From: Granulicella arctica
Lineage (GTDB): Bacteria > Acidobacteriota > Terriglobia > Terriglobales > Acidobacteriaceae
NCBI RefSeq assembly: GCF_025685605.1
Contig: NZ_JAGTUT010000001.1
Span: 930,001 to 994,000, forward strand
Length of the DNA: 64,000 bases
Reading direction: 5' to 3'
A program made the translations under genes and the position numbers. Under the pieces are notes generated by a model that ran no database searches, was not told where the DNA came from, and saw only the letters and a program-made list of their open reading frames with translations. This document shows, in pieces, positions 1 through 64,000 of the stretch (the first letter of the stretch is position 1; the number at the start of each line of letters is the position of its first letter).

Positions 1-119
1 CCCCGCGCCACATGAAGCACAAGCTCCGCAGCGACTCCGAATACTGCCCCGGTGGCCTTTACTTCCGCACCTCCACCGACGGTCGCCTGCCCCGCATCTC
101 TGAAGCACCTGTCCGTTAA
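1..119 (+). CDS. C-terminal end of an unrecognised protein (partial)
   Basis: An open frame enters from the left edge (first full codon at position 3) and ends with TAA at 117-119. Only about 38 residues are visible, ending ISEAPVR, rich in Arg and Ser, with one Cys. The gene lies 21 bases before the TldE/PmbA gene on the same strand, so the two may be co-transcribed. The tail does not look like TldD, the usual partner of TldE, but so short a piece cannot rule anything out. No function is proposed. Confidence 0.5.
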   Translation, partial: PRHMKHKLRSDSEYCPGGLYFRTSTDGRLPRISEAPVR

Positions 120-140
120 CATCGCTGTGAGGTCTGCCGC

Positions 141-1541
141 TTGTCCCAGTCTATTGCCCCTGCTCTCTCCTCGGATCTGAAGCAACTAGCCGCCGATGTG
201 CTCGCGAAAGCCCTGCGCGCCGGGGCCACCGACGCCGAAGCGGTCGTCTACGAGGGAGAGCAGTTCGAAGTCCTCGTTCGACTTGGACAGGTAGAGACGC
301 TCAAGGAGTCAGGCTCACGCGCTGTCGGCTTGCGCGTCTTCATCGCCTCCGGCAAAGCCCAGCGCACGGCCAGTACCTCGTCGTCGGACTTCTCCAGTGA
401 CTCGATCGAACGCCTCGTCGACGGTGCCGTCACGCTCGCCAGAATCACCAGCGAGGACCCCTTCGCAGGTCTTCCCGAACCCGAAGCCTTCGGCAAACTC
501 GACGGCGATCTTCATCTCTACTTCGACGACGTCAACGAGCAGCCGCCAGCCGAGCGGATCGAGATCGCGCGCCGTGTCGAAGCCGCAGCCATGTCCTACG
601 ACACGCGCATCCAGAACTCCAAGGGCGGTGACTTCGACACCTCAACCTCGCACAAGATTTTGATGAATTCGCGCGGCTTTACTGGCGAGTATCGCCGCTC
701 CTACTGCGGCTTCTCGGCCGCACCCATCGCGCAGGATGCCACCGGCAACATGCAGCAGAACTACTGGTACTCGAACTCCCGCTCCACACGCAAGCTTGAG
801 AACCCTGAAGACATTGGCATCATCGCCGCGCAGCGCACCCTTCGTCGCCTCGGTGCGCGGCAGGTCAAGACCCAGAAGGCTCCAGTCGTCTTCTCTCCCG
901 AGATCGCCCGCTCCATCATCGCCAACATCTTCGAAGCTGCCAATGGCGACTCTATCTACCGTCACGCCAGCTTCTTCGCCGACATGCTCGGCGAGCGTGT
1001 TGCTGGAGAAAACATCACCGTCATTGACGATGGCACCATGGTGCATGACGGCATCGGCGGCTACGGAACAGCTCCTTTTGACGGCGAAGGTCTGCCGACA
1101 CGCCGCAAAGCGCTGGTCGAAAACGGCATCCTGAAGAACTACGTCATGAACACCTACACCGCGCGCAAGCTGGGCATGGTCTCCACCGGAAACGCCTCGC
1201 GCGGCCTGGCCGGCAACCCCGGCATCGGCGCCGGAAACTTCTACCTCGAGCCCGGCACCCTCACCCCGGAACAGATTATCGGCGACGTCAAAGACGGCCT
1301 CTACGTCACCCAGACCATGGGCTTCGGCGTAAACCTCGTCACCGGCGACTACTCCCAGGGCGCCAGCGGCCTCTGGATCGAGAACGGCGAGCTAAGCTAC
1401 CCGGTCGAAGAGATCACCATCGCTGGCAATCTCAAGGACATGTACAAGAACATAGTTGCCATCGGCAATGACCTCGTCTTCCGCGGCGCAAGCGCATCCC
1501 CCACCATCCGCGTCGAAGGCATGATGATCGCCGGCTCGTAA
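141..1541 (+). CDS. pmbA: TldE/PmbA family metalloprotease subunit
   Basis: 466 residues, the usual length for TldE/PmbA, the non-catalytic half of the TldD-TldE protease that trims peptides such as microcin B17 precursor and processes modified peptides in the cytoplasm. The C-terminal half carries the typical glycine-rich run with GIGGYGTAPFDGEG, GNASRG, and the closing SQGASGLWIENGE and GNLKDMYKNI. No HExxxH zinc motif is present, which fits TldE rather than TldD. The start is TTG at 141, with a weak GTGAGG about 10 bases upstream; no better start keeps the family N-terminus. No tldD is visible here, so the catalytic partner must lie outside the window or elsewhere. Confidence 0.9.
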   Translation: MSQSIAPALSSDLKQLAADVLAKALRAGATDAEAVVYEGEQFEVLVRLGQVETLKESGSRAVGLRVFIASGKAQRTASTSSSDFSSDSIERLVDGAVTLARITSEDPFAGLPEPEAFGKLDGDLHLYFDDVNEQPPAERIEIARRVEAAAMSYDTRIQNSKGGDFDTSTSHKILMNSRGFTGEYRRSYCGFSAAPIAQDATGNMQQNYWYSNSRSTRKLENPEDIGIIAAQRTLRRLGARQVKTQKAPVVFSPEIARSIIANIFEAANGDSIYRHASFFADMLGERVAGENITVIDDGTMVHDGIGGYGTAPFDGEGLPTRRKALVENGILKNYVMNTYTARKLGMVSTGNASRGLAGNPGIGAGNFYLEPGTLTPEQIIGDVKDGLYVTQTMGFGVNLVTGDYSQGASGLWIENGELSYPVEEITIAGNLKDMYKNIVAIGNDLVFRGASASPTIRVEGMMIAGS

Positions 1542-1563
1542 GCAAGCCGACTACAATCGACTC

Positions 1564-3018
1564 GTGGCAACGCCCTTCCAGTTCGAGCACGCCGTAGAGT
1601 TCGCCCCGGATCGTGCACTCGAAGTCCTTCGCGCCATCCCCGCGCTGCCTGGCGTCTTCGCCCTCCGCGGCGCCCGTGACACCGACGAGCCCTACCTCAC
1701 TCGCGCCGCGGACATCCGTCGCCGCATCACCCGTCTCCTCGCGCCACCCGAGTCGCAGTCGAAGCGTCTCAACCTCCGCGACAAAGTCGTCCGCATCGAC
1801 TATTGCATCACCGGCTCCGAGTTCGAGTCGACCCTCGTCCTCTACCATGCCGCCGCCGCAGAGTTCGGCTACGCGGAAGCCCGCCGACGGCTCAAACTGC
1901 ACACCCCCTACTTCCTCCGCCTCACCATGGAGAACCAGCACCCCCGCGTCTACTCCACCAACCGGCTCTCGAAGCGCGGCCTCGCACAAATGTACGGCCC
2001 CTTTCCTTCACGGATGGCCGCCGAGCGCTACTGCGACGCTGTCCTCGATCTCTTCAAACTCCGCCGCTGCTACGAGGACCTCGCCCCTTACCCCGAGCAT
2101 CCCGGCTGCGTGTACCAGGAGATGAAGAAGTGCCTCGCCCCCTGCAACCAAGCCTGTACTCCTGAGGAATATGCCGCCGAGGCCGCAGCAATTAAAGCCT
2201 TCTTCGACACCTGCGGCGCAAGCATGCTGACAGCGATCGGTGAGGAGCGCGACAAAGCTTCAGCCGAGATGGAGTTTGAAACGGCCGCGACCCTTCACAC
2301 GCAATATCAAAAGGTAAAATCAGCGGCCTCGCTCGCCGACGAGATCGTACGGCCAGTCCCCAACCTGCGGGCCATCATCGTGCAGCCCTCCGCGCAGATC
2401 GAGACAGCAGTAAGCGAAGCGGCAGTCTTTCTTCTCGAAGGCGGATGCCTAGCCGGACCAGAACGCCTTTCCACCCTTGGCGTACGCGCCGTCAAAGAGC
2501 AGACCAGCGTAGGCAGCAGTCTCTTCGCCCAACCCCTCATGCTTCAGGCTGTGCCGCTCGTAGAAGAGGGCGTCGTCACCCCTGTACCTGCCACCTACAA
2601 CCCCGAGGAGCGGGCCGAAGGAGTCATCAACCGGCTGACCGAAAAACAATCTGAAAGCACCGACATCGCCCTCCTTAGCGATCACCTCTCCCTCTTCCGC
2701 CGCTGGTACTACCGGCCTGAGAAGCAGCGCAGCGGCGAGATCTTCTTTCCCTATCCCGACCGGAACTGGCCGGTAAGGCGCATCCTTCGCGGCGCCGCGC
2801 GCATGGTGTTGGGGGAACCAACCGCTATCGCCGAAACGAAGCGCGAGGCCGCCAAAGGAGCAAAGGTCCGTATTCTCCACGAGGGGCGTCCCGACGTGGA
2901 GCGAATCGTGCCGGTCATCGTCAAGGCTCCACGCGACCCCGAACCACCGCAGGCATTTACCAGCAGGCGATCTACGCCGAACGCGACTCCCGACGAGGAG
3001 CAAAAAGCGACCCACTGA
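1564..3018 (+). CDS. UvrC-like protein, degenerate nuclease
   Basis: 484 residues, shorter than UvrC (about 600). The N-terminus aligns with a GIY-YIG domain, but the motif is degraded: PGVFAL for the first part and YLTRAADIRRR where UvrC has YVGKARNLRKR. The catalytic Glu of the LLLE segment appears replaced (ESTLVLYH). A four-Cys cluster follows at about residues 165-190 (RRC, PGC, KKCLAPC), as at the UvrC iron-sulfur site, then a UVR helical motif near 226-254 (MEFETAATLHTQ). The C-terminal part shows no clear RNase H-like nuclease or helix-hairpin-helix. The start is GTG with no Shine-Dalgarno; TACAAT sits six bases upstream. It is probably a UvrC paralogue with a structural or regulatory role rather than the repair nuclease, though annotation pipelines may call it excinuclease subunit C. 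Confidence 0.75.
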   Translation: MATPFQFEHAVEFAPDRALEVLRAIPALPGVFALRGARDTDEPYLTRAADIRRRITRLLAPPESQSKRLNLRDKVVRIDYCITGSEFESTLVLYHAAAAEFGYAEARRRLKLHTPYFLRLTMENQHPRVYSTNRLSKRGLAQMYGPFPSRMAAERYCDAVLDLFKLRRCYEDLAPYPEHPGCVYQEMKKCLAPCNQACTPEEYAAEAAAIKAFFDTCGASMLTAIGEERDKASAEMEFETAATLHTQYQKVKSAASLADEIVRPVPNLRAIIVQPSAQIETAVSEAAVFLLEGGCLAGPERLSTLGVRAVKEQTSVGSSLFAQPLMLQAVPLVEEGVVTPVPATYNPEERAEGVINRLTEKQSESTDIALLSDHLSLFRRWYYRPEKQRSGEIFFPYPDRNWPVRRILRGAARMVLGEPTAIAETKREAAKGAKVRILHEGRPDVERIVPVIVKAPRDPEPPQAFTSRRSTPNATPDEEQKATH

Positions 3019-3084
3019 TACACTTTGGCCTGGCGGCCCGGTTCGAACGGCCCATGCCAACACCTTCCTTTTGAGGCACACTCC

Positions 3085-3759
3085 GTGATTGAACTGGCTT
3101 TTTCGATACTCGCCTCCGACTTCGCGCACCTTGCGGACGAGGTAGCCGCGGCTGAGCGTGGCGGGGGCTCCATCGTCCACATCGACGTCATGGACGGCCA
3201 CTTCGTCCCGAACATCACCTTCGGCCCCCCCATGGTCAAGGCCGTCCGCAGCATCACCAAGCTACCGCTCGACTGCCACCTGATGATCGAGAATCCTGAC
3301 GCCTTCATCCCCGACTTCGCTGAAGCTGGCGCAGACATGGTCAGCGTCCACCAGGAGGTCTGCCGACACCTCCATCGCACCTTGCAACTGATCGAGCAGC
3401 ACGGCATGAAGCCCGCCGTCGTCATCAATCCAGCCACCCCGGTCGATACCCTGATCGAAATCCTGCCCATGGTGCATCACGTCCTCGTCATGAGCGTGAA
3501 CCCCGGCTTTGGCGGCCAGAAGTTTCTTCCCCTCGCCCTCGACAAGATTGGCCTGCTCGCCGAGATCCGCGAGGAGCTTGGCCTGAACTTCCGCATCGAA
3601 GTGGACGGCGGCGTCGCTCACGATACCGTCGCCCAGGTGGTCCAAGCAGGAGCGGACATGCTTGTCGCCGGCTCAGCGGTCTTCAGCCCCGGCAAGACGG
3701 AGCACAACGCCCGTGAGCTACTGGCAGCGGCGCGAGCGGCAGCCGAGATACAAGATTGA
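3085..3759 (+). CDS. rpe: Ribulose-phosphate 3-epimerase
   Basis: Interconverts ribulose-5-P and xylulose-5-P in the cytoplasmic pentose phosphate pathway. It is a TIM barrel of 224 residues, the normal length. Signature segments are SILASDFAHL, HIDVMDGHFVPNITFGP, DCHLMIENP, VMSVNPGFGGQKF and EVDGGV, with the metal-binding His and Asp residues present. The start is GTG at 3085, with TTGAGG nine bases upstream; a longer frame from 3025 exists but adds an N-terminus absent from the family. It lies away from the large pentose phosphate gene series at 29-39 kb. Confidence 0.95.
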   Translation: MIELAFSILASDFAHLADEVAAAERGGGSIVHIDVMDGHFVPNITFGPPMVKAVRSITKLPLDCHLMIENPDAFIPDFAEAGADMVSVHQEVCRHLHRTLQLIEQHGMKPAVVINPATPVDTLIEILPMVHHVLVMSVNPGFGGQKFLPLALDKIGLLAEIREELGLNFRIEVDGGVAHDTVAQVVQAGADMLVAGSAVFSPGKTEHNARELLAAARAAAEIQD

Positions 3760-3827
3760 TAGAAAGATTTAGACTAAAAACAGCCTGGGCGTCGATGAGG
3801 ACGCGAGGCGACGGGGTAGATCCACTG

Positions 3828-5597
3828 ATGACGAAGCCTTCTTTCTTTCCCAGCCTGCGCGCCGGCCTCCTTGCCGGGGTCGCGGTTGCCGCTTTTTGTG
3901 CGTTGAACGTGAACGCCAGGGCCCAGGACGCCGCTGCGAATCCGGCACAGACCACCTCACCCGCCGTCCCCGTGCCGCAGGTAGGCGGAACGCTGAACAC
4001 TAATCCGGCGCTGGTTCCCGACAAGAAGGACAAGCTCACCAAGGAAGAGAAGCGTGAGTCGAAGGTCATCCAGTCCAAGGACACCAAGCAGCAGCTCCGT
4101 AAGGATAAGAAGGTCACGAAGGATAATCCGCTCGCCGGTCAGGACGCCAAGCTCCCCGATAAGCAACTCTTCGACAAGGCGCTCGACGCCAGCAAGCGCG
4201 GCCACTTCGATGTCGCCCGTCTCGATCTGCAGACGCTCCTCAACACCTACCCTGATTCGCAGTTCCAGATGCGCGCCAAGCTCGCCATCGCCGATTCCTG
4301 GTACAAGGAGGGTGGCACCGCAGCCCTCACCCAGGCCGAGAGCGAGTACAAGGACTTCATTACCTTCTTCCCCAACGCACCCGAGGCCGCCGAGGCCCAG
4401 ATGCGCGTCGGTGACATTTACTTCCGCCAGATGGACAAGCCCGACCGTGACTACTCGAAGTCTCGCCACGCCGAGGAAGAGTATCGCCTGATGTTGCAGC
4501 AGTTCCCCGAATCGACCCTTGTACCCGCGGCCCAGCAGCGCCTGCGCGAAGTCCAGGAGGTCATGGCGACCCGCGAGACCGACATCGCTGCCTTCTACGC
4601 GACCCGTGCCGCCTGGCCCGCAACTATCGCCCGTTACCAGACCGTGGTCGACACCTACCCACAGTACAGCCACATGGATGACGCGCTGATCGGCCTCGGT
4701 GATGCCTATGAGTCCGAAGCCCGTTACGTCCGCACCCTGAAGCTTCCCGAAGCCGGCAAGGCCCGCCTCGAGAAGGTCTACGACGACCAGGCCTCCGCCG
4801 CCTACAAGCGCGTCGTCATGGAGCATTCCGCTTCGGCCCACGTCGAAGATGCGAAGGATCGCCTCGCAGCGATGAACCTTCCCATCCCAACGCCCACACC
4901 GGAGCAGATGGCTGCCAGCGTAGCGCTTGAAAACAGCCGCGCCCAGTACAAGCTCACCGATCGTGTCGGCCTGATCCTCTTCCGCAAGCCCGACGTGGTC
5001 ACAGCAGCACGCGTTGGCGATCCGCCACTCGTCGACCCCAAGCCAACGCTCGCCCCGCAGGTCACACGCGCGATCGTGGCTGACTTCAACACAGCCCTTA
5101 ATCCAAACGCATCTACCGCAAAGGTGATCGCCCAGCCCGTTGTGAACGATAACGCGGCCCCTGCCGATACGGCAGCCACTGCTCCAGCGGCACCCGCTGC
5201 CCCCCTCGCCTTTGGCGATGTACCGACGGCAGCCAGTGGCTCCGGCGGAGGCTCTGCAGTCATGACGGCCGTCCCCGGAACCGCAAGCGGCGAACGGACC
5301 ACCGGCTCAGGCGGCGGGTCGATGGGGGTCGAGATCGTCTCGCCCAATTCCCCCACCCCACCGGCAGATAATGGCGGACTGAAGGCTGTTGGTCCGGAAA
5401 ATTCCGTACCGCTTCCAGCCGTTGAAAAGGCTGCTCCAGCACCCGAGAGCGTCAACGATATCAAATCCGGAACGCAGCCCGCCGCCCAGGCACCTCCTGC
5501 GAACGGCAAGAAGGTCAAGCCGGACTTCGACAAGAGTGACGAGTCCTCCAGCAAGCACAAGAAGAAGAAGGGCCTGAACAAAGTAAACCCCTTCTAG
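3828..5597 (+). CDS. BamD-like TPR protein (outer membrane assembly type)
   Basis: 589 residues from the ATG at 3828, chosen because a signal peptide follows at once (hydrophobic LLAGVAVAAFCAL, then ARA before QD). The sequence then has a Lys-rich stretch (about 65-110), tetratricopeptide/BamD repeats over about 115-350 (typical phrases FDKALDASKRGHFDVARLDL, YPDSQFQMRAKLAIADSW, FFPNAPEAAEAQMRVGD), and a long Pro/Ala/Gly/Ser-rich tail with a basic end (KHKKKKGLNK). BamD is normally a lipoprotein about 250 residues long; here the only Cys near the signal peptide follows Phe, a poor lipobox, so signal peptidase I cleavage seems likelier. A role in outer membrane protein assembly is inferred from the repeats. 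Confidence 0.7.
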   Translation: MTKPSFFPSLRAGLLAGVAVAAFCALNVNARAQDAAANPAQTTSPAVPVPQVGGTLNTNPALVPDKKDKLTKEEKRESKVIQSKDTKQQLRKDKKVTKDNPLAGQDAKLPDKQLFDKALDASKRGHFDVARLDLQTLLNTYPDSQFQMRAKLAIADSWYKEGGTAALTQAESEYKDFITFFPNAPEAAEAQMRVGDIYFRQMDKPDRDYSKSRHAEEEYRLMLQQFPESTLVPAAQQRLREVQEVMATRETDIAAFYATRAAWPATIARYQTVVDTYPQYSHMDDALIGLGDAYESEARYVRTLKLPEAGKARLEKVYDDQASAAYKRVVMEHSASAHVEDAKDRLAAMNLPIPTPTPEQMAASVALENSRAQYKLTDRVGLILFRKPDVVTAARVGDPPLVDPKPTLAPQVTRAIVADFNTALNPNASTAKVIAQPVVNDNAAPADTAATAPAAPAAPLAFGDVPTAASGSGGGSAVMTAVPGTASGERTTGSGGGSMGVEIVSPNSPTPPADNGGLKAVGPENSVPLPAVEKAAPAPESVNDIKSGTQPAAQAPPANGKKVKPDFDKSDESSSKHKKKKGLNKVNPF

Positions 5598-5620
5598 ATC
5601 CCCACAAATCATCACAGACG

Positions 5621-5656
5621 AAAGGGATGCAGCCATGGCTGCATCCCTTTTTGTCT
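5621..5656 (+). terminator. Rho-independent terminator after the BamD-like gene
   Basis: A perfect 30-base palindrome (5621-5650, arms AAAGGGATGCAGCC) is followed by a short T run. It lies between two convergent genes, so it may serve both strands; the T run is better on the plus strand. Confidence 0.85.
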
Positions 5657-5666
5657 GCCTCTTGAG

Positions 5667-6158
5667 CTACCTTCGAGGCGGGTAAGGATACCGGTTCCGC
5701 CGTACCAGCCACACGATCAGCCAGATAATCCCGATCAGGATCAGCAGCGGAGCCAACGCTACGAGCAGCCATCCGCGACCTTCGACGACAGTCTTGTCAC
5801 CATGTACCGTCGCGTTCGGAGCGAGGCGCAGCTCCCCGGCCACGACCGCGAGGTCGCCATGGATCGTCGCATCATCGCCGGCCGACACATCTCCGCCAAC
5901 CACCGCAACGTCGCCCGAAATCGTGTGGTTCGCATCCACATCAACACTGCCGAAGACCACCGCCACATCACCCTCGATGTCCCCATGCGCGTGGACCGAG
6001 CAAAAGACGCAGACGATATCGTCTGCTGTTTCGCCCTCATCGATCGTCACGTCATGCCCAAAACTGACGCGGCCGTTATCACCATGACTGTGGCGCGACG
6101 CAAAGGCCGGCATGGTTGCAGTAAGTACTAGAAGCGCGGCAATCGTCACTCTCGACAT
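5667..6158 (-). CDS. Bactofilin-like/polymer-forming repeat envelope protein
   Basis: 163 residues from the ATG at 6158, chosen because a signal peptide begins there (SRVTIAALLVLTATMPAFA) and GAGGG precedes it. The middle consists of short repeated beta strands of the form GDVAVVxGxVxV and GDLAVVAGELRL, the left-handed beta-helix style seen in bactofilins and DUF-type polymer-forming proteins. The C-terminus has a transmembrane helix (LLVALAPLLILIGIIWLIVWLV) and a basic tail. The predicted topology is a periplasmic beta-solenoid held by a C-terminal anchor. One short Cys pair (VCVFC) lies in the first repeat. The function is unknown; a cell-envelope scaffold is an inference. It is divergent from valS. 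Confidence 0.7.
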   Translation of the reverse strand: MSRVTIAALLVLTATMPAFASRHSHGDNGRVSFGHDVTIDEGETADDIVCVFCSVHAHGDIEGDVAVVFGSVDVDANHTISGDVAVVGGDVSAGDDATIHGDLAVVAGELRLAPNATVHGDKTVVEGRGWLLVALAPLLILIGIIWLIVWLVRRNRYPYPPRR

Positions 6159-6233
6159 GAACCCTCTGTAAAGCCTACGGAATGTTGGAACGATCGGGAC
6201 GGCCGTACCGTCGATGCTACCCTTAAGACACTG

Positions 6234-8993
6234 ATGAGCCACGAACTTTCTAAAGCATACGATCCATCCGCTATCGAAGAACGCTGGGCCGAGTACTGGG
6301 TCCGTGAACGCCTGTTTGATGTTGCCACGCCAGCAGATACGTCAGCCGCGACGAAGAAGTTCACCATGCTCCTGCCGCCGCCGAATGTTACCGGCCGCCT
6401 CCACATGGGCCATATGCTCAACCAGGCCGAGATGGACATCCTCACCCGCTGGCACCGCATGTCCGGCGACGTCTCCATGTGGGTTCCCGGCACCGACCAC
6501 GCCGGCATTGCCACCCAGATGATGGTCGAGCGCCAGCTCGCCTCTGAAGGCTCCTCCCGCCAGCAACTTGGCCGCGAAGCCTTCACAGCCCGCGTCTGGG
6601 AGTGGAAGAACCTCTACGGCGGAGCCATCCTCGACCAGATGAAGCGCCTTGGCGCCTCCGTCGACTGGAGCCGCGAGTACTTCACCATGGACGACCGCCT
6701 TAGCGTCGCCGTCAAGGAAGCCTTCGTGCGCCTCCACGAGCAAGGCCTCATCTATCGCGGGGCCTACATCGTCAACTGGGACCCGCAGATCCGCACCGCC
6801 GTCTCCGACCTCGAGGTCGTCCACGAAGAGCGCGCAGGCAAGCTCTACTCCCTCCGCTACCCCTTCGCTGACGGCACCGGCTCCATCGTCATCGCGACCA
6901 CTCGCCCCGAGACCATGCTGGGCGACACCGCCGTCGTCGTCAACCCCACCGACGAGCGTTACCTCGGCCTCCACGGCAAGTTCGTCCGCCTGCCCCTCAG
7001 CGGCGTGGACGGTGGACCCGATCGCGAAATCCCCATCCTCGCCGACGACTGGGCCAAGCCCGAGTTCGGTACCGGCGCCGTCAAGGTCACGCCCGCACAC
7101 GATCCCAACGACTTCGCCATCGGCCAGCGCCACAACCTGCCCAACCTCACCATCCTCGATGAGACGGCACACGTGCTCCTGCCCGGCTCCCCCTACAACG
7201 GCCTGGACCGCTACGTAGCACGCGAGAAGATCCTCGCCGACCTGGGCGCCCTCGGTCTCCTCGTCGAAGTAAAGGACCACACCCTCGCCATCGGACTCAG
7301 CCAGCGCAGCGGCGTCGTCATCGAGCCGCGCCTCTCCAACCAGTGGTTCGTCAAGATCGCGCCCCTCGCCGAAAAAGCCATCCGCGCCGTAGACGAAGGC
7401 CACATCAAGTTCACGCCCGATCAATACCGCAAGACCTACGACGAGTGGATGCGCAATATCCACGACTGGTGCATCTCCCGCCAGCTCTGGTGGGGCCACC
7501 GCATCCCCGCCTGGCACTGCAGCGCCTGCAGCAAGATCACCGTGGCACGTGAAACACCTGCAACGTGCAGTCATTGCCACTCGGCAGAGATCACCCAGGA
7601 GACCGACGTCCTCGACACCTGGTTCTCCTCCGGCCTGCTTCCCTTCACCGTCTTCGGCTGGCCCGAAAACACACCAGACCTCGCAGCCTTCTATCCGACA
7701 CAGCTTCTCGTCACCGGCTTCGACATTCTCTTCTTCTGGGTCGCCCGCATGATCATGCTCGGCACCCATTTCATGCTCGACGTCCCCATGCCCGACGGCT
7801 CGCCACGCACCCTTAAAGATGCTGTGCCCTTCCAGGAGGTCTACATCCACGCCCTCGTCCGCGATGCCGACCGCCAGAAGATGTCGAAGACCAAGGGCAA
7901 TGTCATCGACCCCATCGACATCATCGGTCGCTTCGGAACCGATGCCGTCCGTTTCACGCTCGCCAGCATGGCCTCACCCGGCACCGACATCGCCTTCTCC
8001 GAAGCCCGCACCGAGGGCAATCGCGCCTTCGCCAATAAGATCTGGAACGCCGCCCGCTTCCTCTTCATGAACGTCGATCGCGCCGCCGAAGCAGGCGTCA
8101 GCATCGACCTCACGCAGCTAGCCGCTGCCCTCAACTCAACAGAGGATGCACCCTTAGAAACACGCTGGATTCTAAGCCGCCTCCACGCCGCCTCCGCAGC
8201 CGTAGAAAAGTCCCTCACCGACTACCGCTTCGACGAAGCCGCCAACGCCATCTACCAGTTCTTCTGGGGCGACTTCTGCGACTGGTACATCGAGATCGTC
8301 AAGCTCAGGCTGGAGTTTGGCGAAGGTGCCGACCTCATCGCCGCCAAAGCCGCACTCACCACCCTGCTCGCTGTCTTCGAAGCCGCCCTGCGCCTCCTCA
8401 GCCCCTTCATGCCCTTCATCACCGAAGAGATCTGGCACGCCTTCTACGACAACATCACGCCCGAAAAATCCATCGCCCTCACCCGCTTTCCAAGTGCATC
8501 CGAGATCGCCTCAGACCCCGCCAGCGTAGCCGCAATGGAGACCCTCCAGCAGCTCATCGTCACCGTCCGCGGGCTTCGCAAAGAGATCGCCATCCCCGAA
8601 AAAGAGTTCGCACACATCACCGTCTCCGGTAACAGCAGCGTCCTAAAACTCGCTGGTGACAACAAGGGCCTGCTCTTCCGCCTCGCCCGCGTAAGCGACG
8701 TCGCGTTCGCCACCGCAACCCTCTCTGGCGACAACGCCCGCAGCACCGCAGACTTCGACGTAGCCGTCATCTACGAGCGCCAGATCGACGTACCCGCAGA
8801 GCGCGAGCGCCTCACCAAAGACATCGCCAGGTTCGAGAAGGGTCTCGCGGCTGCCAACCGCCAACTCGGCAACGAAACTTTCATGTCCAAGGCTCCCGCC
8901 CACATCGTCGACGGCCTGCGCAAACAGTCCTCCGAAACCCAGATGCTCTACGACAAAGCAAAAAGCGCGTTCGATGCTCTACCGCCTGAATAG
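6234..8993 (+). CDS. valS: Valyl-tRNA synthetase
   Basis: Charges tRNA-Val in the cytoplasm. It is a class I synthetase of 919 residues, within the normal range. The HIGH-type signature is RLHMGHM near residue 55, with PPPNVTG just before it; KMSKTKGNVIDP lies near residue 548. The editing (CP1) domain lies between them, with TTRPETMLGDTAV and GTGAVKVTPAHDPNDF. A zinc-type Cys group (CSACSK, CSHC) lies in the middle. The C-terminal coiled-coil arm (RERLTKDIARFEKGLAAANRQL) is typical of ValRS. The ATG at 6234 has no strong Shine-Dalgarno. Confidence 0.98.
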   Translation: MSHELSKAYDPSAIEERWAEYWVRERLFDVATPADTSAATKKFTMLLPPPNVTGRLHMGHMLNQAEMDILTRWHRMSGDVSMWVPGTDHAGIATQMMVERQLASEGSSRQQLGREAFTARVWEWKNLYGGAILDQMKRLGASVDWSREYFTMDDRLSVAVKEAFVRLHEQGLIYRGAYIVNWDPQIRTAVSDLEVVHEERAGKLYSLRYPFADGTGSIVIATTRPETMLGDTAVVVNPTDERYLGLHGKFVRLPLSGVDGGPDREIPILADDWAKPEFGTGAVKVTPAHDPNDFAIGQRHNLPNLTILDETAHVLLPGSPYNGLDRYVAREKILADLGALGLLVEVKDHTLAIGLSQRSGVVIEPRLSNQWFVKIAPLAEKAIRAVDEGHIKFTPDQYRKTYDEWMRNIHDWCISRQLWWGHRIPAWHCSACSKITVARETPATCSHCHSAEITQETDVLDTWFSSGLLPFTVFGWPENTPDLAAFYPTQLLVTGFDILFFWVARMIMLGTHFMLDVPMPDGSPRTLKDAVPFQEVYIHALVRDADRQKMSKTKGNVIDPIDIIGRFGTDAVRFTLASMASPGTDIAFSEARTEGNRAFANKIWNAARFLFMNVDRAAEAGVSIDLTQLAAALNSTEDAPLETRWILSRLHAASAAVEKSLTDYRFDEAANAIYQFFWGDFCDWYIEIVKLRLEFGEGADLIAAKAALTTLLAVFEAALRLLSPFMPFITEEIWHAFYDNITPEKSIALTRFPSASEIASDPASVAAMETLQQLIVTVRGLRKEIAIPEKEFAHITVSGNSSVLKLAGDNKGLLFRLARVSDVAFATATLSGDNARSTADFDVAVIYERQIDVPAERERLTKDIARFEKGLAAANRQLGNETFMSKAPAHIVDGLRKQSSETQMLYDKAKSAFDALPPE

Positions 8994-9044
8994 CTATGTC
9001 GTGAGATTTGTTACAAACGTGTAAATTCCTGCATCTACACATTC

Positions 9045-10244
9045 ATGGGTAAGCAGGTTATTGAGATTAAGCCGGGCGACCGTCTGGCTGTACTAGAGAA
9101 ACGTCGCAAGTTGAAGATGGCCCGTTCCGCGCACGCCTATGTGCGCGGTAATACCATCCAGTTCTACGAGTGGCTTCAAGGTGGCGAAGGAGCAAAGCTG
9201 CCGCAAGGCCCCGCTATCTGGATCTGCGGCGACTGCCACGCTGGCAATCTCGGTCCCGTTGCCAACGCCGATGGAGCCGTCGAGATTCAGATTCGCGACC
9301 TCGACCAGACCGTCATCGGCAATCCCGCACACGACCTCATCCGCCTCGGCCTCTCGCTCGCCACCGCCGCACGTGGTTCCGACTTGCCCGGCGTCACTAC
9401 CGCCGTCATGCTCGAGCAGATGGTCCAGGGCTACCGCGACGCCTTATCCTCGCCTCGCAAGCCCCTTCTCGATTGCGAGGATGAGGGGCCAGTTCAGATG
9501 GTTCTCGAATCCTCCATGAAGCGTAGCTGGCGCCACCTCGCCGAAGAGCGCATCGAAGACGTAACCCCCAAAATTCCGCTAGGCGATCGCTTCTGGGCAC
9601 TCACTCAGGAGGAGCGCACCGCCATCGATGAGACCTTCGCTCAAGAGGACGTGCGGCAACTCATCAACGGCCTTGAGAAGCGAGAGAACGACGGCAAGAT
9701 TCGCGTGCTCGACGCTGCCTACTGGATGAAGGGCTGCAGCTCCCTCGGACGTATGCGGTACGCCGTACTGCTTGGCATCGGACGCAAACGCGACCGCAAA
9801 TACTGCCTCGTCGACCTGAAAGAAGCCGTCAAGGCCGCCGCACCCGCATCATCCAGGGTGGCCATGCCCGCCGACAACGCGCAGCGCGTCGTCACGGGCG
9901 CTTGCAGTCTTTCGCCCTATCTCGGGGAGCGGATGTTGGCCACACGCTTCCTGCAAAAACCTGTAGTCATGCGCGAATTGATGCCGCAAGACCTCAAGCT
10001 GGAGATGGAGCAACTCACTAGCGAACAAGCCGTTGCAGCCGCGCGCTACCTCTCAGGAGTAGTCGGCAAAGCGCACGCCCGCCAGATGGACAGTTCCGCC
10101 CGCAAGGCCTGGGCCGCCGAACTTGGCCGCAACCAATCGAAAAATCTCGACGCTCCCGGCTGGATGTGGCGCAGTGTCGTCGAACTTATCGCCAGCCACG
10201 AGACCGCTTACCTCGAGCATTGCCGCCGCTACGCCACCGCGTAA
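9045..10244 (+). CDS. DUF2252 family protein (first copy)
   Basis: 399 residues. Family hallmarks are KMARSAHAYVRGNTIQFYEW, ICGDCHAGNLGPV, QIRDLDQT and a C-terminal GKAHARQMD. The GDxHxxN and DxD motifs resemble the catalytic and metal sites of aminoglycoside-phosphotransferase-type kinases, so an unknown small-molecule kinase is a reasonable guess, not established. There is no signal peptide, so it is cytoplasmic. It stands alone between valS and a convergent membrane protein. No Shine-Dalgarno is seen before the ATG. A longer relative lies at 23998-25398. Confidence 0.85.
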   Translation: MGKQVIEIKPGDRLAVLEKRRKLKMARSAHAYVRGNTIQFYEWLQGGEGAKLPQGPAIWICGDCHAGNLGPVANADGAVEIQIRDLDQTVIGNPAHDLIRLGLSLATAARGSDLPGVTTAVMLEQMVQGYRDALSSPRKPLLDCEDEGPVQMVLESSMKRSWRHLAEERIEDVTPKIPLGDRFWALTQEERTAIDETFAQEDVRQLINGLEKRENDGKIRVLDAAYWMKGCSSLGRMRYAVLLGIGRKRDRKYCLVDLKEAVKAAAPASSRVAMPADNAQRVVTGACSLSPYLGERMLATRFLQKPVVMRELMPQDLKLEMEQLTSEQAVAAARYLSGVVGKAHARQMDSSARKAWAAELGRNQSKNLDAPGWMWRSVVELIASHETAYLEHCRRYATA

Positions 10245-10263
10245 CGCGAACTGTCCGCTCAGT

Positions 10264-10677
10264 CTATCGAGCGGGCGGTCCCGCCGTCGCCGCAGGCTCC
10301 GTCTCGACCATCTGCTGGATCTCGACATTCTCATGCTTGATGTCCAGCCGCAGCCGGTTGAACAGGCTCATATAAAAATTGGCCACCCACACCAGCGCAA
10401 ACCAGCTGATGAGATACCCACGCCATCCGTCGTACAGCATCTGAAACCGCGTAATCACTAGAAAAAACGCAGTCACATAATGGCTAAAGCAATACTCACA
10501 GGTAAACAGGTAAAAGAACTTCCGCACCGGCAGCGGCTTGCACTTCTGGCTCTTATCCTTGCACCACTCCCGTGGCTCCCGAAAAACCTCTTCGTGCGTA
10601 ACGGTCCAAGAGGCACACGCAATTGGCAGCGCAAGCAAAAGCAGGTAGGCAAGCTGGCGCGGCAAAGTCATTAACAT
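10264..10677 (-). CDS. Small membrane protein with Cys pairs, unrecognised
   Basis: 137 residues from the ATG at 10677, preceded by TTGAGGA six bases away. Three hydrophobic stretches are visible: residues near 8-25 (QLAYLLLLALPIACASW), a central one after CEYC (FSHYVTAFFLVI) and a third (YLISWFALVWVANFYMSL). Between the first two is a Cys-containing loop (EWCKDKSQKCKPLPVRKFFYLFTCEYC). The CEYCFSHY pattern recalls DUF1360 membrane proteins (CxxCxxxW), a weak resemblance only. It converges on the DUF2252 gene. The function is unknown. Confidence 0.65.
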   Translation of the reverse strand: MLMTLPRQLAYLLLLALPIACASWTVTHEEVFREPREWCKDKSQKCKPLPVRKFFYLFTCEYCFSHYVTAFFLVITRFQMLYDGWRGYLISWFALVWVANFYMSLFNRLRLDIKHENVEIQQMVETEPAATAGPPAR

Positions 10678-10849
10678 AGAAATCCTCAAAAAACAGAACC
10701 CTGAACACCGATCAACGCGGATGGCACCGATCAAGTCCTTACTGCAAGAAAGTCGGTGTGATCCGCACTGTTTGGTGTTAAGCGGCTAAGCCCGTGCGCA
10801 TACAGGACCTTGAGGGATTGGATGCGTCCTGAAGGTTTAGGATGACTGC

Positions 10850-11731
10850 ATGGACTGGAAGAGCAAACGCGTACGCACCATCCTTGAAGCAGCGCTCGCC
10901 GAAGACAAGGCAGCCAACGATGTCACCACGGCCCTCACCGTCTCCCCCACCCTCCAGGCAACCGGCACCATCATCGCGAAACAGGCCTGCGTTATCTCCG
11001 GCCTCGGCTGCATCCCGGTCTTCCTCGATATCTTCGCCAAAATGAGCGGCACGCCCGGCCGCTTCGAGGTCGTCAGCCATCCCGAGATCTTCGACGGTGT
11101 CAAAGTCAAGAAGGGCCAGACCATCGCCGTCATCCGCTACAAGGCCGCAGCGCTGCTCTCCTGCGAGCGCGTCATCCTCAATCTCATCCAGCGCATGAGC
11201 GGCATCGCCACGCTCACCAACGAGTTTGTCAAAGAAGTCGCCCGCACCAAAACCAAAGTCCTTGACACCCGCAAGACCATCCCCGGCCTGCGCGCGCTCG
11301 ACAAGTACGCCGTCTGCTGCGGCGGCGGCGTCAATCATCGCCTCGACCTGCAGGACGGCATCCTCATTAAGAACAATCACATCTCGCTCGGCGGTGGCCT
11401 CCCCACCGCCTTGGAGAATGCCCTGAAGGGCCGCCGCAAAGGTCAGGTCGTCCAGGTAGAAGTCCGCAGCACCGAAGAGCTGCAACAGGCAATCGCCGGT
11501 GGTGCCGAGTCCATCCTCCTCGACAACATGACCCCCGCCGCCGTCAAAAAGGCCGTCAAGCTCATCCGCACCGCCCTGCCTGCAATCCCCATCGAGGCCT
11601 CCGGCAACATGAACCTCAAGACCGTCCGCGCCTACGCCCAGGCAGGAGTCGACTTCGTCTCCGTCGGCGCACTCACCCACTCCGCCATCGCCGCAGACAT
11701 CAGCATGAGGATCGCCGCGGATGCCTCCTAG
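10850..11731 (+). CDS. nadC: Nicotinate-nucleotide pyrophosphorylase (carboxylating)
   Basis: Makes nicotinate mononucleotide from quinolinate and PRPP in de novo NAD synthesis. It has 293 residues, the usual length. Conserved segments are LAEDKAANDVTT, ERVILNLIQRMSGIAT, the PRPP/quinolinate site LDTRKTIPGLRALDKYAV with GGGVNHRLDLQDGILIKNNH, and IPIEASGNMNL. AGGA lies seven bases before the ATG. It is the first gene of a tight cofactor series; its end overlaps the birA start by 11 bases, suggesting translational coupling. Confidence 0.97.
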   Translation: MDWKSKRVRTILEAALAEDKAANDVTTALTVSPTLQATGTIIAKQACVISGLGCIPVFLDIFAKMSGTPGRFEVVSHPEIFDGVKVKKGQTIAVIRYKAAALLSCERVILNLIQRMSGIATLTNEFVKEVARTKTKVLDTRKTIPGLRALDKYAVCCGGGVNHRLDLQDGILIKNNHISLGGGLPTALENALKGRRKGQVVQVEVRSTEELQQAIAGGAESILLDNMTPAAVKKAVKLIRTALPAIPIEASGNMNLKTVRAYAQAGVDFVSVGALTHSAIAADISMRIAADAS

Positions 11732-12530
11732 CTCCGCCGCAACCTTCGACGTCACCGCCGTAGAGTCTGCGATCGCCAACACTCAATTCGCAGGGCTCGT
11801 ACAGCACTTTCCCTCCGTCGGCTCGACCAGCACCCTCGCGCTCGAAGCCGCACAGTCCGGCACTAAAGGTGGCGTCTGGACCGCAGACGAACAGACTGCT
11901 GGCAGAGGTCGCGGTGGTCACGCCTGGCACTCCACCGCAGGTGACGGCCTCTACGTCAGCATCCTCGTCCAGCCCCGTATCGCGCTCGCGCAAGCCCTCA
12001 AACTCTCCCTCGCCACCGGTCTCGCCGCACAGTCCGCCATCGCTGAAACCACCGGCATGCAGCCTGACATCCGCTGGCCCAACGATCTCCTCCTCAACAC
12101 CCGCAAGTGCGGCGGCATCCTCGTCGAAACCGCCATCGCTCCGCAAGCCGCAGACGAGCCAGCCATGCTCCGCTACGCCGTCATCGGCATCGGCATCAAC
12201 GTCAATCACGCTGACTTTCCTCCCGACTTAGCCACGCTCGCCACCTCCCTCCGCCGCGAAACAGGAACACCCTGGCCCCGCGAACCTCTGCTCGCCGCCC
12301 TCCTCCGCGCCCTCGATCACGAGATTCACCTTCTCGCGGACGCGAATGATGACCTCCTCGAACGCTTCGCCAACGCCTCGAGTTGGGTCCGCGGCAAACG
12401 CGTCCGTGTAGGTGAAGCCGAAAGCTATACTGGCGTAACCTGTGGCCTCAACGCGGAAGGTTTTCTGATGATCGAAGGCGACGACGGCAAGCGCCACACG
12501 GTCCTCTCAGGCGGCGTCCGCCCTGCTTAG
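11721..12530 (+). CDS. birA: Biotin--[acetyl-CoA-carboxylase] ligase
   Basis: Attaches biotin to the carboxyl carrier protein. It has 269 residues and the catalytic domain only; there is no N-terminal helix-turn-helix, so it should not act as a repressor as E. coli BirA does. Visible motifs are STSTLALEAA, the biotinyl-AMP loop TAGRGRGGHAW, DIRWPNDLLL, KCGGILVE and IGIGINVNH, followed by a small C-terminal SH3-like part with an SGGVRP end. It starts inside the end of nadC and is followed by coaX after 14 bases. Confidence 0.95.
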   Translation: MPPSSAATFDVTAVESAIANTQFAGLVQHFPSVGSTSTLALEAAQSGTKGGVWTADEQTAGRGRGGHAWHSTAGDGLYVSILVQPRIALAQALKLSLATGLAAQSAIAETTGMQPDIRWPNDLLLNTRKCGGILVETAIAPQAADEPAMLRYAVIGIGINVNHADFPPDLATLATSLRRETGTPWPREPLLAALLRALDHEIHLLADANDDLLERFANASSWVRGKRVRVGEAESYTGVTCGLNAEGFLMIEGDDGKRHTVLSGGVRPA

Positions 12531-12544
12531 GCAAAGGAGTTTCG

Positions 12545-13342
12545 ATGCTGCTGGCGATTGATGTAGGCAACTCCAACACGGTCTTCGCGCTGTATAAACT
12601 CGCCCCCGGCACACCCGCCGAGGTCGTCGCCGATTGGCGCATGACCACCCCCTCCGGTCAGACCACCGACGAGTTCGGCAGCACCCTCCGCAACATCTTC
12701 GCCCAGCGCGGCCTCGACCTGAACGTCGTCGATGGCATCGCCGTCTCCTCCGTCGTGCCCCCGCTCGACTGGATGCTCCGCCAGGTCTGCGAGCTTTACT
12801 TCAAAGTAAAACCACTCTTCATCGAGCCCGGCGTCAAGACCGGCCTCCCCGTCCTCACCGACAACCCAGCCGAGGTCGGAGCCGACCGTATCGCCAACTG
12901 CGTCGCCGCCTTCGACAAGTTCGGCGGTCCCACCATCGTCGTCGACATGGGCACCGCCACCACCTTCGATGTCATCTCGAAAAAAGGCGAATTCCTCGGC
13001 GGCGCCATCGCCCCCGGCCTCGGCATCTCCGCCGAAGCCCTCTTCGCCAAAGCCGCCCGCCTGCCTCGCATCGAAGTAAAAAAGCCCGCCAAGATCATAG
13101 GCACCGGCACCGTCGACAACATCCAGATCGGCCTCTACTACGGCTACATCGGCCTCGTCGACGGCATCCTCGAACGCATGATCGTCGAGACCGGCCCCGA
13201 CACCAACACCGTCGCCACCGGCGGCCTCGCCCGCCTCATCGCTGGCGGCTCAAAATACCTCAAAACCGTAGACGACATGCTCACCCTCACCGGCCTCCGC
13301 ATCATCTACGAGCGTCATCAGGAACGCAGCCGCAAACGCTGA
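12545..13342 (+). CDS. coaX: Type III pantothenate kinase
   Basis: First step of coenzyme A synthesis. It has 265 residues with the ASKHA fold: phosphate loop AIDVGNSNTVFALY at the N-terminus, GADRIANCVAAF, VVDMGTATTFDVI, and GGAIAPGLGISAEALF. A strong AAAGGAG lies six bases before the ATG. The stop codon overlaps the start of the next gene (TGATG). It follows nadC and birA, grouping NAD, biotin and CoA synthesis in one transcript. Confidence 0.97.
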   Translation: MLLAIDVGNSNTVFALYKLAPGTPAEVVADWRMTTPSGQTTDEFGSTLRNIFAQRGLDLNVVDGIAVSSVVPPLDWMLRQVCELYFKVKPLFIEPGVKTGLPVLTDNPAEVGADRIANCVAAFDKFGGPTIVVDMGTATTFDVISKKGEFLGGAIAPGLGISAEALFAKAARLPRIEVKKPAKIIGTGTVDNIQIGLYYGYIGLVDGILERMIVETGPDTNTVATGGLARLIAGGSKYLKTVDDMLTLTGLRIIYERHQERSRKR

Positions 13343-14052
13343 TGCAAAATTACTTCAACTACTTCACCGAGATCGAGGAGCGCTTCCAGCAACGCCGCGG
13401 TTCCCTCCTCATGCTCTCCACCCTCGATTGGGCTCTCATCGAAACATGGCGTGAAGCAGGCATCCCGCTCGAAGCCGTCCTGCGCGGCATCGATGAATCC
13501 TTCGATAAGCACGACGCAAAGGCTCGCCGAGCGACCACCCGCACCCGCAAGGTCAATGGCCTGGCATGGTGCGCCCAGGCCGTCATGGAAGCCGTCGAGC
13601 AGGCCAAGGAAGCAGCCATCGGCGCAGCCAAACCGCAGGATGACCGCGAGAGTGGCTTCGAGTTCGAACGCGTAGCTCGCTACCTGCACCAGAACGCCAC
13701 CCGCATCGAAGCAGCCCAACTCCTGCCACCCGCAGACGCCATCGCCACCGAAACAGCCTCACGCCTGCGCGGCCTTGCCGAAGGCCTCCAGGCCGAACCC
13801 ATCACCTCTCTCGAAGAGCTGGACCGCACCCTCAGCGTCCTCGAAGAACGCCTCTTCGCCGCCCTGATGACCGCGGCACCCGAGGATGAACTCATGGCCC
13901 TCAAGGAGCAGGCCGCCCGTGAACTAGCTCCCTACAAGGGCAAGATGCAGGCGGTCCAAATCAAACAGGTCCAGCAGCAATTCCTGCAAAAGAAAATGCT
14001 CGAAACCCGCAGCCTTCCCCGCCTGAGCCTCTTCTACATGAGCCTCGACTGA
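13342..14052 (+). CDS. Unrecognised helical protein coupled to coaX
   Basis: 236 residues from an ATG overlapping the coaX stop by one base; the same frame is open far upstream but that part is only the shadow of coaX. The protein is largely alpha-helical and charged, with a long stretch likely to form a coiled coil (LEELDRTLSVLEERLFAAL and QAVQIKQVQQQFLQKKMLE). There is no signal peptide or membrane segment. The N-terminal motif DWALIETWREAGIPLEAVLRG is striking but I cannot name the family. The tight coupling suggests the gene is real and expressed with the cofactor genes. Confidence 0.75.
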   Translation: MQNYFNYFTEIEERFQQRRGSLLMLSTLDWALIETWREAGIPLEAVLRGIDESFDKHDAKARRATTRTRKVNGLAWCAQAVMEAVEQAKEAAIGAAKPQDDRESGFEFERVARYLHQNATRIEAAQLLPPADAIATETASRLRGLAEGLQAEPITSLEELDRTLSVLEERLFAALMTAAPEDELMALKEQAARELAPYKGKMQAVQIKQVQQQFLQKKMLETRSLPRLSLFYMSLD

Positions 14053-14122
14053 AGCACGGAAGCCCACCCACGCAGGGTGCCCGCACGGCAGCGCAAGCCG
14101 CAACGTAAACTAACAACACCTC

Positions 14123-15376
14123 ATGAACATCCAAATCGACACCATGATCTACGGCGGTGCCGGCACAGCACCCCTCCCCGACGGCACCACCATCGCCGTA
14201 CCCTTCACCCTCCCCGGCGAACATGTAACCATAAACGGTCACAATGAAGTCTCCGCCATCCTTGAAGCTTCACCCGACCGTGTCCCCGCACCCTGCCCCC
14301 ACTTCGGCCCCTGCGGCGGCTGCCAGTATCAACACGCGACCTACCCCGCCCAGACCCGGATCAAACAAACAATCCTCCACAAGACACTAGCCACCACCGG
14401 TCTCACCAACCTCCCCGAAACCGTCATCCACACTGCAGAGCCATGGGGCTACCGCAACCGCATCCGCCTGCGTGTAGCCATCGTCGACGGCACACTCCGC
14501 ATCGGCTACAACCGCCGCGGCACCTACGAGATGCTGCCCATCGTCGCCTGCCCCATCTCTGCGCCGCTCCTCCTCCGGGCCGCAGAAGCCGTACTAGCCG
14601 CCGCCGCAGCAACCCAGACATGGGACCGCAAACTCAATGAAATCGAACTCTTCACCAATAGCGACCAGTCATCGCTACAAATAACCTTCTTCCTGCGCAC
14701 CGAAAAAGCCATCGACCTCAAGGCCTTCTGCACCCAACTTAAATTCACCATCCCCGAGCTGGCCGGAGCAGGCATCACCATCGTCGGCGAGTCCGGCCGC
14801 AAGGACCAGCCCGGCGCAAACTGGGGCGCAGCCGGTCTCCAATATCGAGCCGCCGGTCGCGACTACTGGGTCACGCGCGGCAACTTTTTTCAGGTCAATC
14901 GCTTCCTCGTCGACGCCCTCATCGCGCTCGTCACCGCCGACCGCACCGGCACCCTCGCATGGGACCTCTACGCCGGCGTAGGCCTCTTCTCCCGCATCCT
15001 TACCGAAACCTTCACCACCGTCGTCGGCGTAGAAACTATCGTCGGCGATCTGGCCAACGTCCTCAAAGGCAGCACCCACCGCGCCGTAGGCTCCACGGTG
15101 CTCGACTTCCTCCGCATGGCCATCCTCCAGCGCGAGCGCCCCGACCTCATCGTCATGGACCCGCCCCGCGCCGGCATCGGCCTCGAAGCCTGCGAACTCC
15201 TCGGCCGCATTCAGGCCCCACAGATGGTCTACGTCTCCTGCGATCCCGTCACCCTCGCCCGCGATCTCAAGGCGATGGTAGACTCCGGCTACACGATCCA
15301 ACAGCTTCACCAGGTCGACCTGTTCCCCCAGACCTTCCACATGGAGACAGTCGTCCTACTCACCCGCTTACCGTAG
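14123..15376 (+). CDS. rlmD: 23S rRNA (uracil-5-)-methyltransferase, RlmD/RumA type
   Basis: 417 residues of the TrmA/RlmD family, which puts a methyl group on C5 of uridine in 23S rRNA. The N-terminal TRAM domain (residues 1-50) is followed by the iron-sulfur Cys motif CPHFGPCGGCQYQH (Cys58, 64 and 67, with a fourth Cys near 142). The SAM-binding motif is DLYAGVGLFS; the catalytic region has DPPRAG, YVSCDPVTLARDL with the nucleophilic Cys, and DLFPQTFHMETV. Bacterial paralogues RlmCD and RlmD cannot be separated from sequence alone, so the symbol is tentative. TAAACT lies 11 bases before the ATG; no Shine-Dalgarno is seen. Confidence 0.88.
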   Translation: MNIQIDTMIYGGAGTAPLPDGTTIAVPFTLPGEHVTINGHNEVSAILEASPDRVPAPCPHFGPCGGCQYQHATYPAQTRIKQTILHKTLATTGLTNLPETVIHTAEPWGYRNRIRLRVAIVDGTLRIGYNRRGTYEMLPIVACPISAPLLLRAAEAVLAAAAATQTWDRKLNEIELFTNSDQSSLQITFFLRTEKAIDLKAFCTQLKFTIPELAGAGITIVGESGRKDQPGANWGAAGLQYRAAGRDYWVTRGNFFQVNRFLVDALIALVTADRTGTLAWDLYAGVGLFSRILTETFTTVVGVETIVGDLANVLKGSTHRAVGSTVLDFLRMAILQRERPDLIVMDPPRAGIGLEACELLGRIQAPQMVYVSCDPVTLARDLKAMVDSGYTIQQLHQVDLFPQTFHMETVVLLTRLP

Positions 15377-15396
15377 AGCAGCACCGGCGGGGAACG

Positions 15397-18144
15397 ATGC
15401 CACCAGCACGCCCCGCCCTCACCAGCGGCAGCATTCAACGCGACCTTTGGCCCCAGGCAGCCGTAGAGCCCCTGCGCGTCCGCCGCGCTCCTCTGCTCGC
15501 CGCCGCCGTCTGCTTCGCCATCGGCACCGTCATGGCGCGCCACTGGCAGCCCCCCATCGTCCTTCTACTCGCCCTCGCCCTGCTAGCCGCCCTTGCATGG
15601 CTTGGCTTCCGCCAAAGCGCCCGAGCCTCGATCGCCGCCGTCGCCGCCATCTGGGTCGTCACCGGCCTCTGGTGCGCCGAGATTCAACCCGTCCCCTCTG
15701 CTCAACAAACACTCCTCACCTACGCAGACGGCCTCAGCCGAACCGTACGCGGCCACATCATCCGCATCCAGGAGCTCCCACCCAACGCCCCCACGAACGA
15801 CGCCGACACCGAAGCAAGAGACTGGTCAGAGGACGCCGCTGAGACCCAACCAGCAACCCTCTCCATCGACCTCGCCCTAGACTCCATCGAACAAGTTACT
15901 CCCGACCTCGCATGGATGGTCCCCTTGGCCGATGGCGAAGGCGGCATCCGCATCACCGTCCTTGGCACAGCAAACACCTTCACCTGCGGCGACCTCCTCG
16001 AAGCTCCCGTACGCCTCAAGGTACCCGAACGCTACCGAGATCCCGGCGCATGGCAGTACGCCGACTACCTCCTCGACCAGGGGATCGGCGCCCACGCCAA
16101 CATCAAGGCAGCCGCCATCACCCGCCTGCCAAAGCCCCTGGCAAATTGGAACCCCCGCTGCCGCCTCTACGCCGCACAGGCGTGGGCCGCCAACCGCCTC
16201 ACCCGCTACATCCACTCCCGCGCCAACAACACCCTCCCAGCCCTCGCCCGCCTCAGCCCCGACGACGCCGGCATGCTCAACGCCATGCTCTTCGGCGACC
16301 GCACCCGCCTCAGCCACACCCTCCGCCTCGGCTTCGAGCGCACCGGCTCCTTCCACCTCTTCGTCGTCTCCGGCATGCACGTCGCCCTCCTCGCCGGAGG
16401 CATCTTCTGGTTCTCCCGCAGACTGCGCCTCGGCGATCTCAGCGCCACCCTCCTCACCATCGCCCTCACCACCGCATACGCCCTCATCACCGGCTTCGGC
16501 GCACCCATCCAGCGCGCCCTCGCCATGGCGACCATCTTCCTCATCACACGCCTCCTCTCACGCGACCGCAGCGTCCTCAACGCCCTCGGCGCAGCCGCCC
16601 TTGTAGTCCTCGTATGGTCCCCGCGCAGCCTCTTCGAAGCCAGCTTCCAGATGACCTTCCTCGCCATCGTTGCTATTGCGGGCATCGCCATCCCCCTCGG
16701 CGAGTGGAGCTTCCTCCCCCACGCACGCGCCACCCGCAACATCAGCGACCGCTGGCTCGATGTAGGCCTCCCACCGCGCCTCGCCCAACTCCGCGTCATG
16801 CTCCGGCTCTTCGGCGAACCCCTCACGCCCATCCATCGCCGCGCCGCCACACTCCCCGCCAGGCTTCTCCGCTCACTCCTCTGGGCTCTCGAACTCTTCC
16901 TCATCGGCATCGTCGCCGAGATGGTCATGGTCCTGCCCATGGCCATCTACTTCCATCGGGCCACCGTCTTCGCCCTCCCCACCAACATGCTCAGCATCCC
17001 GCTCGTCGCCGTCCTCGCGCCCGCCGCCATTCTCACCTTCCTCGCCTCACTCCTAAACCCCTGGCTCGCCGCTCTCCCCGGAGCCGCAACCGCGCTCCTC
17101 CTCCACGGCATTATCGCCATCATCGGTCACATCACCCACGTAGCCAGCGCTGACCTCCGTATCCCCGGTCCCGCGCTTTGGATCGCCCTCTGCGTCGTCG
17201 CCTGCTGGGTCTTCTGCTGCTGGGCTGTTCGCCACTCCCTCCGCGGTGCCGTCATCGCCACCATCGTCCTTCCCCTGGCCGCGGTGGCCGTCCTCTGGCC
17301 GGAGCCATCCCTCACCACTCCCGGCCAGCTCGAGGTCACTGCCATCGACATAGGCCAGGGAGACTCCCTCCTCCTCGTCGCACCCACCGGCCAGACCATG
17401 CTCATGGACGCAGGCGGACCCACCGGCGCCCTCAGAGAAACCTCCGAAGCCACCAGCCGCTTCGACGTAGGCGAGCAGGTCGTCGCCCCCTATCTCTGGT
17501 CCCGCCGCATCCGCCGCCTCGACATCCTCGCCCTCAGCCACGCCCACAGCGACCACATGGGCGGCATGCCCGCCATCCTCCGCAGCTTCCACCCCCGCGA
17601 GCTCTGGGTTTCGATCGACCCCAGCTCAGCCGCCTACGCCGACCTCCTCCGCGAAGCCGCCACCCTCGGCATCGCCGTCCGTCATCTCCACGCCGGTCAA
17701 ACCCTCCCCTGGGCTGGAACCCAGGTCGAAGTCCTCGCGCCCGCCGCGACCTACACCAACCCCCGCGCCCCCACCAACGACGACTCTCTAGTCCTCCGCC
17801 TGCAATACGGTCAGTCCTCCGTCCTCTTAGCAGGAGACGCCGAAGCCGCCAGCGAGCGCGCCATGCTCACCGCCAGCCTCCTCCATCCCGTCACCCTGTT
17901 GAAGGTAGGCCACCACGGCAGCCGCACCTCCACCGGCCTGCCTTTCCTCACCGCCCTCGCCCCCCACGACGCCATCATCTCCGTCGGCCGCAACAACACC
18001 TTCGGCCACCCAAGAGCCGAGGTCATCACCCGCCTCGCCGAAGCCCACACCCGCCTCTACCGCACCGACGAGTTCGGCCTGACCACCTTCCTCCTCACCC
18101 CGGACGGCCAGATCCAGGAGATCACCGGCGCAGCCGACAACTAG
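15397..18144 (+). CDS. comEC: ComEC/Rec2 DNA internalisation protein
   Basis: Inner-membrane channel for DNA uptake. It has 915 residues from the ATG at 15397 (GGCGGGGA upstream); the frame is open further upstream only as a shadow of the methyltransferase gene. The order is N-terminal membrane segments, an OB-like DUF4131 part, the competence domain of many hydrophobic helices with FHLFVVSGMHVALLAGG and GAPIQRALAMA, then a C-terminal metallo-beta-lactamase domain with DIGQGDSLLL, LSHAHSDHMGGM (about residue 713), LLAGDAE and KVGHHGSRTST. All zinc-ligand motifs are present, so the protein looks intact. Confidence 0.95.
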   Translation: MPPARPALTSGSIQRDLWPQAAVEPLRVRRAPLLAAAVCFAIGTVMARHWQPPIVLLLALALLAALAWLGFRQSARASIAAVAAIWVVTGLWCAEIQPVPSAQQTLLTYADGLSRTVRGHIIRIQELPPNAPTNDADTEARDWSEDAAETQPATLSIDLALDSIEQVTPDLAWMVPLADGEGGIRITVLGTANTFTCGDLLEAPVRLKVPERYRDPGAWQYADYLLDQGIGAHANIKAAAITRLPKPLANWNPRCRLYAAQAWAANRLTRYIHSRANNTLPALARLSPDDAGMLNAMLFGDRTRLSHTLRLGFERTGSFHLFVVSGMHVALLAGGIFWFSRRLRLGDLSATLLTIALTTAYALITGFGAPIQRALAMATIFLITRLLSRDRSVLNALGAAALVVLVWSPRSLFEASFQMTFLAIVAIAGIAIPLGEWSFLPHARATRNISDRWLDVGLPPRLAQLRVMLRLFGEPLTPIHRRAATLPARLLRSLLWALELFLIGIVAEMVMVLPMAIYFHRATVFALPTNMLSIPLVAVLAPAAILTFLASLLNPWLAALPGAATALLLHGIIAIIGHITHVASADLRIPGPALWIALCVVACWVFCCWAVRHSLRGAVIATIVLPLAAVAVLWPEPSLTTPGQLEVTAIDIGQGDSLLLVAPTGQTMLMDAGGPTGALRETSEATSRFDVGEQVVAPYLWSRRIRRLDILALSHAHSDHMGGMPAILRSFHPRELWVSIDPSSAAYADLLREAATLGIAVRHLHAGQTLPWAGTQVEVLAPAATYTNPRAPTNDDSLVLRLQYGQSSVLLAGDAEAASERAMLTASLLHPVTLLKVGHHGSRTSTGLPFLTALAPHDAIISVGRNNTFGHPRAEVITRLAEAHTRLYRTDEFGLTTFLLTPDGQIQEITGAADN

Positions 18145-18205
18145 GCAAATACTCCGCTTCTCTTCACTTCAATTATTCGTTCTTCCAGGATCGTCCTGTT
18201 GAGGG

Positions 18206-18265
18206 CACCGCTTCAGCCGTGCCATGAGCTCACATGGCACTACGGCTTTAGCCGCTGAGGTACGT
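18206..18265. repeat. Palindromic intergenic element
   Basis: Contains AGCCGTGCCATG facing CATGGCACTACGGCT around an AGCTCA centre (18215-18247), followed at once by a second small hairpin (GGCTTTAGCC) and CTGAGGTACGTT. The form is that of a REP-type element; GGCTTTAGCC-CTGAGGTA strings recall repeats of acidobacterial genomes, from memory. It lies downstream of comEC and could also slow transcription. I see no other full copy in the window. Confidence 0.45.
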
Positions 18266-18356
18266 TCCGCTCCAGTTCACCTGGAATAAGAGCTTTGACC
18301 AATAAAAAGGGGCAGACGGCAAGTGCCATCCACCCCTCTAAATCCCAAACAAAAAA

Positions 18357-18674
18357 CTACACGGCGCTGGAAAGTGCCGCGCCCAGTTCCTTGATATGAG
18401 TTGCGCCTGCAGTCTCTTCGCTTCCCGCGACCGCCGTCGTCTCCTTGCCAAGCTTCTGGATCAGTGCCTTGACCGCCTCGCCATCAAGCTCCTTCGCATG
18501 CAGCAGCTTCTTCAGCTTGCCGAGGTCAGTCACAACCCTCTTCACGCCCTCATGGTCATGCTTCGAGAGATAGTCCTCCCAGCCCTCGATGTTCGTCGTT
18601 GCCTTCTCAATCGTGAAAGACTTCGCACCCTCTTTGAGCGCATGGATCGTCGTCGTAAATCGTGTCGTCGGCAT
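18357..18674 (-). CDS. Small protein of unknown function
   Basis: 105 residues with AAGGGA six bases before the ATG at 18674. Charged and helical, Lys-rich in the middle (LGKLKKLLHAKELDGEAVKAL) with an Ala/Glu/Thr-rich C-terminus. There is no signal peptide, no membrane helix and no Cys. I do not recognise the family; the N-terminus TTRFTTTIHALKEGAKSFTI may be a beta hairpin. The gene stands alone between comEC and an outer-membrane barrel gene on the same strand. Confidence 0.65.
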   Translation of the reverse strand: MPTTRFTTTIHALKEGAKSFTIEKATTNIEGWEDYLSKHDHEGVKRVVTDLGKLKKLLHAKELDGEAVKALIQKLGKETTAVAGSEETAGATHIKELGAALSSAV

Positions 18675-18829
18675 AATATCCCTTGATCAAATCCCGACAG
18701 AGAGGTCGAGCTTCTCTGTTCCAAGCGATCTGATGCGACACAATCCGCAACACGCCTCTGGCCCTTCAACTCACCTGTAGCAATGCGCAAAATCTCTAGG
18801 CCGTTGTCGAGCGAGTCAAAGCAGCGCGC

Positions 18830-19465
18830 TTACTTACCCAGGCCAAATGGCAGATGAAACACCAGCCCCGTGCTGATCGTTCCCACGGGATAAGTATGTC
18901 CCGTTCCCTGGATCGCTCCATATCCAAGCTCCACGAGCCGGAAGTCCACTACCGGCAGAATCGCAATATCCAACCCCGCGAAGCCGTCATACTCCAGGTG
19001 CGTCGTCGACTGTATGCCCGTCGTATTCGACACGCCCGACGTAGCCAGCCCGCTATTGAACCCCGTACCAAAATTCGTTCGCGCCACACCCACCATGCCC
19101 TCGACATACGGCTTCAGCGGGAGGAACGGTGTATGGAACGATCCACGCACGCCAGCAAGCCCGTTGCTGATATGTCCGCCCGCCGCATTGAAGTTCGTAT
19201 ACGCGCCCTTGGTGCTGTTCGTGATGCTCCCTCGAACGTCGAAGCCCAGACGCACCGGCCCGTACGTCTTGTAGTCGTAATACACACCACCGCCGCCGCC
19301 CACCGGGTCAAAGCTGCCGTTCGTGCTGGTCGTCGTACCCTGCGTGTACGGAATATCCGTCATCCTCCTCACGGAGACAGTGCCATACGCAGCAATCTGG
19401 GCATGGGCGGTTGTAGCGGCGAGCACTGCAGACGTCAGGGAGAGGAGGATCTTCGTAATGTTCAT
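18830..19465 (-). CDS. Outer membrane beta-barrel protein
   Basis: 211 residues. A clear signal peptide (TKILLSLTSAVLAATTAHA before QIAA) is followed by alternating beta-strand segments such as GPVRLGFDVRGS, HISNGLAGVRGSF, LKPYVEGMVGVARTN and YDGFAGLDIAILPVVDFRLVELGYGA, the layout of a small eight-stranded porin-like barrel. The last residues are FHLPFGLGK, where the family usually ends in an aromatic residue. Location in the outer membrane is inferred. The promoter must lie between 19466 and 19591, which is shared with a divergent gene. Confidence 0.75.
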   Translation of the reverse strand: MNITKILLSLTSAVLAATTAHAQIAAYGTVSVRRMTDIPYTQGTTTSTNGSFDPVGGGGGVYYDYKTYGPVRLGFDVRGSITNSTKGAYTNFNAAGGHISNGLAGVRGSFHTPFLPLKPYVEGMVGVARTNFGTGFNSGLATSGVSNTTGIQSTTHLEYDGFAGLDIAILPVVDFRLVELGYGAIQGTGHTYPVGTISTGLVFHLPFGLGK

Positions 19466-19591
19466 CTCACGCGATTTTACCTTCCCCGCGTCCTCCCCGC
19501 AGCCTCACCCCCTGTTTTAGGAGGTTCCTCCCTGCACACAGAATCTCGGCCCTCCTCCAGCGCGTCTATCCTGTAAGAGGGGAAGACGACC

Positions 19592-19882
19592 ATGGACCCT
19601 GAGCAGACCAACGATCCGCACGACCAGCCTCAAGACCGTTCCATGACCTCAGCCGAGCAGGCAGAAGAGCAAAAGCTCCTCCGCCGCCTCCAGATGATGA
19701 TGAACATGGTCATCCAGGTCATCGCCCAGGACAACAGCCTCTCCATCGACGAAGCCGCCCAGATGATCGGCGACTCCCGCAAAGCCGCCCTCGCCATGTT
19801 CCCCGGCAAAGAACTAGCCTTCGATCTCATCTGGAAGCCCCGCTTCCAACGCCTCATGCGCGAACGCTTCCGCATCCAATAG
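19592..19882 (+). CDS. Small conserved-type hypothetical protein
   Basis: 96 residues, with a good purine-rich AGAGGGGAAG nine bases before the ATG. The N-terminus is polar and likely disordered (Asp, Gln, Glu, Pro); from residue 25 it is helical with a Met-rich segment (LLRRLQMMMNMVIQVIAQD) and a segment resembling a helix-turn-helix (SIDEAAQMIGDSRKAALAMF). It ends in a basic region. It could be a small DNA- or RNA-binding protein, but that is a guess. Divergent from the barrel gene. Confidence 0.7.
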   Translation: MDPEQTNDPHDQPQDRSMTSAEQAEEQKLLRRLQMMMNMVIQVIAQDNSLSIDEAAQMIGDSRKAALAMFPGKELAFDLIWKPRFQRLMRERFRIQ

Positions 19883-19905
19883 CTTTCTTAGGCATGAACA
19901 AAAAC

Positions 19906-19943
19906 CTGTCATCCTGAGCGAAGTCGAAGGACCTGCGGTTGCC
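19906..19943 (+). repeat. Dispersed repeat, copy 1
   Basis: Contains GTCATCCTGAGCGAAGTCGA followed by AGGACCTGCGGTTGCC. Near-identical copies lie at 22848-22882 and 43829-43866. This string is familiar as an intergenic repeat of Acidobacteriaceae; here it sits just after a small gene and before the GNAT gene. Confidence 0.75.
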
Positions 19944-19987
19944 TTTGCCTTTGTTTTGTCCTTTCAGAAGAGATGACCCGCGCATCT

Positions 19988-20031
19988 CTGATCCGTGTCA
20001 TTGCACTAATCCGTGTTAAGCCTTCGTTCCC
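19988..20031 (+). repeat. Second dispersed repeat motif (ATCCGTGTTAAG type)
   Basis: The stretch CTGATCCGTGTCATTGCACT, then AATCCGTGTTAAGCCTTCGT, is matched by a degenerate relative at 22794-22832 (AATCCGTCATTCC, then TCTGATAAGCCTTCGT). In each case it lies within 100 bases of the GTCATCCTGAGCG repeat, so the two probably travel together. A faint relative is near 10755-10785. Confidence 0.4.
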
Positions 20032-20057
20032 AGGAAGCCGTTTGCTACCCTGCAACC

Positions 20058-20567
20058 ATGCATATCCGCCCGGCGATCCCGCACGACATCCCCGCCATCC
20101 TCGACCTCATTCGCCGCGTCATCCCCGCCATGCTCGCCTCCGGCAACACCCAGTGGGACGACTCCTACCCCAACGCCGCCGTCTTCGAGCGAGACATCGC
20201 CCTCGACCAACTCTGGGTCGCCGAAATTGACGACACCATCGGCGGCGTAATCGCCCTCACCACCGATCAGGAGCCCGAATACGCCAAGGTAGGCTGGGAC
20301 CTCACCGAGCCCGCCATCGTCACCCACCGCCTCGCCGTCGACCCCGCCATGCGCGGCAAGGGCATCGCCGCCGCCCTCCTTCAGCAGGCCGAAACCCTCG
20401 CCCGAGCCAGCAACATCTCCGTCCTCCGCATCGACACCAGCACGAAGAACGAGGCCACCCAAAGCCTCTTCCCCAAACTCGGCTACGTCCTCGCCGGTGA
20501 GATCGGCCTGCCCTCCCGCCCCGGCCTTCGCGTCCTCTGCTACGAAAAACGGCTTTCGCCGTCGTAA
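20058..20567 (+). CDS. GNAT family N-acetyltransferase
   Basis: 169 residues from the ATG at 20058; MHIRPAIPHDIPAILDL is the standard GNAT opening, so a longer frame from 20013 is rejected. The acetyl-CoA binding motif A is HRLAVDPAMRGKGIAAALLQ, and motif B includes LRIDTSTKNEATQSLFPKLGY. The substrate is unknown; proteins of this kind are usually called putative acetyltransferases. There is no Shine-Dalgarno, but TACCCT ends six bases before the ATG, a layout typical of leaderless transcripts. Confidence 0.9.
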   Translation: MHIRPAIPHDIPAILDLIRRVIPAMLASGNTQWDDSYPNAAVFERDIALDQLWVAEIDDTIGGVIALTTDQEPEYAKVGWDLTEPAIVTHRLAVDPAMRGKGIAAALLQQAETLARASNISVLRIDTSTKNEATQSLFPKLGYVLAGEIGLPSRPGLRVLCYEKRLSPS

Positions 20568-20773
20568 ATCGCTCCCAAGGCGCCGAATACACCTAAGCAG
20601 CTTAGAAAAGTGCTTCATCGATGAAATTTCATTGCCTAAAAGCACCGGACCGAATATGTTGCATAAAAGCTCGGGCTTACATGCATATCACTCAGAAATA
20701 GGGAAGATCCATCTCGGGCGAGGAACCGATTTACGTACTGCCTCAAGGCAAGCTGATCGACAAGGCGGATGTT

Positions 20774-21475
20774 ATGAAAGACACAATATTGGGTGTCCTG
20801 TTCCTCGGTGTGCTGTCCTCTCTGATCGCCACCTATATCTGGGAAAACTGGACCAAAAAGACCGACGCAGCCGCAGCAACCGTAGCGTCCACTGTTCCGC
20901 CCGAAATAAAACCCGAACCTTCAACTCCGGCAGAGCTTAAAACTGATCCTTCGGGCCCGGAAATCAAGGAGATACCCGTAAATCCCCCTGTCCCCGAGCC
21001 CCACAAAGATAGCGATCCGCCCGCAGGCCCGGTTTCCACACCCACAGCCCCCACAACTCCTGTCCTCGCCCTTCCCCAACCTGAGGACTTCGAACGGCTC
21101 TTCCCCGCCGCCGACAAAGGATTCAAAACCTTCAGGGCGGGCAAGCCTATGGAGCAGAAGACCACGAATGGCAACAAATTATGGGTATCCTATGTGACCT
21201 TACCGGAGGCGAAGGAGTGCAGGGTTTCAGAAAAGCCTGATCGCCTCATCTGCCTTCTAGGGATATCTGCCGACAAGACCGAAATCGACAAGCAGTTTGC
21301 CACCCTGGCTCAGTCACTCCATAATCGTTGGCCTGTTACCCGTAACTCCAGCGTCTACCTTGCCGATCAATCCGCAGACTTTGTCCCCATGGTAGGACCC
21401 GAGCTGGTGGTCTATACAAAACCCGACCCGGAGACCGGGGGATATGGTCTTTACACCATGATGGTCAAAAGGTGA
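20774..21475 (+). CDS. Membrane-anchored Pro-rich protein, unrecognised
   Basis: 233 residues: an N-terminal transmembrane segment (ILGVLFLGVLSSLIATYIW), a Pro/Glu-rich linker of about 75 residues, then a folded C-terminal domain of about 130 residues with two Cys (KECRVSEKP, LICLLGISADK) that may pair. The likely topology is a periplasmic domain on one anchor. AAGGCGG precedes the ATG. The frame stays open without an ATG for about 70 bases upstream to a TAG at 20699, with protein-like content (PIYVLPQGKLIDKADV), so the true start may be a rare codon upstream. The region is less GC-rich than its neighbours. No family recognised. Confidence 0.65.
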   Translation: MKDTILGVLFLGVLSSLIATYIWENWTKKTDAAAATVASTVPPEIKPEPSTPAELKTDPSGPEIKEIPVNPPVPEPHKDSDPPAGPVSTPTAPTTPVLALPQPEDFERLFPAADKGFKTFRAGKPMEQKTTNGNKLWVSYVTLPEAKECRVSEKPDRLICLLGISADKTEIDKQFATLAQSLHNRWPVTRNSSVYLADQSADFVPMVGPELVVYTKPDPETGGYGLYTMMVKR

Positions 21476-21487
21476 GCACACCCAGCT

Positions 21488-22669
21488 CTAAGGCTTACCC
21501 TTAGCCGCCACCGTCATCACCACACCCGCAACATCGCTCTCCACCACCAGCGGCTGCTTCTGCCCGCCATACTCCTTCACCGTCGTCTCTTTGAAATTGC
21601 TCGGCGGAAACGTCCCTGGCGGATTCATAATCTCCTCCCGCGCCACATCCTTCGCCTCCGACACCACCAGCGAGTACGTCCCCTCCGGCACGAAGTCGAA
21701 GTGGAACATGCCATCTTCCTTATCCACAGTCGTCGAGACAAGCTGCGTCCCATCGTCATAGTTCAGCGCCAGCTTGCCCGCATTCACCACATGCCCGCCG
21801 GCGTCTGTGATCGACCCGCTCACGCTATGCAGCTTGCTCACCGGAATCGTCATATCCGCCCCATCCCGCTGTTCGCCGTCCGTAATCTTTACGGACTTCG
21901 CCTTACTCTTCTGCGTCGTATCCCCCGAGTAAAAGTCCAGCGAGTATCTGGTACTGGATGAAGAGCTACGCGAACCATCAATCACCGTACTCACATACAT
22001 ATCGGTCAGGGAAAGGCTCACCTGCTCCCTGTACTCCCCCGGCGGCAGACCTGTAATCCGGTACCTCCCCTGGTCGTCCGTCGAGCTACCTTCATGGCGC
22101 GACACCCACTCCTCCTTCTTGTCCGTCGTCTCCTTTGCGAGCGCCGTCACGTAGGTCGAGATCACCGGTGTTCCATCGTCATACCGGACCGTTCCCGCAA
22201 TTGCCGCGCCACGCTCCAGTCGCACCTCGAGATTCGCCGTATGACTTGCCTCCACCGTCACATTCGGGACAGCCTTCAACATCCGCGCCAGCGTCTCAGG
22301 CGTAGGCTGCGACAACTCCGCCCGCGTAAACGCACTAATCGGCGACAGGTACCCCGCCATCTGGATCACGACGTAGTACGTCCCCGGCCTCACCTTAGGA
22401 ATCACAAAGCTGCCATCAAGAGAGGTCTGGTACGTCCGCATAGCCACCTGCGGCTCCTCCCGCACTCCCGCAGCCGCCTCTGGCTTTACATCGATCGTCT
22501 GCAGCGTCACCGAAGCAAGCCGCGCCGGCAGATTCGTATCCACACAATACACACGCCCCGTCACCGCACCTGTCGCCACCACCGGCGGTCGAGCCACCCG
22601 CCCCTGCTGCGCTCCCATCGACCAGGTCAACCCACAGCCAACCACCAGCAGCCAAGCGACCCGACCCAT
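21488..22669 (-). CDS. Carboxypeptidase regulatory-like domain protein, exported
   Basis: 393 residues from the ATG at 22669 (AAGGGG six bases upstream). The signal peptide is RVAWLLVVGCGLTWSMGAQ. Three Ig-like carboxypeptidase-regulatory (CarboxypepD_reg) repeats follow, recognised by GAVTGRVYCVD, DGSFVIPKVRPGTYYVVIQMAG, GAAIAGTVRYDDGTPV, RYRITGLPPGEYREQV, HSVSGSITDAGGHVV and FHFDFVPEGTYSLVV. Such proteins are abundant in Acidobacteria and are usually exported or envelope-bound, often with roles in glycan binding or adhesion; the role here is unknown. Upstream in-frame codons translate repeat DNA and are not part of the gene. Confidence 0.8.
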   Translation of the reverse strand: MGRVAWLLVVGCGLTWSMGAQQGRVARPPVVATGAVTGRVYCVDTNLPARLASVTLQTIDVKPEAAAGVREEPQVAMRTYQTSLDGSFVIPKVRPGTYYVVIQMAGYLSPISAFTRAELSQPTPETLARMLKAVPNVTVEASHTANLEVRLERGAAIAGTVRYDDGTPVISTYVTALAKETTDKKEEWVSRHEGSSTDDQGRYRITGLPPGEYREQVSLSLTDMYVSTVIDGSRSSSSSTRYSLDFYSGDTTQKSKAKSVKITDGEQRDGADMTIPVSKLHSVSGSITDAGGHVVNAGKLALNYDDGTQLVSTTVDKEDGMFHFDFVPEGTYSLVVSEAKDVAREEIMNPPGTFPPSNFKETTVKEYGGQKQPLVVESDVAGVVMTVAAKGKP

Positions 22670-22847
22670 GAAAACCCCTTTTCGATTCCACCGGCAGTGT
22701 ACCGCCTCCTGTTTGCCTCCCCACAGCAAAGCAGAAGGGTACGCTTCGCCTCTAGCCGCCTGCCTCTCATCTCGAATGAACCTGCATCTCTCTAAATCCG
22801 TCATTCCAACTGATCTCTGATAAGCCTTCGTCTCCGCACCCAAAAAT

Positions 22848-22882
22848 GTCATCTCGAGCGAAGTCGAAGGACCTGTGGTTTC
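22848..22882 (+). repeat. Dispersed repeat, copy 2
   Basis: GTCATCTCGAGCGAAGTCGA followed by AGGACCTGTGGTTT, differing from copy 1 at a few bases. It is followed by a second partial relative (GTCATTCCCGAAG, 22890-22902). Confidence 0.7.
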
Positions 22883-23161
22883 CCTTGCTGTCATTCCCGA
22901 AGAAAGCCCACGTCTAGTCAGTCGCCACGTCCCTCTTAGGACTGACCCTCTAACCCCCCATTACCGCTTGTCTTCCCCTCAGTGCCATAAGTTCGAAACC
23001 AACTACCCAAAACCAGGCCTTCCAAAAGAACTGTCAAGCCCGCTTTTAGTACCAGTACCTCTTAACCCACTTCGTTGCAGTTACTTACAAACGAAATTAG
23101 TTAAATAAAGTTGGCCTATCAGGTATACCCAATCCGCTATGCTTGAAATAGAGGTAAAACC

Positions 23162-23190
23162 AGCCCCGGCCACAAGCCGGGGCTTTCTTA
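23162..23190 (+). terminator. Orphan terminator-like hairpin
   Basis: AGCCCCGGC and GCCGGGGCT pair around CACAA, followed by TTCTT on the plus strand. Read on the minus strand it is followed by GGTTTT. No protein gene ends just before it on either strand, so it may end a small RNA. Confidence 0.6.
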
Positions 23191-23327
23191 TGCTCAGAAA
23201 CTTACCCTTTAGAATGAGTACTTTGCCTCTAACCTCAATCAAAGCAACACTTTATGATGACCGTAAGACCTAACTCGAACCAAACAAGCCACTTAAAGTC
23301 CGACGCCGTTTGAGAAAGAAGGTCCAA

Positions 23328-23645
23328 ATGTCCTACCCAACCTGCCAGCACACCAAATCCGACGGCATCCTCTGCGGCTCACCCGCCCTACGCGACAAGC
23401 TCTTCTGCTACTACCACCAGCACCGCGCCGAGCGCATGCCCCGCCTCACCGAGATCCCCCGAGGCGAGTCCCTCGTCCTCGACGCCATCAATAACCGCAT
23501 CAACATCACGACCAACATCTCCCTCGTCATCACCGCCCTCGCCAGCGGCCGCATCGACTACCGACGTGCCAACCACCTCATCCGCGGTCTCGAGCTCGCC
23601 TCCAAAAGCTTCACCCAGATCGAACGCCTCCTGCTCCTGCGATGA
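23328..23645 (+). CDS. Small Cys/His-knuckle protein
   Basis: 105 residues from the ATG at 23328, with AGAAGG five bases upstream; a TTG six codons earlier is less likely. The N-terminal 30 residues form a zinc-knuckle-like pattern: Cys6, His8, Cys16, Cys27 and His30 (CQHTKSDGILCGSPA, LFCYYHQH). The rest is helical, with a hydrophobic ITTNISLVITALASGRIDY core. From memory this family is widespread and often multi-copy in Acidobacteria, with unknown function; zinc and nucleic-acid binding are inferences. The next gene overlaps it by four bases. Confidence 0.75.
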   Translation: MSYPTCQHTKSDGILCGSPALRDKLFCYYHQHRAERMPRLTEIPRGESLVLDAINNRINITTNISLVITALASGRIDYRRANHLIRGLELASKSFTQIERLLLLR

Positions 23646-23989
23646 TCCCACCGCCCACGTCCAAACAGTTGGGACGTGGGCCTCGCAACCAGCATCCACC
23701 CTGTATCGTCGTAAAGAAGCTCCACCATCCAGCGGGAGGAAGATTGCCGTACATCTACATCGATAAAGTGCTCAACGAGTTGCGGGACGATCTCATCTCC
23801 GCCATGCACGCCGCCGTCGAGCGAGAACTGCACGGCGGCCGCGTCGACGTCGCCAAGCTCTACCGGTCCTTCAACCGGGCCGCCTCCGGCAAGGTAGCCA
23901 ACCCCGTCTGGGTCTCCGAAAAGTGCGTCTCCGAGACCGGCAGCGGCGGCACCAAAAAGAATCGCCGTGGCATGGGCAGCGACGAGTAG
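23642..23989 (+). CDS. Small basic protein coupled to the Cys/His-knuckle gene
   Basis: 115 residues, with ATG overlapping the previous stop in an ATGA arrangement, so translation is probably coupled. The N-terminal 35 residues are Pro/Arg/Lys-rich and likely disordered; the middle is helical (YIDKVLNELRDDLISAMHAAVERELHGG, abbreviated here to its frame); the C-terminus is Ser/Gly/Lys-rich and basic (KKNRRG). I do not recognise the family. Co-occurrence with the zinc-knuckle gene suggests a two-component function. It converges on the DUF2252 gene with eight bases between the stops. Confidence 0.6.
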   Translation: MIPPPTSKQLGRGPRNQHPPCIVVKKLHHPAGGRLPYIYIDKVLNELRDDLISAMHAAVERELHGGRVDVAKLYRSFNRAASGKVANPVWVSEKCVSETGSGGTKKNRRGMGSDE

Positions 23990-23997
23990 CGACTCAG

Positions 23998-25398
23998 CTA
24001 CTTCTTCATCGACTTGACGAGCGCCTTCCAGTCCTTCTCCGTCTGGTCTGCGTAAGCGGCAGCGAAGCCCACAACGGCCTCTTCAAACCGTCCCGAGCCG
24101 CCAATATAGCCCGCCAGCATCGCGCAGTCGCCGCCCCGCGCATGACCCCGGGCAAGCATCTCGCCGCACACCCCGGCGTACTCCATCAACCCGGCAGCCT
24201 TCAGGTCGGCCAGATCGATCGAAGCCTTGTGATCGTTCAACTGGCGCACCAGGTAGTCGCGCCCCTGGATCGTAGTCCAGCCAAGAAATGGGTCAGACTG
24301 GATCTGCATGGACCGTTCACCATCAACAACACGCCGCCCCTGGTGAGCAGGGATTGGACCAGCCAGATAGGGCGCATAAGCTGAGTGAGCCTCCTCTTTG
24401 ATCTGGAGGAACAGCGGATCTTTCGGGCCGTTCCCTTCCATGTAAAGGCAGTAGTCCCGCAGTCCAACCGAACCTGTCCCGACCACCTTGAACGCCACAT
24501 CGATCACGCGATACTGGTCTAGAAACCTCCGGCGCTCCACCTGAAGCGTCTCGGCATAAGGCACCATGGCGGCGATCACATGCTGGGCTGCAGCTCCGGT
24601 CATTCGCTCAAGAACTGGCTTGTTCGTCCGAAAGATGCGGCCCGAAGCCACCGCAGGCGGAGCAGGATCGAGCGCTGCGGCGTGGTGCTTCCTTGCATGC
24701 CCCGGGGCAAGCGGCGGCTTTCGAGCTGCCTGTTTCGCAGCCTGCCTCGTGGCTACGATCTCAGTCAAGGCGTTGAGGCTGCTGAGCGGTGTGGCCCGCT
24801 GCGCAAGAGCCAGAATCTGCTCCACCGGAGCGACGTTCTGCAATCGATGAACCTGGTACTTCGCCACGTCGAGAACCGGCATCTTCCAGAACGCGCGCAT
24901 CATCGCAACATATCGCTCGACGAAGGTGCTGGCAGCTTCGCGGCAGTGGCTCTCCTTACCACCAGCCTCACGCCCGGCAAGAATCAGGCTCGTCGCCATG
25001 CGCTTGACGTCCCACTCAAACGGGCCGGCGATCGTCTCGTCAAAATCATTGATGTCGAAGACCAATCGACCATCAGGACCAGCAAACGCGCCTAGATTAC
25101 GGACATGGGCATCACCACAAAGCTGTGTGTGAATCCCGGTGTTGCGGCTCACGGAGAGATCGTAAGCCATCACCGGCACCGCTCCCCGAAAGTAGCCAAA
25201 CGGCGAGCAGGCCATCCGCTCATGCTTCAGCTTGACAAGGTCCGGGACGCGACCTTTTTCGGCAGCCTGAAGCAGCTTCAAGGGATCTTCTTTGCGGCCA
25301 GCAAGGTTGAACCCCGCATGGTCGGCACGCGGAAGCTGCTTGCGTTTCTTGCGTCCGAGGGCGAAACGTTCCTGCGCTGTAAGCGGCATGCTCATCAT
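23998..25398 (-). CDS. DUF2252 family protein (second copy)
   Basis: 466 residues. It shares the hallmarks of the copy at 9045 but is longer and clearly different in sequence: GDAHVRNLGAF, FDINDFDETIAGPFEWDVKRM, and a late QGRDYLVRQLNDHK. The GDxHxxN and DFD motifs match the Brenner-type catalytic loop and metal site of phosphotransferase-fold kinases. Cytoplasmic, no signal peptide. The start could be either the first ATG or the one three codons later; neither has a clear Shine-Dalgarno. It lies downstream of the aminopeptidase gene on the same strand, separated by a strong hairpin. Confidence 0.85.
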   Translation of the reverse strand: MMSMPLTAQERFALGRKKRKQLPRADHAGFNLAGRKEDPLKLLQAAEKGRVPDLVKLKHERMACSPFGYFRGAVPVMAYDLSVSRNTGIHTQLCGDAHVRNLGAFAGPDGRLVFDINDFDETIAGPFEWDVKRMATSLILAGREAGGKESHCREAASTFVERYVAMMRAFWKMPVLDVAKYQVHRLQNVAPVEQILALAQRATPLSSLNALTEIVATRQAAKQAARKPPLAPGHARKHHAAALDPAPPAVASGRIFRTNKPVLERMTGAAAQHVIAAMVPYAETLQVERRRFLDQYRVIDVAFKVVGTGSVGLRDYCLYMEGNGPKDPLFLQIKEEAHSAYAPYLAGPIPAHQGRRVVDGERSMQIQSDPFLGWTTIQGRDYLVRQLNDHKASIDLADLKAAGLMEYAGVCGEMLARGHARGGDCAMLAGYIGGSGRFEEAVVGFAAAYADQTEKDWKALVKSMKK

Positions 25399-25425
25399 GG
25401 ATGAGCATACGCCGAGAGATAGCTT

Positions 25426-25452
25426 CAGCCCCGGAGGAAATCTCCGGGGCTG
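25426..25452 (-). terminator. Strong hairpin between aminopeptidase and DUF2252 genes
   Basis: CAGCCCCGGAG and CTCCGGGGCTG form an 11-base-pair stem around GAAAT. There is no clear U tract on the minus strand, so it may be a terminator helped by other factors or an mRNA-end stabiliser rather than a classical terminator. Confidence 0.5.
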
Positions 25453-25458
25453 AGTTGT

Positions 25459-28035
25459 CTAGCGCTGCTGATCGAGCCACTGCTTCAGATTCGGCTCCTG
25501 GCTCGCCCGAAGCTGGATGCAGGCGTTGATCCCGTCGATCGACTTCGCCAAGGTCCGATCCGCGCCATCCACCTTGTGTGTCGCGAAGAAGCTTGAGACC
25601 TCATCCCGCTTCTGCACAGTGCAGAAGGCTCCAGCCGCCGACACGATGCGCGCTCCCGAGCTTGCCGTAAGCTGTGCATGAACCTTGTCCCAGTTGCTTT
25701 GAACATAGCTCCAGGCCTGCTCAGATGTCTCCCGCTGGCTGAGTAGAACAGCGATCAGGATCCAACTGCTCTGGTTCCGCACCTGCCCGGAAACAGCATA
25801 GTCAAGCGTGCGCGTCACCAGCGCCGGATCGGTGAACGAGGGCAGCGTTTGCAGCGCATCGGCCTGCAGCACTGGGTCGTGCTCGTCCTTGCTCTGCGCC
25901 AGGAACTTCTCGTAGAGCGCCGCGTCCCCATGCGCCGCCGCAACCGAAATGGCAGCATTGATGTACTGCGGATCGCCCGCCTTGTTGTTGCTGAAGCTCT
26001 TATCCGTTACCGACCGCGCATCCGCCAAAACAGCCGGATCGCCAGCACGCCCTAGAGTGTTGAACAGCACCGCGCGGCGCGTGGAGTTGTCATAGCTGTC
26101 CTCAGCCTTCACCTTGCCCAGCGATGCATAGACCGGGGCAAGCTGCGCACGAATCACCGACGCAAGCCGCGTCCGATCCTCATCACTGGCGATACGCGCA
26201 TTGATGGTCGAAAGCTTCCCGAGCGCATTCTCAAGCACTGCACCATCGCGGTCGTTCTTCACCGCAAGCATCAGCGAAAGATAATCGCCAACCGAACTCT
26301 GCCCGGCACGCATCAGCGCCCACTGGTCGCCCACCAGGCCGATTCGCTCCGGCCCGGAAAGCGACGTCTCTGCCTTCGCGGTGACAGCCGCAAGCTGAGT
26401 CTTCATGTAAGCCGTCCTGAAGTAGCCCGCTGCCGCCGCATTCACGTAGTCCGCACCGCCGCCCACAGGAGCATCAATCGAGGTCTTCTCAGGAGTCAGC
26501 AACTGGCAGGCACTGCCCTTGAAGCAGACCGGAATGGTCCACTGCTGCCCCGTCTTGTTGTCGGGATTCTGCGCCAGAAAGAAGCGGCTCTGCGCGGCGG
26601 GAAAGCTGCTTCCCTGCTTCTCCGAGAGCGTGACCAGCGGGACGCCCGGCTGCACCACGAAGCTCTTCATGATCGCGTCGACCGGCTTGTGACTGGTTGT
26701 CGTCTGCGCGCCCCAGAAATCCTCAGCCGTCGCATTCGCATAGAGATGGGCCTGTAGATAGTTATGGACACCCTGCCGGAAGACCTCTTCGCCAAGGTAG
26801 TTCTCAACCATGCCCAATACCGCACCGGCCTTGCCGTACGCAATGCCGTCGAACATCTCGTTGATCTCGGCAGGCGTATTCGCCGTGGCACGAATCGTTC
26901 GCGTCGTCGCCTGTGAATCGTAGTCCAGCGTTCCCTGCATCTCGAGCGCGCGGTCCTGCAGAACGTTCCACTCCGGGTGCCACTTCTCAAGCGGTTTGTT
27001 TGACATCCACGTCGCAAAGCCTTCGTTCAGCCAGAGATTGTCCCACCACTCCATCGTCACCATGTCGCCAAACCACTGGTGCGCCATCTCGTGCGCGACG
27101 ACACTCGCCACCTCCTTCTTGGAGTTGGTCGAGCCCGTCTTCGAGTCGACCAGCAGGTCGGTCTCGCGGTAGGTGATGCAGCCAAAGTTTTCCATCGCAC
27201 CCGCCTCGAAGTCTGGCAGCGCGATCATATCCAGCTTCGGCATCGGGTACTTGATGCCAAAGTAAGTGTCGTAATAATGCAGAACGAACTCAGACGATTC
27301 GACAGCAAACTTCGTGTACTGCACCTTGTCCGGAGTCGAGCACGCACGGATCGGCACACCATCCGCCTTGCCCGACGTGCACTTGAAGTCGCCCACAAGG
27401 AACGCCACGAGATAGGTCGACATCTTGGGCGTCGTCGCAAACTTCAGCGTGTGCTTGCCCGGTCCCGCCGGGGTGTCAGCAATCTGGTTCGTATTCGAGA
27501 TCACCGTATCGCCAGCGTCAACCGTTAGCGCAATGTCATACGTCGCCTTCAGTGCGGGCTCGTCGAAACTCGGATATGCTCGGCGCGCATCAGTCGATTC
27601 GAACTGCGTCACCGCATAGTTCCGCGCTTTGGTCTTCGAGAGATAGAAGCCGCGCAGCTTGTCGTTCAGGATGCCGGTGTACTGGATCGCCAGCTTAACC
27701 TTGCCTGCCGGAAGCGCCTGAGGAAAGGTAAACGTCGCCTGCTCCTTGTCAGGATCGAGCGAGACCTGCGCCGTCTGTGATCCACTCATCACCGAGCCGA
27801 ACTTGATCTCGATTGCATTCAACGTGATCGTCGTGCTCGGCGCATCGAGCGTCAGATCGATCGTCTCCGTCCCGGCAAAGGTCGCAGCCTGCAAATCCGG
27901 CGTCAGCGATAGGCTATAGTGCTCAGGATGAACGCCATCAGGAAGCCGCTGAGATTCAACTGCAGTGGTGAAGGTGAGAGCAAGGGCGGCAGCAAACAGA
28001 GTACGACTGGCAAGAAGGGTGCTACGAAGGGACAT
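25459..28035 (-). CDS. M1 family aminopeptidase, exported
   Basis: 858 residues from the ATG at 28035 (TGAGGC six bases upstream), which puts a signal peptide first (TLLASRTLFAAALALTFTTAVES). Zinc metallopeptidase that removes N-terminal residues from peptides, here probably in the periplasm or secreted. Visible motifs are the substrate-anchoring GAMENFG near residue 278, the HEMAHQWFGD zinc site near 314, and the third ligand in NLWLNEGFATW. The catalytic domain is followed by the usual Ig-like part and a helical C-terminal ERAP1-like domain. It belongs to the aminopeptidase N group; not PepN of E. coli in the strict sense. Confidence 0.92.
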   Translation of the reverse strand: MSLRSTLLASRTLFAAALALTFTTAVESQRLPDGVHPEHYSLSLTPDLQAATFAGTETIDLTLDAPSTTITLNAIEIKFGSVMSGSQTAQVSLDPDKEQATFTFPQALPAGKVKLAIQYTGILNDKLRGFYLSKTKARNYAVTQFESTDARRAYPSFDEPALKATYDIALTVDAGDTVISNTNQIADTPAGPGKHTLKFATTPKMSTYLVAFLVGDFKCTSGKADGVPIRACSTPDKVQYTKFAVESSEFVLHYYDTYFGIKYPMPKLDMIALPDFEAGAMENFGCITYRETDLLVDSKTGSTNSKKEVASVVAHEMAHQWFGDMVTMEWWDNLWLNEGFATWMSNKPLEKWHPEWNVLQDRALEMQGTLDYDSQATTRTIRATANTPAEINEMFDGIAYGKAGAVLGMVENYLGEEVFRQGVHNYLQAHLYANATAEDFWGAQTTTSHKPVDAIMKSFVVQPGVPLVTLSEKQGSSFPAAQSRFFLAQNPDNKTGQQWTIPVCFKGSACQLLTPEKTSIDAPVGGGADYVNAAAAGYFRTAYMKTQLAAVTAKAETSLSGPERIGLVGDQWALMRAGQSSVGDYLSLMLAVKNDRDGAVLENALGKLSTINARIASDEDRTRLASVIRAQLAPVYASLGKVKAEDSYDNSTRRAVLFNTLGRAGDPAVLADARSVTDKSFSNNKAGDPQYINAAISVAAAHGDAALYEKFLAQSKDEHDPVLQADALQTLPSFTDPALVTRTLDYAVSGQVRNQSSWILIAVLLSQRETSEQAWSYVQSNWDKVHAQLTASSGARIVSAAGAFCTVQKRDEVSSFFATHKVDGADRTLAKSIDGINACIQLRASQEPNLKQWLDQQR

Positions 28036-28107
28036 GCGAAGCCTCAGTTGAATTTTTCGAACTCTTTCCACAATACGAGCTTTGGCGGTTCAGGGTTCCG
28101 TGGCCCC

Positions 28108-28824
28108 TTAAGCTTTGACTCGCCCCACGCACAATCGCGCCGGCCAATACTCGCGAATCACCACCTGCGGCATCGGAAGACTGGCCTCCGCACAAAGCCG
28201 CTGCCAGTCTTCGACCAGGAAGCTGCGGCGAATCGAAACCAGCCCATCGTTCTGCACGAACGGATGAAACGGGATCACCTTTACTAACAGCTCGAAGGCC
28301 TTATACGGAAACGCCATCCGGTGGAGATCGTTCACGAACCATCCCTGCCGCGCAGTCCGCTCCATCCAGCCAAGAAACTGCACGATCTCCGCCTCTGCAA
28401 GATGGTGGGTCAGAAGCGAGCTCAAGACCACATCGATTCCTTCGACCGGCTCATACGAGTAGGCGTCGCCATGCACCCAGCGGATGTTGATTCCTGCCGG
28501 AGTCGCTGCCGTTGCCGCTCGAATCGCATCACCGTTCAAGTCGATCCCAGTCAGTGCAACTGCAATCCCGCGCCGCGCAGCCCACCCGTGAATGCGCCGC
28601 AAGCTGTCGCCATACCCGCAACCCACGTCGACAATCTGCAGCGGCTTCGACCTTCGCGGCAACCTCGAAAGCCATGAGAGCGTAGGCCGATAGGCAAGAG
28701 TCAATCGATTGACTCGCGCGATATCTCGCAGACAGGCACGCAGTTCGTCATAGCTGCATGGCTGATCCATCAACTCCGGCAGGTTAGCCGGGTCGGCACG
28801 CCGCGTTAAATCAATCGCCGGCAA
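28108..28824 (-). CDS. SAM-dependent methyltransferase, class I
   Basis: 238 residues from TTG at 28824. The alternative ATG 18 codons later would remove PELMDQPC, which this family usually keeps, so the TTG is preferred although no Shine-Dalgarno is visible. SAM-binding motifs: VDVGCGYGDSLR (motif I), GIDLNGDAIRAA (motif II) and VLSSLLTHHLAEAE with the Asp-rich acidic loop before it. The substrate is unknown; small-molecule methyltransferases of this shape often sit beside FAD oxidoreductases and polyketide synthases, neither of which is here. Starts six bases after the glucokinase stop. Confidence 0.85.
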   Translation of the reverse strand: MPAIDLTRRADPANLPELMDQPCSYDELRACLRDIARVNRLTLAYRPTLSWLSRLPRRSKPLQIVDVGCGYGDSLRRIHGWAARRGIAVALTGIDLNGDAIRAATAATPAGINIRWVHGDAYSYEPVEGIDVVLSSLLTHHLAEAEIVQFLGWMERTARQGWFVNDLHRMAFPYKAFELLVKVIPFHPFVQNDGLVSIRRSFLVEDWQRLCAEASLPMPQVVIREYWPARLCVGRVKA

Positions 28825-28830
28825 GCGAGG

Positions 28831-29877
28831 CTACGCCGAAACAGCAGACGCGCTACGCTCGGAGTGACCCGAGATCTCGGAGGCACGATCTTCAGCATAG
28901 GCCGCCGCCCCCAGCAATGCGCAGGTATCGTCCAGAATGACCCGTACCGGAATCGCTTGCAGAAGTGCCGAAAGCCGCCCCTTGTCCAGAAAGGCCTGGG
29001 TGAAGGCACCATTCTTCAGCGTCTTGAGAATCTTCGGGGCGATGCCACCGCCCAGGTACATGCCGCCAGTCGCAAGCACCTTCAGCGCGATGTTACCCGT
29101 CTCTGCCCCGTAAGCTGCTGAGAAGAGGCGCATCGTCTCGAAGCAGATCGAGCTCGATCCATCCTCGGCGCAGGTGCCGATCACCGCATTGGGGTCCTCG
29201 GCCTTGAGCCGGTCGCGGAGCCATTGTGGCTCGTCCAGCTTCTCGACATCGCGCAAATAGCCATACACATTCTTGATACCAAGCCCTGAGACGACGCGCT
29301 CAAAGCTCACCCGGCCGTTCAGCGTGCGGCGCAGATGCTGCAGTAGCGCCACCTCGCGATCCGACCGCGCGGCAAAGTCGCAATGCCCACCCTCCGAGGG
29401 AATTGGCCGGTGCCGTTTGCCGTCCCAGATCAGCAGCGCCTCACCGAGACCCGTGCCTGCGGCAATCAATCCGCGATGCCCAACCGCTCCTTCATCGCCC
29501 GCGTGCAGGGTAAAGATCTGGTCAACCGCTAATTCAGGAATCCCATAACCGTTCGCCTCGAGATCGTTGATCAGGAAGATATGCTCGATCCCGAGCGATT
29601 TCTGCAATTCGCGCGAATCGAGCGTCCACGGGAGATTGGTCAGCTTCAAGCGACCGTCGCGTACGGGCCCGGGGCAGCCGAAGCACGCCGCCGCGATCTT
29701 TCCATTGTCGTGCTGTTGTCCGTCATCGCCAGCGAGGAACTTGTTGACGACGTCATCCAGCGACGCAAACTCGTGCGCAGGAAACTTCTGATCACGGATT
29801 GACTTCAGCTTGCCTGCTTCAAAGTTATACAGCGCAAGATGAACCTTGGTACCGCCAACATCACCCGCAAGAATCAT
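28831..29877 (-). CDS. glk: Glucokinase
   Basis: Phosphorylates glucose with ATP to glucose-6-phosphate. 348 residues of the bacterial Glk (ROK-unrelated) group: phosphate motif LAGDVGGTKVHLALY, LTNLPW, FLINDLEANGYG, AAGTGLGEALL, PSEGGHCDFA, and GGMYLGGGIAPK. The last dozen residues (SGHSERSASAVSA) look like translated intergenic repeat rather than protein, suggesting that repeat DNA has extended the reading frame. The ATG directly abuts the pgl stop codon, so the two are probably translationally coupled. It supplies the glucose-6-P for zwf and the oxidative branch. Confidence 0.95.
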   Translation of the reverse strand: MILAGDVGGTKVHLALYNFEAGKLKSIRDQKFPAHEFASLDDVVNKFLAGDDGQQHDNGKIAAACFGCPGPVRDGRLKLTNLPWTLDSRELQKSLGIEHIFLINDLEANGYGIPELAVDQIFTLHAGDEGAVGHRGLIAAGTGLGEALLIWDGKRHRPIPSEGGHCDFAARSDREVALLQHLRRTLNGRVSFERVVSGLGIKNVYGYLRDVEKLDEPQWLRDRLKAEDPNAVIGTCAEDGSSSICFETMRLFSAAYGAETGNIALKVLATGGMYLGGGIAPKILKTLKNGAFTQAFLDKGRLSALLQAIPVRVILDDTCALLGAAAYAEDRASEISGHSERSASAVSA

Positions 29878-30687
29878 CTAGGAAAGCTCCAGTGTTCCCG
29901 TCGCTTCCTCACTTGCATCGGAGGCAACCGGTTCTGGCAGCTTAGCTGCTGCAGCCGAGTCGAGCAAGTACAACAGCTTTCCGCTCGCTGGCCGGATCAG
30001 CTGAGAAGGCGTCGTCTCGGGGTCATACTTACCGAGCAGCACCGTATGTAAAATCTCAGCCTTTGCTACGCCTTCGATCAGGAACGCCACCTGCCGCCCG
30101 TGAATGATCACCGGCCACGTAAGCGTAATGCGCCACGTTTCCTTCTGGACCACGTGGTTCGCCACTACCAGGCGACCCATCTCATTCAGGGCCTCGGTAT
30201 GTGGAAACAGTGAAGCCGTATGACCGTCGTCCCCCATGCCGAGCAGGATCAGGTCAAAGGTCGGCGTCTCCGCTCCCTCCAGCTTGAACGTGTTCCGCAG
30301 TGTCGACTCATACCTTGAGGCAGCGACCTCGGGATCGAGTTCACCCTCCATCCGATGGACACGATCCGCCGCAAGCGGCACCTTTGACAGCATCGCCTCA
30401 CTCGTCATCCGGTAGTTCGAATCTTTGTCATCCGGCGGAACGCATCGCTCGTCCACCCAGTAGAGGTCGAGCGAGTCCCAGGGCACACGCTTCAGAAAAG
30501 GTTGCGCAGGATCGGCAAGCAGGGCAAACATCGCCTTCGGTGTCGAGCCGCCCGAGATGGCGATTCGTGCCTGGCCGCGAGCAGCAACCGCAGCTTCGGC
30601 ATTGCTGGTAAACAGCTCCGCAGCCGCCTGTGCTACGGCGGCTGCAGTCTTTGAGACACGATATGTAACGGTTACAGGTCGCGGCAT
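29878..30687 (-). CDS. pgl: 6-phosphogluconolactonase
   Basis: Hydrolyses 6-phosphogluconolactone, the second oxidative step. 269 residues, DevB/SOL type of the NagB fold: ISGGSTPKAMF near residue 45, LYWVDERCVPPDDKDSNYRM, and GMGDDGHTASLFPHT, all expected. The last 20 residues (ASDASEEATGTLELS) are extra and acidic. GAGGAG lies about 12 bases before the ATG. The stop is immediately followed by the glk start on this strand; zwf ends 27 bases upstream. Confidence 0.95.
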   Translation of the reverse strand: MPRPVTVTYRVSKTAAAVAQAAAELFTSNAEAAVAARGQARIAISGGSTPKAMFALLADPAQPFLKRVPWDSLDLYWVDERCVPPDDKDSNYRMTSEAMLSKVPLAADRVHRMEGELDPEVAASRYESTLRNTFKLEGAETPTFDLILLGMGDDGHTASLFPHTEALNEMGRLVVANHVVQKETWRITLTWPVIIHGRQVAFLIEGVAKAEILHTVLLGKYDPETTPSQLIRPASGKLLYLLDSAAAAKLPEPVASDASEEATGTLELS

Positions 30688-30714
30688 AGTCGAATTACTC
30701 TCCTCACTTGCGAG

Positions 30715-32253
30715 CTACAGCTTGCGCCAGCTACGCCCATCTTTTGCGAGCAGTTCATCCGCTTCCGCAGGACCTTCAGTGCCGGCTGCATAGTTCGGAA
30801 AGCCGGTATTCGTATCCGCAGCCCACGCCTCGAGAATCGGCGTAAAGAGTGCCCACGTAGCCTCAACGCCGTCGCGGTGCGCAAACAGCGTCGCATCGCC
30901 AAGCATCGCATCGAGGAGCAGCCGCTCATAGCCATTGGCCGAACTCTTGCCGAAGGCGTCCGCATAGCTGAAGTGCATCGTGACCGGTCGCACATTCGTC
31001 GTCGGTCCGGGAATCTTTGCACCGAAGCGCAGGCTGATGCCCTCGTCCGGTTGGATGCGCATCGTCAGCACGTTCGGCTCGTTCAATCCGTCGCTATTCG
31101 TGCTCTTGAAGAGGTGCATCGGTGGCTGCTTGAATACCACGGTCACCTCCGTCACACGCTTCGCAAGCCGCTTACCCGCGCGCAGATAGAACGGAACGCC
31201 CGCCCAGCGCCAGTTCTCGATCTCAAGCCGAACCGCAGCAAGGGTCTCCGTGTGCGACTCCGGATTGACGCGCTCCTCTTGCCGATAGCCGATGACGTCC
31301 TTGCCGTCCACCTTGCCCGGACCATACTGTCCACGCGCCGTGTTCTCGACAGGAATTCCCTCGATCGCCTTCCAGACCTTCAGCTTCTCCGTGCGGACAG
31401 CATCCGCCTGGAACGAATCCGGTGGCTCCATCGCGACGAACGACAACACTTCCATCACGTGGTTTTGCAGCACGTCGCGCGCTGCGCCGGCCTTCTCATA
31501 GAACGGTCCGCGGCCTTCGATACCGATCGACTCTGCTGCCGTAATCTCGACGTGATCGATGTAATTGCGATTCCAGATTGGCTCGAAGATGCCGTTGCCA
31601 AATCGGAAGACGAGGATGTTCTGCACCGTCTCCTTGCCGAGATAATGGTCGATCCGGAAGATCTGATCCTCGCTCAGAACCGCGTTCACGGCATCGTTCA
31701 GCTCGACGGCGGACTTGAGATCAGTTCCAAACGGCTTCTCGATGATCACGCGAATCCAGTCGCTCTTGCCTTCTTCCGGCTTCGTCATCCCGTGCGCGCC
31801 AAGGCGATGGGTGATGTCGGCAAAGAACTCAGGCGCAACAGCAAGGTAGAACAGCCGATTGCCCTTGGTATTCATCTTTGTGTCGAGGTCCGCGAGGTAT
31901 GCCTTTAGCTTGTCGAAGCCCTCGTCGTTATCGAACTCGGTCGCAAAATACTTCACGCGATCCATGAACGGTTTGAGCTTCGGGTCATTCTCCTCCACGC
32001 CGCCGCCTTTGATGATGCCGTCCTGCATGTCCGGTCCGAAGGTCGCGCTGAGGTCGCGGCGAGCAACGCCAACAACGGCAAAGTCCTTCGGCAACAGACC
32101 CGACTGATCAAGGTGATACAGCGCTGGCAGCAGCTTGCGCTTCGTCAGATCACCTGACGCGCCAAAGATAACGACAATGCAAGCCTCTGGAATCCGCTCG
32201 CCCTTCTTGGTTGCATCCGCATCGATTGGCGGCGTGACTGTGGTGCTGGACAT
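30715..32253 (-). CDS. zwf: Glucose-6-phosphate dehydrogenase
   Basis: First step of the oxidative pentose phosphate path, making NADPH. 512 residues, normal length. The N-terminal nucleotide-binding motif is GASGDLTKRKLLPALYHL, and the active-site loop RIDHYLGKETVQN carries the catalytic His. Other typical parts are EKPFGTDL and GPLEAWAAD-like sequence near the end. AAGGAG lies six bases before the ATG. The order zwf-pgl-glk is compact; a gnd gene, expected nearby in many relatives, is absent here. Confidence 0.97.
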   Translation of the reverse strand: MSSTTVTPPIDADATKKGERIPEACIVVIFGASGDLTKRKLLPALYHLDQSGLLPKDFAVVGVARRDLSATFGPDMQDGIIKGGGVEENDPKLKPFMDRVKYFATEFDNDEGFDKLKAYLADLDTKMNTKGNRLFYLAVAPEFFADITHRLGAHGMTKPEEGKSDWIRVIIEKPFGTDLKSAVELNDAVNAVLSEDQIFRIDHYLGKETVQNILVFRFGNGIFEPIWNRNYIDHVEITAAESIGIEGRGPFYEKAGAARDVLQNHVMEVLSFVAMEPPDSFQADAVRTEKLKVWKAIEGIPVENTARGQYGPGKVDGKDVIGYRQEERVNPESHTETLAAVRLEIENWRWAGVPFYLRAGKRLAKRVTEVTVVFKQPPMHLFKSTNSDGLNEPNVLTMRIQPDEGISLRFGAKIPGPTTNVRPVTMHFSYADAFGKSSANGYERLLLDAMLGDATLFAHRDGVEATWALFTPILEAWAADTNTGFPNYAAGTEGPAEADELLAKDGRSWRKL

Positions 32254-32301
32254 GATCTGCTCCTTACGCGTTTAAAAACTTGAGGTGAATGGTGTGCGTT
32301 T

Positions 32302-32928
32302 TCACGCGGCCTCGATACCAAGCTGTGCGAGATCGGCAATGAGTTGCCGCGGTGATTGAAAACGAATTGCCTGCATGCCAAGCGAGACTGCAGCATCACA
32401 GTTCTCCTGCTTGTCATCGATAAAGAGCGTCTGTTCCGCTGCCTGGCCCGAGATTTCAATCGCCGCTCGGTAGATATCAACGTGTGGCTTCATCTCATGG
32501 ACATAGCCCGAACAGATAAAGAAATCGAAGTAGGGACGCAGTCTGAAGGCGTCAAGCCGGTGCGCATTTAATTCGCGAGACTCATTGTTGAGCGTTGCCA
32601 GCGAGTACGTCCGCGCGTCATAAAGCTTTCCTAAAATATCGATGCACTCTGGATGCAGCACCTTGCTCTCCGCACAGACCAGCGACCACAGTTCGTCGTA
32701 ACTGAAGTCACGCGACGGTTGGTCAGCGTGAAAAACCGTCTTCGCAAAGAAGTCGTATGCAGTTGAAAGTCCGCGCTCCCAGAAGAAGTTTGCCGCATCA
32801 TGTCGCGACTCGTAGTCTGCCAGATCGACCTGCAACGACGTCAACACTCGGGCACGCTGGTCCCTATCCCACCCATTTGTGAGGACAACGCCGCCAAGAT
32901 CCCAGAAGATCGTCTTAATTGCAGCCAC
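32302..32928 (-). CDS. HAD-like phosphatase, YihX type
   Basis: 208 residues of the HAD subfamily IA. Motif I is FWDLGGVVL (nucleophilic Asp, with Gly in the second-Asp position as in the YihX group), motif II is the Ser/Thr of LATLNNES, motif III Lys lies in HEMKPHVDIY, and motif IV is FIDDKQEN. The closest known relatives dephosphorylate glucose-1-phosphate, which would fit the sugar-phosphate neighbours; this is inference. The start is GTG at 32928, only three bases after the SDR stop, with a GAGGG just upstream. Confidence 0.85.
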   Translation of the reverse strand: MAAIKTIFWDLGGVVLTNGWDRDQRARVLTSLQVDLADYESRHDAANFFWERGLSTAYDFFAKTVFHADQPSRDFSYDELWSLVCAESKVLHPECIDILGKLYDARTYSLATLNNESRELNAHRLDAFRLRPYFDFFICSGYVHEMKPHVDIYRAAIEISGQAAEQTLFIDDKQENCDAAVSLGMQAIRFQSPRQLIADLAQLGIEAA

Positions 32929-32931
32929 GGC

Positions 32932-33783
32932 TTACTCGCCCTCCGGGAAATCAGCACCTAAAGTCACAGACTCCCACGCAGACATCTCTGCTTGAAACGC
33001 CTCCAGCTTGGCGCGAAAACGCTTCAATGCCACTGCACCCAACACGAGATGAACCGGCGGGTTTGGCGAATCTACCACCTGCATCATCGCGTGTACGGCT
33101 CGCAGGGGGTCACCCGCCTGCTTACCAGTATTTTCATCTCGATAGTCCCGCGTCTTACCAGCGGTCACGTCGTAGTCAGAAATTCTCTGCTTCGCAACGA
33201 CCCCGGATCGGCCTAAGAAGTCCGTTCGGAACGGACCCGGCTCGACGATCGTGACATGAATACCCAGTGGTGCCATCTCGACCGCAAGCGCTTCCGACAA
33301 CCCTTCAACTGCAAACTTCGTGGCGTTGTAGAAGCCCCAGCCTGGCAATCCGACCAGTCCGCCAATCGAGGAGAGATTCAGAATGTGTCCCGACTTCCGT
33401 TCGCGCAGATGCGGCAGAACCGCCTGTGTCACTTGCGTAAGTCCGAAGAGGTTCGTCTCGAAGACGGGCTCATACTCCTCGCGCGTCACCTCTTCCACCG
33501 CGCCGGTAATACCGTAGCCAGCATTGTTCACCAGCACGTCGATGTGGCCGAAGTGCGCGATAGCCGCAGCAACGGTTGAAGTAACCTGCGCTGCATTGGT
33601 GACGTCGAGCACCAGCGCTTTTGCCGTTTCAGGGTATTGAGCTTCCAGATCGGCAATCTGCTCGATCTTCCGTGCGGTAGCCACAACCTTGTTGCCAGTT
33701 TTCAGCAACTCTTCCGCCAGGAGGCGGCCAAAGCCAGTTGAGGCTCCAGTGATAAACCAAGTTCGGGTTTGCGTCGAAGTCAT
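32932..33783 (-). CDS. Short-chain dehydrogenase/reductase (classical SDR)
   Basis: 283 residues from the ATG at 33783; a longer frame adds 15 residues with no match to the family. Visible motifs are the cofactor loop TGASTGFG, the NNAGYG motif, and the catalytic Ser/Tyr/Lys in NLSSIGG and YNATK. A basic residue near the loop (Arg after VATA) suggests NADP(H). The substrate is unknown. It sits between rpiB and the HAD phosphatase in the sugar-phosphate series, where many relatives carry an unrelated gene or gnd; whether it acts in the pathway cannot be told. Confidence 0.85.
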   Translation of the reverse strand: MTSTQTRTWFITGASTGFGRLLAEELLKTGNKVVATARKIEQIADLEAQYPETAKALVLDVTNAAQVTSTVAAAIAHFGHIDVLVNNAGYGITGAVEEVTREEYEPVFETNLFGLTQVTQAVLPHLRERKSGHILNLSSIGGLVGLPGWGFYNATKFAVEGLSEALAVEMAPLGIHVTIVEPGPFRTDFLGRSGVVAKQRISDYDVTAGKTRDYRDENTGKQAGDPLRAVHAMMQVVDSPNPPVHLVLGAVALKRFRAKLEAFQAEMSAWESVTLGADFPEGE

Positions 33784-33845
33784 AGTCACCAGATGCTTGG
33801 GAGTGCAGGCACGATGCGCCCGAACCACATTTAAGGTTGGGGTTC

Positions 33846-34328
33846 TTACGAACCGAAGCTCGTTCCGGAGGCGGCAGGCATGTACTGCTTCTCGATCGCC
33901 TTCACCTTGTTCAGCCGTCGCACGAAGCGCTCTTCCTTCGCGATAAACTCTGCCTTCAGATACGTTTCAACACACTCAAACGCCAACGCCGACCCGATGA
34001 TCCGCGCTCCAAGTACAAGCACATTCATCTGGTCGTGCTCAACGCCCTGGTGCGCCGAGTAGGTATCATGGCACATGCTCGCGCGAACACCTGGCATCTT
34101 GTTCGCCGCGATACACACACCCACACCCGAGCCGCAGATCAGGATTCCACGCTCCGCCGTACCCGCCATCAACTCTTTGCCGACGAGCACCGCAAAGTCC
34201 GCATAGTCAGAAGGCTCCGTGTTGTACGCGCCAAGATCATGAACCTCGTGACCCAGCTTGGCGATAAACGTACGAACCTCTTCCTTCAAAGGAAACCCAG
34301 CGTGATCGGCTGCAATGGCAATCTTCAT
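33846..34328 (-). CDS. rpiB: Ribose-5-phosphate isomerase B
   Basis: Interconverts ribose-5-P and ribulose-5-P. 160 residues of the LacA/RpiB fold: KIAIAADHAGFPLKEEV at the start, the catalytic Cys in ILICGSGVGVCIAANK, VRASMCHDTYSA, and NVLVLGARIIG. The length is normal, with a slightly long C-terminus. GAAGGGAAGAG precedes the ATG. It is the non-oxidative arm of the pathway, adjacent to tkt apart from a small acidic gene. Confidence 0.95.
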   Translation of the reverse strand: MKIAIAADHAGFPLKEEVRTFIAKLGHEVHDLGAYNTEPSDYADFAVLVGKELMAGTAERGILICGSGVGVCIAANKMPGVRASMCHDTYSAHQGVEHDQMNVLVLGARIIGSALAFECVETYLKAEFIAKEERFVRRLNKVKAIEKQYMPAASGTSFGS

Positions 34329-34370
34329 CGAACTCTTCCCTTCAGTTCATAACCCTTGCTCGAGACGCTG

Positions 34371-34505
34371 CTACTCGTCCTCAAGCTCCCAATCGTCCTC
34401 AGCTGCAGGAACGCTGTCCTCGTACGTAGGCTGCAGCGAGGTCGACCGCTCCTGCACCGCAGGCTCGACCGGCTTTTTCAACATCTCCCGCTCCGTCGTG
34501 ACCAT
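34371..34505 (-). CDS. 44-residue acidic microprotein
   Basis: A short gene between tkt and rpiB. The ATG at 34505 is preceded by GAGGAGG about five bases away, one of the strongest Shine-Dalgarno sequences in the window, and the frame ends with TAG at 34371. The product is acidic and polar: a basic start (TTEREMLKKP), a Pro/Gln/Thr middle, and an acidic end (AAEDDWELEDE). No signal peptide or membrane segment. It lies 42 bases before rpiB and is preceded by a terminator-like hairpin. Being below usual length cutoffs, it is easily missed. Function unknown. Confidence 0.7.
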   Translation of the reverse strand: MVTTEREMLKKPVEPAVQERSTSLQPTYEDSVPAAEDDWELEDE

Positions 34506-34518
34506 CAACCCTCCTCAC

Positions 34519-34551
34519 AAGTAAGAAGGGGCGAGCCAACTGGCCCGCCCC
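34519..34551 (-). terminator. Partial terminator between tkt and the microprotein gene
   Basis: On the minus strand GGGGCG-GCC pairs with GGC-CGCCCC around AGTT, with one mismatch, followed by TTCTTACTTG. It may end part of the tkt transcripts, lowering or uncoupling expression downstream. Confidence 0.6.
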
Positions 34552-34562
34552 ACGTCACTCGA

Positions 34563-36554
34563 CTACTTCTTTACTAGTTTCTTTGCGTGCGCCACAATGT
34601 TCGACACGCTGATGCCAAACTCCTCCAGCACCTTCGGTCCGGGAGCAGATGCGCCAAAGCGATCCACGCCGATGATGCCGCCGTTGTGGCCGACATACTT
34701 CCACCAACCCATCGTCGCACCGGCTTCGACAGCAAGCTTCGGTGTACCTTCCGGCATCAGCTTCGCCTTATAGGCATCGTTCTGCTCGTCGTAGATCCTG
34801 AAGCTCGGCATCGAGACCACCGAAGCATGGATGCCCTCGGCTTTCAGCTTCTCAGCAGCTTCCATAATGGTCGCCACCTCCGAGCCAGTCGCGATCAGGA
34901 TGATGTCCTTGCCCGAGTCATCGAGCGCATAAGCACCGTGCCGGACACCCTCGGCGATCTTGTACTTCTCTGCATCAAGTACCGGCAGATCCTGACGCGA
35001 CAGCGCCATAAACGCCGCACTGTGCCGCTCGAGCGCCAGCCGCCAGCAGGCAGCGGCCTCGTTCGCATCCGCTGGACGGAAGTCCGTAAGCTGCGGAATC
35101 GCGCGCAGAGCCATCAGGTGCTCCACAGGCTGGTGGGTCGGACCATCAGCGCCAAGGCCAATCGAATCATGCGTAAAGATGTAGAGCGAATGCGACGACT
35201 GCAGAGCGCCCATGCGTAGCGCCGAACGGCAGTAGTCCGAGAAGGTGAAGAAGGTCGAACCAAACGGAATCAAGCCGCCGTGCGCCGCGATCCCATTCAC
35301 AGCCGCCATCATGCCGAACTCGCGCACGCCGAAGAAAACGTTCCGGCCCTTCGGATCAAGATGGAAGTTCTCCGACTTGGCGAAGATCGTCTTCGTCGAA
35401 CTGGTGAGGTCGGCCGCACCGCCAAACAACTCAGGCACAACATCCGCGATCGCGTTCATGACAACCTGGCCTGCGTTGCGGGTAGCGATCGGCTTATCCG
35501 TTGGAAATACCGGCAGCTTCTTCTCCCAGCCATCGGCCAGCTTCATCGCCGTGCGACGGTCGAATTCAGCAGCCTTCTCCGGGTAGGCCTTCGAGTACTC
35601 CTCATACTTCTTCTGCCACTCGGCATGAGCTGTCTTGCCCTTTTCAACCAGCGAGCCCCAGTTCTTGCCCGCCTCCTCCGGCACGTAGAAGCTCTTGTCC
35701 TCAGGCCAGTTCAGGTTGCGCTTCGTAGCCTTGGTCGCTTCCGGTCCAAGCGCTTCGCCGTGGACACCCTTCGTCCCAGCCTTTGGGCTGCCGTAGCCGA
35801 TCACCGTCCGTACCTTGATCAGCGACGGGCGCGTCGTCTCGGCCTTCGCCGCCTGGATCGCATGCGTCAACGCCTCGAGATCGTTGCCGTCCGCAACCTC
35901 CTGGACGTGCCAGTGGTAGGCCTCAAACCGCTTCTTCACATCTTCGGTAAACGAGAGTTCCGTCGGCCCATCGAGTGAAATGAGGTTGTCGTCATACAGC
36001 ACGATCAGCTTGCCCAGCTTCAACGTTCCAGCCAGCGAGGAGGATTCGTGCGAGATGCCTTCCATCAGGTCGCCATCGCCGCAAAGGACATAAGTGTGGT
36101 GGTCGACCGGCGTGTGATTCTCGTGGTTGTAGACCGCCGCGAGGTGCTTCTCCGCGATCGCCAGGCCAACAGCCTCGGCGAAACCTTGTCCAAGCGGGCC
36201 GGTCGTAACCTCAACGCCAGGCGTCTCGCCATACTCCGGATGCCCCGGCGTGTGCGAACCCCACTCGCGGAACTGCTCCAACTGCGACATCGGCAGGTCA
36301 TATCCCGAAAGGTGCAGCACGCCGTACAGCAGTGCCGAAGCGTGGCCATTCGAAAGCACAAACCGGTCCCGATCCGACCACTTGGGATCCTTTGGATCGT
36401 GCTTCATAAACTTGTGGAAAAGCAGGTACGCAATCGGCGCGCAGCCTAACGGGGCGCCGGGATGGCCATTCTTTGCCTTTTCGACCTGGTCGACGGCGAG
36501 AAAGCGGAGTGTATTGATAGATAACTGGTCGAGTTCCTGCTGCTGATCGCTCAT
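34563..36554 (-). CDS. tkt: Transketolase
   Basis: Thiamine-diphosphate enzyme of the non-oxidative pentose phosphate path, moving two-carbon units between sugar phosphates. 663 residues, normal length. The N-terminal part carries the cofactor motif GDGDLMEGISHESSSLAG with NLISLDG, plus LGCAPIAYLL and GPLGQGFAEAVG; the middle pyrimidine domain has FSDYCRSALRMGAL and HDSIGLGADGPTHQPVEHL; the C-terminal domain is present. AGAGGA lies six bases before the ATG. The last residues (HAKKLVKK) are normal. It follows the GH15 gene after 113 bases. Confidence 0.97.
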   Translation of the reverse strand: MSDQQQELDQLSINTLRFLAVDQVEKAKNGHPGAPLGCAPIAYLLFHKFMKHDPKDPKWSDRDRFVLSNGHASALLYGVLHLSGYDLPMSQLEQFREWGSHTPGHPEYGETPGVEVTTGPLGQGFAEAVGLAIAEKHLAAVYNHENHTPVDHHTYVLCGDGDLMEGISHESSSLAGTLKLGKLIVLYDDNLISLDGPTELSFTEDVKKRFEAYHWHVQEVADGNDLEALTHAIQAAKAETTRPSLIKVRTVIGYGSPKAGTKGVHGEALGPEATKATKRNLNWPEDKSFYVPEEAGKNWGSLVEKGKTAHAEWQKKYEEYSKAYPEKAAEFDRRTAMKLADGWEKKLPVFPTDKPIATRNAGQVVMNAIADVVPELFGGAADLTSSTKTIFAKSENFHLDPKGRNVFFGVREFGMMAAVNGIAAHGGLIPFGSTFFTFSDYCRSALRMGALQSSHSLYIFTHDSIGLGADGPTHQPVEHLMALRAIPQLTDFRPADANEAAACWRLALERHSAAFMALSRQDLPVLDAEKYKIAEGVRHGAYALDDSGKDIILIATGSEVATIMEAAEKLKAEGIHASVVSMPSFRIYDEQNDAYKAKLMPEGTPKLAVEAGATMGWWKYVGHNGGIIGVDRFGASAPGPKVLEEFGISVSNIVAHAKKLVKK

Positions 36555-36667
36555 TCGTTTCCTCTAAGTTCCGCGACGGTCCATACTCGTCGGCTCATGG
36601 TTTCTAGATCAAGTCATCGTGACGCTCGTCACAGTGTACTAGCGAGACGCAGTTGGAAACCTGCACC

Positions 36668-39115
36668 TCACCCCGCGGGTTGAGAATCAGGGCTGACCAG
36701 GGTGACCTCAACATTGCGGCCAAGCCATTGATCGTCCCCGGTCCACTGCAAAGTAAACACGATGGTCCCCGTCTGCTCCGGGGTTGTAAAGATGTCCGCA
36801 AAAGATCCCGGATAGCCGACAGCCTTCGACTCCGCGTGGAGCGTCGTCTGCCAGTCATCGAAGGTATAGACCACTCGGAAAGGCTTCGGATCCATAATCC
36901 GCAGCATCAGGCCAGCCGCCAGCTCGCTCACCGGGCGCGAGGTCTGGTAGATCTCCAGCAGGCTGTGGAAATCCCGCTCATGTACCGGCCGGCTGTACCG
37001 ATCTTCCACCGCCGAAATCCGGTCAAATACCTGTCCATCCACCGTCGACCGCAGCAGCTTCAGATACTCCGAGTGAGCCCAGACCAGCGGCTGGGCCGAG
37101 CCTGCCGACTTGCCGAAGTACATTCCCTCGGAAGGCAGGTCCTCATAGTCCCACACCTGCTCCGGCAACATACCACCGACCGAGCTGAACTTCTCAAACG
37201 CGTCGATGAACGGCTTCACATCGCCCCCGGCCGCCAGTTCGTAATGTGCTCGCTCACCGCCAAGCAGCGGCCACGCACGACCTTGGCCCCATCCCTCGAA
37301 CGGACCGCCGTCCTTTCGCTGCCCATAGCCATCATGGTTATACCGTCGCCATGCAGGTCCAAACGGCGTCTCGATCTTCAGGCAGTGGTCGACCACCTTC
37401 AGTGAGTCGACAATCAACGGGTTATCCGCACGACGAATCCCGTACCGCACCAGTTCCAGGAAGCCCGCGTCAATCACCTCGCGCGCCTCGAAGTCGTACT
37501 GCTCGTCCGGCCCACGGTTTGAAAGATGGATATTCCCAACAGGAATCTTCGGGTTGTGGAACGGCTCTCCCGTATTTGGGGGACGGATCCGCATATAGTG
37601 CCGCTTCACGCCCTCGAGCAGAACGCCGTCATCCGTCGTCGTCCACTGGTCAAGATTGGCTTCAATCCAGTCCGCATAGGTCTCAAGAAAGCTCGCCAGT
37701 TCCACCGAACCATGACCTCGCGCAATGTCCGCCGCGCAGATCAGCCCCGAGATGACCGCAGCCAGCGTCGAGGGCGAGTAACCAGCATTCTCCTCCCAGC
37801 GTTCCTGCTGCGTCACCGGAGCAAACCGCACCAGGAACGCCGCCGCAGCCTCCACAAAGGGAACAACATCAAAGTTCCCCAATCCATCCAGCTTCCACAA
37901 ACGCCATGCCAGGATGATCGGAAATGCCACCTCGTCCAACTGGATTCCAGTCCAGTACGGCGTTCCGTCGATCCAGAAGTTCTGCGCAAAGCTCCCGTCG
38001 GGCCGCTGTGTACACGCCAGGTAGACCAGCGCCCGCCGAGCCGTATCCGTCCGTCCACAAGCCAGCAGCGCCGTCGCTGTTTGCACCATATCCCGAGTCC
38101 ACACCAGGTGATACCCACCCAGATCGTCGTCGCCCTTCGATGCGCCCCATGGTATCGACGCCGAAGCAATAAACGCACCCGAATACGTCTTATCCTCATG
38201 CGCCAGCAGCACGTTTTCACTGATCCTCATCAGTGTGCCACCATCCATCGCCGCCGGAGCAAGATGATCCGGGCCACCCGCACGCGTCCACTGCAGCAGG
38301 AAGCGCTTCACATGCACGTCGTAGGGAGTCGAGAGCGTCTGCATCATTCCCGCAAGCGCCGCGTGATGACCGTCCCCGAGCGCGATTGCGATCGTAAACT
38401 CCCGATTGCTCGCAACGTCGATCTCGCCCACTACGGCGATGTTGCCGTCCAGCGCCTGGCCAAAGTGCCAGTCCATCTTCATGTCGCTCGATAGGTCCTG
38501 AAACCCATCGCTCGTCCCCACATACCCGCAGGATGATCGCGTAAAGCCGCAATCCGCACCGATAGCGAGCGAGGTGTCACCCTTCCACGCCAGGATCGCT
38601 CGCTGACCTGCAATCTCGATCGACCGGGCCGAATTTCCCGCCCCGCCGCCGTTCAGGTGTGGTGCCAGCAGAGCGTAGCACTTCAGTCGCGATAACACAG
38701 CCTCATCGCCCGTAACCTTCACATTCATCAGCATCACCGGATGGTGCGGGTCGCTGATGAACTCCTTCGTAACCCTGTAACGCCCCTCGCGGTCGCCGCC
38801 AGCCACTCGCACGGCCAACGCATCCGGATTGATGTACTGAAAGTCGTAGTCGAAGTCCCGCTTCTCTTCGTGAAAGAAGGTCTCGCCATCCGTGAACAGC
38901 AGCTCCATGTCACGGATCTGCGGCCGATCAATCGTCGGATAGTAGATCTCATTCAGCGTCCCGTGCGAGACGGTGTACCAGATCCTGCTCGAAGCGGCAT
39001 ACGCCGTAATAATGGCGTCCTTCCGACTCGAGGTCCATCGAGGAGGCAGGCCAGGCGACCCAAAAGCGGGTCCATCATCATCCAGCCAACGGTACGAAGC
39101 AGCAAGATCGCTCAT
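36668..39115 (-). CDS. Glycoside hydrolase family 15, glucoamylase type
   Basis: 815 residues, the usual length for bacterial GH15 with the N-terminal beta-sandwich domain. Releases glucose from the non-reducing ends of starch-like or related glucans. The N-terminal domain (about 1-270) has HGTLNEIYYPTIDRPQIRD; the (alpha/alpha)6 catalytic domain follows with HLVWTRDMVQTATALLACG, RPDGSFAQNFWIDGTPYW, and GWGQGRAWPLLGGERAHYEL with the catalytic region WAHSEYLKL near residue 690. A C-terminal extension with an Ig-like look is present. No signal peptide, so it probably acts in the cytoplasm on stored or imported glucan. No Shine-Dalgarno; TAATAC lies five bases before the ATG. Confidence 0.92.
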   Translation of the reverse strand: MSDLAASYRWLDDDGPAFGSPGLPPRWTSSRKDAIITAYAASSRIWYTVSHGTLNEIYYPTIDRPQIRDMELLFTDGETFFHEEKRDFDYDFQYINPDALAVRVAGGDREGRYRVTKEFISDPHHPVMLMNVKVTGDEAVLSRLKCYALLAPHLNGGGAGNSARSIEIAGQRAILAWKGDTSLAIGADCGFTRSSCGYVGTSDGFQDLSSDMKMDWHFGQALDGNIAVVGEIDVASNREFTIAIALGDGHHAALAGMMQTLSTPYDVHVKRFLLQWTRAGGPDHLAPAAMDGGTLMRISENVLLAHEDKTYSGAFIASASIPWGASKGDDDLGGYHLVWTRDMVQTATALLACGRTDTARRALVYLACTQRPDGSFAQNFWIDGTPYWTGIQLDEVAFPIILAWRLWKLDGLGNFDVVPFVEAAAAFLVRFAPVTQQERWEENAGYSPSTLAAVISGLICAADIARGHGSVELASFLETYADWIEANLDQWTTTDDGVLLEGVKRHYMRIRPPNTGEPFHNPKIPVGNIHLSNRGPDEQYDFEAREVIDAGFLELVRYGIRRADNPLIVDSLKVVDHCLKIETPFGPAWRRYNHDGYGQRKDGGPFEGWGQGRAWPLLGGERAHYELAAGGDVKPFIDAFEKFSSVGGMLPEQVWDYEDLPSEGMYFGKSAGSAQPLVWAHSEYLKLLRSTVDGQVFDRISAVEDRYSRPVHERDFHSLLEIYQTSRPVSELAAGLMLRIMDPKPFRVVYTFDDWQTTLHAESKAVGYPGSFADIFTTPEQTGTIVFTLQWTGDDQWLGRNVEVTLVSPDSQPAG

Positions 39116-39439
39116 TGTCGGTATTAGAAATCAAAACCCGTTGGCGCGGGAGAACGCACTGTAAATGCGAGACGAATCCCCTGCCGTCACGCCCAATTCA
39201 GGTCGAAACCACAAAGTACAGCCCTTTGCATCGCCACGTTACGTCCGATCCTTTGACCACACGTTTCGATTCGTATAAATTCAGTAATTGGGCACTCGTG
39301 TTCCGACGCAGGTCCTAGACGCCAGCGGCCCCACGAAACCGCTCATCTTATCGAATACACCACTCCTTCAGCTGCCACAGCTAGGTCCTCCTCAGAACGT
39401 GTGACGAGACCGGGAGTCCTTCCAAGCTTCAGGAGCCCG
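39116..39439. other. Divergent promoter region between GH15 and TonB receptor genes
   Basis: 324 bases holding no gene. It must contain both promoters. On the plus strand TTGACC (39253-39258) and TATAAA (39274-39279), 15 bases apart, form the best candidate, leaving a leader of about 150 bases before the receptor. I see no recognisable riboswitch in that leader, though it contains small stems such as AGCGG/CCGCT. Confidence 0.5.
39253..39279 (+). promoter_or_regulatory. Candidate promoter of the TonB receptor gene
   Basis: TTGACC and TATAAA with a 15-base gap; the spacing is shorter than ideal. It is the only strong -10-like element in the divergent region. Confidence 0.4.
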
Positions 39440-41926
39440 ATGTCTCGTTACGCCACCACTTTCTCTCCTCGCATTAGAAAGCTCTCCAGTCTCTCGTTCT
39501 GCCTCGCCACTCTCCTTCTGATAGCTCTGCCAATCTTCGGCCAATCGGTGCAGGTAAGCGGAACGATCAAAGATCCCGACCAATCCGTCGTTAGCGGCGC
39601 AGTCGTCACCCTCACCGGCCCCGCAAGCAGCATCGCCCTCCAGACCACCACCAACCAGACCGGCGTCTACGTCTTCCCAACCGTCAATCCGGGAACCTAT
39701 CGCCTCGAAGCAAGCAAAAACGGCTTCGCAACCCTAACCATTCCCGCCTTGATCGTCGTGTCAGGACAGACCGCCACACAAGACCTCTCGCTCACTCTGG
39801 CCGGGGAAAATACTTCCATCACCGTCGTAGGCGGCCTCTCCGGCACGCCTGCCAACGGCTACTACGTCAACAGGGTCAACCCTGGTGTCCTCGGCACCTC
39901 GCCCATCGTCAATCAGCCGTACACCATCACCGTGATGCCTGCCGAGCAGATCGCGAACACCCAGGTCAAGAACCTCCGCGACGCTATCCAGTACCTCCCG
40001 CTGGTCTCTTTTACTGAGCAGCAGGGAGACGAGATACTCCGCCCCTCCACTCGCGGCATCCAGGGCAGCATCGCGCAAAATACCCGCATGGACGGTATGG
40101 CCATCGCCATCACCGGCGCGAACCCCATGGAGCAGTATCAGGAGCTTCAGGTAGAAAACGGCCTCGGTGCCGCCATGTACGGCCCGGCTAACCCCTCCGG
40201 CATGTTCGACTTCGTCCTCAAGCGCCCCACCGAAGCCCCCACCGCCAATCTTTACTTCGAGCAGGACAGCACCTCCATCGGTACCGTCTACGGCGACGCC
40301 GGTGGACGCCTCGGACCGCACAAGATCTTCGGCTACCGCACCAACCTGCTCTTCGGCGACGGCACCGCCTACGTCGACCAGAGCCGCCTCCGCCGCCGTC
40401 TCGGCGAGTTCGCCTTTGACCTTCGCCCCACCGACCACACCACCATCGACGCTCATTACAGTGCCTACGACATCGTCCAGCGCGGCTACCCTGGCTGGTT
40501 CACCTACGGTCCCGATGCGACCGACACCACCTCCACCGTCCAGCGCCCCAAACGCACCCTGCTCCTGCCTGGCGCACCCGATCCAACCCGCATCGGCTTC
40601 GGTCAGGCCTACGCGGGCGTCAATCTCACCACCCAGAGCACCGGTGCCCGCCTGCTCCACGACTTCTCTCCGAACTGGCACGCCATGGCCGGCGGTCTCG
40701 CCCAGCGCCTCGACCGCTTCATCGATACACCCGTCAACAATCTCACCAACAACACCGGTGACTACACCTCTACGCTCGCCGTCGGCTTTGCGCCACGTTT
40801 CGGTGTCGAGAGCGACCTCGGCTACATCACCGGCACCTACGCAAAATGGGGCATCCGACAGGACATCGTCGCCGCCAGTGAAGGCTACCGCTTCAATCAG
40901 TACAGCTACACCACGCCCTCCACCGCCACCGTTACGCTCGGCAAGGCAAACATCGCCAACCCCCTCGTCTTCGGGTCCCCACTCACAGGTCTCCCCAAAA
41001 ACCGCGGCTTATACAAGTCGGCGGTAGTCCACCAGCAGGGCTTCAATCTCGGCGATCTGATCTACCTCCCCAAAGGTTTCGCCGTCCGCCTCGCCGCCAG
41101 CCAGGATTGGATCGGCGTCGACAACAACACCACCACTGCGCGCACCGGCGGCTCAAACAAGAACGGCATCAGCCCCTCCGCAAGCGTCATCTACAAGCCC
41201 ACCGCCGCGACAACCATCTACGGCACCTACGCCAGCAGCCTCCAGCAAGGAGACATCGCACCCGGCAGCACCAACCTTGTCAACGCGAACCAGGCTCTAG
41301 CTCCCTACCGCAGCAAGGAGTGGGAGTTCGGCTTCAAATCGTCAGCGCGGCCGATCAACATCACTGCCGCCCTCTTCCGACTGGAGCGCCCCTTTGCCGA
41401 GACGGTCGCCGTCAACGTAAAGCAGAACATCTTCGAGATCGTCGGCCAGCAGGTTAACTTCGGCGCCGAGATCTCAGGACAAGGCACCCTCTTCCACCGC
41501 CTCCTGATCGATGGCGGCTTTACCGCCCTCAACGCCCGCCTTAACAACACCGGTATCGCCGCCACGGATGGAAAGCGCTTCGTCGGCATTCCAGCCTACA
41601 AGTCAAACCTGCTTAGCGAATTCCGCGTACCCCGCATCGCCAATCTGAGCATCACCGGCGACTGGCAATTCGTTGGAGGCCGTCCGCAGGATGACGAAAA
41701 CCTCCACACCACCACCGGCTACAACATCTACGATCTAGGCTTCCGCTACTCCCACCCGATCTTCAGCCGTCTGGCCACCCTCCGCTTCACCTCGAACAAC
41801 ATCACCGACGTCCACTACTACTCCACCATCGCGGCCGGCGACATCACAGGCACGAACGCCAGCAGCAACGTAGCCCACCTCGGCTCTCCCCGCACCATCT
41901 CCACGTCCCTCCAGTTCGCCTTCTAG
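39440..41926 (+). CDS. TonB-dependent receptor with N-terminal regulatory-like domain
   Basis: 828 residues from the ATG at 39440 (AGGAG four bases upstream), with a signal peptide (FCLATLLLIALPIFGQ). Order: a CarboxypepD_reg-like domain (VQVSGTIKDPDQSVVSGAVV, FPTVNPGTYRLEASKNGF, residues about 35-115), the plug domain (SIVNQPYTITV, LRDAIQYLPLVSF, RGIQG), and a 22-strand-type barrel ending in Phe (STSLQFAF). The plug-barrel layout is like ferrisiderophore receptors of the FhuA group; the ligand is unknown. It converges on an oxyanion-type binding protein, which may hint at the cargo. No energy-transducing genes are nearby. Confidence 0.88.
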   Translation: MSRYATTFSPRIRKLSSLSFCLATLLLIALPIFGQSVQVSGTIKDPDQSVVSGAVVTLTGPASSIALQTTTNQTGVYVFPTVNPGTYRLEASKNGFATLTIPALIVVSGQTATQDLSLTLAGENTSITVVGGLSGTPANGYYVNRVNPGVLGTSPIVNQPYTITVMPAEQIANTQVKNLRDAIQYLPLVSFTEQQGDEILRPSTRGIQGSIAQNTRMDGMAIAITGANPMEQYQELQVENGLGAAMYGPANPSGMFDFVLKRPTEAPTANLYFEQDSTSIGTVYGDAGGRLGPHKIFGYRTNLLFGDGTAYVDQSRLRRRLGEFAFDLRPTDHTTIDAHYSAYDIVQRGYPGWFTYGPDATDTTSTVQRPKRTLLLPGAPDPTRIGFGQAYAGVNLTTQSTGARLLHDFSPNWHAMAGGLAQRLDRFIDTPVNNLTNNTGDYTSTLAVGFAPRFGVESDLGYITGTYAKWGIRQDIVAASEGYRFNQYSYTTPSTATVTLGKANIANPLVFGSPLTGLPKNRGLYKSAVVHQQGFNLGDLIYLPKGFAVRLAASQDWIGVDNNTTTARTGGSNKNGISPSASVIYKPTAATTIYGTYASSLQQGDIAPGSTNLVNANQALAPYRSKEWEFGFKSSARPINITAALFRLERPFAETVAVNVKQNIFEIVGQQVNFGAEISGQGTLFHRLLIDGGFTALNARLNNTGIAATDGKRFVGIPAYKSNLLSEFRVPRIANLSITGDWQFVGGRPQDDENLHTTTGYNIYDLGFRYSHPIFSRLATLRFTSNNITDVHYYSTIAAGDITGTNASSNVAHLGSPRTISTSLQFAF

Positions 41927-41991
41927 CCTCCTGCCACCCATCGAAGTCGCCTCTTGCAGCCCATCGCAGGAGGCGAATTAGTCTTTTTTCC

Positions 41992-42942
41992 TTAGCCTCG
42001 CAGCACAGCCGCATCGCCCGTTGGATCAAACTGCGACTGCCGAAACAAACTCTGTGCTGCCTCACCTTTCAACCACTCCGCAAAGGCAACCGCCCCCGGC
42101 CGATTTGCCGCGTCCTTCAGCACCGCCGCATAGAAGACCAGAGGCTCCGGATAGTACGTATGCCCATCTATAGTGAGGCTTACATCCGGATGATCCGCGT
42201 GTACCCTACCGCCACTCAGGTTCACGTCGTTCGGCAGCACAACATACGGCAGATGCGCCGGCCCTGGTCCAGTCTTGTACGAAGAACTAGCGTCCAGATC
42301 GCCGCTCAGCAGCTTTGACTGTGTATTTCCCCCTGCCCCAACCTGCTCCGGGTTCGGCGTCGCGCCAAGAACCTTCTCCACAAGATCCGGCTGACCATAC
42401 TTCTTCGCCGCCAGCATCATCGTGAAGATAATATTCCGCCCTCCGGGATCGCCCGCCGGATTCGCACGGGCAAATCGCAGCCCCGGCTCCTGCAGAATCT
42501 TCCACCAGTCATCCTTCCCCTTCGCTGCGGCCTCGAACCGTGCCACAAACCGACTCTTCGGGCTGTAGGTAATCACCATCTCCGTCCGCGCAATCGGCTG
42601 CGCGACCTCCGCCTTCCCGGCCCGCATCACGCTCAACATCGGTCCAGCCGTGATCGGGATAAATACGTCGGCCAGAAGGCTTCCATCGACCAGCGATTTA
42701 GCCACAGCATCGGCTCCCTGCGCATGGGCATGCAGGTCAAGCTTAAGCGCAGACGCAATCGCCGCTTTGATCGGCCCGTTCAGAATTGCCGCCATCGACC
42801 CAGCCGAAGCAACCTCGAGCGCACCCAACTCCGCAGCCATCAGAGAAGCAGGTGTACCCGCCAGCACCCCACCTGCAACCAGCAAGCCGCCACGAGCAAG
42901 GAACGTCCGCCTGTTGCCAGCGTCCCGATGAATCATCGTCAT
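41992..42942 (-). CDS. Extracellular solute-binding protein, molybdate/tungstate (ModA/WtpA) type
   Basis: About 316 residues. A GGAGG five bases before the second ATG (42942) favours that start over 42945. The N-terminus has a twin-arginine type signal (NRRTFLARGGLLVAGGVLAG), so it may be exported folded. The mature part follows the ModA/WtpA type-2 binding-protein plan, with EVASAGSMAAILNGPIKAA, LVDGSLLADVFIPIT, and AFAEWLKGEAAQSLF near the end. Molybdate or tungstate binding is inferred. No permease or ATPase genes adjoin it, so it is an orphan in this window. It converges on the TonB receptor. Confidence 0.8.
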   Translation of the reverse strand: MTMIHRDAGNRRTFLARGGLLVAGGVLAGTPASLMAAELGALEVASAGSMAAILNGPIKAAIASALKLDLHAHAQGADAVAKSLVDGSLLADVFIPITAGPMLSVMRAGKAEVAQPIARTEMVITYSPKSRFVARFEAAAKGKDDWWKILQEPGLRFARANPAGDPGGRNIIFTMMLAAKKYGQPDLVEKVLGATPNPEQVGAGGNTQSKLLSGDLDASSSYKTGPGPAHLPYVVLPNDVNLSGGRVHADHPDVSLTIDGHTYYPEPLVFYAAVLKDAANRPGAVAFAEWLKGEAAQSLFRQSQFDPTGDAAVLRG

Positions 42943-43014
42943 CATGTCCTCCAGGCCCCGTAATACCTTGCAGGATACCCGTTACCTCGTTGCGCTATCA
43001 TCTGGAGGGCCGCA

Positions 43015-43036
43015 ATGCTGCAGATCTCCGCAGCAT
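43015..43036. promoter_or_regulatory. Inverted repeat in the divergent SBP/sodA promoter region
   Basis: ATGCTGC and GCAGCAT, a perfect seven-base inverted repeat around AGATCTCC, lies between the two start codons. It could be an operator or only a hairpin; no named box is matched. Confidence 0.35.
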
Positions 43037-43149
43037 CACCATCTGCATCACTTCGAGCCTGACTGGCATCGAAAGAAGACATCAGCAACCGAGGCATTCC
43101 GCCCCGATAGACAGCCTGAAATGACTTGTGAAGCACAGGAGATACACAA

Positions 43150-43761
43150 ATGGCCTTTGAACTTCCCGCACTTCCGTATGACTACGCGGCGCTTGAGCCC
43201 TACATCGATGAAGCAACCATGAAGCTTCACCACGACAAGCACCACCAGACCTACGTCACCAACCTGAATGGCGCAGTCGAGAAGTACCCCGACCTCGGCA
43301 AGAAGACCCCCGAAGAGCTCGTCAAAGACCTCGCCAGCATCCCTGAGGACGTCCGCAAGGTCGTCCAGAACAACGGCGGCGGCCACGTCAACCACACCAT
43401 GTTCTGGCAGATCATGAAGCCAGGCGGCGGCGGTGAGCCTACCGGCAACATCGCCGAGCAGATCAAGGCCGACTTCGGTGACTTCGAGACCTTCAAGAAG
43501 ACCTTTAACGAAACCACTGCCAAGCAGTTCGGCGCAGGTTGGGGTTGGCTCGTCTTCGCAGACGGCAAGCTGAAGATCGAAACCACCGCCAATCAGGACA
43601 ATCCCATCTCCCATGGCCACTATCCCATCCTCGGCAACGACGTCTGGGAGCACGCCTACTACCTCAAGTATCAGAACAAGCGTCCCGACTACCTCGCAGC
43701 CTGGTGGAACACCGTCAACTGGGATGAGATCAACAAGCGCTTCGCCACCGCCCAGAAGTAA
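43150..43761 (+). CDS. sodA: Superoxide dismutase, Fe/Mn family (Mn-type)
   Basis: Converts superoxide to oxygen and hydrogen peroxide. 203 residues. Metal ligands are His27, His82, Asp164 and His168 ([25 protein letters not shown]). The pattern [13 protein letters not shown] with Gln in ANQDNP is Mn-type rather than Fe-type. No signal peptide, so cytoplasmic. AGGAGA lies eight bases before the ATG, and a strong terminator follows. Divergent from the solute-binding protein. Confidence 0.96.
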
Positions 43762-43778
43762 TCTGCACCTGTCGTCAC

Positions 43779-43814
43779 AAAAGGGCTGCCTATCTGGCAG
43801 CCCTTTCGTTTTTT
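43779..43814 (+). terminator. Rho-independent terminator of sodA
   Basis: AAAGGGCTGCC and GGCAGCCCTTT pair around TATCT, followed by CG and then a T run ending near 43814. Confidence 0.9.
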
Positions 43815-43828
43815 ACGGACAGGATGTT

Positions 43829-43866
43829 GTCATCCTGAGCGAAGTCGAAGGATCTGCGGTTGTCTG
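43829..43866 (+). repeat. Dispersed repeat, copy 3
   Basis: GTCATCCTGAGCGAAGTCGA followed by AGGATCTGCGGTTGTCTG, nearly identical to copy 1 at 19906-19943. It lies between sodA and typA. Confidence 0.8.
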
Positions 43867-44020
43867 TTCCACCCGCCACATTCGCCGTCCATTAATAGCC
43901 GCCGGAGCCAGCCCAGGCCCATCTGCGGTAAACTAAAAGCGACGCGCATTTTCCCCCCGGCAACAACCCCAAGCGCCCAATTTAGTTTCAGCCCTCTATA
44001 GAACAGGACGTACACCCGAA

Positions 44021-45859
<1,839 letters not shown>

Positions 45860-45875
45860 CTTCCGCTTCACAAAT

Positions 45876-45914
45876 AAAATGGCTGGACGCTTCAAGCGTC
45901 CAGCCATTTTCCTT
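45876..45914 (+). terminator. Terminator shared by typA and the converging operon
   Basis: AAAATGGCTGGACGCTT and AAGCGTCCAGCCATTTT form a long perfect stem with a minimal loop, followed by CCTTTA. It is nearly symmetric and can act on both strands. Confidence 0.9.
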
Positions 45915-45927
45915 TAGCCTCATCAAG

Positions 45928-46410
45928 CTACGGCATCACCGAAGCCCGCTGTCCAAGGATGTAGTCCATCCGCGCATCCCCTGCCGCAGACACCCTCTGC
46001 AGCGAAGGCCCCTGCAACTCCTCATACGTCGCAACGGCCTTCCCGTCCGCTCCCGCAGTTACCCGCACAATCTCCATCGACTGGAACTCCTTCGGAATCC
46101 GCCCGCCAAACCAGTGCTCATCCTCCCGCTGGTTCCACGTCACCATCGCCAGCACAGCGCCCGCAGGATACGCAGTATGCCCCGCAGTCCGCGCGCTATC
46201 GATAGCCGCATCGTTCCCAAAGAGCGTCGACATCGTCTGATGTGGCGCATCGATGCTCGAAGAGATGACCCGCCACTGCAGCGGCTGAATCGGCGCTCCA
46301 CTCGGAATCACCGCCGTCTCGTTGAACAGCTCTGAACTCGCTGGCTTGTGCGTACATCCCACAGCGCAGCTAAGCAGCAACACTCCAAAACTCGTCACAA
46401 AATTTCTCAT
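45928..46410 (-). CDS. P460-like lipoprotein lacking the heme motif
   Basis: 160 residues from the ATG at 46410, which overlaps the stop of the heme protein gene by four bases (ATGA). A signal peptide with lipobox AVGC gives a lipidated Cys19. The mature part (TMSTLFGNDAAID, YPAGAVLAMVTW, EDEHWFGGRIPKEFQSMEI) matches the cytochrome P460 fold, and the same pattern occurs in the next protein (TMRVITGNDIAIKAI, WPDGAAFAKIAWDK). No CxxCH motif is present, so it probably binds no c-type heme. Function unknown; a partner for its neighbour is a reasonable guess. Confidence 0.7.
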   Translation of the reverse strand: MRNFVTSFGVLLLSCAVGCTHKPASSELFNETAVIPSGAPIQPLQWRVISSSIDAPHQTMSTLFGNDAAIDSARTAGHTAYPAGAVLAMVTWNQREDEHWFGGRIPKEFQSMEIVRVTAGADGKAVATYEELQGPSLQRVSAAGDARMDYILGQRASVMP

Positions 46411-47357
46411 CGTGACACCTGCCCATCCCGCGCCACAGGCTTCGTGTACACGTAGTCGTTGTCCGCGACCGGCTTGTGGCAGCTTACGCACTCGCCCGCA
46501 AATTTCTCATCCTTGCCATACGGCTTCAGGTCCATACCCTTCCATCGTCCCCAGCCCCAGCCAGCAGTTGAGGCATACTTCGCTTTGTCCTTCACCATGA
46601 ACTCAACCTGCTTGAACGACCCGGCATGCACCACGCCGTTCTCATCCGCAACCTTGTCCCACGCTATCTTGGCGAACGCTGCACCATCCGGCCACGGCTG
46701 CACCTTCTTCTCCTCGATCGCCTTGATTGCAATGTCATTCCCTGTGATCACCCGCATCGTGTGGTTGTCCCCGCGATCCGTCGTGCTGATCTCTTTCCAG
46801 TTCTTATAGTCCGGAAAGAACGCCAACCCATTCAGCGCAGGATGCACGCCCATCGTCGGCGTGCTCGCGCTCGTCCACGCGTGAAACTGTGCATCACTCG
46901 CAGCCGTAAGCGCCGCATCCTGCTTCGGTGCAGCACCAAACGGATCGAGATATGTCCGTAGCACTACCAACTCCTCCGGCGTCACCGTCGACTCGGGATG
47001 CACATGCCGATAGCTCGGCAGCGGCATCGCTCCAAGTTGCACCTGGTTCACCGCTTCGAACAGCATCGCCCGCTGCGCCTCGGGCGGCAGCTTCCCGATC
47101 TCCGAGAAATTGAGGTGCATCCGCGCCGTCTTCACGTCGTGCGCCACCAGCCAGTACGCCGGAACCACCTGGTCGAACCACGGCAGCTTTGTCTCATTCG
47201 AGTGGCAGCTATAGCAGTCCTTCCTGAGGATTGCCTTCACCGCAACCGGCGCCTGGATCTCCGCCGTAACCGGAGGGTTCTTCAAGGTCGGACGAACAAA
47301 CTGTAGAACAACAAAGACGACGAAGGCTAACGCCGCCAGCTTCAAAACCCATTTCAT
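46407..47357 (-). CDS. Heme-binding domain plus cytochrome P460-like protein
   Basis: 316 residues. An N-terminal transmembrane/signal segment (ALAFVVFVVLQFV) anchors the protein. The first domain has a c-type heme motif CYSCHSNETKLPW (Cys48, Cys51, His52), as in the Haem_bd family. The second part (about 155-316) follows the P460 plan with its own CVSCH motif (Cys290, Cys293, His294). Two hemes suggest an electron-transfer or redox-sensing role in the periplasm; the partner is unknown. Overlaps the lipoprotein gene by four bases. No clear redox enzyme is adjacent. Confidence 0.8.
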   Translation of the reverse strand: MKWVLKLAALAFVVFVVLQFVRPTLKNPPVTAEIQAPVAVKAILRKDCYSCHSNETKLPWFDQVVPAYWLVAHDVKTARMHLNFSEIGKLPPEAQRAMLFEAVNQVQLGAMPLPSYRHVHPESTVTPEELVVLRTYLDPFGAAPKQDAALTAASDAQFHAWTSASTPTMGVHPALNGLAFFPDYKNWKEISTTDRGDNHTMRVITGNDIAIKAIEEKKVQPWPDGAAFAKIAWDKVADENGVVHAGSFKQVEFMVKDKAKYASTAGWGWGRWKGMDLKPYGKDEKFAGECVSCHKPVADNDYVYTKPVARDGQVSR

Positions 47358-47463
47358 ATGTTCTCCACATGACCCTTATGCTTCTTGGACGTACTCCGAA
47401 GTTTTCAGAATCTCATGGTGACAAACAAACGACACCTTGCCAGCACGTTCTGTTCCTGCTGTC

Positions 47464-47937
47464 CTAACGAGCGATCGTAAACGGCACCGTGATCGTGTCC
47501 GTATGCGGAGGCAGGCAGACTCGATCATTGCACGATTGATACTTCACAAGAATCCGCAGGCCACTCGTGGCGCTTGCCTCCTTCGCAGCCTGCAGATGCA
47601 GCGTAAAGTCGGCACTCCCCTCAAAATATCCCGTAGGTTGCTGAAACAACGGGTCCGGCAACACGCGCGGCTTCGCCTCTTCTACACGGATCAAGTCCGC
47701 CGCATCACCCTCCGTCAGCGCCACCTCAGTTGCCACAGGACCACCCTGCGGCTCCTCCAGCGCATAAAGATGCCACCCGGGATCGAGCACACCCGTGATC
47801 GTCACGTTGAACTTCGCCCCCGGCTTCACCGTCTTTGGAGCAGCCTTCACATGCCACTGCACCGGAGCCTTCGGCGCAGCACTCGCCTGTGCTGCCGCAG
47901 CCACAAGCAACCCTCCCACAACGAACAACGTCCGCAT
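47464..47937 (-). CDS. DsbD N-terminal-like domain protein
   Basis: 157 residues from the ATG at 47937, with a signal peptide (RTLFVVGGLLVAAAAQASA). The rest is a single immunoglobulin-like domain of the DsbD alpha type, ending in the expected region KYQSCNDRVCLPP, whose two Cys would be reduced by or reduce a partner thioredoxin. It lacks the membrane and C-terminal domains of DsbD. The start overlaps the stop of the TPR-thioredoxin gene (TGATG), so translation is coupled. The likely role is periplasmic thiol transfer. Confidence 0.8.
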   Translation of the reverse strand: MRTLFVVGGLLVAAAAQASAAPKAPVQWHVKAAPKTVKPGAKFNVTITGVLDPGWHLYALEEPQGGPVATEVALTEGDAADLIRVEEAKPRVLPDPLFQQPTGYFEGSADFTLHLQAAKEASATSGLRILVKYQSCNDRVCLPPHTDTITVPFTIAR

Positions 47938-49718
47938 CACTCGCCTTCCTTCATCGTGCTGCCGCTCACAGGGATCAACGCCGTCTGCAGAACCTGGTGC
48001 GTCACCGCGTCCTGCACCCACGCCGCAATCATCAGGTGGTCCGGCTGCATCGTCATATCCTTCGTCAGAAACTTTACCTTGCCGAAGCGATCGTTCTTCT
48101 CTTCGTAGCCATCGAGGTACACCGTCAGCGCCTTACTGATAGCTGCAGGATCAAACGACGCATCGAGACTCGCGCTTGCGGCCGGATCAACCGAAAACCC
48201 CGAATCCGCCGGCTTCGCCAGGCTCCGCACAACCATCCGATGGAACCGAATCCCGTTCTCACCGCTATAGCGGATGTCATCCTCGACCAACGCAAAATTC
48301 ACAATCAGGTGAGGCTCAACCGTCGTCACAGCCACGGGCGCTGCCGGGGTCGCGAGCTTCGCCGTCTTGTCACCGGTGGCAGGCGCAGAGGCGACAGGCT
48401 TCGCCGTCAACGAAGCGCGAAGGTCCGCCAGACTGGGCAACGTCACCACTGCATGCGCCTGAACCAGTCCTTCAGAAGCCTCCGTAGCCGAGAGCTTCAA
48501 CTGCACTCCCGTAGCAGTTACTGCGTCCTCATCAATCGCCTTCGCCAGACCGTCATAAAGTTCCTTACTACCTTCGCGATTTCCTCCATAGAGCGCCTGC
48601 GGCTTACCGTCGATCACATAGCTCGGCGTGTGGGTCACGTCGTAGAGGTTCGCCCGCGCCACCGAGTCAGGATTGGTAAGCGGGTCAGGATCGGGTATGT
48701 GCTGATCGAACGCCAGTGCCACGATTTCACTGCGGGGATACGCCTTGAGAAGCCCCTCGACCGCCAGATCGCCCCCAACGCAGGGCTCACAGGCTGAACC
48801 GGTAAACAACTCCAGCAGGACGGTATGTCCGTTCGCAACGGCCTTCGGCTTGGCTGGCGTAAAGGTCGCCGGGAAAAGCTGTGCATACCGCTCATCCATC
48901 GCCGCCATAAAGTCCGCATCGCTGCCGTGGCTCTTGCGATAAAGCTCCATCATCGTTTCATGGTCTGCTGGCTTCAGCGCTCCAAGCAACTGCGCTCGCT
49001 CAAAGGAGTTCAGTGCAAGCGCATCATCATGCTGAAGCACCGCCAGTCGCCCTCGCTGCGAATTCACATCGTCCACCAGCGGATCGAGCCCATAGGCCTC
49101 CGTGATGAGTGGGGCCGCCTCGTTCTGCTTGCCCTCCCGCAGATAAACATCGGCCAGTACGGCAAGCGCATCTGCGCGGGCGTTGGCGAACTGCGTATGC
49201 AACTCTGCTGGCTTCGGCGCGGGAATCTTGTACTTGACGTAATCCGCAACCATTTCTTTGTCAAAGACTGGTTCGGACAGGCTCTGCACAGCCTCTCTTG
49301 CAAGCTTCTCCGCGAGCGGCAGCGCAACTCCAGCTTTGCCGCCCTCGGCTAGTTGAAAAGCGATATATGCTTCCTGTCTCTCGAGCGCGTTGCCTGTTCC
49401 GCCCTTTTTTACCTGCAGCTTCGCCTGAGCTTCGATCTCCGCCGTGCGCTCCGGAAAGTTTTCGATCAGCACCGTCAGGATCATGCCCTCGACACGGCCT
49501 TCACTCTCGCTCTTTGGGTAGTCCTTCACAAACGCGCGCATCGCCGCGAGCCGCGCCTCCGGATCGACAGTCGCACGCGCTGCCTTGAAGGCACGCTGGT
49601 CCGCAGGAAGCTGCTTCTTCGGAGCCGGATCGGGGGATTGCGCCTGGGAGATGACGGCAGGAACGACTAGGAAAACGAGTAACCAGGACGGCCTGCGAGA
49701 GCGACTGTAACCAAGCAT
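47937..49718 (-). CDS. Exported TPR protein with thioredoxin-like CxxC domain
   Basis: 593 residues. Signal peptide (SWLLVFLVVPAVISQA), then a helical region with TPR-like repeats (about 40-270: DQRAFKAARATVDPEARLAA, YVKYKIPAPKPAEL, QNEAAPLITEAYGLDPLVDD), then a thioredoxin-like part with LLELFTGSACEPCVGGD near residue 309 and a cis-Pro region THTPSYVIDGK. The C-terminal ~200 residues are Ala/Pro/Thr-rich then a beta domain. The CEPC redox pair suggests a periplasmic oxidoreductase. The next gene is its DsbD-alpha-like partner. No better family assignment. Confidence 0.75.
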   Translation of the reverse strand: MLGYSRSRRPSWLLVFLVVPAVISQAQSPDPAPKKQLPADQRAFKAARATVDPEARLAAMRAFVKDYPKSESEGRVEGMILTVLIENFPERTAEIEAQAKLQVKKGGTGNALERQEAYIAFQLAEGGKAGVALPLAEKLAREAVQSLSEPVFDKEMVADYVKYKIPAPKPAELHTQFANARADALAVLADVYLREGKQNEAAPLITEAYGLDPLVDDVNSQRGRLAVLQHDDALALNSFERAQLLGALKPADHETMMELYRKSHGSDADFMAAMDERYAQLFPATFTPAKPKAVANGHTVLLELFTGSACEPCVGGDLAVEGLLKAYPRSEIVALAFDQHIPDPDPLTNPDSVARANLYDVTHTPSYVIDGKPQALYGGNREGSKELYDGLAKAIDEDAVTATGVQLKLSATEASEGLVQAHAVVTLPSLADLRASLTAKPVASAPATGDKTAKLATPAAPVAVTTVEPHLIVNFALVEDDIRYSGENGIRFHRMVVRSLAKPADSGFSVDPAASASLDASFDPAAISKALTVYLDGYEEKNDRFGKVKFLTKDMTMQPDHLMIAAWVQDAVTHQVLQTALIPVSGSTMKEGE

Positions 49719-49783
49719 CGTGATGCGTACCCGTCAGTGGGATTGGGTGGACCGGTGTCGTAAGTATAGTCGCCGGTCGTGCC

Positions 49784-50356
49784 TCAATTGCCTCCGCTGA
49801 TGATTGGAGCGTCTGCGCCATGTCGCTGCGGCACCAGCACCAACTTATTCGTGTCGAAGCCCTGCGCCGTAGCCTTTGCCTCAACCGCCGCAAGCACCTC
49901 CGGAGCCATTGCTGCCGTTCGCGACAGCACCCACAGCGTCTTGTGGTTCGGACTGCCAATCAACGTCCATTGCCCTGCCGGGTCCTCGGCAAGCACCCAG
50001 TACTTCGACGAAAACGGCCAGATGTAGCTCAGCTTAAGCTTTCCGTCGCCGGTCTTGTCCAGCGTAATCGTCGCGTTCCATGCGTCCGAACTGCCCGCCT
50101 TGATCTGGCACGAAGTTACCATGGAGAAGCGGTTCGGCTTGTCACCCGGAGCATACAGCACCATCGCATCACTCGTGCACTTCTTCTCCGGGTTACGCGG
50201 AATGCGCGCTATCTCGTACCAGGCTCCCATCGCCCGCGTGGTGTCCAGCTTAGGCAGGGCCGTAACCGTCTCGGCAGCCGCCGCACAAGCGAAAGGAAGC
50301 AGCAACCCCACCGCCATCACACCGGCACCCGCCACTCGCAACACCAACTTCACCAT
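49784..50356 (-). CDS. Lipocalin family protein, exported
   Basis: 190 residues from the ATG at 50356 (GAGGAGG five bases upstream). Signal peptide (RVAGAGVMAVGLLLPFACAAAA); the Cys near its end is not a good lipobox. The lipocalin GxW motif is GAWYEIARIPR, followed by the expected second strand pairs (KLKLSYIWPFSSKYWVLAED, WTLIGSPNHKTLWVLSR), as in bacterial Blc. Probably binds a lipid or lipophilic molecule in the periplasm. Its upstream region faces the cysteine dioxygenase operon. Confidence 0.9.
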   Translation of the reverse strand: MVKLVLRVAGAGVMAVGLLLPFACAAAAETVTALPKLDTTRAMGAWYEIARIPRNPEKKCTSDAMVLYAPGDKPNRFSMVTSCQIKAGSSDAWNATITLDKTGDGKLKLSYIWPFSSKYWVLAEDPAGQWTLIGSPNHKTLWVLSRTAAMAPEVLAAVEAKATAQGFDTNKLVLVPQRHGADAPIISGGN

Positions 50357-50466
50357 CCCGCCTCCTCTGTCTTTCTCCATTCGATGCATGACAAGCTTGA
50401 CAGGAACATAGCCCAGCGACCCCCAAAATAGGAATATCGCCGTCCCGGAGCGTCACTGTTCGCCAT

Positions 50467-50540
50467 ACCGGTGCGTACCTGTACCGTACCTGGTACACAC
50501 CTAACTCTTCTGTTTTGAAGACTTTCGTACTTAAGGTACG
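50467..50540. promoter_or_regulatory. GTAC-rich inverted repeats, possible operator
   Basis: Contains GTACC-T-GGTAC (50486-50496), two more GTACC sites just upstream, and CGTAC-TTAAG-GTACG (50526-50540). Such clustered half-sites suggest binding of a dimeric regulator controlling the lipocalin gene, the dioxygenase operon, or both. No known box is matched. Confidence 0.4.
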
Positions 50541-50684
50541 GGGGGGTGGATACCAACCGAAAACCTCCGAAAGGCATACGCTCTCACCACCGAAGCACCC
50601 ACGGTTGGAATCGGAGACATTATTTCTTCTCGCCTGCTATAGGCTCGAAGCCGCGTTTGCTCCTGGACTCAACAGACCGAGGCG

Positions 50685-50690
50685 TAAAAT
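50685..50690 (+). promoter_or_regulatory. -10-like element of the cysteine dioxygenase gene
   Basis: TAAAAT eight bases before the ATG, with CTGGAC about 16 bases upstream. A transcript from it would have almost no leader, in keeping with the lack of a Shine-Dalgarno. Confidence 0.4.
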
Positions 50691-50698
50691 TGCGTTTA

Positions 50699-51325
50699 AT
50701 GGCTAATGCAACCCAGACGCATCCGCTTCAAACCGGAATCGGCAATTTCATTGCCGGCCTCAAAGAGTTGGAACGCGACCTCATCACAAAGGACAAGATT
50801 GCCGCATACATGGCCGCAATGCCTGTCCGTGCCGAGGCCTTGCAGGATTATGTCTGGTGGCGCGACAGCTTCTACACCCGCAATCTCATCTATCGCGACG
50901 ACCTCTTCGAGGTTATGACCATCTGCTGGTCGCCCGGACAGAAGACCGCAATTCATACGCATAATGGCCAACTCGGCTGGATGACCGTTGCTCAGGGCGA
51001 AGTAACAACCCACGAATTCAGCCACGCAAGCTGCAATGCGCCGGAGAACCAGAACGTCGTCAACATCGACTGTCTAGGCGGCGCAACCGAGCTCCAGATC
51101 GATCGCCTCGGCTCGATTGTCTGTGCTGAAGGCACCGGAATGGTCACCGTGGACAAGCTGCAGACCATTCACCAGATCGAGAATACCGGCAACACAGGCT
51201 GCATCAGCCTCCACGTCTACTCCAAACCCTTCGACTCCTGCATCGCCTTTGACCTCGATCAACAGCGCTGCTATCGCCGCCAACTCAGCTACTTCAGCAA
51301 GGATGGAACGCCGATCCAAGCCTGA
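50699..51325 (+). CDS. Cysteine dioxygenase, type I
   Basis: 208 residues of the cupin fold. Oxidises cysteine to cysteine sulfinate with a non-heme iron. Iron ligands: His86 and His88 (HTHNGQLGWM) and a third His near 158 (TIHQIE). The position of the mammalian Cys of the Cys-Tyr cross-link is Gly here, as in many bacteria. Frames upstream add an N-terminus with no match, so ATG 50699 is the start, without a Shine-Dalgarno. It leads a series with a peptide-ligase cluster, a pairing I cannot explain from known pathways. Confidence 0.88.
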   Translation: MANATQTHPLQTGIGNFIAGLKELERDLITKDKIAAYMAAMPVRAEALQDYVWWRDSFYTRNLIYRDDLFEVMTICWSPGQKTAIHTHNGQLGWMTVAQGEVTTHEFSHASCNAPENQNVVNIDCLGGATELQIDRLGSIVCAEGTGMVTVDKLQTIHQIENTGNTGCISLHVYSKPFDSCIAFDLDQQRCYRRQLSYFSKDGTPIQA

Positions 51326-51363
51326 TTACCGACCTTGCTCCTGAAGAAGTTGACCGATTGCGT

Positions 51364-51392
51364 TTGGAACCGCCGGACTGTCCCGCTATACT
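51364..51392 (+). promoter_or_regulatory. Promoter candidate before the ATP-grasp gene
   Basis: TTGGAA and TATACT separated by 17 bases, the best -35/-10 pair I found in the window. Transcription would start about six bases before the ATG at 51405, so the mRNA would be nearly leaderless. Confidence 0.6.
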
Positions 51393-51404
51393 CAAAACTT
51401 CTCC

Positions 51405-52871
51405 ATGCAAACAGCCCAGGCAAAACAGCTCGATCTCGCATCCCTGAAGAACTATCTGCTGGACCACGCCTACGACGAGATGTTCTCCGGACCGGGCGAA
51501 CTTCACGAGCATTATGGCCCGCTGCTCGAACACTTCACGTCGCTTCCCGGCGACGAACTACAGCGGCGCAAACAGGCAGCCGATCTAAGCTTCCTCAATC
51601 AGGGCATTACCTTCACGGTCTATGGCCGCAACGAAGGCACTGAGCAGATCTTTCCCTACGACATGCTCCCGCGCATCATCACGGCTGCCGAATGGGAAAA
51701 GGTCGAGCGTGGCCTCACACAGCGCATAACCGCCCTCAATCTCTTCCTCAAGGACATCTACAACGAGGGTCGAATCCTTGCTGATGGCATCGTGCCGCGC
51801 GAGATCGTCTATAGCTGCAAGCAGTTCCGGCGTCAGATGCTCGGCCTGCAGGTTCCGCGCAACGTCTACATCGCCGTCTGCGGAACCGACCTCATCCGCC
51901 TTGAGAATGGCGAGTTTGTCGTCCTGGAAGACAATCTGCGGGTACCGAGCGGTGTCAGCTACATGCTGACCAATCGCCGCGTTATGAAGCGGATCTTCCC
52001 GCAACTCTTCCGCAGCTACAAGGTTCGCCCGATCGAGCAGTATACCCAGCTTCTCCTCGGGACGCTGCGCTCGCTCGCTCCCGAAGGCCGCCCAGAACCA
52101 AACATTGTCCTGCTCTCGCCAGGCGTCTTCAACTCCGCTTATTACGAGCACGCCTATCTCGCACGTCAGATGGGCATCGAACTGGTCGAGGGCCGCGACC
52201 TCGTCACCCACGACAACATCGTCTACATGCGCACGACCAGCGGTCTGCGTCGCGTCGACGTCATCTATCGCCGCGTCGACGACGACTTCATCGACCCGCT
52301 CTCGTTCCGAGGCGACTCCATTCTCGGTGCAGCAGGGTTATTCAACGCCTATCGCGCCGGAAATGTCACCCTCGCAAACGCCTTCGGAACCGGCGTCGCG
52401 GACGACAAAGCGCTCTACGCCTACGTTCCCGACATCATCCGCTACTACCTCACCGAGGAGCCAATCCTCCAGAACGTTGAGACCTTCCTGCTCACACGGC
52501 CAAAGGAACGTGCACACGTTCTCGCCAATCTCGACAAACTGGTCGTCAAAGCCGTCGGCGAAAGCGGCGGCTACGGCATGCTCATCGGTCCGCAATCGAC
52601 CAAGGCGGAGCGCGCAGAGTTTGCCCTCAAGATTGAGGCCGATCCGCGAAACTACATCGCCCAACCAACCATCTCCTTCTCCCGAGCACCATGCCTCATC
52701 GGCGACGAACTCCAACCACGCCACGTCGACCTTCGCCCCTACGTCCTCTACGGCGATAAGGTCACCATCGTGCCCGGCGGATTGACGCGTGTAGCCCTCA
52801 AGCAAGGCTCCCTCGTCGTCAACTCATCTCAAGGCGGCGGCAGCAAAGACACCTGGGTTCTCAGCGAGTAG
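51405..52871 (+). CDS. Circularly permuted type 2 ATP-grasp protein
   Basis: 488 residues, typical for this family (DUF404/DUF407 combined). Key parts: an N-terminal domain with [61 protein letters not shown], then [35 protein letters not shown] and [19 protein letters not shown], the nucleotide-binding region. Family members occur with alpha-E and transglutaminase-like genes and are predicted peptide or amide-bond ligases; the substrate is unknown. The next gene starts 13 bases downstream. Cytoplasmic, no signal peptide. Confidence 0.93.
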
Positions 52872-52884
52872 AAAGAAGATACCG

Positions 52885-53859
52885 ATGCTAAGCCGTGTTG
52901 CCGATAGTCTTTACTGGATGAGCCGCTCCTTAGAGCGTGCGGAGCATGCGACGCGTCTGCTTGAGGTCAATCTGAACCTCATGCTCGATGAGAGCGCCAC
53001 GAACGCCGAACGGCGTTGGCAGCGCGTCCTCACAGCCCTGGGGAAACCCAAGGATGTCGAATGGGCCGGTGATCCGTACGCGCTTACCCGTACGCTCACC
53101 TTTGACACGGAGATCAAGAGCTCCATCATCTCCTGCATCATCAGTGCGCGCGAGAACGCACGTCACGTCCGTGAGCAGATTTCAACTGAGCAGTGGCATC
53201 GCCTCAATCGACTCTTCCTTCGCGTTACACGCCCCGAGGTACGGATTGAAGCATTCACGGCTGGCAATGAATTGCAGGCTGAATTCCTCCAGCAGGTCAT
53301 GGAAGCCGTCCACCAGTTTCAGGGCGTCACCGACTCCACCATGAGCCATGGCGAAGGCTGGCAGTTCATCCAGATAGGCCGCTACATTGAACGTGCTTCG
53401 GCGACTGCCTTGCTTCTTGAGGCCTATCACGAAGATCTTTGGAGCCAGCCGGACAAAGTGCCTGAAGCCAACGAATACCTCGGCTGGATGGGCCTTCTCC
53501 GCTCCGCAACAGCATTTGAAGCCTACTGTAAGGTCTATACTGCTGACCTTACCCCTGAGCAGATTCTCGAGTTCCTGCTGCTTGATCCGGAGTTTCCGCA
53601 TTCCCTTCGCTTCTCGATCGACAGCCTTCAGCAAGCGCTCGAAGCGATCCACGGCGAAGCGGACAAGAGTCGCGCGGAACCGCTGCGTCGCTTAGGCGGT
53701 CGTCTACAAGCCTCTCTCAGCTACTCAAGCGTCGACGAAATCCTCAACGGCGACGTTGTGGCCTACCTGCGCAACATCCAGTCGCAATGCAGCGAGATCC
53801 ACAATATGATCTACGAACTCTACGTTGACTACTCCATCCAAGCAGCGTTGGCGGGCTAG
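52885..53859 (+). CDS. Alpha-E domain protein (DUF403)
   Basis: 324 residues, almost entirely helical. Hallmarks: LSRVADSLYWMSRSLERAEHATR at the start (shown here in part), EQWHRLNRLFLRV, the FIQIGRYIERASATALLLE repeat of the opening motif, and LLDPEFPHSLRFSIDSLQQAL. Alpha-E proteins always accompany the ATP-grasp type above and are thought to serve as a partner or substrate-holding helical bundle. The function is not established. A purine-rich AAAGAAG precedes the ATG. The next gene starts three bases after this stop. Confidence 0.93.
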   Translation: MLSRVADSLYWMSRSLERAEHATRLLEVNLNLMLDESATNAERRWQRVLTALGKPKDVEWAGDPYALTRTLTFDTEIKSSIISCIISARENARHVREQISTEQWHRLNRLFLRVTRPEVRIEAFTAGNELQAEFLQQVMEAVHQFQGVTDSTMSHGEGWQFIQIGRYIERASATALLLEAYHEDLWSQPDKVPEANEYLGWMGLLRSATAFEAYCKVYTADLTPEQILEFLLLDPEFPHSLRFSIDSLQQALEAIHGEADKSRAEPLRRLGGRLQASLSYSSVDEILNGDVVAYLRNIQSQCSEIHNMIYELYVDYSIQAALAG

Positions 53860-53862
53860 ATA

Positions 53863-54888
53863 ATGGAACGTGTCCTGACACCGCCACTAGAGCCGATCAC
53901 CGCTCCAGTGCGTTCGACCATCGTCGACATTGTCAAAGGTCTCGCGATCACGCTGGTCGTGTTCGGCCACACAGCCCAGGGTATGTACCACCGCAGGTGG
54001 TGGACAGGGCGCTCCATGCATCTCTTTGATCTTTTTATCTACAGCTTCCATATGCCCATATTTTTCTTCGTGGCTGGCCTTTTTCTTACGGGTAGTCTTC
54101 AACGTCGTGGACCGGCAAACTTCATTCTCGATAGATCCAAGACCATCCTGTACCCCTACGTTCTCTGGGTGGTTGTGAGCGCTTCGATCGAGCCTCTCAT
54201 CTCGCACTTCAAAATCGGATATCACCCCTTTGAGTGGAAGGCTTTCCTCGTCAATCTCGTCGATGGAGAGTTGAGCTGGTTCCTACCCGTTCTCTTCTGT
54301 TGCCAGCTCCTCGCACTTTGCACATTCAGGACCCCAAAATGGATCCGGCTTGGCATCGCATTAGCAGCAGCGCTTGTCGTCAGAAAATATGGCCTATCCG
54401 TCTTCTACAAGACGGTTCATGAGTTCTGCTACCTTGCTGCGGGCATGGCCATTGGTCGCATGATCTTGAAATTAGAACTTCTTCCTGCCTGGGCGGCTGC
54501 CGCAGGTGCTCTCCTGATCTTTGCCGTGCAGATGGATGTCATCCTCCATAGCGGAAGTGGCACTTATTTGGGCGGTCTGCATCACCGGCTTGCAGTCATA
54601 CTTGGATTTACCGGCACCGCAGGCCTGCTGCTGCTCGCAAGATCTCTCGACGGGACTCGCTTTGCCGACATGTGGATCTGGCTCGGCAAAGCATCGCTCG
54701 GCATCTTTCTCTTGAGTTCCTTCGCCCAGGGCGCGACCCGTGAGTTGATTCTGCGGATCGCGCATACGCACGAGCTTTGGCTCCAGCTATGCTTACCAAG
54801 CATCGTCGCCCTGATACTGTCGGCGATCGTATGGCATCAGCAGGAACGCTGGCGAATCGGTTGGCTCTTTCATTGGCCATCTATCTAA
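53863..54888 (+). CDS. Membrane acyltransferase, OafA/YrhL-like group
   Basis: 341 residues with about ten hydrophobic helices (IVKGLAITLVVFGH, FHMPIFFFVAGLFLTG, YVLWVVVSASIEPL, LGFTGTAGLLLLARSL, LPSIVALILSAIVW). The opening VFGHTAQ with its His and the YSFHMPIFFFVAG segment are the acyltransferase-3 signature. The donor is usually acetyl-CoA or a lipid-linked acyl group and the acceptor a glycan or small molecule. It lies inside the ATP-grasp/alpha-E/transglutaminase series, where it is not a usual member, and its codon use is more AT-rich than its neighbours, suggesting later insertion. Confidence 0.85.
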   Translation: MERVLTPPLEPITAPVRSTIVDIVKGLAITLVVFGHTAQGMYHRRWWTGRSMHLFDLFIYSFHMPIFFFVAGLFLTGSLQRRGPANFILDRSKTILYPYVLWVVVSASIEPLISHFKIGYHPFEWKAFLVNLVDGELSWFLPVLFCCQLLALCTFRTPKWIRLGIALAAALVVRKYGLSVFYKTVHEFCYLAAGMAIGRMILKLELLPAWAAAAGALLIFAVQMDVILHSGSGTYLGGLHHRLAVILGFTGTAGLLLLARSLDGTRFADMWIWLGKASLGIFLLSSFAQGATRELILRIAHTHELWLQLCLPSIVALILSAIVWHQQERWRIGWLFHWPSI

Positions 54889-54932
54889 CAGACCGAACCT
54901 AGGCTGCAACGCAGAGTGGGAGAATAAAGACG

Positions 54933-55922
54933 ATGTACTACTCAATCCGGCATCTTACCAAGTTCCTCTATAGCAACCCGGTAAGCGAGAGCATGATGGA
55001 GACGCGCATGCACCCGCGTAGCGACCAAAATCAACGCTGCCTGACCTTCCATCTATCCGTCAGCCCGCGTTGTCGTGTCTTCAGCTATCGCGACCATCTC
55101 GCCAACCAGGTCCATCACTTCGACATTCCCAATCAGCATGGCCAACTCGTCATCGTGGCTGAGTCGCTCGTCGACATGCAGCCATCGAATGAGATCCCGT
55201 CCTTCCTTGCACCCGATGCCTGGGCTGAACTCGACGCCATGGTTGAGCAGGGGGACTATTGGGAGATGCTCTTTCCCAGCGAGTTCGCCAGGCCCACCCA
55301 GGCTCTAGACGATTTGGCGAAACATCTGGACGTCCGACGCCGCGACGATCCTTTGATGGTGCTCCACCAGCTCAACGAGCAGATTTATAACTACTTCGAT
55401 TACAAGCCCAAGTCAACGAAGGTTGACTCTCCCATCGACGTCGCACTCACCAGTCGGAAGGGTGTCTGCCAGGACTTCGCCCACATCATGATCACGCTGG
55501 TGCGGTCCAAGCTGCATATTCCCTGCCGCTACGTCAGTGGTTATCTCTACCATGGCGACCGCCATCAGGATCGCTCTGTGAACTCCGCAACCCACGCATG
55601 GATTGAGGCGCTCATCCCGCAGCTCGGCTGGGTCGGCTTCGATCCGACGAACCTGCTCGTTGCAGGCGACCGCCATATTCGCACCGCCATCGGCCGCGAC
55701 TATGACGATGTTCCACCAACCCACGGCATGTTTCGCGGCCGAGCCAGCAGCGATCTCACTGTTGCCGTCCGCGTCACGCCAAGCGAAGGAACGCCCTCGC
55801 TCGACAAGGAACTTCCCGTCCCGGAGGATTGGTCCACACTGGTTGAAAAGGCCACGCAAATCCCTGAGCCACCACCGCCGCCGACCCGTCTGCAACAGCA
55901 AGTAGCTCAACAGCAGCAATAG
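54933..55922 (+). CDS. Transglutaminase-like protein (DUF-type, with N-terminal domain)
   Basis: 329 residues. The N-terminal beta domain (1-90, YYSIRHLTKFLYSNPVSES) is the usual partner of these bacterial proteins. The catalytic domain has Cys179 (GVCQDFAH), His221 (SATHAWIEA) and Asp237 (GFDPTN), the Cys-His-Asp triad of papain-like transglutaminases. The C-terminus is Pro- and Gln-rich (EPPPPPTRLQQQVAQQQQ). In this cluster type it may process or cross-link the peptide made by the ligase. GGGAGA lies nine bases before the ATG. Confidence 0.92.
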   Translation: MYYSIRHLTKFLYSNPVSESMMETRMHPRSDQNQRCLTFHLSVSPRCRVFSYRDHLANQVHHFDIPNQHGQLVIVAESLVDMQPSNEIPSFLAPDAWAELDAMVEQGDYWEMLFPSEFARPTQALDDLAKHLDVRRRDDPLMVLHQLNEQIYNYFDYKPKSTKVDSPIDVALTSRKGVCQDFAHIMITLVRSKLHIPCRYVSGYLYHGDRHQDRSVNSATHAWIEALIPQLGWVGFDPTNLLVAGDRHIRTAIGRDYDDVPPTHGMFRGRASSDLTVAVRVTPSEGTPSLDKELPVPEDWSTLVEKATQIPEPPPPPTRLQQQVAQQQQ

Positions 55923-55939
55923 TAAAAAAGCTCACCCTC

Positions 55940-56725
55940 TCAGAGGTTGAGCTTTTTGAAGATGCTTTCGGGGATGTTCCGAATAATGAACATGATCGGT
56001 TGCCATTGGAATGGCACATAAAGCGAGTCGCGCCGCTTGTCGATAGCTGCGACAATCGTCTGCGCAACCTTGTCCACATCGGCAAACTTCTCCGAACCCT
56101 TCATTCCTGCAGTCATCGCCGTCTTTACAGGGCCCGGCTTGATCGTCAGCACGGTCACACCCTCGCGGTCTACGCGATTGCGCAGGCCGCCCAGAAACGC
56201 CGATAGCCCCGCCTTCGACGAGCCATATAGATAGTTCGACTTGCGACCACGATCGCCCGCAACCGAGGAGATAACTGCCAGTACCCCGGCGTGACGCTGC
56301 ACACAGTAGTTCGCCAGCCAGGTCAGCAGAGAGACAGGAGCGATGAAGTTGGTGTGGAGAATCTGCGCAGCATGCCCAAAATCCTGCTCTGCCTGGGGCT
56401 GCTCTCCGAGAACTCCGTGTGCCAGGTATGCTACATCCATTCCGGTCAGCGAATTAATCGCATGTGCCAGCAGCGTGGGATGCTGTGTCGTGTCGTCTAG
56501 ATCGGCAACCGCTGTGTCGACATAGCTGGCGCCGCGGGTCTTCAGGTCTGCGGCTACAGCCGCAAGCTTGTCCCCATTGCGAGCTACAAGGAACAGGCGT
56601 GCTCCCTGCTTCGCCCAGATACGGCAGGTCGCCTCGGCAATTCCCGAGGTCGCGCCAAGTACGAGGATCTTTTGTGGGCCGGTTGAAGTCTGTAGCGCGG
56701 TCGTGCTGGCGGGCGAAGTGCTCAT
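55940..56725 (-). CDS. SDR oxidoreductase, DprE2-like
   Basis: 261 residues from the ATG at 56725, which overlaps the oxidase stop by four bases; a longer frame adds an unrelated N-terminus. Visible motifs: ILVLGATSGIAEATCR (cofactor loop), AHGVLG, and VISSVAGDRGRKSNYLYGSSKAG with the catalytic Ser, Tyr and Lys. The C-terminus has a membrane-associated look (PIMFIIRNIPESIFKKLNL). The arrangement with a FAD oxidase gene matches mycobacterial DprE1-DprE2, which epimerise decaprenylphosphoryl ribose to arabinose; that this pair does the same here is inference. Confidence 0.8.
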   Translation of the reverse strand: MSTSPASTTALQTSTGPQKILVLGATSGIAEATCRIWAKQGARLFLVARNGDKLAAVAADLKTRGASYVDTAVADLDDTTQHPTLLAHAINSLTGMDVAYLAHGVLGEQPQAEQDFGHAAQILHTNFIAPVSLLTWLANYCVQRHAGVLAVISSVAGDRGRKSNYLYGSSKAGLSAFLGGLRNRVDREGVTVLTIKPGPVKTAMTAGMKGSEKFADVDKVAQTIVAAIDKRRDSLYVPFQWQPIMFIIRNIPESIFKKLNL

Positions 56726-58083
56726 AATGTCGGTCGATCTCCGGTGACGCGCTCCCAGAAGCTGGAGGTAAGCAGGGGGTCGCGGTAGCGGGCAAACTGC
56801 TCCCACTGAGGATAAAACGCCTGAAACTGCGCGGCAGTCATTGCCGCATCCTTGGCTGGGTACAGTTTGCCACCAAAGTCACGCGTCATGTCCGCAAGGC
56901 GCTCAAACAGCGGAAAGCTCTTATCCGCCTTGATTGGGAAGTCCAAGGCAAGCGTGATGCCGGGTTGCGGAAAGCTCATCATGCCGGGCGAGGGCACGTC
57001 GCCGAATGCTTTCAAGACCGCCAAAAATGACGCAAGCCCAGACTTCGCGACCTCCTTTAGTATCGCGATCGTGCCCTCGCGTGCGCTCTCCCACGGAATC
57101 GCGTACTGGAATTGCAGTAACCCGTTCCGGCCATAAAGCCGATTCCAATGCAGAACCTTGTCGAGTGGATAGAAGAACGGTTCGTAGTCCTGCAGAGCGG
57201 TCACGCGCGGCTTCACCTGCTTGTGAAAGAAGGCCGTATTGAACATGCTCACTGTCGTATGATTTAGCGCAAATCCGGGAGCATCGAACGGGAACACCAG
57301 CTTTGGCTCAGGCGATTGCTTTAGTTCGGCAGGCACCTTGGAGTGATCACCCTGCATAAAGACGCCACGTGCAAAGTTCTTACCCGTCGAGGCACAGTCG
57401 ATCCAACTAACCGTGTACTCAATCTTCTCGCTCTGTTTCGTCAGGTCCAGAAACTCGTCGATTCCGTGGAATTGAATTCCCTCGTAGTCAATCATGCGCG
57501 AGACGATCGGCTTCATCCGCAGCTTTGCCCATGTGATCACACCGGTCAGGCCAAGTCCGCCGATGGTTGCCGCGTAATAATCAAGGTTTTCGGTCGGCGA
57601 GCAGATCTTGCGCGTCCCATCAGACCGCACCAGTTCAAACTCAGTCACGTGCGAGCCGAAAGCCCCAGCAACATGATGGTTCTTTCCGTGAATGTCATTA
57701 GCGATCGCTCCGCCCAGCGTGACGTACTTGGTCCCGGGCGAGACAGGAAGAAAAAAACCACGCGGTACAGAGAAGTCCAATATCTGCGCAAGCGTAGCAC
57801 CAGCCTCCGCAGTCAGAACTCCTGTTTCAGAATCGAAGTTGAGCAACCGATTCATTCCGGTTGTCAGCAGAAGGTTGCCATCTTTCAACAGGCAGACGTC
57901 GCCATAGCTGCGGCCCATGCCAACGGGTAGAGCACCGTCGTGCACACCGGCAATTACGCCTGGAAAGTCATTTTGCCAGTTGATTGGAATGATTTTTGCA
58001 GAATAAGTGGGGTAACGTCCCCAGGACTCAAAGGAAGCCGACGCAGTCGGGGTTGATCCTGGGTCAGAGCTCAGTTCAGACAT
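56722..58083 (-). CDS. FAD-linked oxidase, DprE1-like
   Basis: 453 residues of the VAO/PCMH FAD-binding fold: GMGRSYGDVCLL, LTAEAGATLAQIL, FLPVSPGTKYVTLGGAIANDIHGKNHH, GGLGLTGVI. The C-terminal substrate domain keeps the catalytic Lys (YPAKDAAMT, about residue 411) of DprE1. The Cys that benzothiazinones modify in the mycobacterial enzyme (Cys387) is Ala here (ITLALDFPIK, about residue 379), from memory of that sequence. The likely substrate is a polyprenyl-phosphate pentose. Followed on this strand by the coupled SDR. Confidence 0.82.
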   Translation of the reverse strand: MSELSSDPGSTPTASASFESWGRYPTYSAKIIPINWQNDFPGVIAGVHDGALPVGMGRSYGDVCLLKDGNLLLTTGMNRLLNFDSETGVLTAEAGATLAQILDFSVPRGFFLPVSPGTKYVTLGGAIANDIHGKNHHVAGAFGSHVTEFELVRSDGTRKICSPTENLDYYAATIGGLGLTGVITWAKLRMKPIVSRMIDYEGIQFHGIDEFLDLTKQSEKIEYTVSWIDCASTGKNFARGVFMQGDHSKVPAELKQSPEPKLVFPFDAPGFALNHTTVSMFNTAFFHKQVKPRVTALQDYEPFFYPLDKVLHWNRLYGRNGLLQFQYAIPWESAREGTIAILKEVAKSGLASFLAVLKAFGDVPSPGMMSFPQPGITLALDFPIKADKSFPLFERLADMTRDFGGKLYPAKDAAMTAAQFQAFYPQWEQFARYRDPLLTSSFWERVTGDRPTL

Positions 58084-58119
58084 ATAGATAAGAATACGTG
58101 ATCAACGTGCTTGAAAGGT

Positions 58120-58153
58120 AAAAACAGTAAAGGCGCAGCCAATGGCCACGCCT
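58120..58153 (-). terminator. Rho-independent terminator of rplT
   Basis: On the minus strand AGGCGTGGCC pairs with GGCTGCGCCT (two wobble pairs) around ATT, followed by TTTACTGTTTTT. Confidence 0.85.
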
Positions 58154-58180
58154 CTATCGCTCTAGATTGACAGGATGAAA

Positions 58181-58570
58181 CTACGCAGCATGAGTTGCGA
58201 CAGTCTTTGAGACCGTTGCAGGAGCAGCCTTAGCTTGGGCGATCAACGCTGCGAAGCCCGCAGTGTCGTTCGCCGCGATATCCGCAAGGATCTTGCGGTC
58301 GAGCGGATTGCCCGCGCGCTTCAAGCCATTGATGAAGGTTGAGTAGCTCATTCCGTGCAGACGTGAAGCAGCTCCGATACGGACGATCCACAGTGAGCGG
58401 AACTGACGCTTCTTCTGCTTGCGACCTGTATAGGCAAACATCAGGCCGCGCTCGACGGCTTCCTGCGCTGCCTGGTACAGCTTGGACTTGGTGAGGAAAT
58501 AACCACTCGCGCGCTTGAGGATCTTTTTGCGCCGATCGTTCCGTTTAGTACTCCGTTTTACACGGGGCAT
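58181..58570 (-). CDS. rplT: 50S ribosomal protein L20
   Basis: Large-subunit assembly protein. 129 residues; the first 115 follow L20 closely ([58 protein letters not shown]), followed by an Ala/Thr-rich C-terminal extension. AAGGAG lies close to the ATG. It is preceded by rpmI as usual, with an unusually long 187-base gap that holds hairpins. Confidence 0.97.
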
Positions 58571-58757
58571 CGTACATCTCCTTTTGCGTACATCGTTTCA
58601 GCGGCTGGAGGTAAGTAAGGTGGCCTCTTCACTCGCTATGCAACTTCAAGTCTCGGTGGGCAGCAGTGCTACCCAGGGGCCTAAACGCGTTTCTGGCCCA
58701 TTGCCTTCTCAGACGGCTCGACTCGAAAAACTCTTCTACTACCACTCAACCTGAAAC
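58571..58757 (-). promoter_or_regulatory. rpmI-rplT spacer with two hairpins, possible autoregulation
   Basis: On the minus-strand RNA, GGGCC and GGCCC pair over an AAACGCGTTT palindrome (58677-58699), then GGGTAGC and GCTGCCC form a second stem (58658-58674). L20 represses its own operon in other bacteria by binding RNA structures that mimic its rRNA site; whether these stems do so is not shown by sequence. Confidence 0.4.
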
Positions 58758-58955
58758 TCAGGCGTACGGCAGCATGCGGGCAACCTTGTGATGATCCGCA
58801 TCCGATACCATCGCCGACCCGCCCAGCTTTCGCTTGGTTTTGGTCGCCTTTGAGGTAAGAATGTGGCGCATCTTCGACTGGCCGCGCTTAAATTTGCCGG
58901 TGCCAGTCTTATGGAAGCGCTTGGCTGCGCCGCTGTGTGTCTTCAACTTAGGCAT
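58758..58955 (-). CDS. rpmI: 50S ribosomal protein L35
   Basis: 65 residues, full length, very basic: [40 protein letters not shown] and the RKLGGSAMV region are all normal. In most bacteria it sits in infC-rpmI-rplT; here infC is not found upstream, where an acyltransferase gene ends 54 bases away. Confidence 0.97.
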
Positions 58956-59009
58956 GGTGTTCCTGACAGGAAAAGACTATGTTGCAACAACCTTATGAGT
59001 TTACCAGAG

Positions 59010-60218
59010 TTATGCCGTTATTCCGGCAGATCTCTCGACGGAAGCTTCTTTTCCAGACCGCGGCTTGTAATCAAAGTACCGTTTCAGGCGGAGAAAGGGC
59101 TTCTCATAGAGGTGAAAGCAAAGATAAGCTGCGCTCACCGCCAATGTCAGCCACAGGAAACCAGCTCCGATGACAGCCAGCAATTTGCTATGCGTCACCT
59201 GGAGCAGGACTGCTCGCAGCCTGATAACCATCGGCCCAAGCACAATCATGTGCAGCACATAGATGCCATAGCTGTACTTGCCAAAGAACCGGAGCCACTT
59301 CTGCTCGAAGAGCCATTTACAAGCTGATTCCGGACGCAACGACCAAGCCAGCAGGCAAGCAGAACATACGGCCAGCACGGTGTACCGAGGCCCATTGATC
59401 CAGAAGCTCATCGCATGAGAGAAGACAGCCCCGGGCGTAAATTCTCCTCCAAAGCGGAAGATTGATACAACCAGGATCGCCATCGTGACCAGAAAACCTA
59501 AGGGAGCCATCCTCATTACGCGGTCCCAGTAACGCGATCGATACAGCAACGCAAAGGTTCCGCCGAGCAGCAGCGAATCGGCACGCGCCAAGGTATTCAC
59601 ATGAATCGCGTCCTGCGAGAAACCCATATGGAAGAGCGCCAATCGCAGGAGCAACGCGACTGTAGCCCCGCCAAGCGTCGTCCATAGCAACGTACGGCGG
59701 TCACGAATCAGGAAGACCAGCGCAGGCCAAACCAGGTAGAACTGCTCCTCAATTGCCAAGGACCAGAAGTGATTTAGACTAACCCCCGCACCAGGGCTGA
59801 AGGTCATGATGAGTTGCGGGCGAAAATTCTGCAGGTAGCCCAGCAGCAACCATCCCATGCCATGCCACTGGAGTCGTAGGAGCGGCGTTAACACGAAGAG
59901 CGCAAGCAGTACTCCGTAATAGAGAGGAAAGATGCGTAGAACCCGCCGCGCATAGAACTTGGAGAAATAACCCTCATCGCTCACAGAGTCGACCAGAATG
60001 CCGGTAATCAAAAATCCGGACAGGACGAAGAAAAGATCGACGCCAAAAAGCCCGTAACCGAGCAAGTTCCCGAGGAACCGAACCGCAACTCCCCCACTTT
60101 CAAAGTTCGCCGTGAACGCGTGCGAGCAAATCACCATCAGGATCGCCACACCGCGCACTCCGTCGAGAGGCTTTAGATGTCCTTGCCCAACGTGACGCGT
60201 GGCGATTACTTCGGTCAT
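59010..60218 (-). CDS. Membrane acyltransferase 3 (OafA/YrhL family)
   Basis: 402 residues with about ten transmembrane helices. The family opening is LKPLDGVRGVAILMVICSHA (His in the HxxF-like site), then LFFVLSGFLITGIL, FYARRVLRIFPLYYGVL and HFWSLAIEEQFYLVWPAL, which together are diagnostic. No C-terminal SGNH domain. Acetylates or acylates an envelope glycan or small molecule; the acceptor is unknown. The gene is separate in origin from the one at 53863. Its end precedes rpmI on the same strand, but whether they share a transcript is not clear. Confidence 0.9.
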   Translation of the reverse strand: MTEVIATRHVGQGHLKPLDGVRGVAILMVICSHAFTANFESGGVAVRFLGNLLGYGLFGVDLFFVLSGFLITGILVDSVSDEGYFSKFYARRVLRIFPLYYGVLLALFVLTPLLRLQWHGMGWLLLGYLQNFRPQLIMTFSPGAGVSLNHFWSLAIEEQFYLVWPALVFLIRDRRTLLWTTLGGATVALLLRLALFHMGFSQDAIHVNTLARADSLLLGGTFALLYRSRYWDRVMRMAPLGFLVTMAILVVSIFRFGGEFTPGAVFSHAMSFWINGPRYTVLAVCSACLLAWSLRPESACKWLFEQKWLRFFGKYSYGIYVLHMIVLGPMVIRLRAVLLQVTHSKLLAVIGAGFLWLTLAVSAAYLCFHLYEKPFLRLKRYFDYKPRSGKEASVERSAGITA

Positions 60219-63184
<2,966 letters not shown>

Positions 63185-63202
63185 ATTCCCCTGATTCATA
63201 CA

Positions 63203-63240
63203 AAGAGGTGCATACCCAGACGGTATGCACCTCTTCTCTT
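63203..63240 (+). terminator. Rho-independent terminator of gyrB
   Basis: AAGAGGTGCATACC and GGTATGCACCTCTT pair around CAGAC, followed by CTCTTT. Nearly symmetric, so it may also serve the converging gene. Confidence 0.9.
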
Positions 63241-64000
63241 TACTGCGGCAACGCTTTCAACTCCACTGTCCGTCCGGTCTTCATAGATTCTCGTGCTGCA
63301 GTGAGAATCTGCATCACCACCATATTCGTATCGAGCGCCGAAAGATCGCCATCTGGCTTGATCTGCCCACGCAACACCGCCGCTAGATAATCAAGCGAAT
63401 CCTTCCGATTTGCGGGCAGTGGAGGTGCCGTAATCTCTGACTCCGCCTTCTCGCCCTTGTAGCGCACCCGCAGATGATCCAACGCCACGGTGATCGCCAT
63501 ACCATTGACCCCGTAGACCTCCATGTCCTTGCGCGCAAAGCTCCACGTCCACGAAGGCATCAACACCGCCTGCGTCTTCGGATAGCGCAGGATTGCCGTC
63601 GCGTCATCCTCGACATGCGGATAGATATCTGGCTTATCCGTCTGGCCGCTGGCAGTAACACTGAGCGGGGCGGCACCATGCATCATCACTGTCATCAGAT
63701 CGGCTCCATAGCAACCGAAATCGAACAGCGCTCCTGCTCCATTCTGGACCGGATCGGTCAGCCAGGGCAGCCACTCCGGTCCGACGCCGATCTCCTTCGG
63801 GCCTTCATGTCCGTCGTGCACAACGACCTTTCTAACCTCGCCTAGCTTCCCGTTCGCAATCTCACTTAACGCCTCAGCATTGCTTGCATACCAGGTCGTC
63901 TCATAGTTCGTGAGCACCTGCACATGGTACTGACGCGCCGCTGCCCGAATTGCGAGCGCATCCTCCATCGTCGTCGAAAGGGGCTTCTCCACCATCGACG
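63240..64000 (-). CDS. Gfo/Idh/MocA family oxidoreductase (partial, N-terminus missing)
   Basis: The last 250 or so residues of a protein whose start lies beyond the right edge. It has the family EKPLS motif with the conserved Lys at the visible start, and the C-terminal alpha/beta substrate domain (ALFDFGCYGADLMTVMM, ATAILRYPKTQAVLMPSW, SLDYLAAVLRGQIKPD). Such NAD(P)-dependent enzymes oxidise or reduce sugars and inositols; the substrate cannot be told. It ends against the gyrB terminator. Confidence 0.88.
   Translation of the reverse strand, partial: SMVEKPLSTTMEDALAIRAAARQYHVQVLTNYETTWYASNAEALSEIANGKLGEVRKVVVHDGHEGPKEIGVGPEWLPWLTDPVQNGAGALFDFGCYGADLMTVMMHGAAPLSVTASGQTDKPDIYPHVEDDATAILRYPKTQAVLMPSWTWSFARKDMEVYGVNGMAITVALDHLRVRYKGEKAESEITAPPLPANRKDSLDYLAAVLRGQIKPDGDLSALDTNMVVMQILTAARESMKTGRTVELKALPQ

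Follow-up and report, generated by a model that had tools for sequence, protein, structure and literature searches.

We consider it quite probable that the five genes described here do not form one pathway: the cysteine dioxygenase is an independent neighbour, and the membrane acyltransferase is an old, dispensable fourth gene of an operon whose other three genes are predicted to ligate an amide and then to trim or cross-link it. These three genes, encoding an ATP-grasp ligase, an alpha-E protein and a transglutaminase-like enzyme, are called the trio below. The product of the trio matters, since roles have been proposed for it that, according to PMC6376114, were still without experimental confirmation at the date of that paper. 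The genes lie in the window (the whole stretch of DNA analysed, 64,000 nucleotides) as follows.

50699..51325, + strand: cysteine dioxygenase; Pfam PF05995 (CDO_I), 7.3e-17
51364..51392, + strand: conserved trio promoter, TTGGAA-17 bases-TATACT, 12 bases before the ATG; from upstream comparison within the genus
51405..52871, + strand: circularly permuted ATP-grasp ligase; PF14403 (CP_ATPgrasp_2), 1.4e-169
52885..53859, + strand: alpha-E helical protein, invariant core rich in arginine; PF04168 (Alpha-E), 5.6e-90
53863..54888, + strand: membrane acyltransferase of the AT3 family; PF01757 (Acyl_transf_3), 2.2e-26
54933..55922, + strand: transglutaminase-like cysteine enzyme; PF08379 (Bact_transglu_N), 9.2e-22, and PF01841 (Transglut_core), 3.3e-19
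55940..56725, - strand: SDR gene bordering the operon; from Pfam and neighbour comparison

Both the coordinates and the Pfam families agree with the sequence-only reading, which had claimed five genes on one strand in this order. The intergenic gaps along the five genes are 79, 13, 3 and 44 bases, so that the last four have the appearance of a single operon, with the dioxygenase slightly apart. In relatives, the usual order is TypA (divergent), the dioxygenase if present, the trio, the SDR gene, an FAD enzyme and rplT. The window differs from this arrangement: TypA is more distant and has the orientation of the trio, and three other genes separate it from the dioxygenase.

The original proposal about the trio, in what is said to be its founding paper, was reportedly made by Iyer et al. 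in 2009. The statement of the sequence-only reading that these genes form a conserved set already known is confirmed by earlier descriptions in PMC5666114, PMC6376114 and PMC3597751, which propose a system for peptide synthesis or for tagging. Among 60 genomes of the genus, all three genes were found in 45, and 14 have none of them; the remaining genome has two, at the edge of a contig that starts within the alpha-E gene. Weaker paralogue rows were omitted from this count, and the genomes scored as trio-bearing include G080 (an ATP-grasp piece of 72 residues), G006 (transglutaminase gene on a separate contig), G082 (split genes) and G034 (split transglutaminase gene). The trio is thus all-or-none in 59 of the 60 genomes, as expected of genes gained or lost as a unit. 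Across 80 ATP-grasp loci, which overlap with the set of genus genomes (e.g., L044/G075) and are not a sample independent of it, alpha-E lies downstream in 76 and the transglutaminase gene as well in 73, so the order is beyond chance. The misses include L003 and L067, where the sequence stops too early for a verdict, and L044, in which the transglutaminase gene is present but further along; no transglutaminase gene was seen at the ATP-grasp locus of L017, and neither partner was found within about 8 kb of the ATP-grasp gene in L040, L054 and L057. Outside the genus, 13 of 15 alpha-E loci were fetched: the ATP-grasp gene is directly upstream in all 13 and the transglutaminase gene comes next in 12, and neither a dioxygenase nor an acyltransferase of the window's kind was seen in these 13. 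On a tree of the flanking genes (37 rows), the trio needs a minimum of 5 changes, the dioxygenase 7 and the acyltransferase 4.

The trio also carries a conserved start signal. In the genus set, 57 of 59 distinct upstream stretches have the hexamer TATACT 8 to 17 bases ahead of the ATP-grasp ATG, against 0.47 expected from shuffles. This "genus" set, drawn up from rank in the similarity list rather than from taxonomy, comprises L003-L058, L105-L119 and the window (L017, L022 and L057 carry labels of other groups), and the start codon is taken as the ATG nearest the projected start. All 9 loci with the dioxygenase have the signal, as do 48 of 51 without it, and it is absent from the equivalent stretch of the eight other gene families compared. 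Shine-Dalgarno-like (SD-like) 4-mers are no more frequent than expected at the ATP-grasp starts (2 of 57 vs 3.6 expected); the alpha-E starts have them in 40 of 55 cases, the transglutaminase starts in 42 of 51, the dioxygenase starts in 14 of 17 and the acyltransferase starts in 4 of 16 (2.7 expected). In PMC3160421, a leaderless gene is recognized by a TA-like box (TANNNT) roughly 12 bases ahead of the start codon, and the ATP-grasp start has such a box about 12 bases upstream and no SD. Judged from these signals, the trio transcript is probably leaderless, and the conserved leaderless-type start points to genes that are likely expressed together.

The signals in front of the dioxygenase are of another kind. 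GATAAT lies within 40 bases of its start in 9 of 17 loci; the gene of the window is not among the 9 and has TAAAAT 8 bases ahead of its ATG, with no clear SD. Since the signals differ (TATACT without SD for the trio, other boxes and in most loci an SD for the dioxygenase), the two appear from their upstream sequences to have separate starts. Note that no terminator-like site was found between the dioxygenase and the ATP-grasp gene of the window, which lie on the same strand, so that read-through from the former into the trio is possible.

The distribution of the dioxygenase likewise points to a gene that is likely an independent neighbour, outside the operon and engaged in other work. It is present in 20 of the 60 genus genomes (6 of 26 genomes, having only weak or short matches, were scored absent: G005, G013, G024, G031, G065 and G078), 12 of them with the trio and 8 without; 34 genomes have the trio without the dioxygenase and 6 have neither. 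With Fisher odds of 0.26 and p 0.051, there is no positive association between the two and, if anything, the reverse; the same four classes hold 9, 7, 24 and 5 of the 45 good genus genomes (p 0.08). In addition, empty sites are seen. Six of the eight trio-less dioxygenase genomes have the SDR gene beside the dioxygenase, about 15 to 1,000 bases off, with no trio gene between the two; in the remaining two, the SDR gene is about 100 kb off (G064) or on another contig (G010). TypA flanks the other side in seven of these eight loci, the exception being L105. In L134, which belongs to another genus of the same family, TypA adjoins the ATP-grasp gene, with no dioxygenase within the stretch read; the trio was therefore probably at the site first, and was probably later lost as a block.

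Linkage was also sought more widely. A CDO-family match was found in 125 of 396 genomes from the phylum, and 111 of the 125 lie outside the genus; when 80 of the 111 were searched for alpha-E, 15 gave a match (one of them, G440, weak), and alpha-E is near the dioxygenase in none of the 15, lying on another contig in 12 and 0.6 to 1.9 Mb away on the same contig in 3, with several of these assemblies so fragmented that single linked cases could be missed.

These results bear directly on the sequence-only reading, which suggested that the five genes work together on a peptide involving sulfur amino acids, the dioxygenase supplying (or consuming) cysteine sulfinate. In the window the dioxygenase and the ATP-grasp gene share a strand and are 79 bases apart, and in all 12 genus genomes that have both, the dioxygenase lies upstream of the trio on a common strand, 58 to 2,012 bases away; three of these (G000, G002 and G071) also have the acyltransferase between alpha-E and the transglutaminase gene. 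The reading had named, as a finding that would speak against it, adjacency of dioxygenase and trio in no other genome, and in fact they are neighbours in 11 other genus genomes. It had also named a dioxygenase transcribed and conserved apart from the trio, and at the level of genomes this is largely what was found, given the 8 of 20 dioxygenase genomes without the trio, the six empty sites beside the SDR gene and the different start signals. The joint pathway is hard to reconcile with these observations, with the absence of the dioxygenase from 34 of 46 trio genomes, with an association that is negative if anything, or with the lack of linkage to alpha-E in the 15 genomes outside the genus, and our literature search found no paper treating cysteine dioxygenase, ATP-grasp and transglutaminase together. 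We therefore regard a five-gene pathway as highly improbable, and the gene distribution lends no support to a peptide involving sulfur amino acids; dropping the dioxygenase averts a false lead into sulfur chemistry.

The dioxygenase protein itself has the expected features of its family. Residues H86, H88, H158, R61 and Y174 are invariant in the 17 dioxygenase loci and align to CDO type 1 chains. We take the three histidines to be the iron ligands, and R61 and Y174 to be the active-site arginine and tyrosine, so that the sequence has the full set of CDO type I, an iron site of three histidines together with the arginine and the tyrosine. Position 93 is a glycine; the residue at this place is a cysteine in wild-type mammalian enzymes.

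The acyltransferase behaves differently from the dioxygenase. It was found in 14 of the 60 genus genomes (4 of 18 genomes, with only weak matches, were scored absent: G020, G023, G035 and G076), and in 10 of these it occupies the slot between alpha-E and the transglutaminase gene. Three others have it at a common second place beside a regulator gene, which is of the sigma-54 type by Pfam in L114, the one checked, and in G029 it lies elsewhere in a genome without the trio. Among the 80 ATP-grasp loci it is present in 10, always in the slot, whereas the 24 loci of greater distance, L059-L082, all lack it. A match at 1e-20 or better was found in three of 150 family genomes besides the genome of the window; in L134, the locus from another genus mentioned above, the gene is in the identical slot, and in the other two no trio was found within the 16 kb read. 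Over 12 slot loci, its distances correlate with those of alpha-E, the transglutaminase and the ATP-grasp protein with Mantel r of 0.85, 0.86 and 0.91, respectively, the yardstick of alpha-E against the transglutaminase being 0.88. Its association with the trio is not significant over the 60 genomes (Fisher p 0.15) and has p 0.02 among the 45 good ones, in which 11 of 11 carriers also have the trio.

We conclude that the acyltransferase is truly linked to the trio, as had been suspected from the sequence: it holds the slot in 10 of 14 genus carriers and in L134, and its divergence tracks that of the trio. The gene is probably ancient and dispensable, a fourth member of the operon that was lost or moved several times. 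The family tree of the acyltransferase broadly agrees with this reading, with L134 as a long branch, and L118, the nearest relative of the window in the flanking-gene tree, has the trio without the acyltransferase. Alternatively, the gene might simply have landed in the operon as a passenger and take no part in its work, which would fit an empty slot in 36 of the 46 trio genomes of the genus, its location elsewhere in four genomes (three at the common second place and one without the trio) and its rapid divergence, about 2.6 times the alpha-E distance over the 12 slot loci. However, a passenger would hardly be expected to occupy the exact slot in 10 genomes and again in another genus, or to diverge in parallel with the trio; in addition, only 3 bases separate the gene from alpha-E in the window, and every one of the 11 carriers among the good genomes has the trio. 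We think this alternative rather unlikely, though worth keeping in mind. An old fourth gene offers a new lead, namely a co-inherited membrane enzyme variably present among near relatives, so that natural pairs can be compared.

ATP-grasp enzymes activate a carboxylate as an acyl phosphate and then join it to an amine. The trio enzyme would do the same, turning a carboxylate into an acyl phosphate and coupling it to an amine; the ATP-grasp protein encoded in the Anbu operon of Y. bercovieri liberates phosphate from ATP (PMC6376114). The alpha-E protein, adjacent in 76 of 80 loci and fused to ATP-grasp in a second module of the same genome (L103, which carries a large transglutaminase protein), is probably part of the ligase. 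Its predicted model has a pLDDT of 89, and its sequence gave no match to solved chains. Among 67 alpha-E sequences, 19 columns are invariant and six of these are arginine, which would suit an acidic substrate, perhaps held by this arginine-rich core. The transglutaminase-like protein resembles solved chain 3isr, and in an alignment of 89 such sequences C179, H221 and D237 are retained in 98% or more of the rows that were read, i.e., it has the Cys-His-Asp triad of the transglutaminase-like superfamily. This enzyme may then hydrolyse or transfer the amide, resulting in trimming or cross-linking. In lineages that keep the gene, the acyltransferase would acylate the product or an envelope target.

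As to the purpose of such a cycle of ligation and trimming, our best guess, by analogy, is that it would serve nitrogen turnover, because a related cluster in the proteobacterium Burkholderia cenocepacia is NtrC-dependent under nitrogen limitation (PMC5491218) and trio domains were found in association with domains of urea metabolism in metagenomes from the sea (PMC3597751). A more specific reading, to which we give only slight credence, is that the trio of Edaphobacter/Granulicella dropped Anbu and works with a dedicated membrane acyltransferase, encoded on one leaderless mRNA, to yield an acylated envelope peptide; if true, it would represent an undescribed lipopeptide-like or envelope-modifying pathway in these bacteria.

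Among known systems, the Anbu operon shares the three families with the trio in identical order, and in other bacteria the proteasome-like Anbu is the usual companion of these genes (PMC5666114 and PMC6376114). It is accordingly conceivable that the trio is an Anbu-type system of protein tagging or degradation in which HslV has replaced the proteasome-like subunit, and the genome does have an HslV-like gene and an HslU-like gene. These two adjoin each other, the former being the sole PF00227 match, so that no Anbu was found in the operon or elsewhere in the genome, and they lie about 1.2 Mb from the trio. One proteasome-family (PF00227) match each was found in 57 of the 60 genus genomes (only that of the window's own genome being classified), including all 14 without the trio, so the match does not follow the trio, and we consider the substitution quite unlikely. 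Apart from the missing Anbu, the window operon differs from the Anbu operon in its leaderless-type, sigma-70-like start and its optional acyltransferase.

Single proteins also have known counterparts. For the ATP-grasp protein, residues 22-487 match solved chain 3n6x at 576 bits. The chain is labelled a putative glutathionylspermidine synthase; that activity is the depositors' molecule name only, and nothing at the window locus points to spermidine. The acyltransferase resembles NolL-type O-acetyltransferases of the AT3 family as a PF01757 membrane acyltransferase, with a score of 36.6 bits against an NCBIfam equivalog cut-off of 425 bits for the NolL fucose acetyltransferase. Alpha-E, ATP-grasp and an acyltransferase are mentioned together in PMC2964297 and in PMC3597751, the acyltransferase of the latter being an unrelated lipid A enzyme. 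Finally, cluster I35_5080-5083 of B. cenocepacia H111 groups DUF404/DUF407, DUF403 and transglutaminase-like proteins as the trio does; as described in PMC5491218, it differs from the window operon in including a large transglutaminase protein, as in L103, and it is controlled by sigma-54/NtrC.

In several relatives, a nucleoside hydrolase gene is located between the ATP-grasp and alpha-E genes (five loci), and this assignment was confirmed by a match to PF01156 in two of them (L036 and L041) and made via a common sequence start in the other three (L030, L043, and L049). In three further ATP-grasp loci (L040, L054, and L057), both alpha-E and the transglutaminase are absent from the region up to approximately 8 kb downstream of the ATP-grasp gene. 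Some genes match only in pieces: the dioxygenase of genome G003 (G003:C2:928480-929042), the ATP-grasp and the transglutaminase of G082 (G082:C1:4422507-4425970), and the transglutaminase of G034 (G034:C52:11635-12598). These fragmented genes look as if they had decayed or been misassembled.

Acyltransferase genes also occur outside the slot between alpha-E and the transglutaminase. In three genomes (loci L113, L114, and L115), the acyltransferase gene of the slot instead lies at a common second site adjoining a response regulator gene, which for L114 is of the sigma-54 type according to Pfam. The window itself contains another AT3 acyltransferase gene between rplT and gyrB (59010-60218), which has counterparts at the same place in L110 and in L118, the nearest relative in the flanking-gene tree (approximately 61-63% identity), and a counterpart after rplT in L005.

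The window's own genome carries a second ATP-grasp/alpha-E module at locus L103 (G000:C1:3738000-3757000), positions 8971-16875, which is adjoined by a Cys/Met PLP enzyme gene and consists of the following:

Protein components of the second module
CP-ATP-grasp fused to alpha-E, approximately 845 aa
Transglutaminase, in addition to the fusion protein
Transglutaminase and DUF2126 amidoligase parts in one protein, approximately 1077 aa
Third transglutaminase, opposite strand

The alpha-E protein of the window (52885-53859) is predicted with high confidence to be all-helical (structure model m2d3ba8a65d8c), and a Foldseek comparison of this model with solved structures gave no significant match.

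Downstream of the trio, the genes for an SDR and an FAD-binding oxidoreductase (55940-58083) overlap by 4 bases. The two genes are frequently neighbours in relatives, and we take the pair to be reminiscent of DprE1/DprE2-type epimerases.
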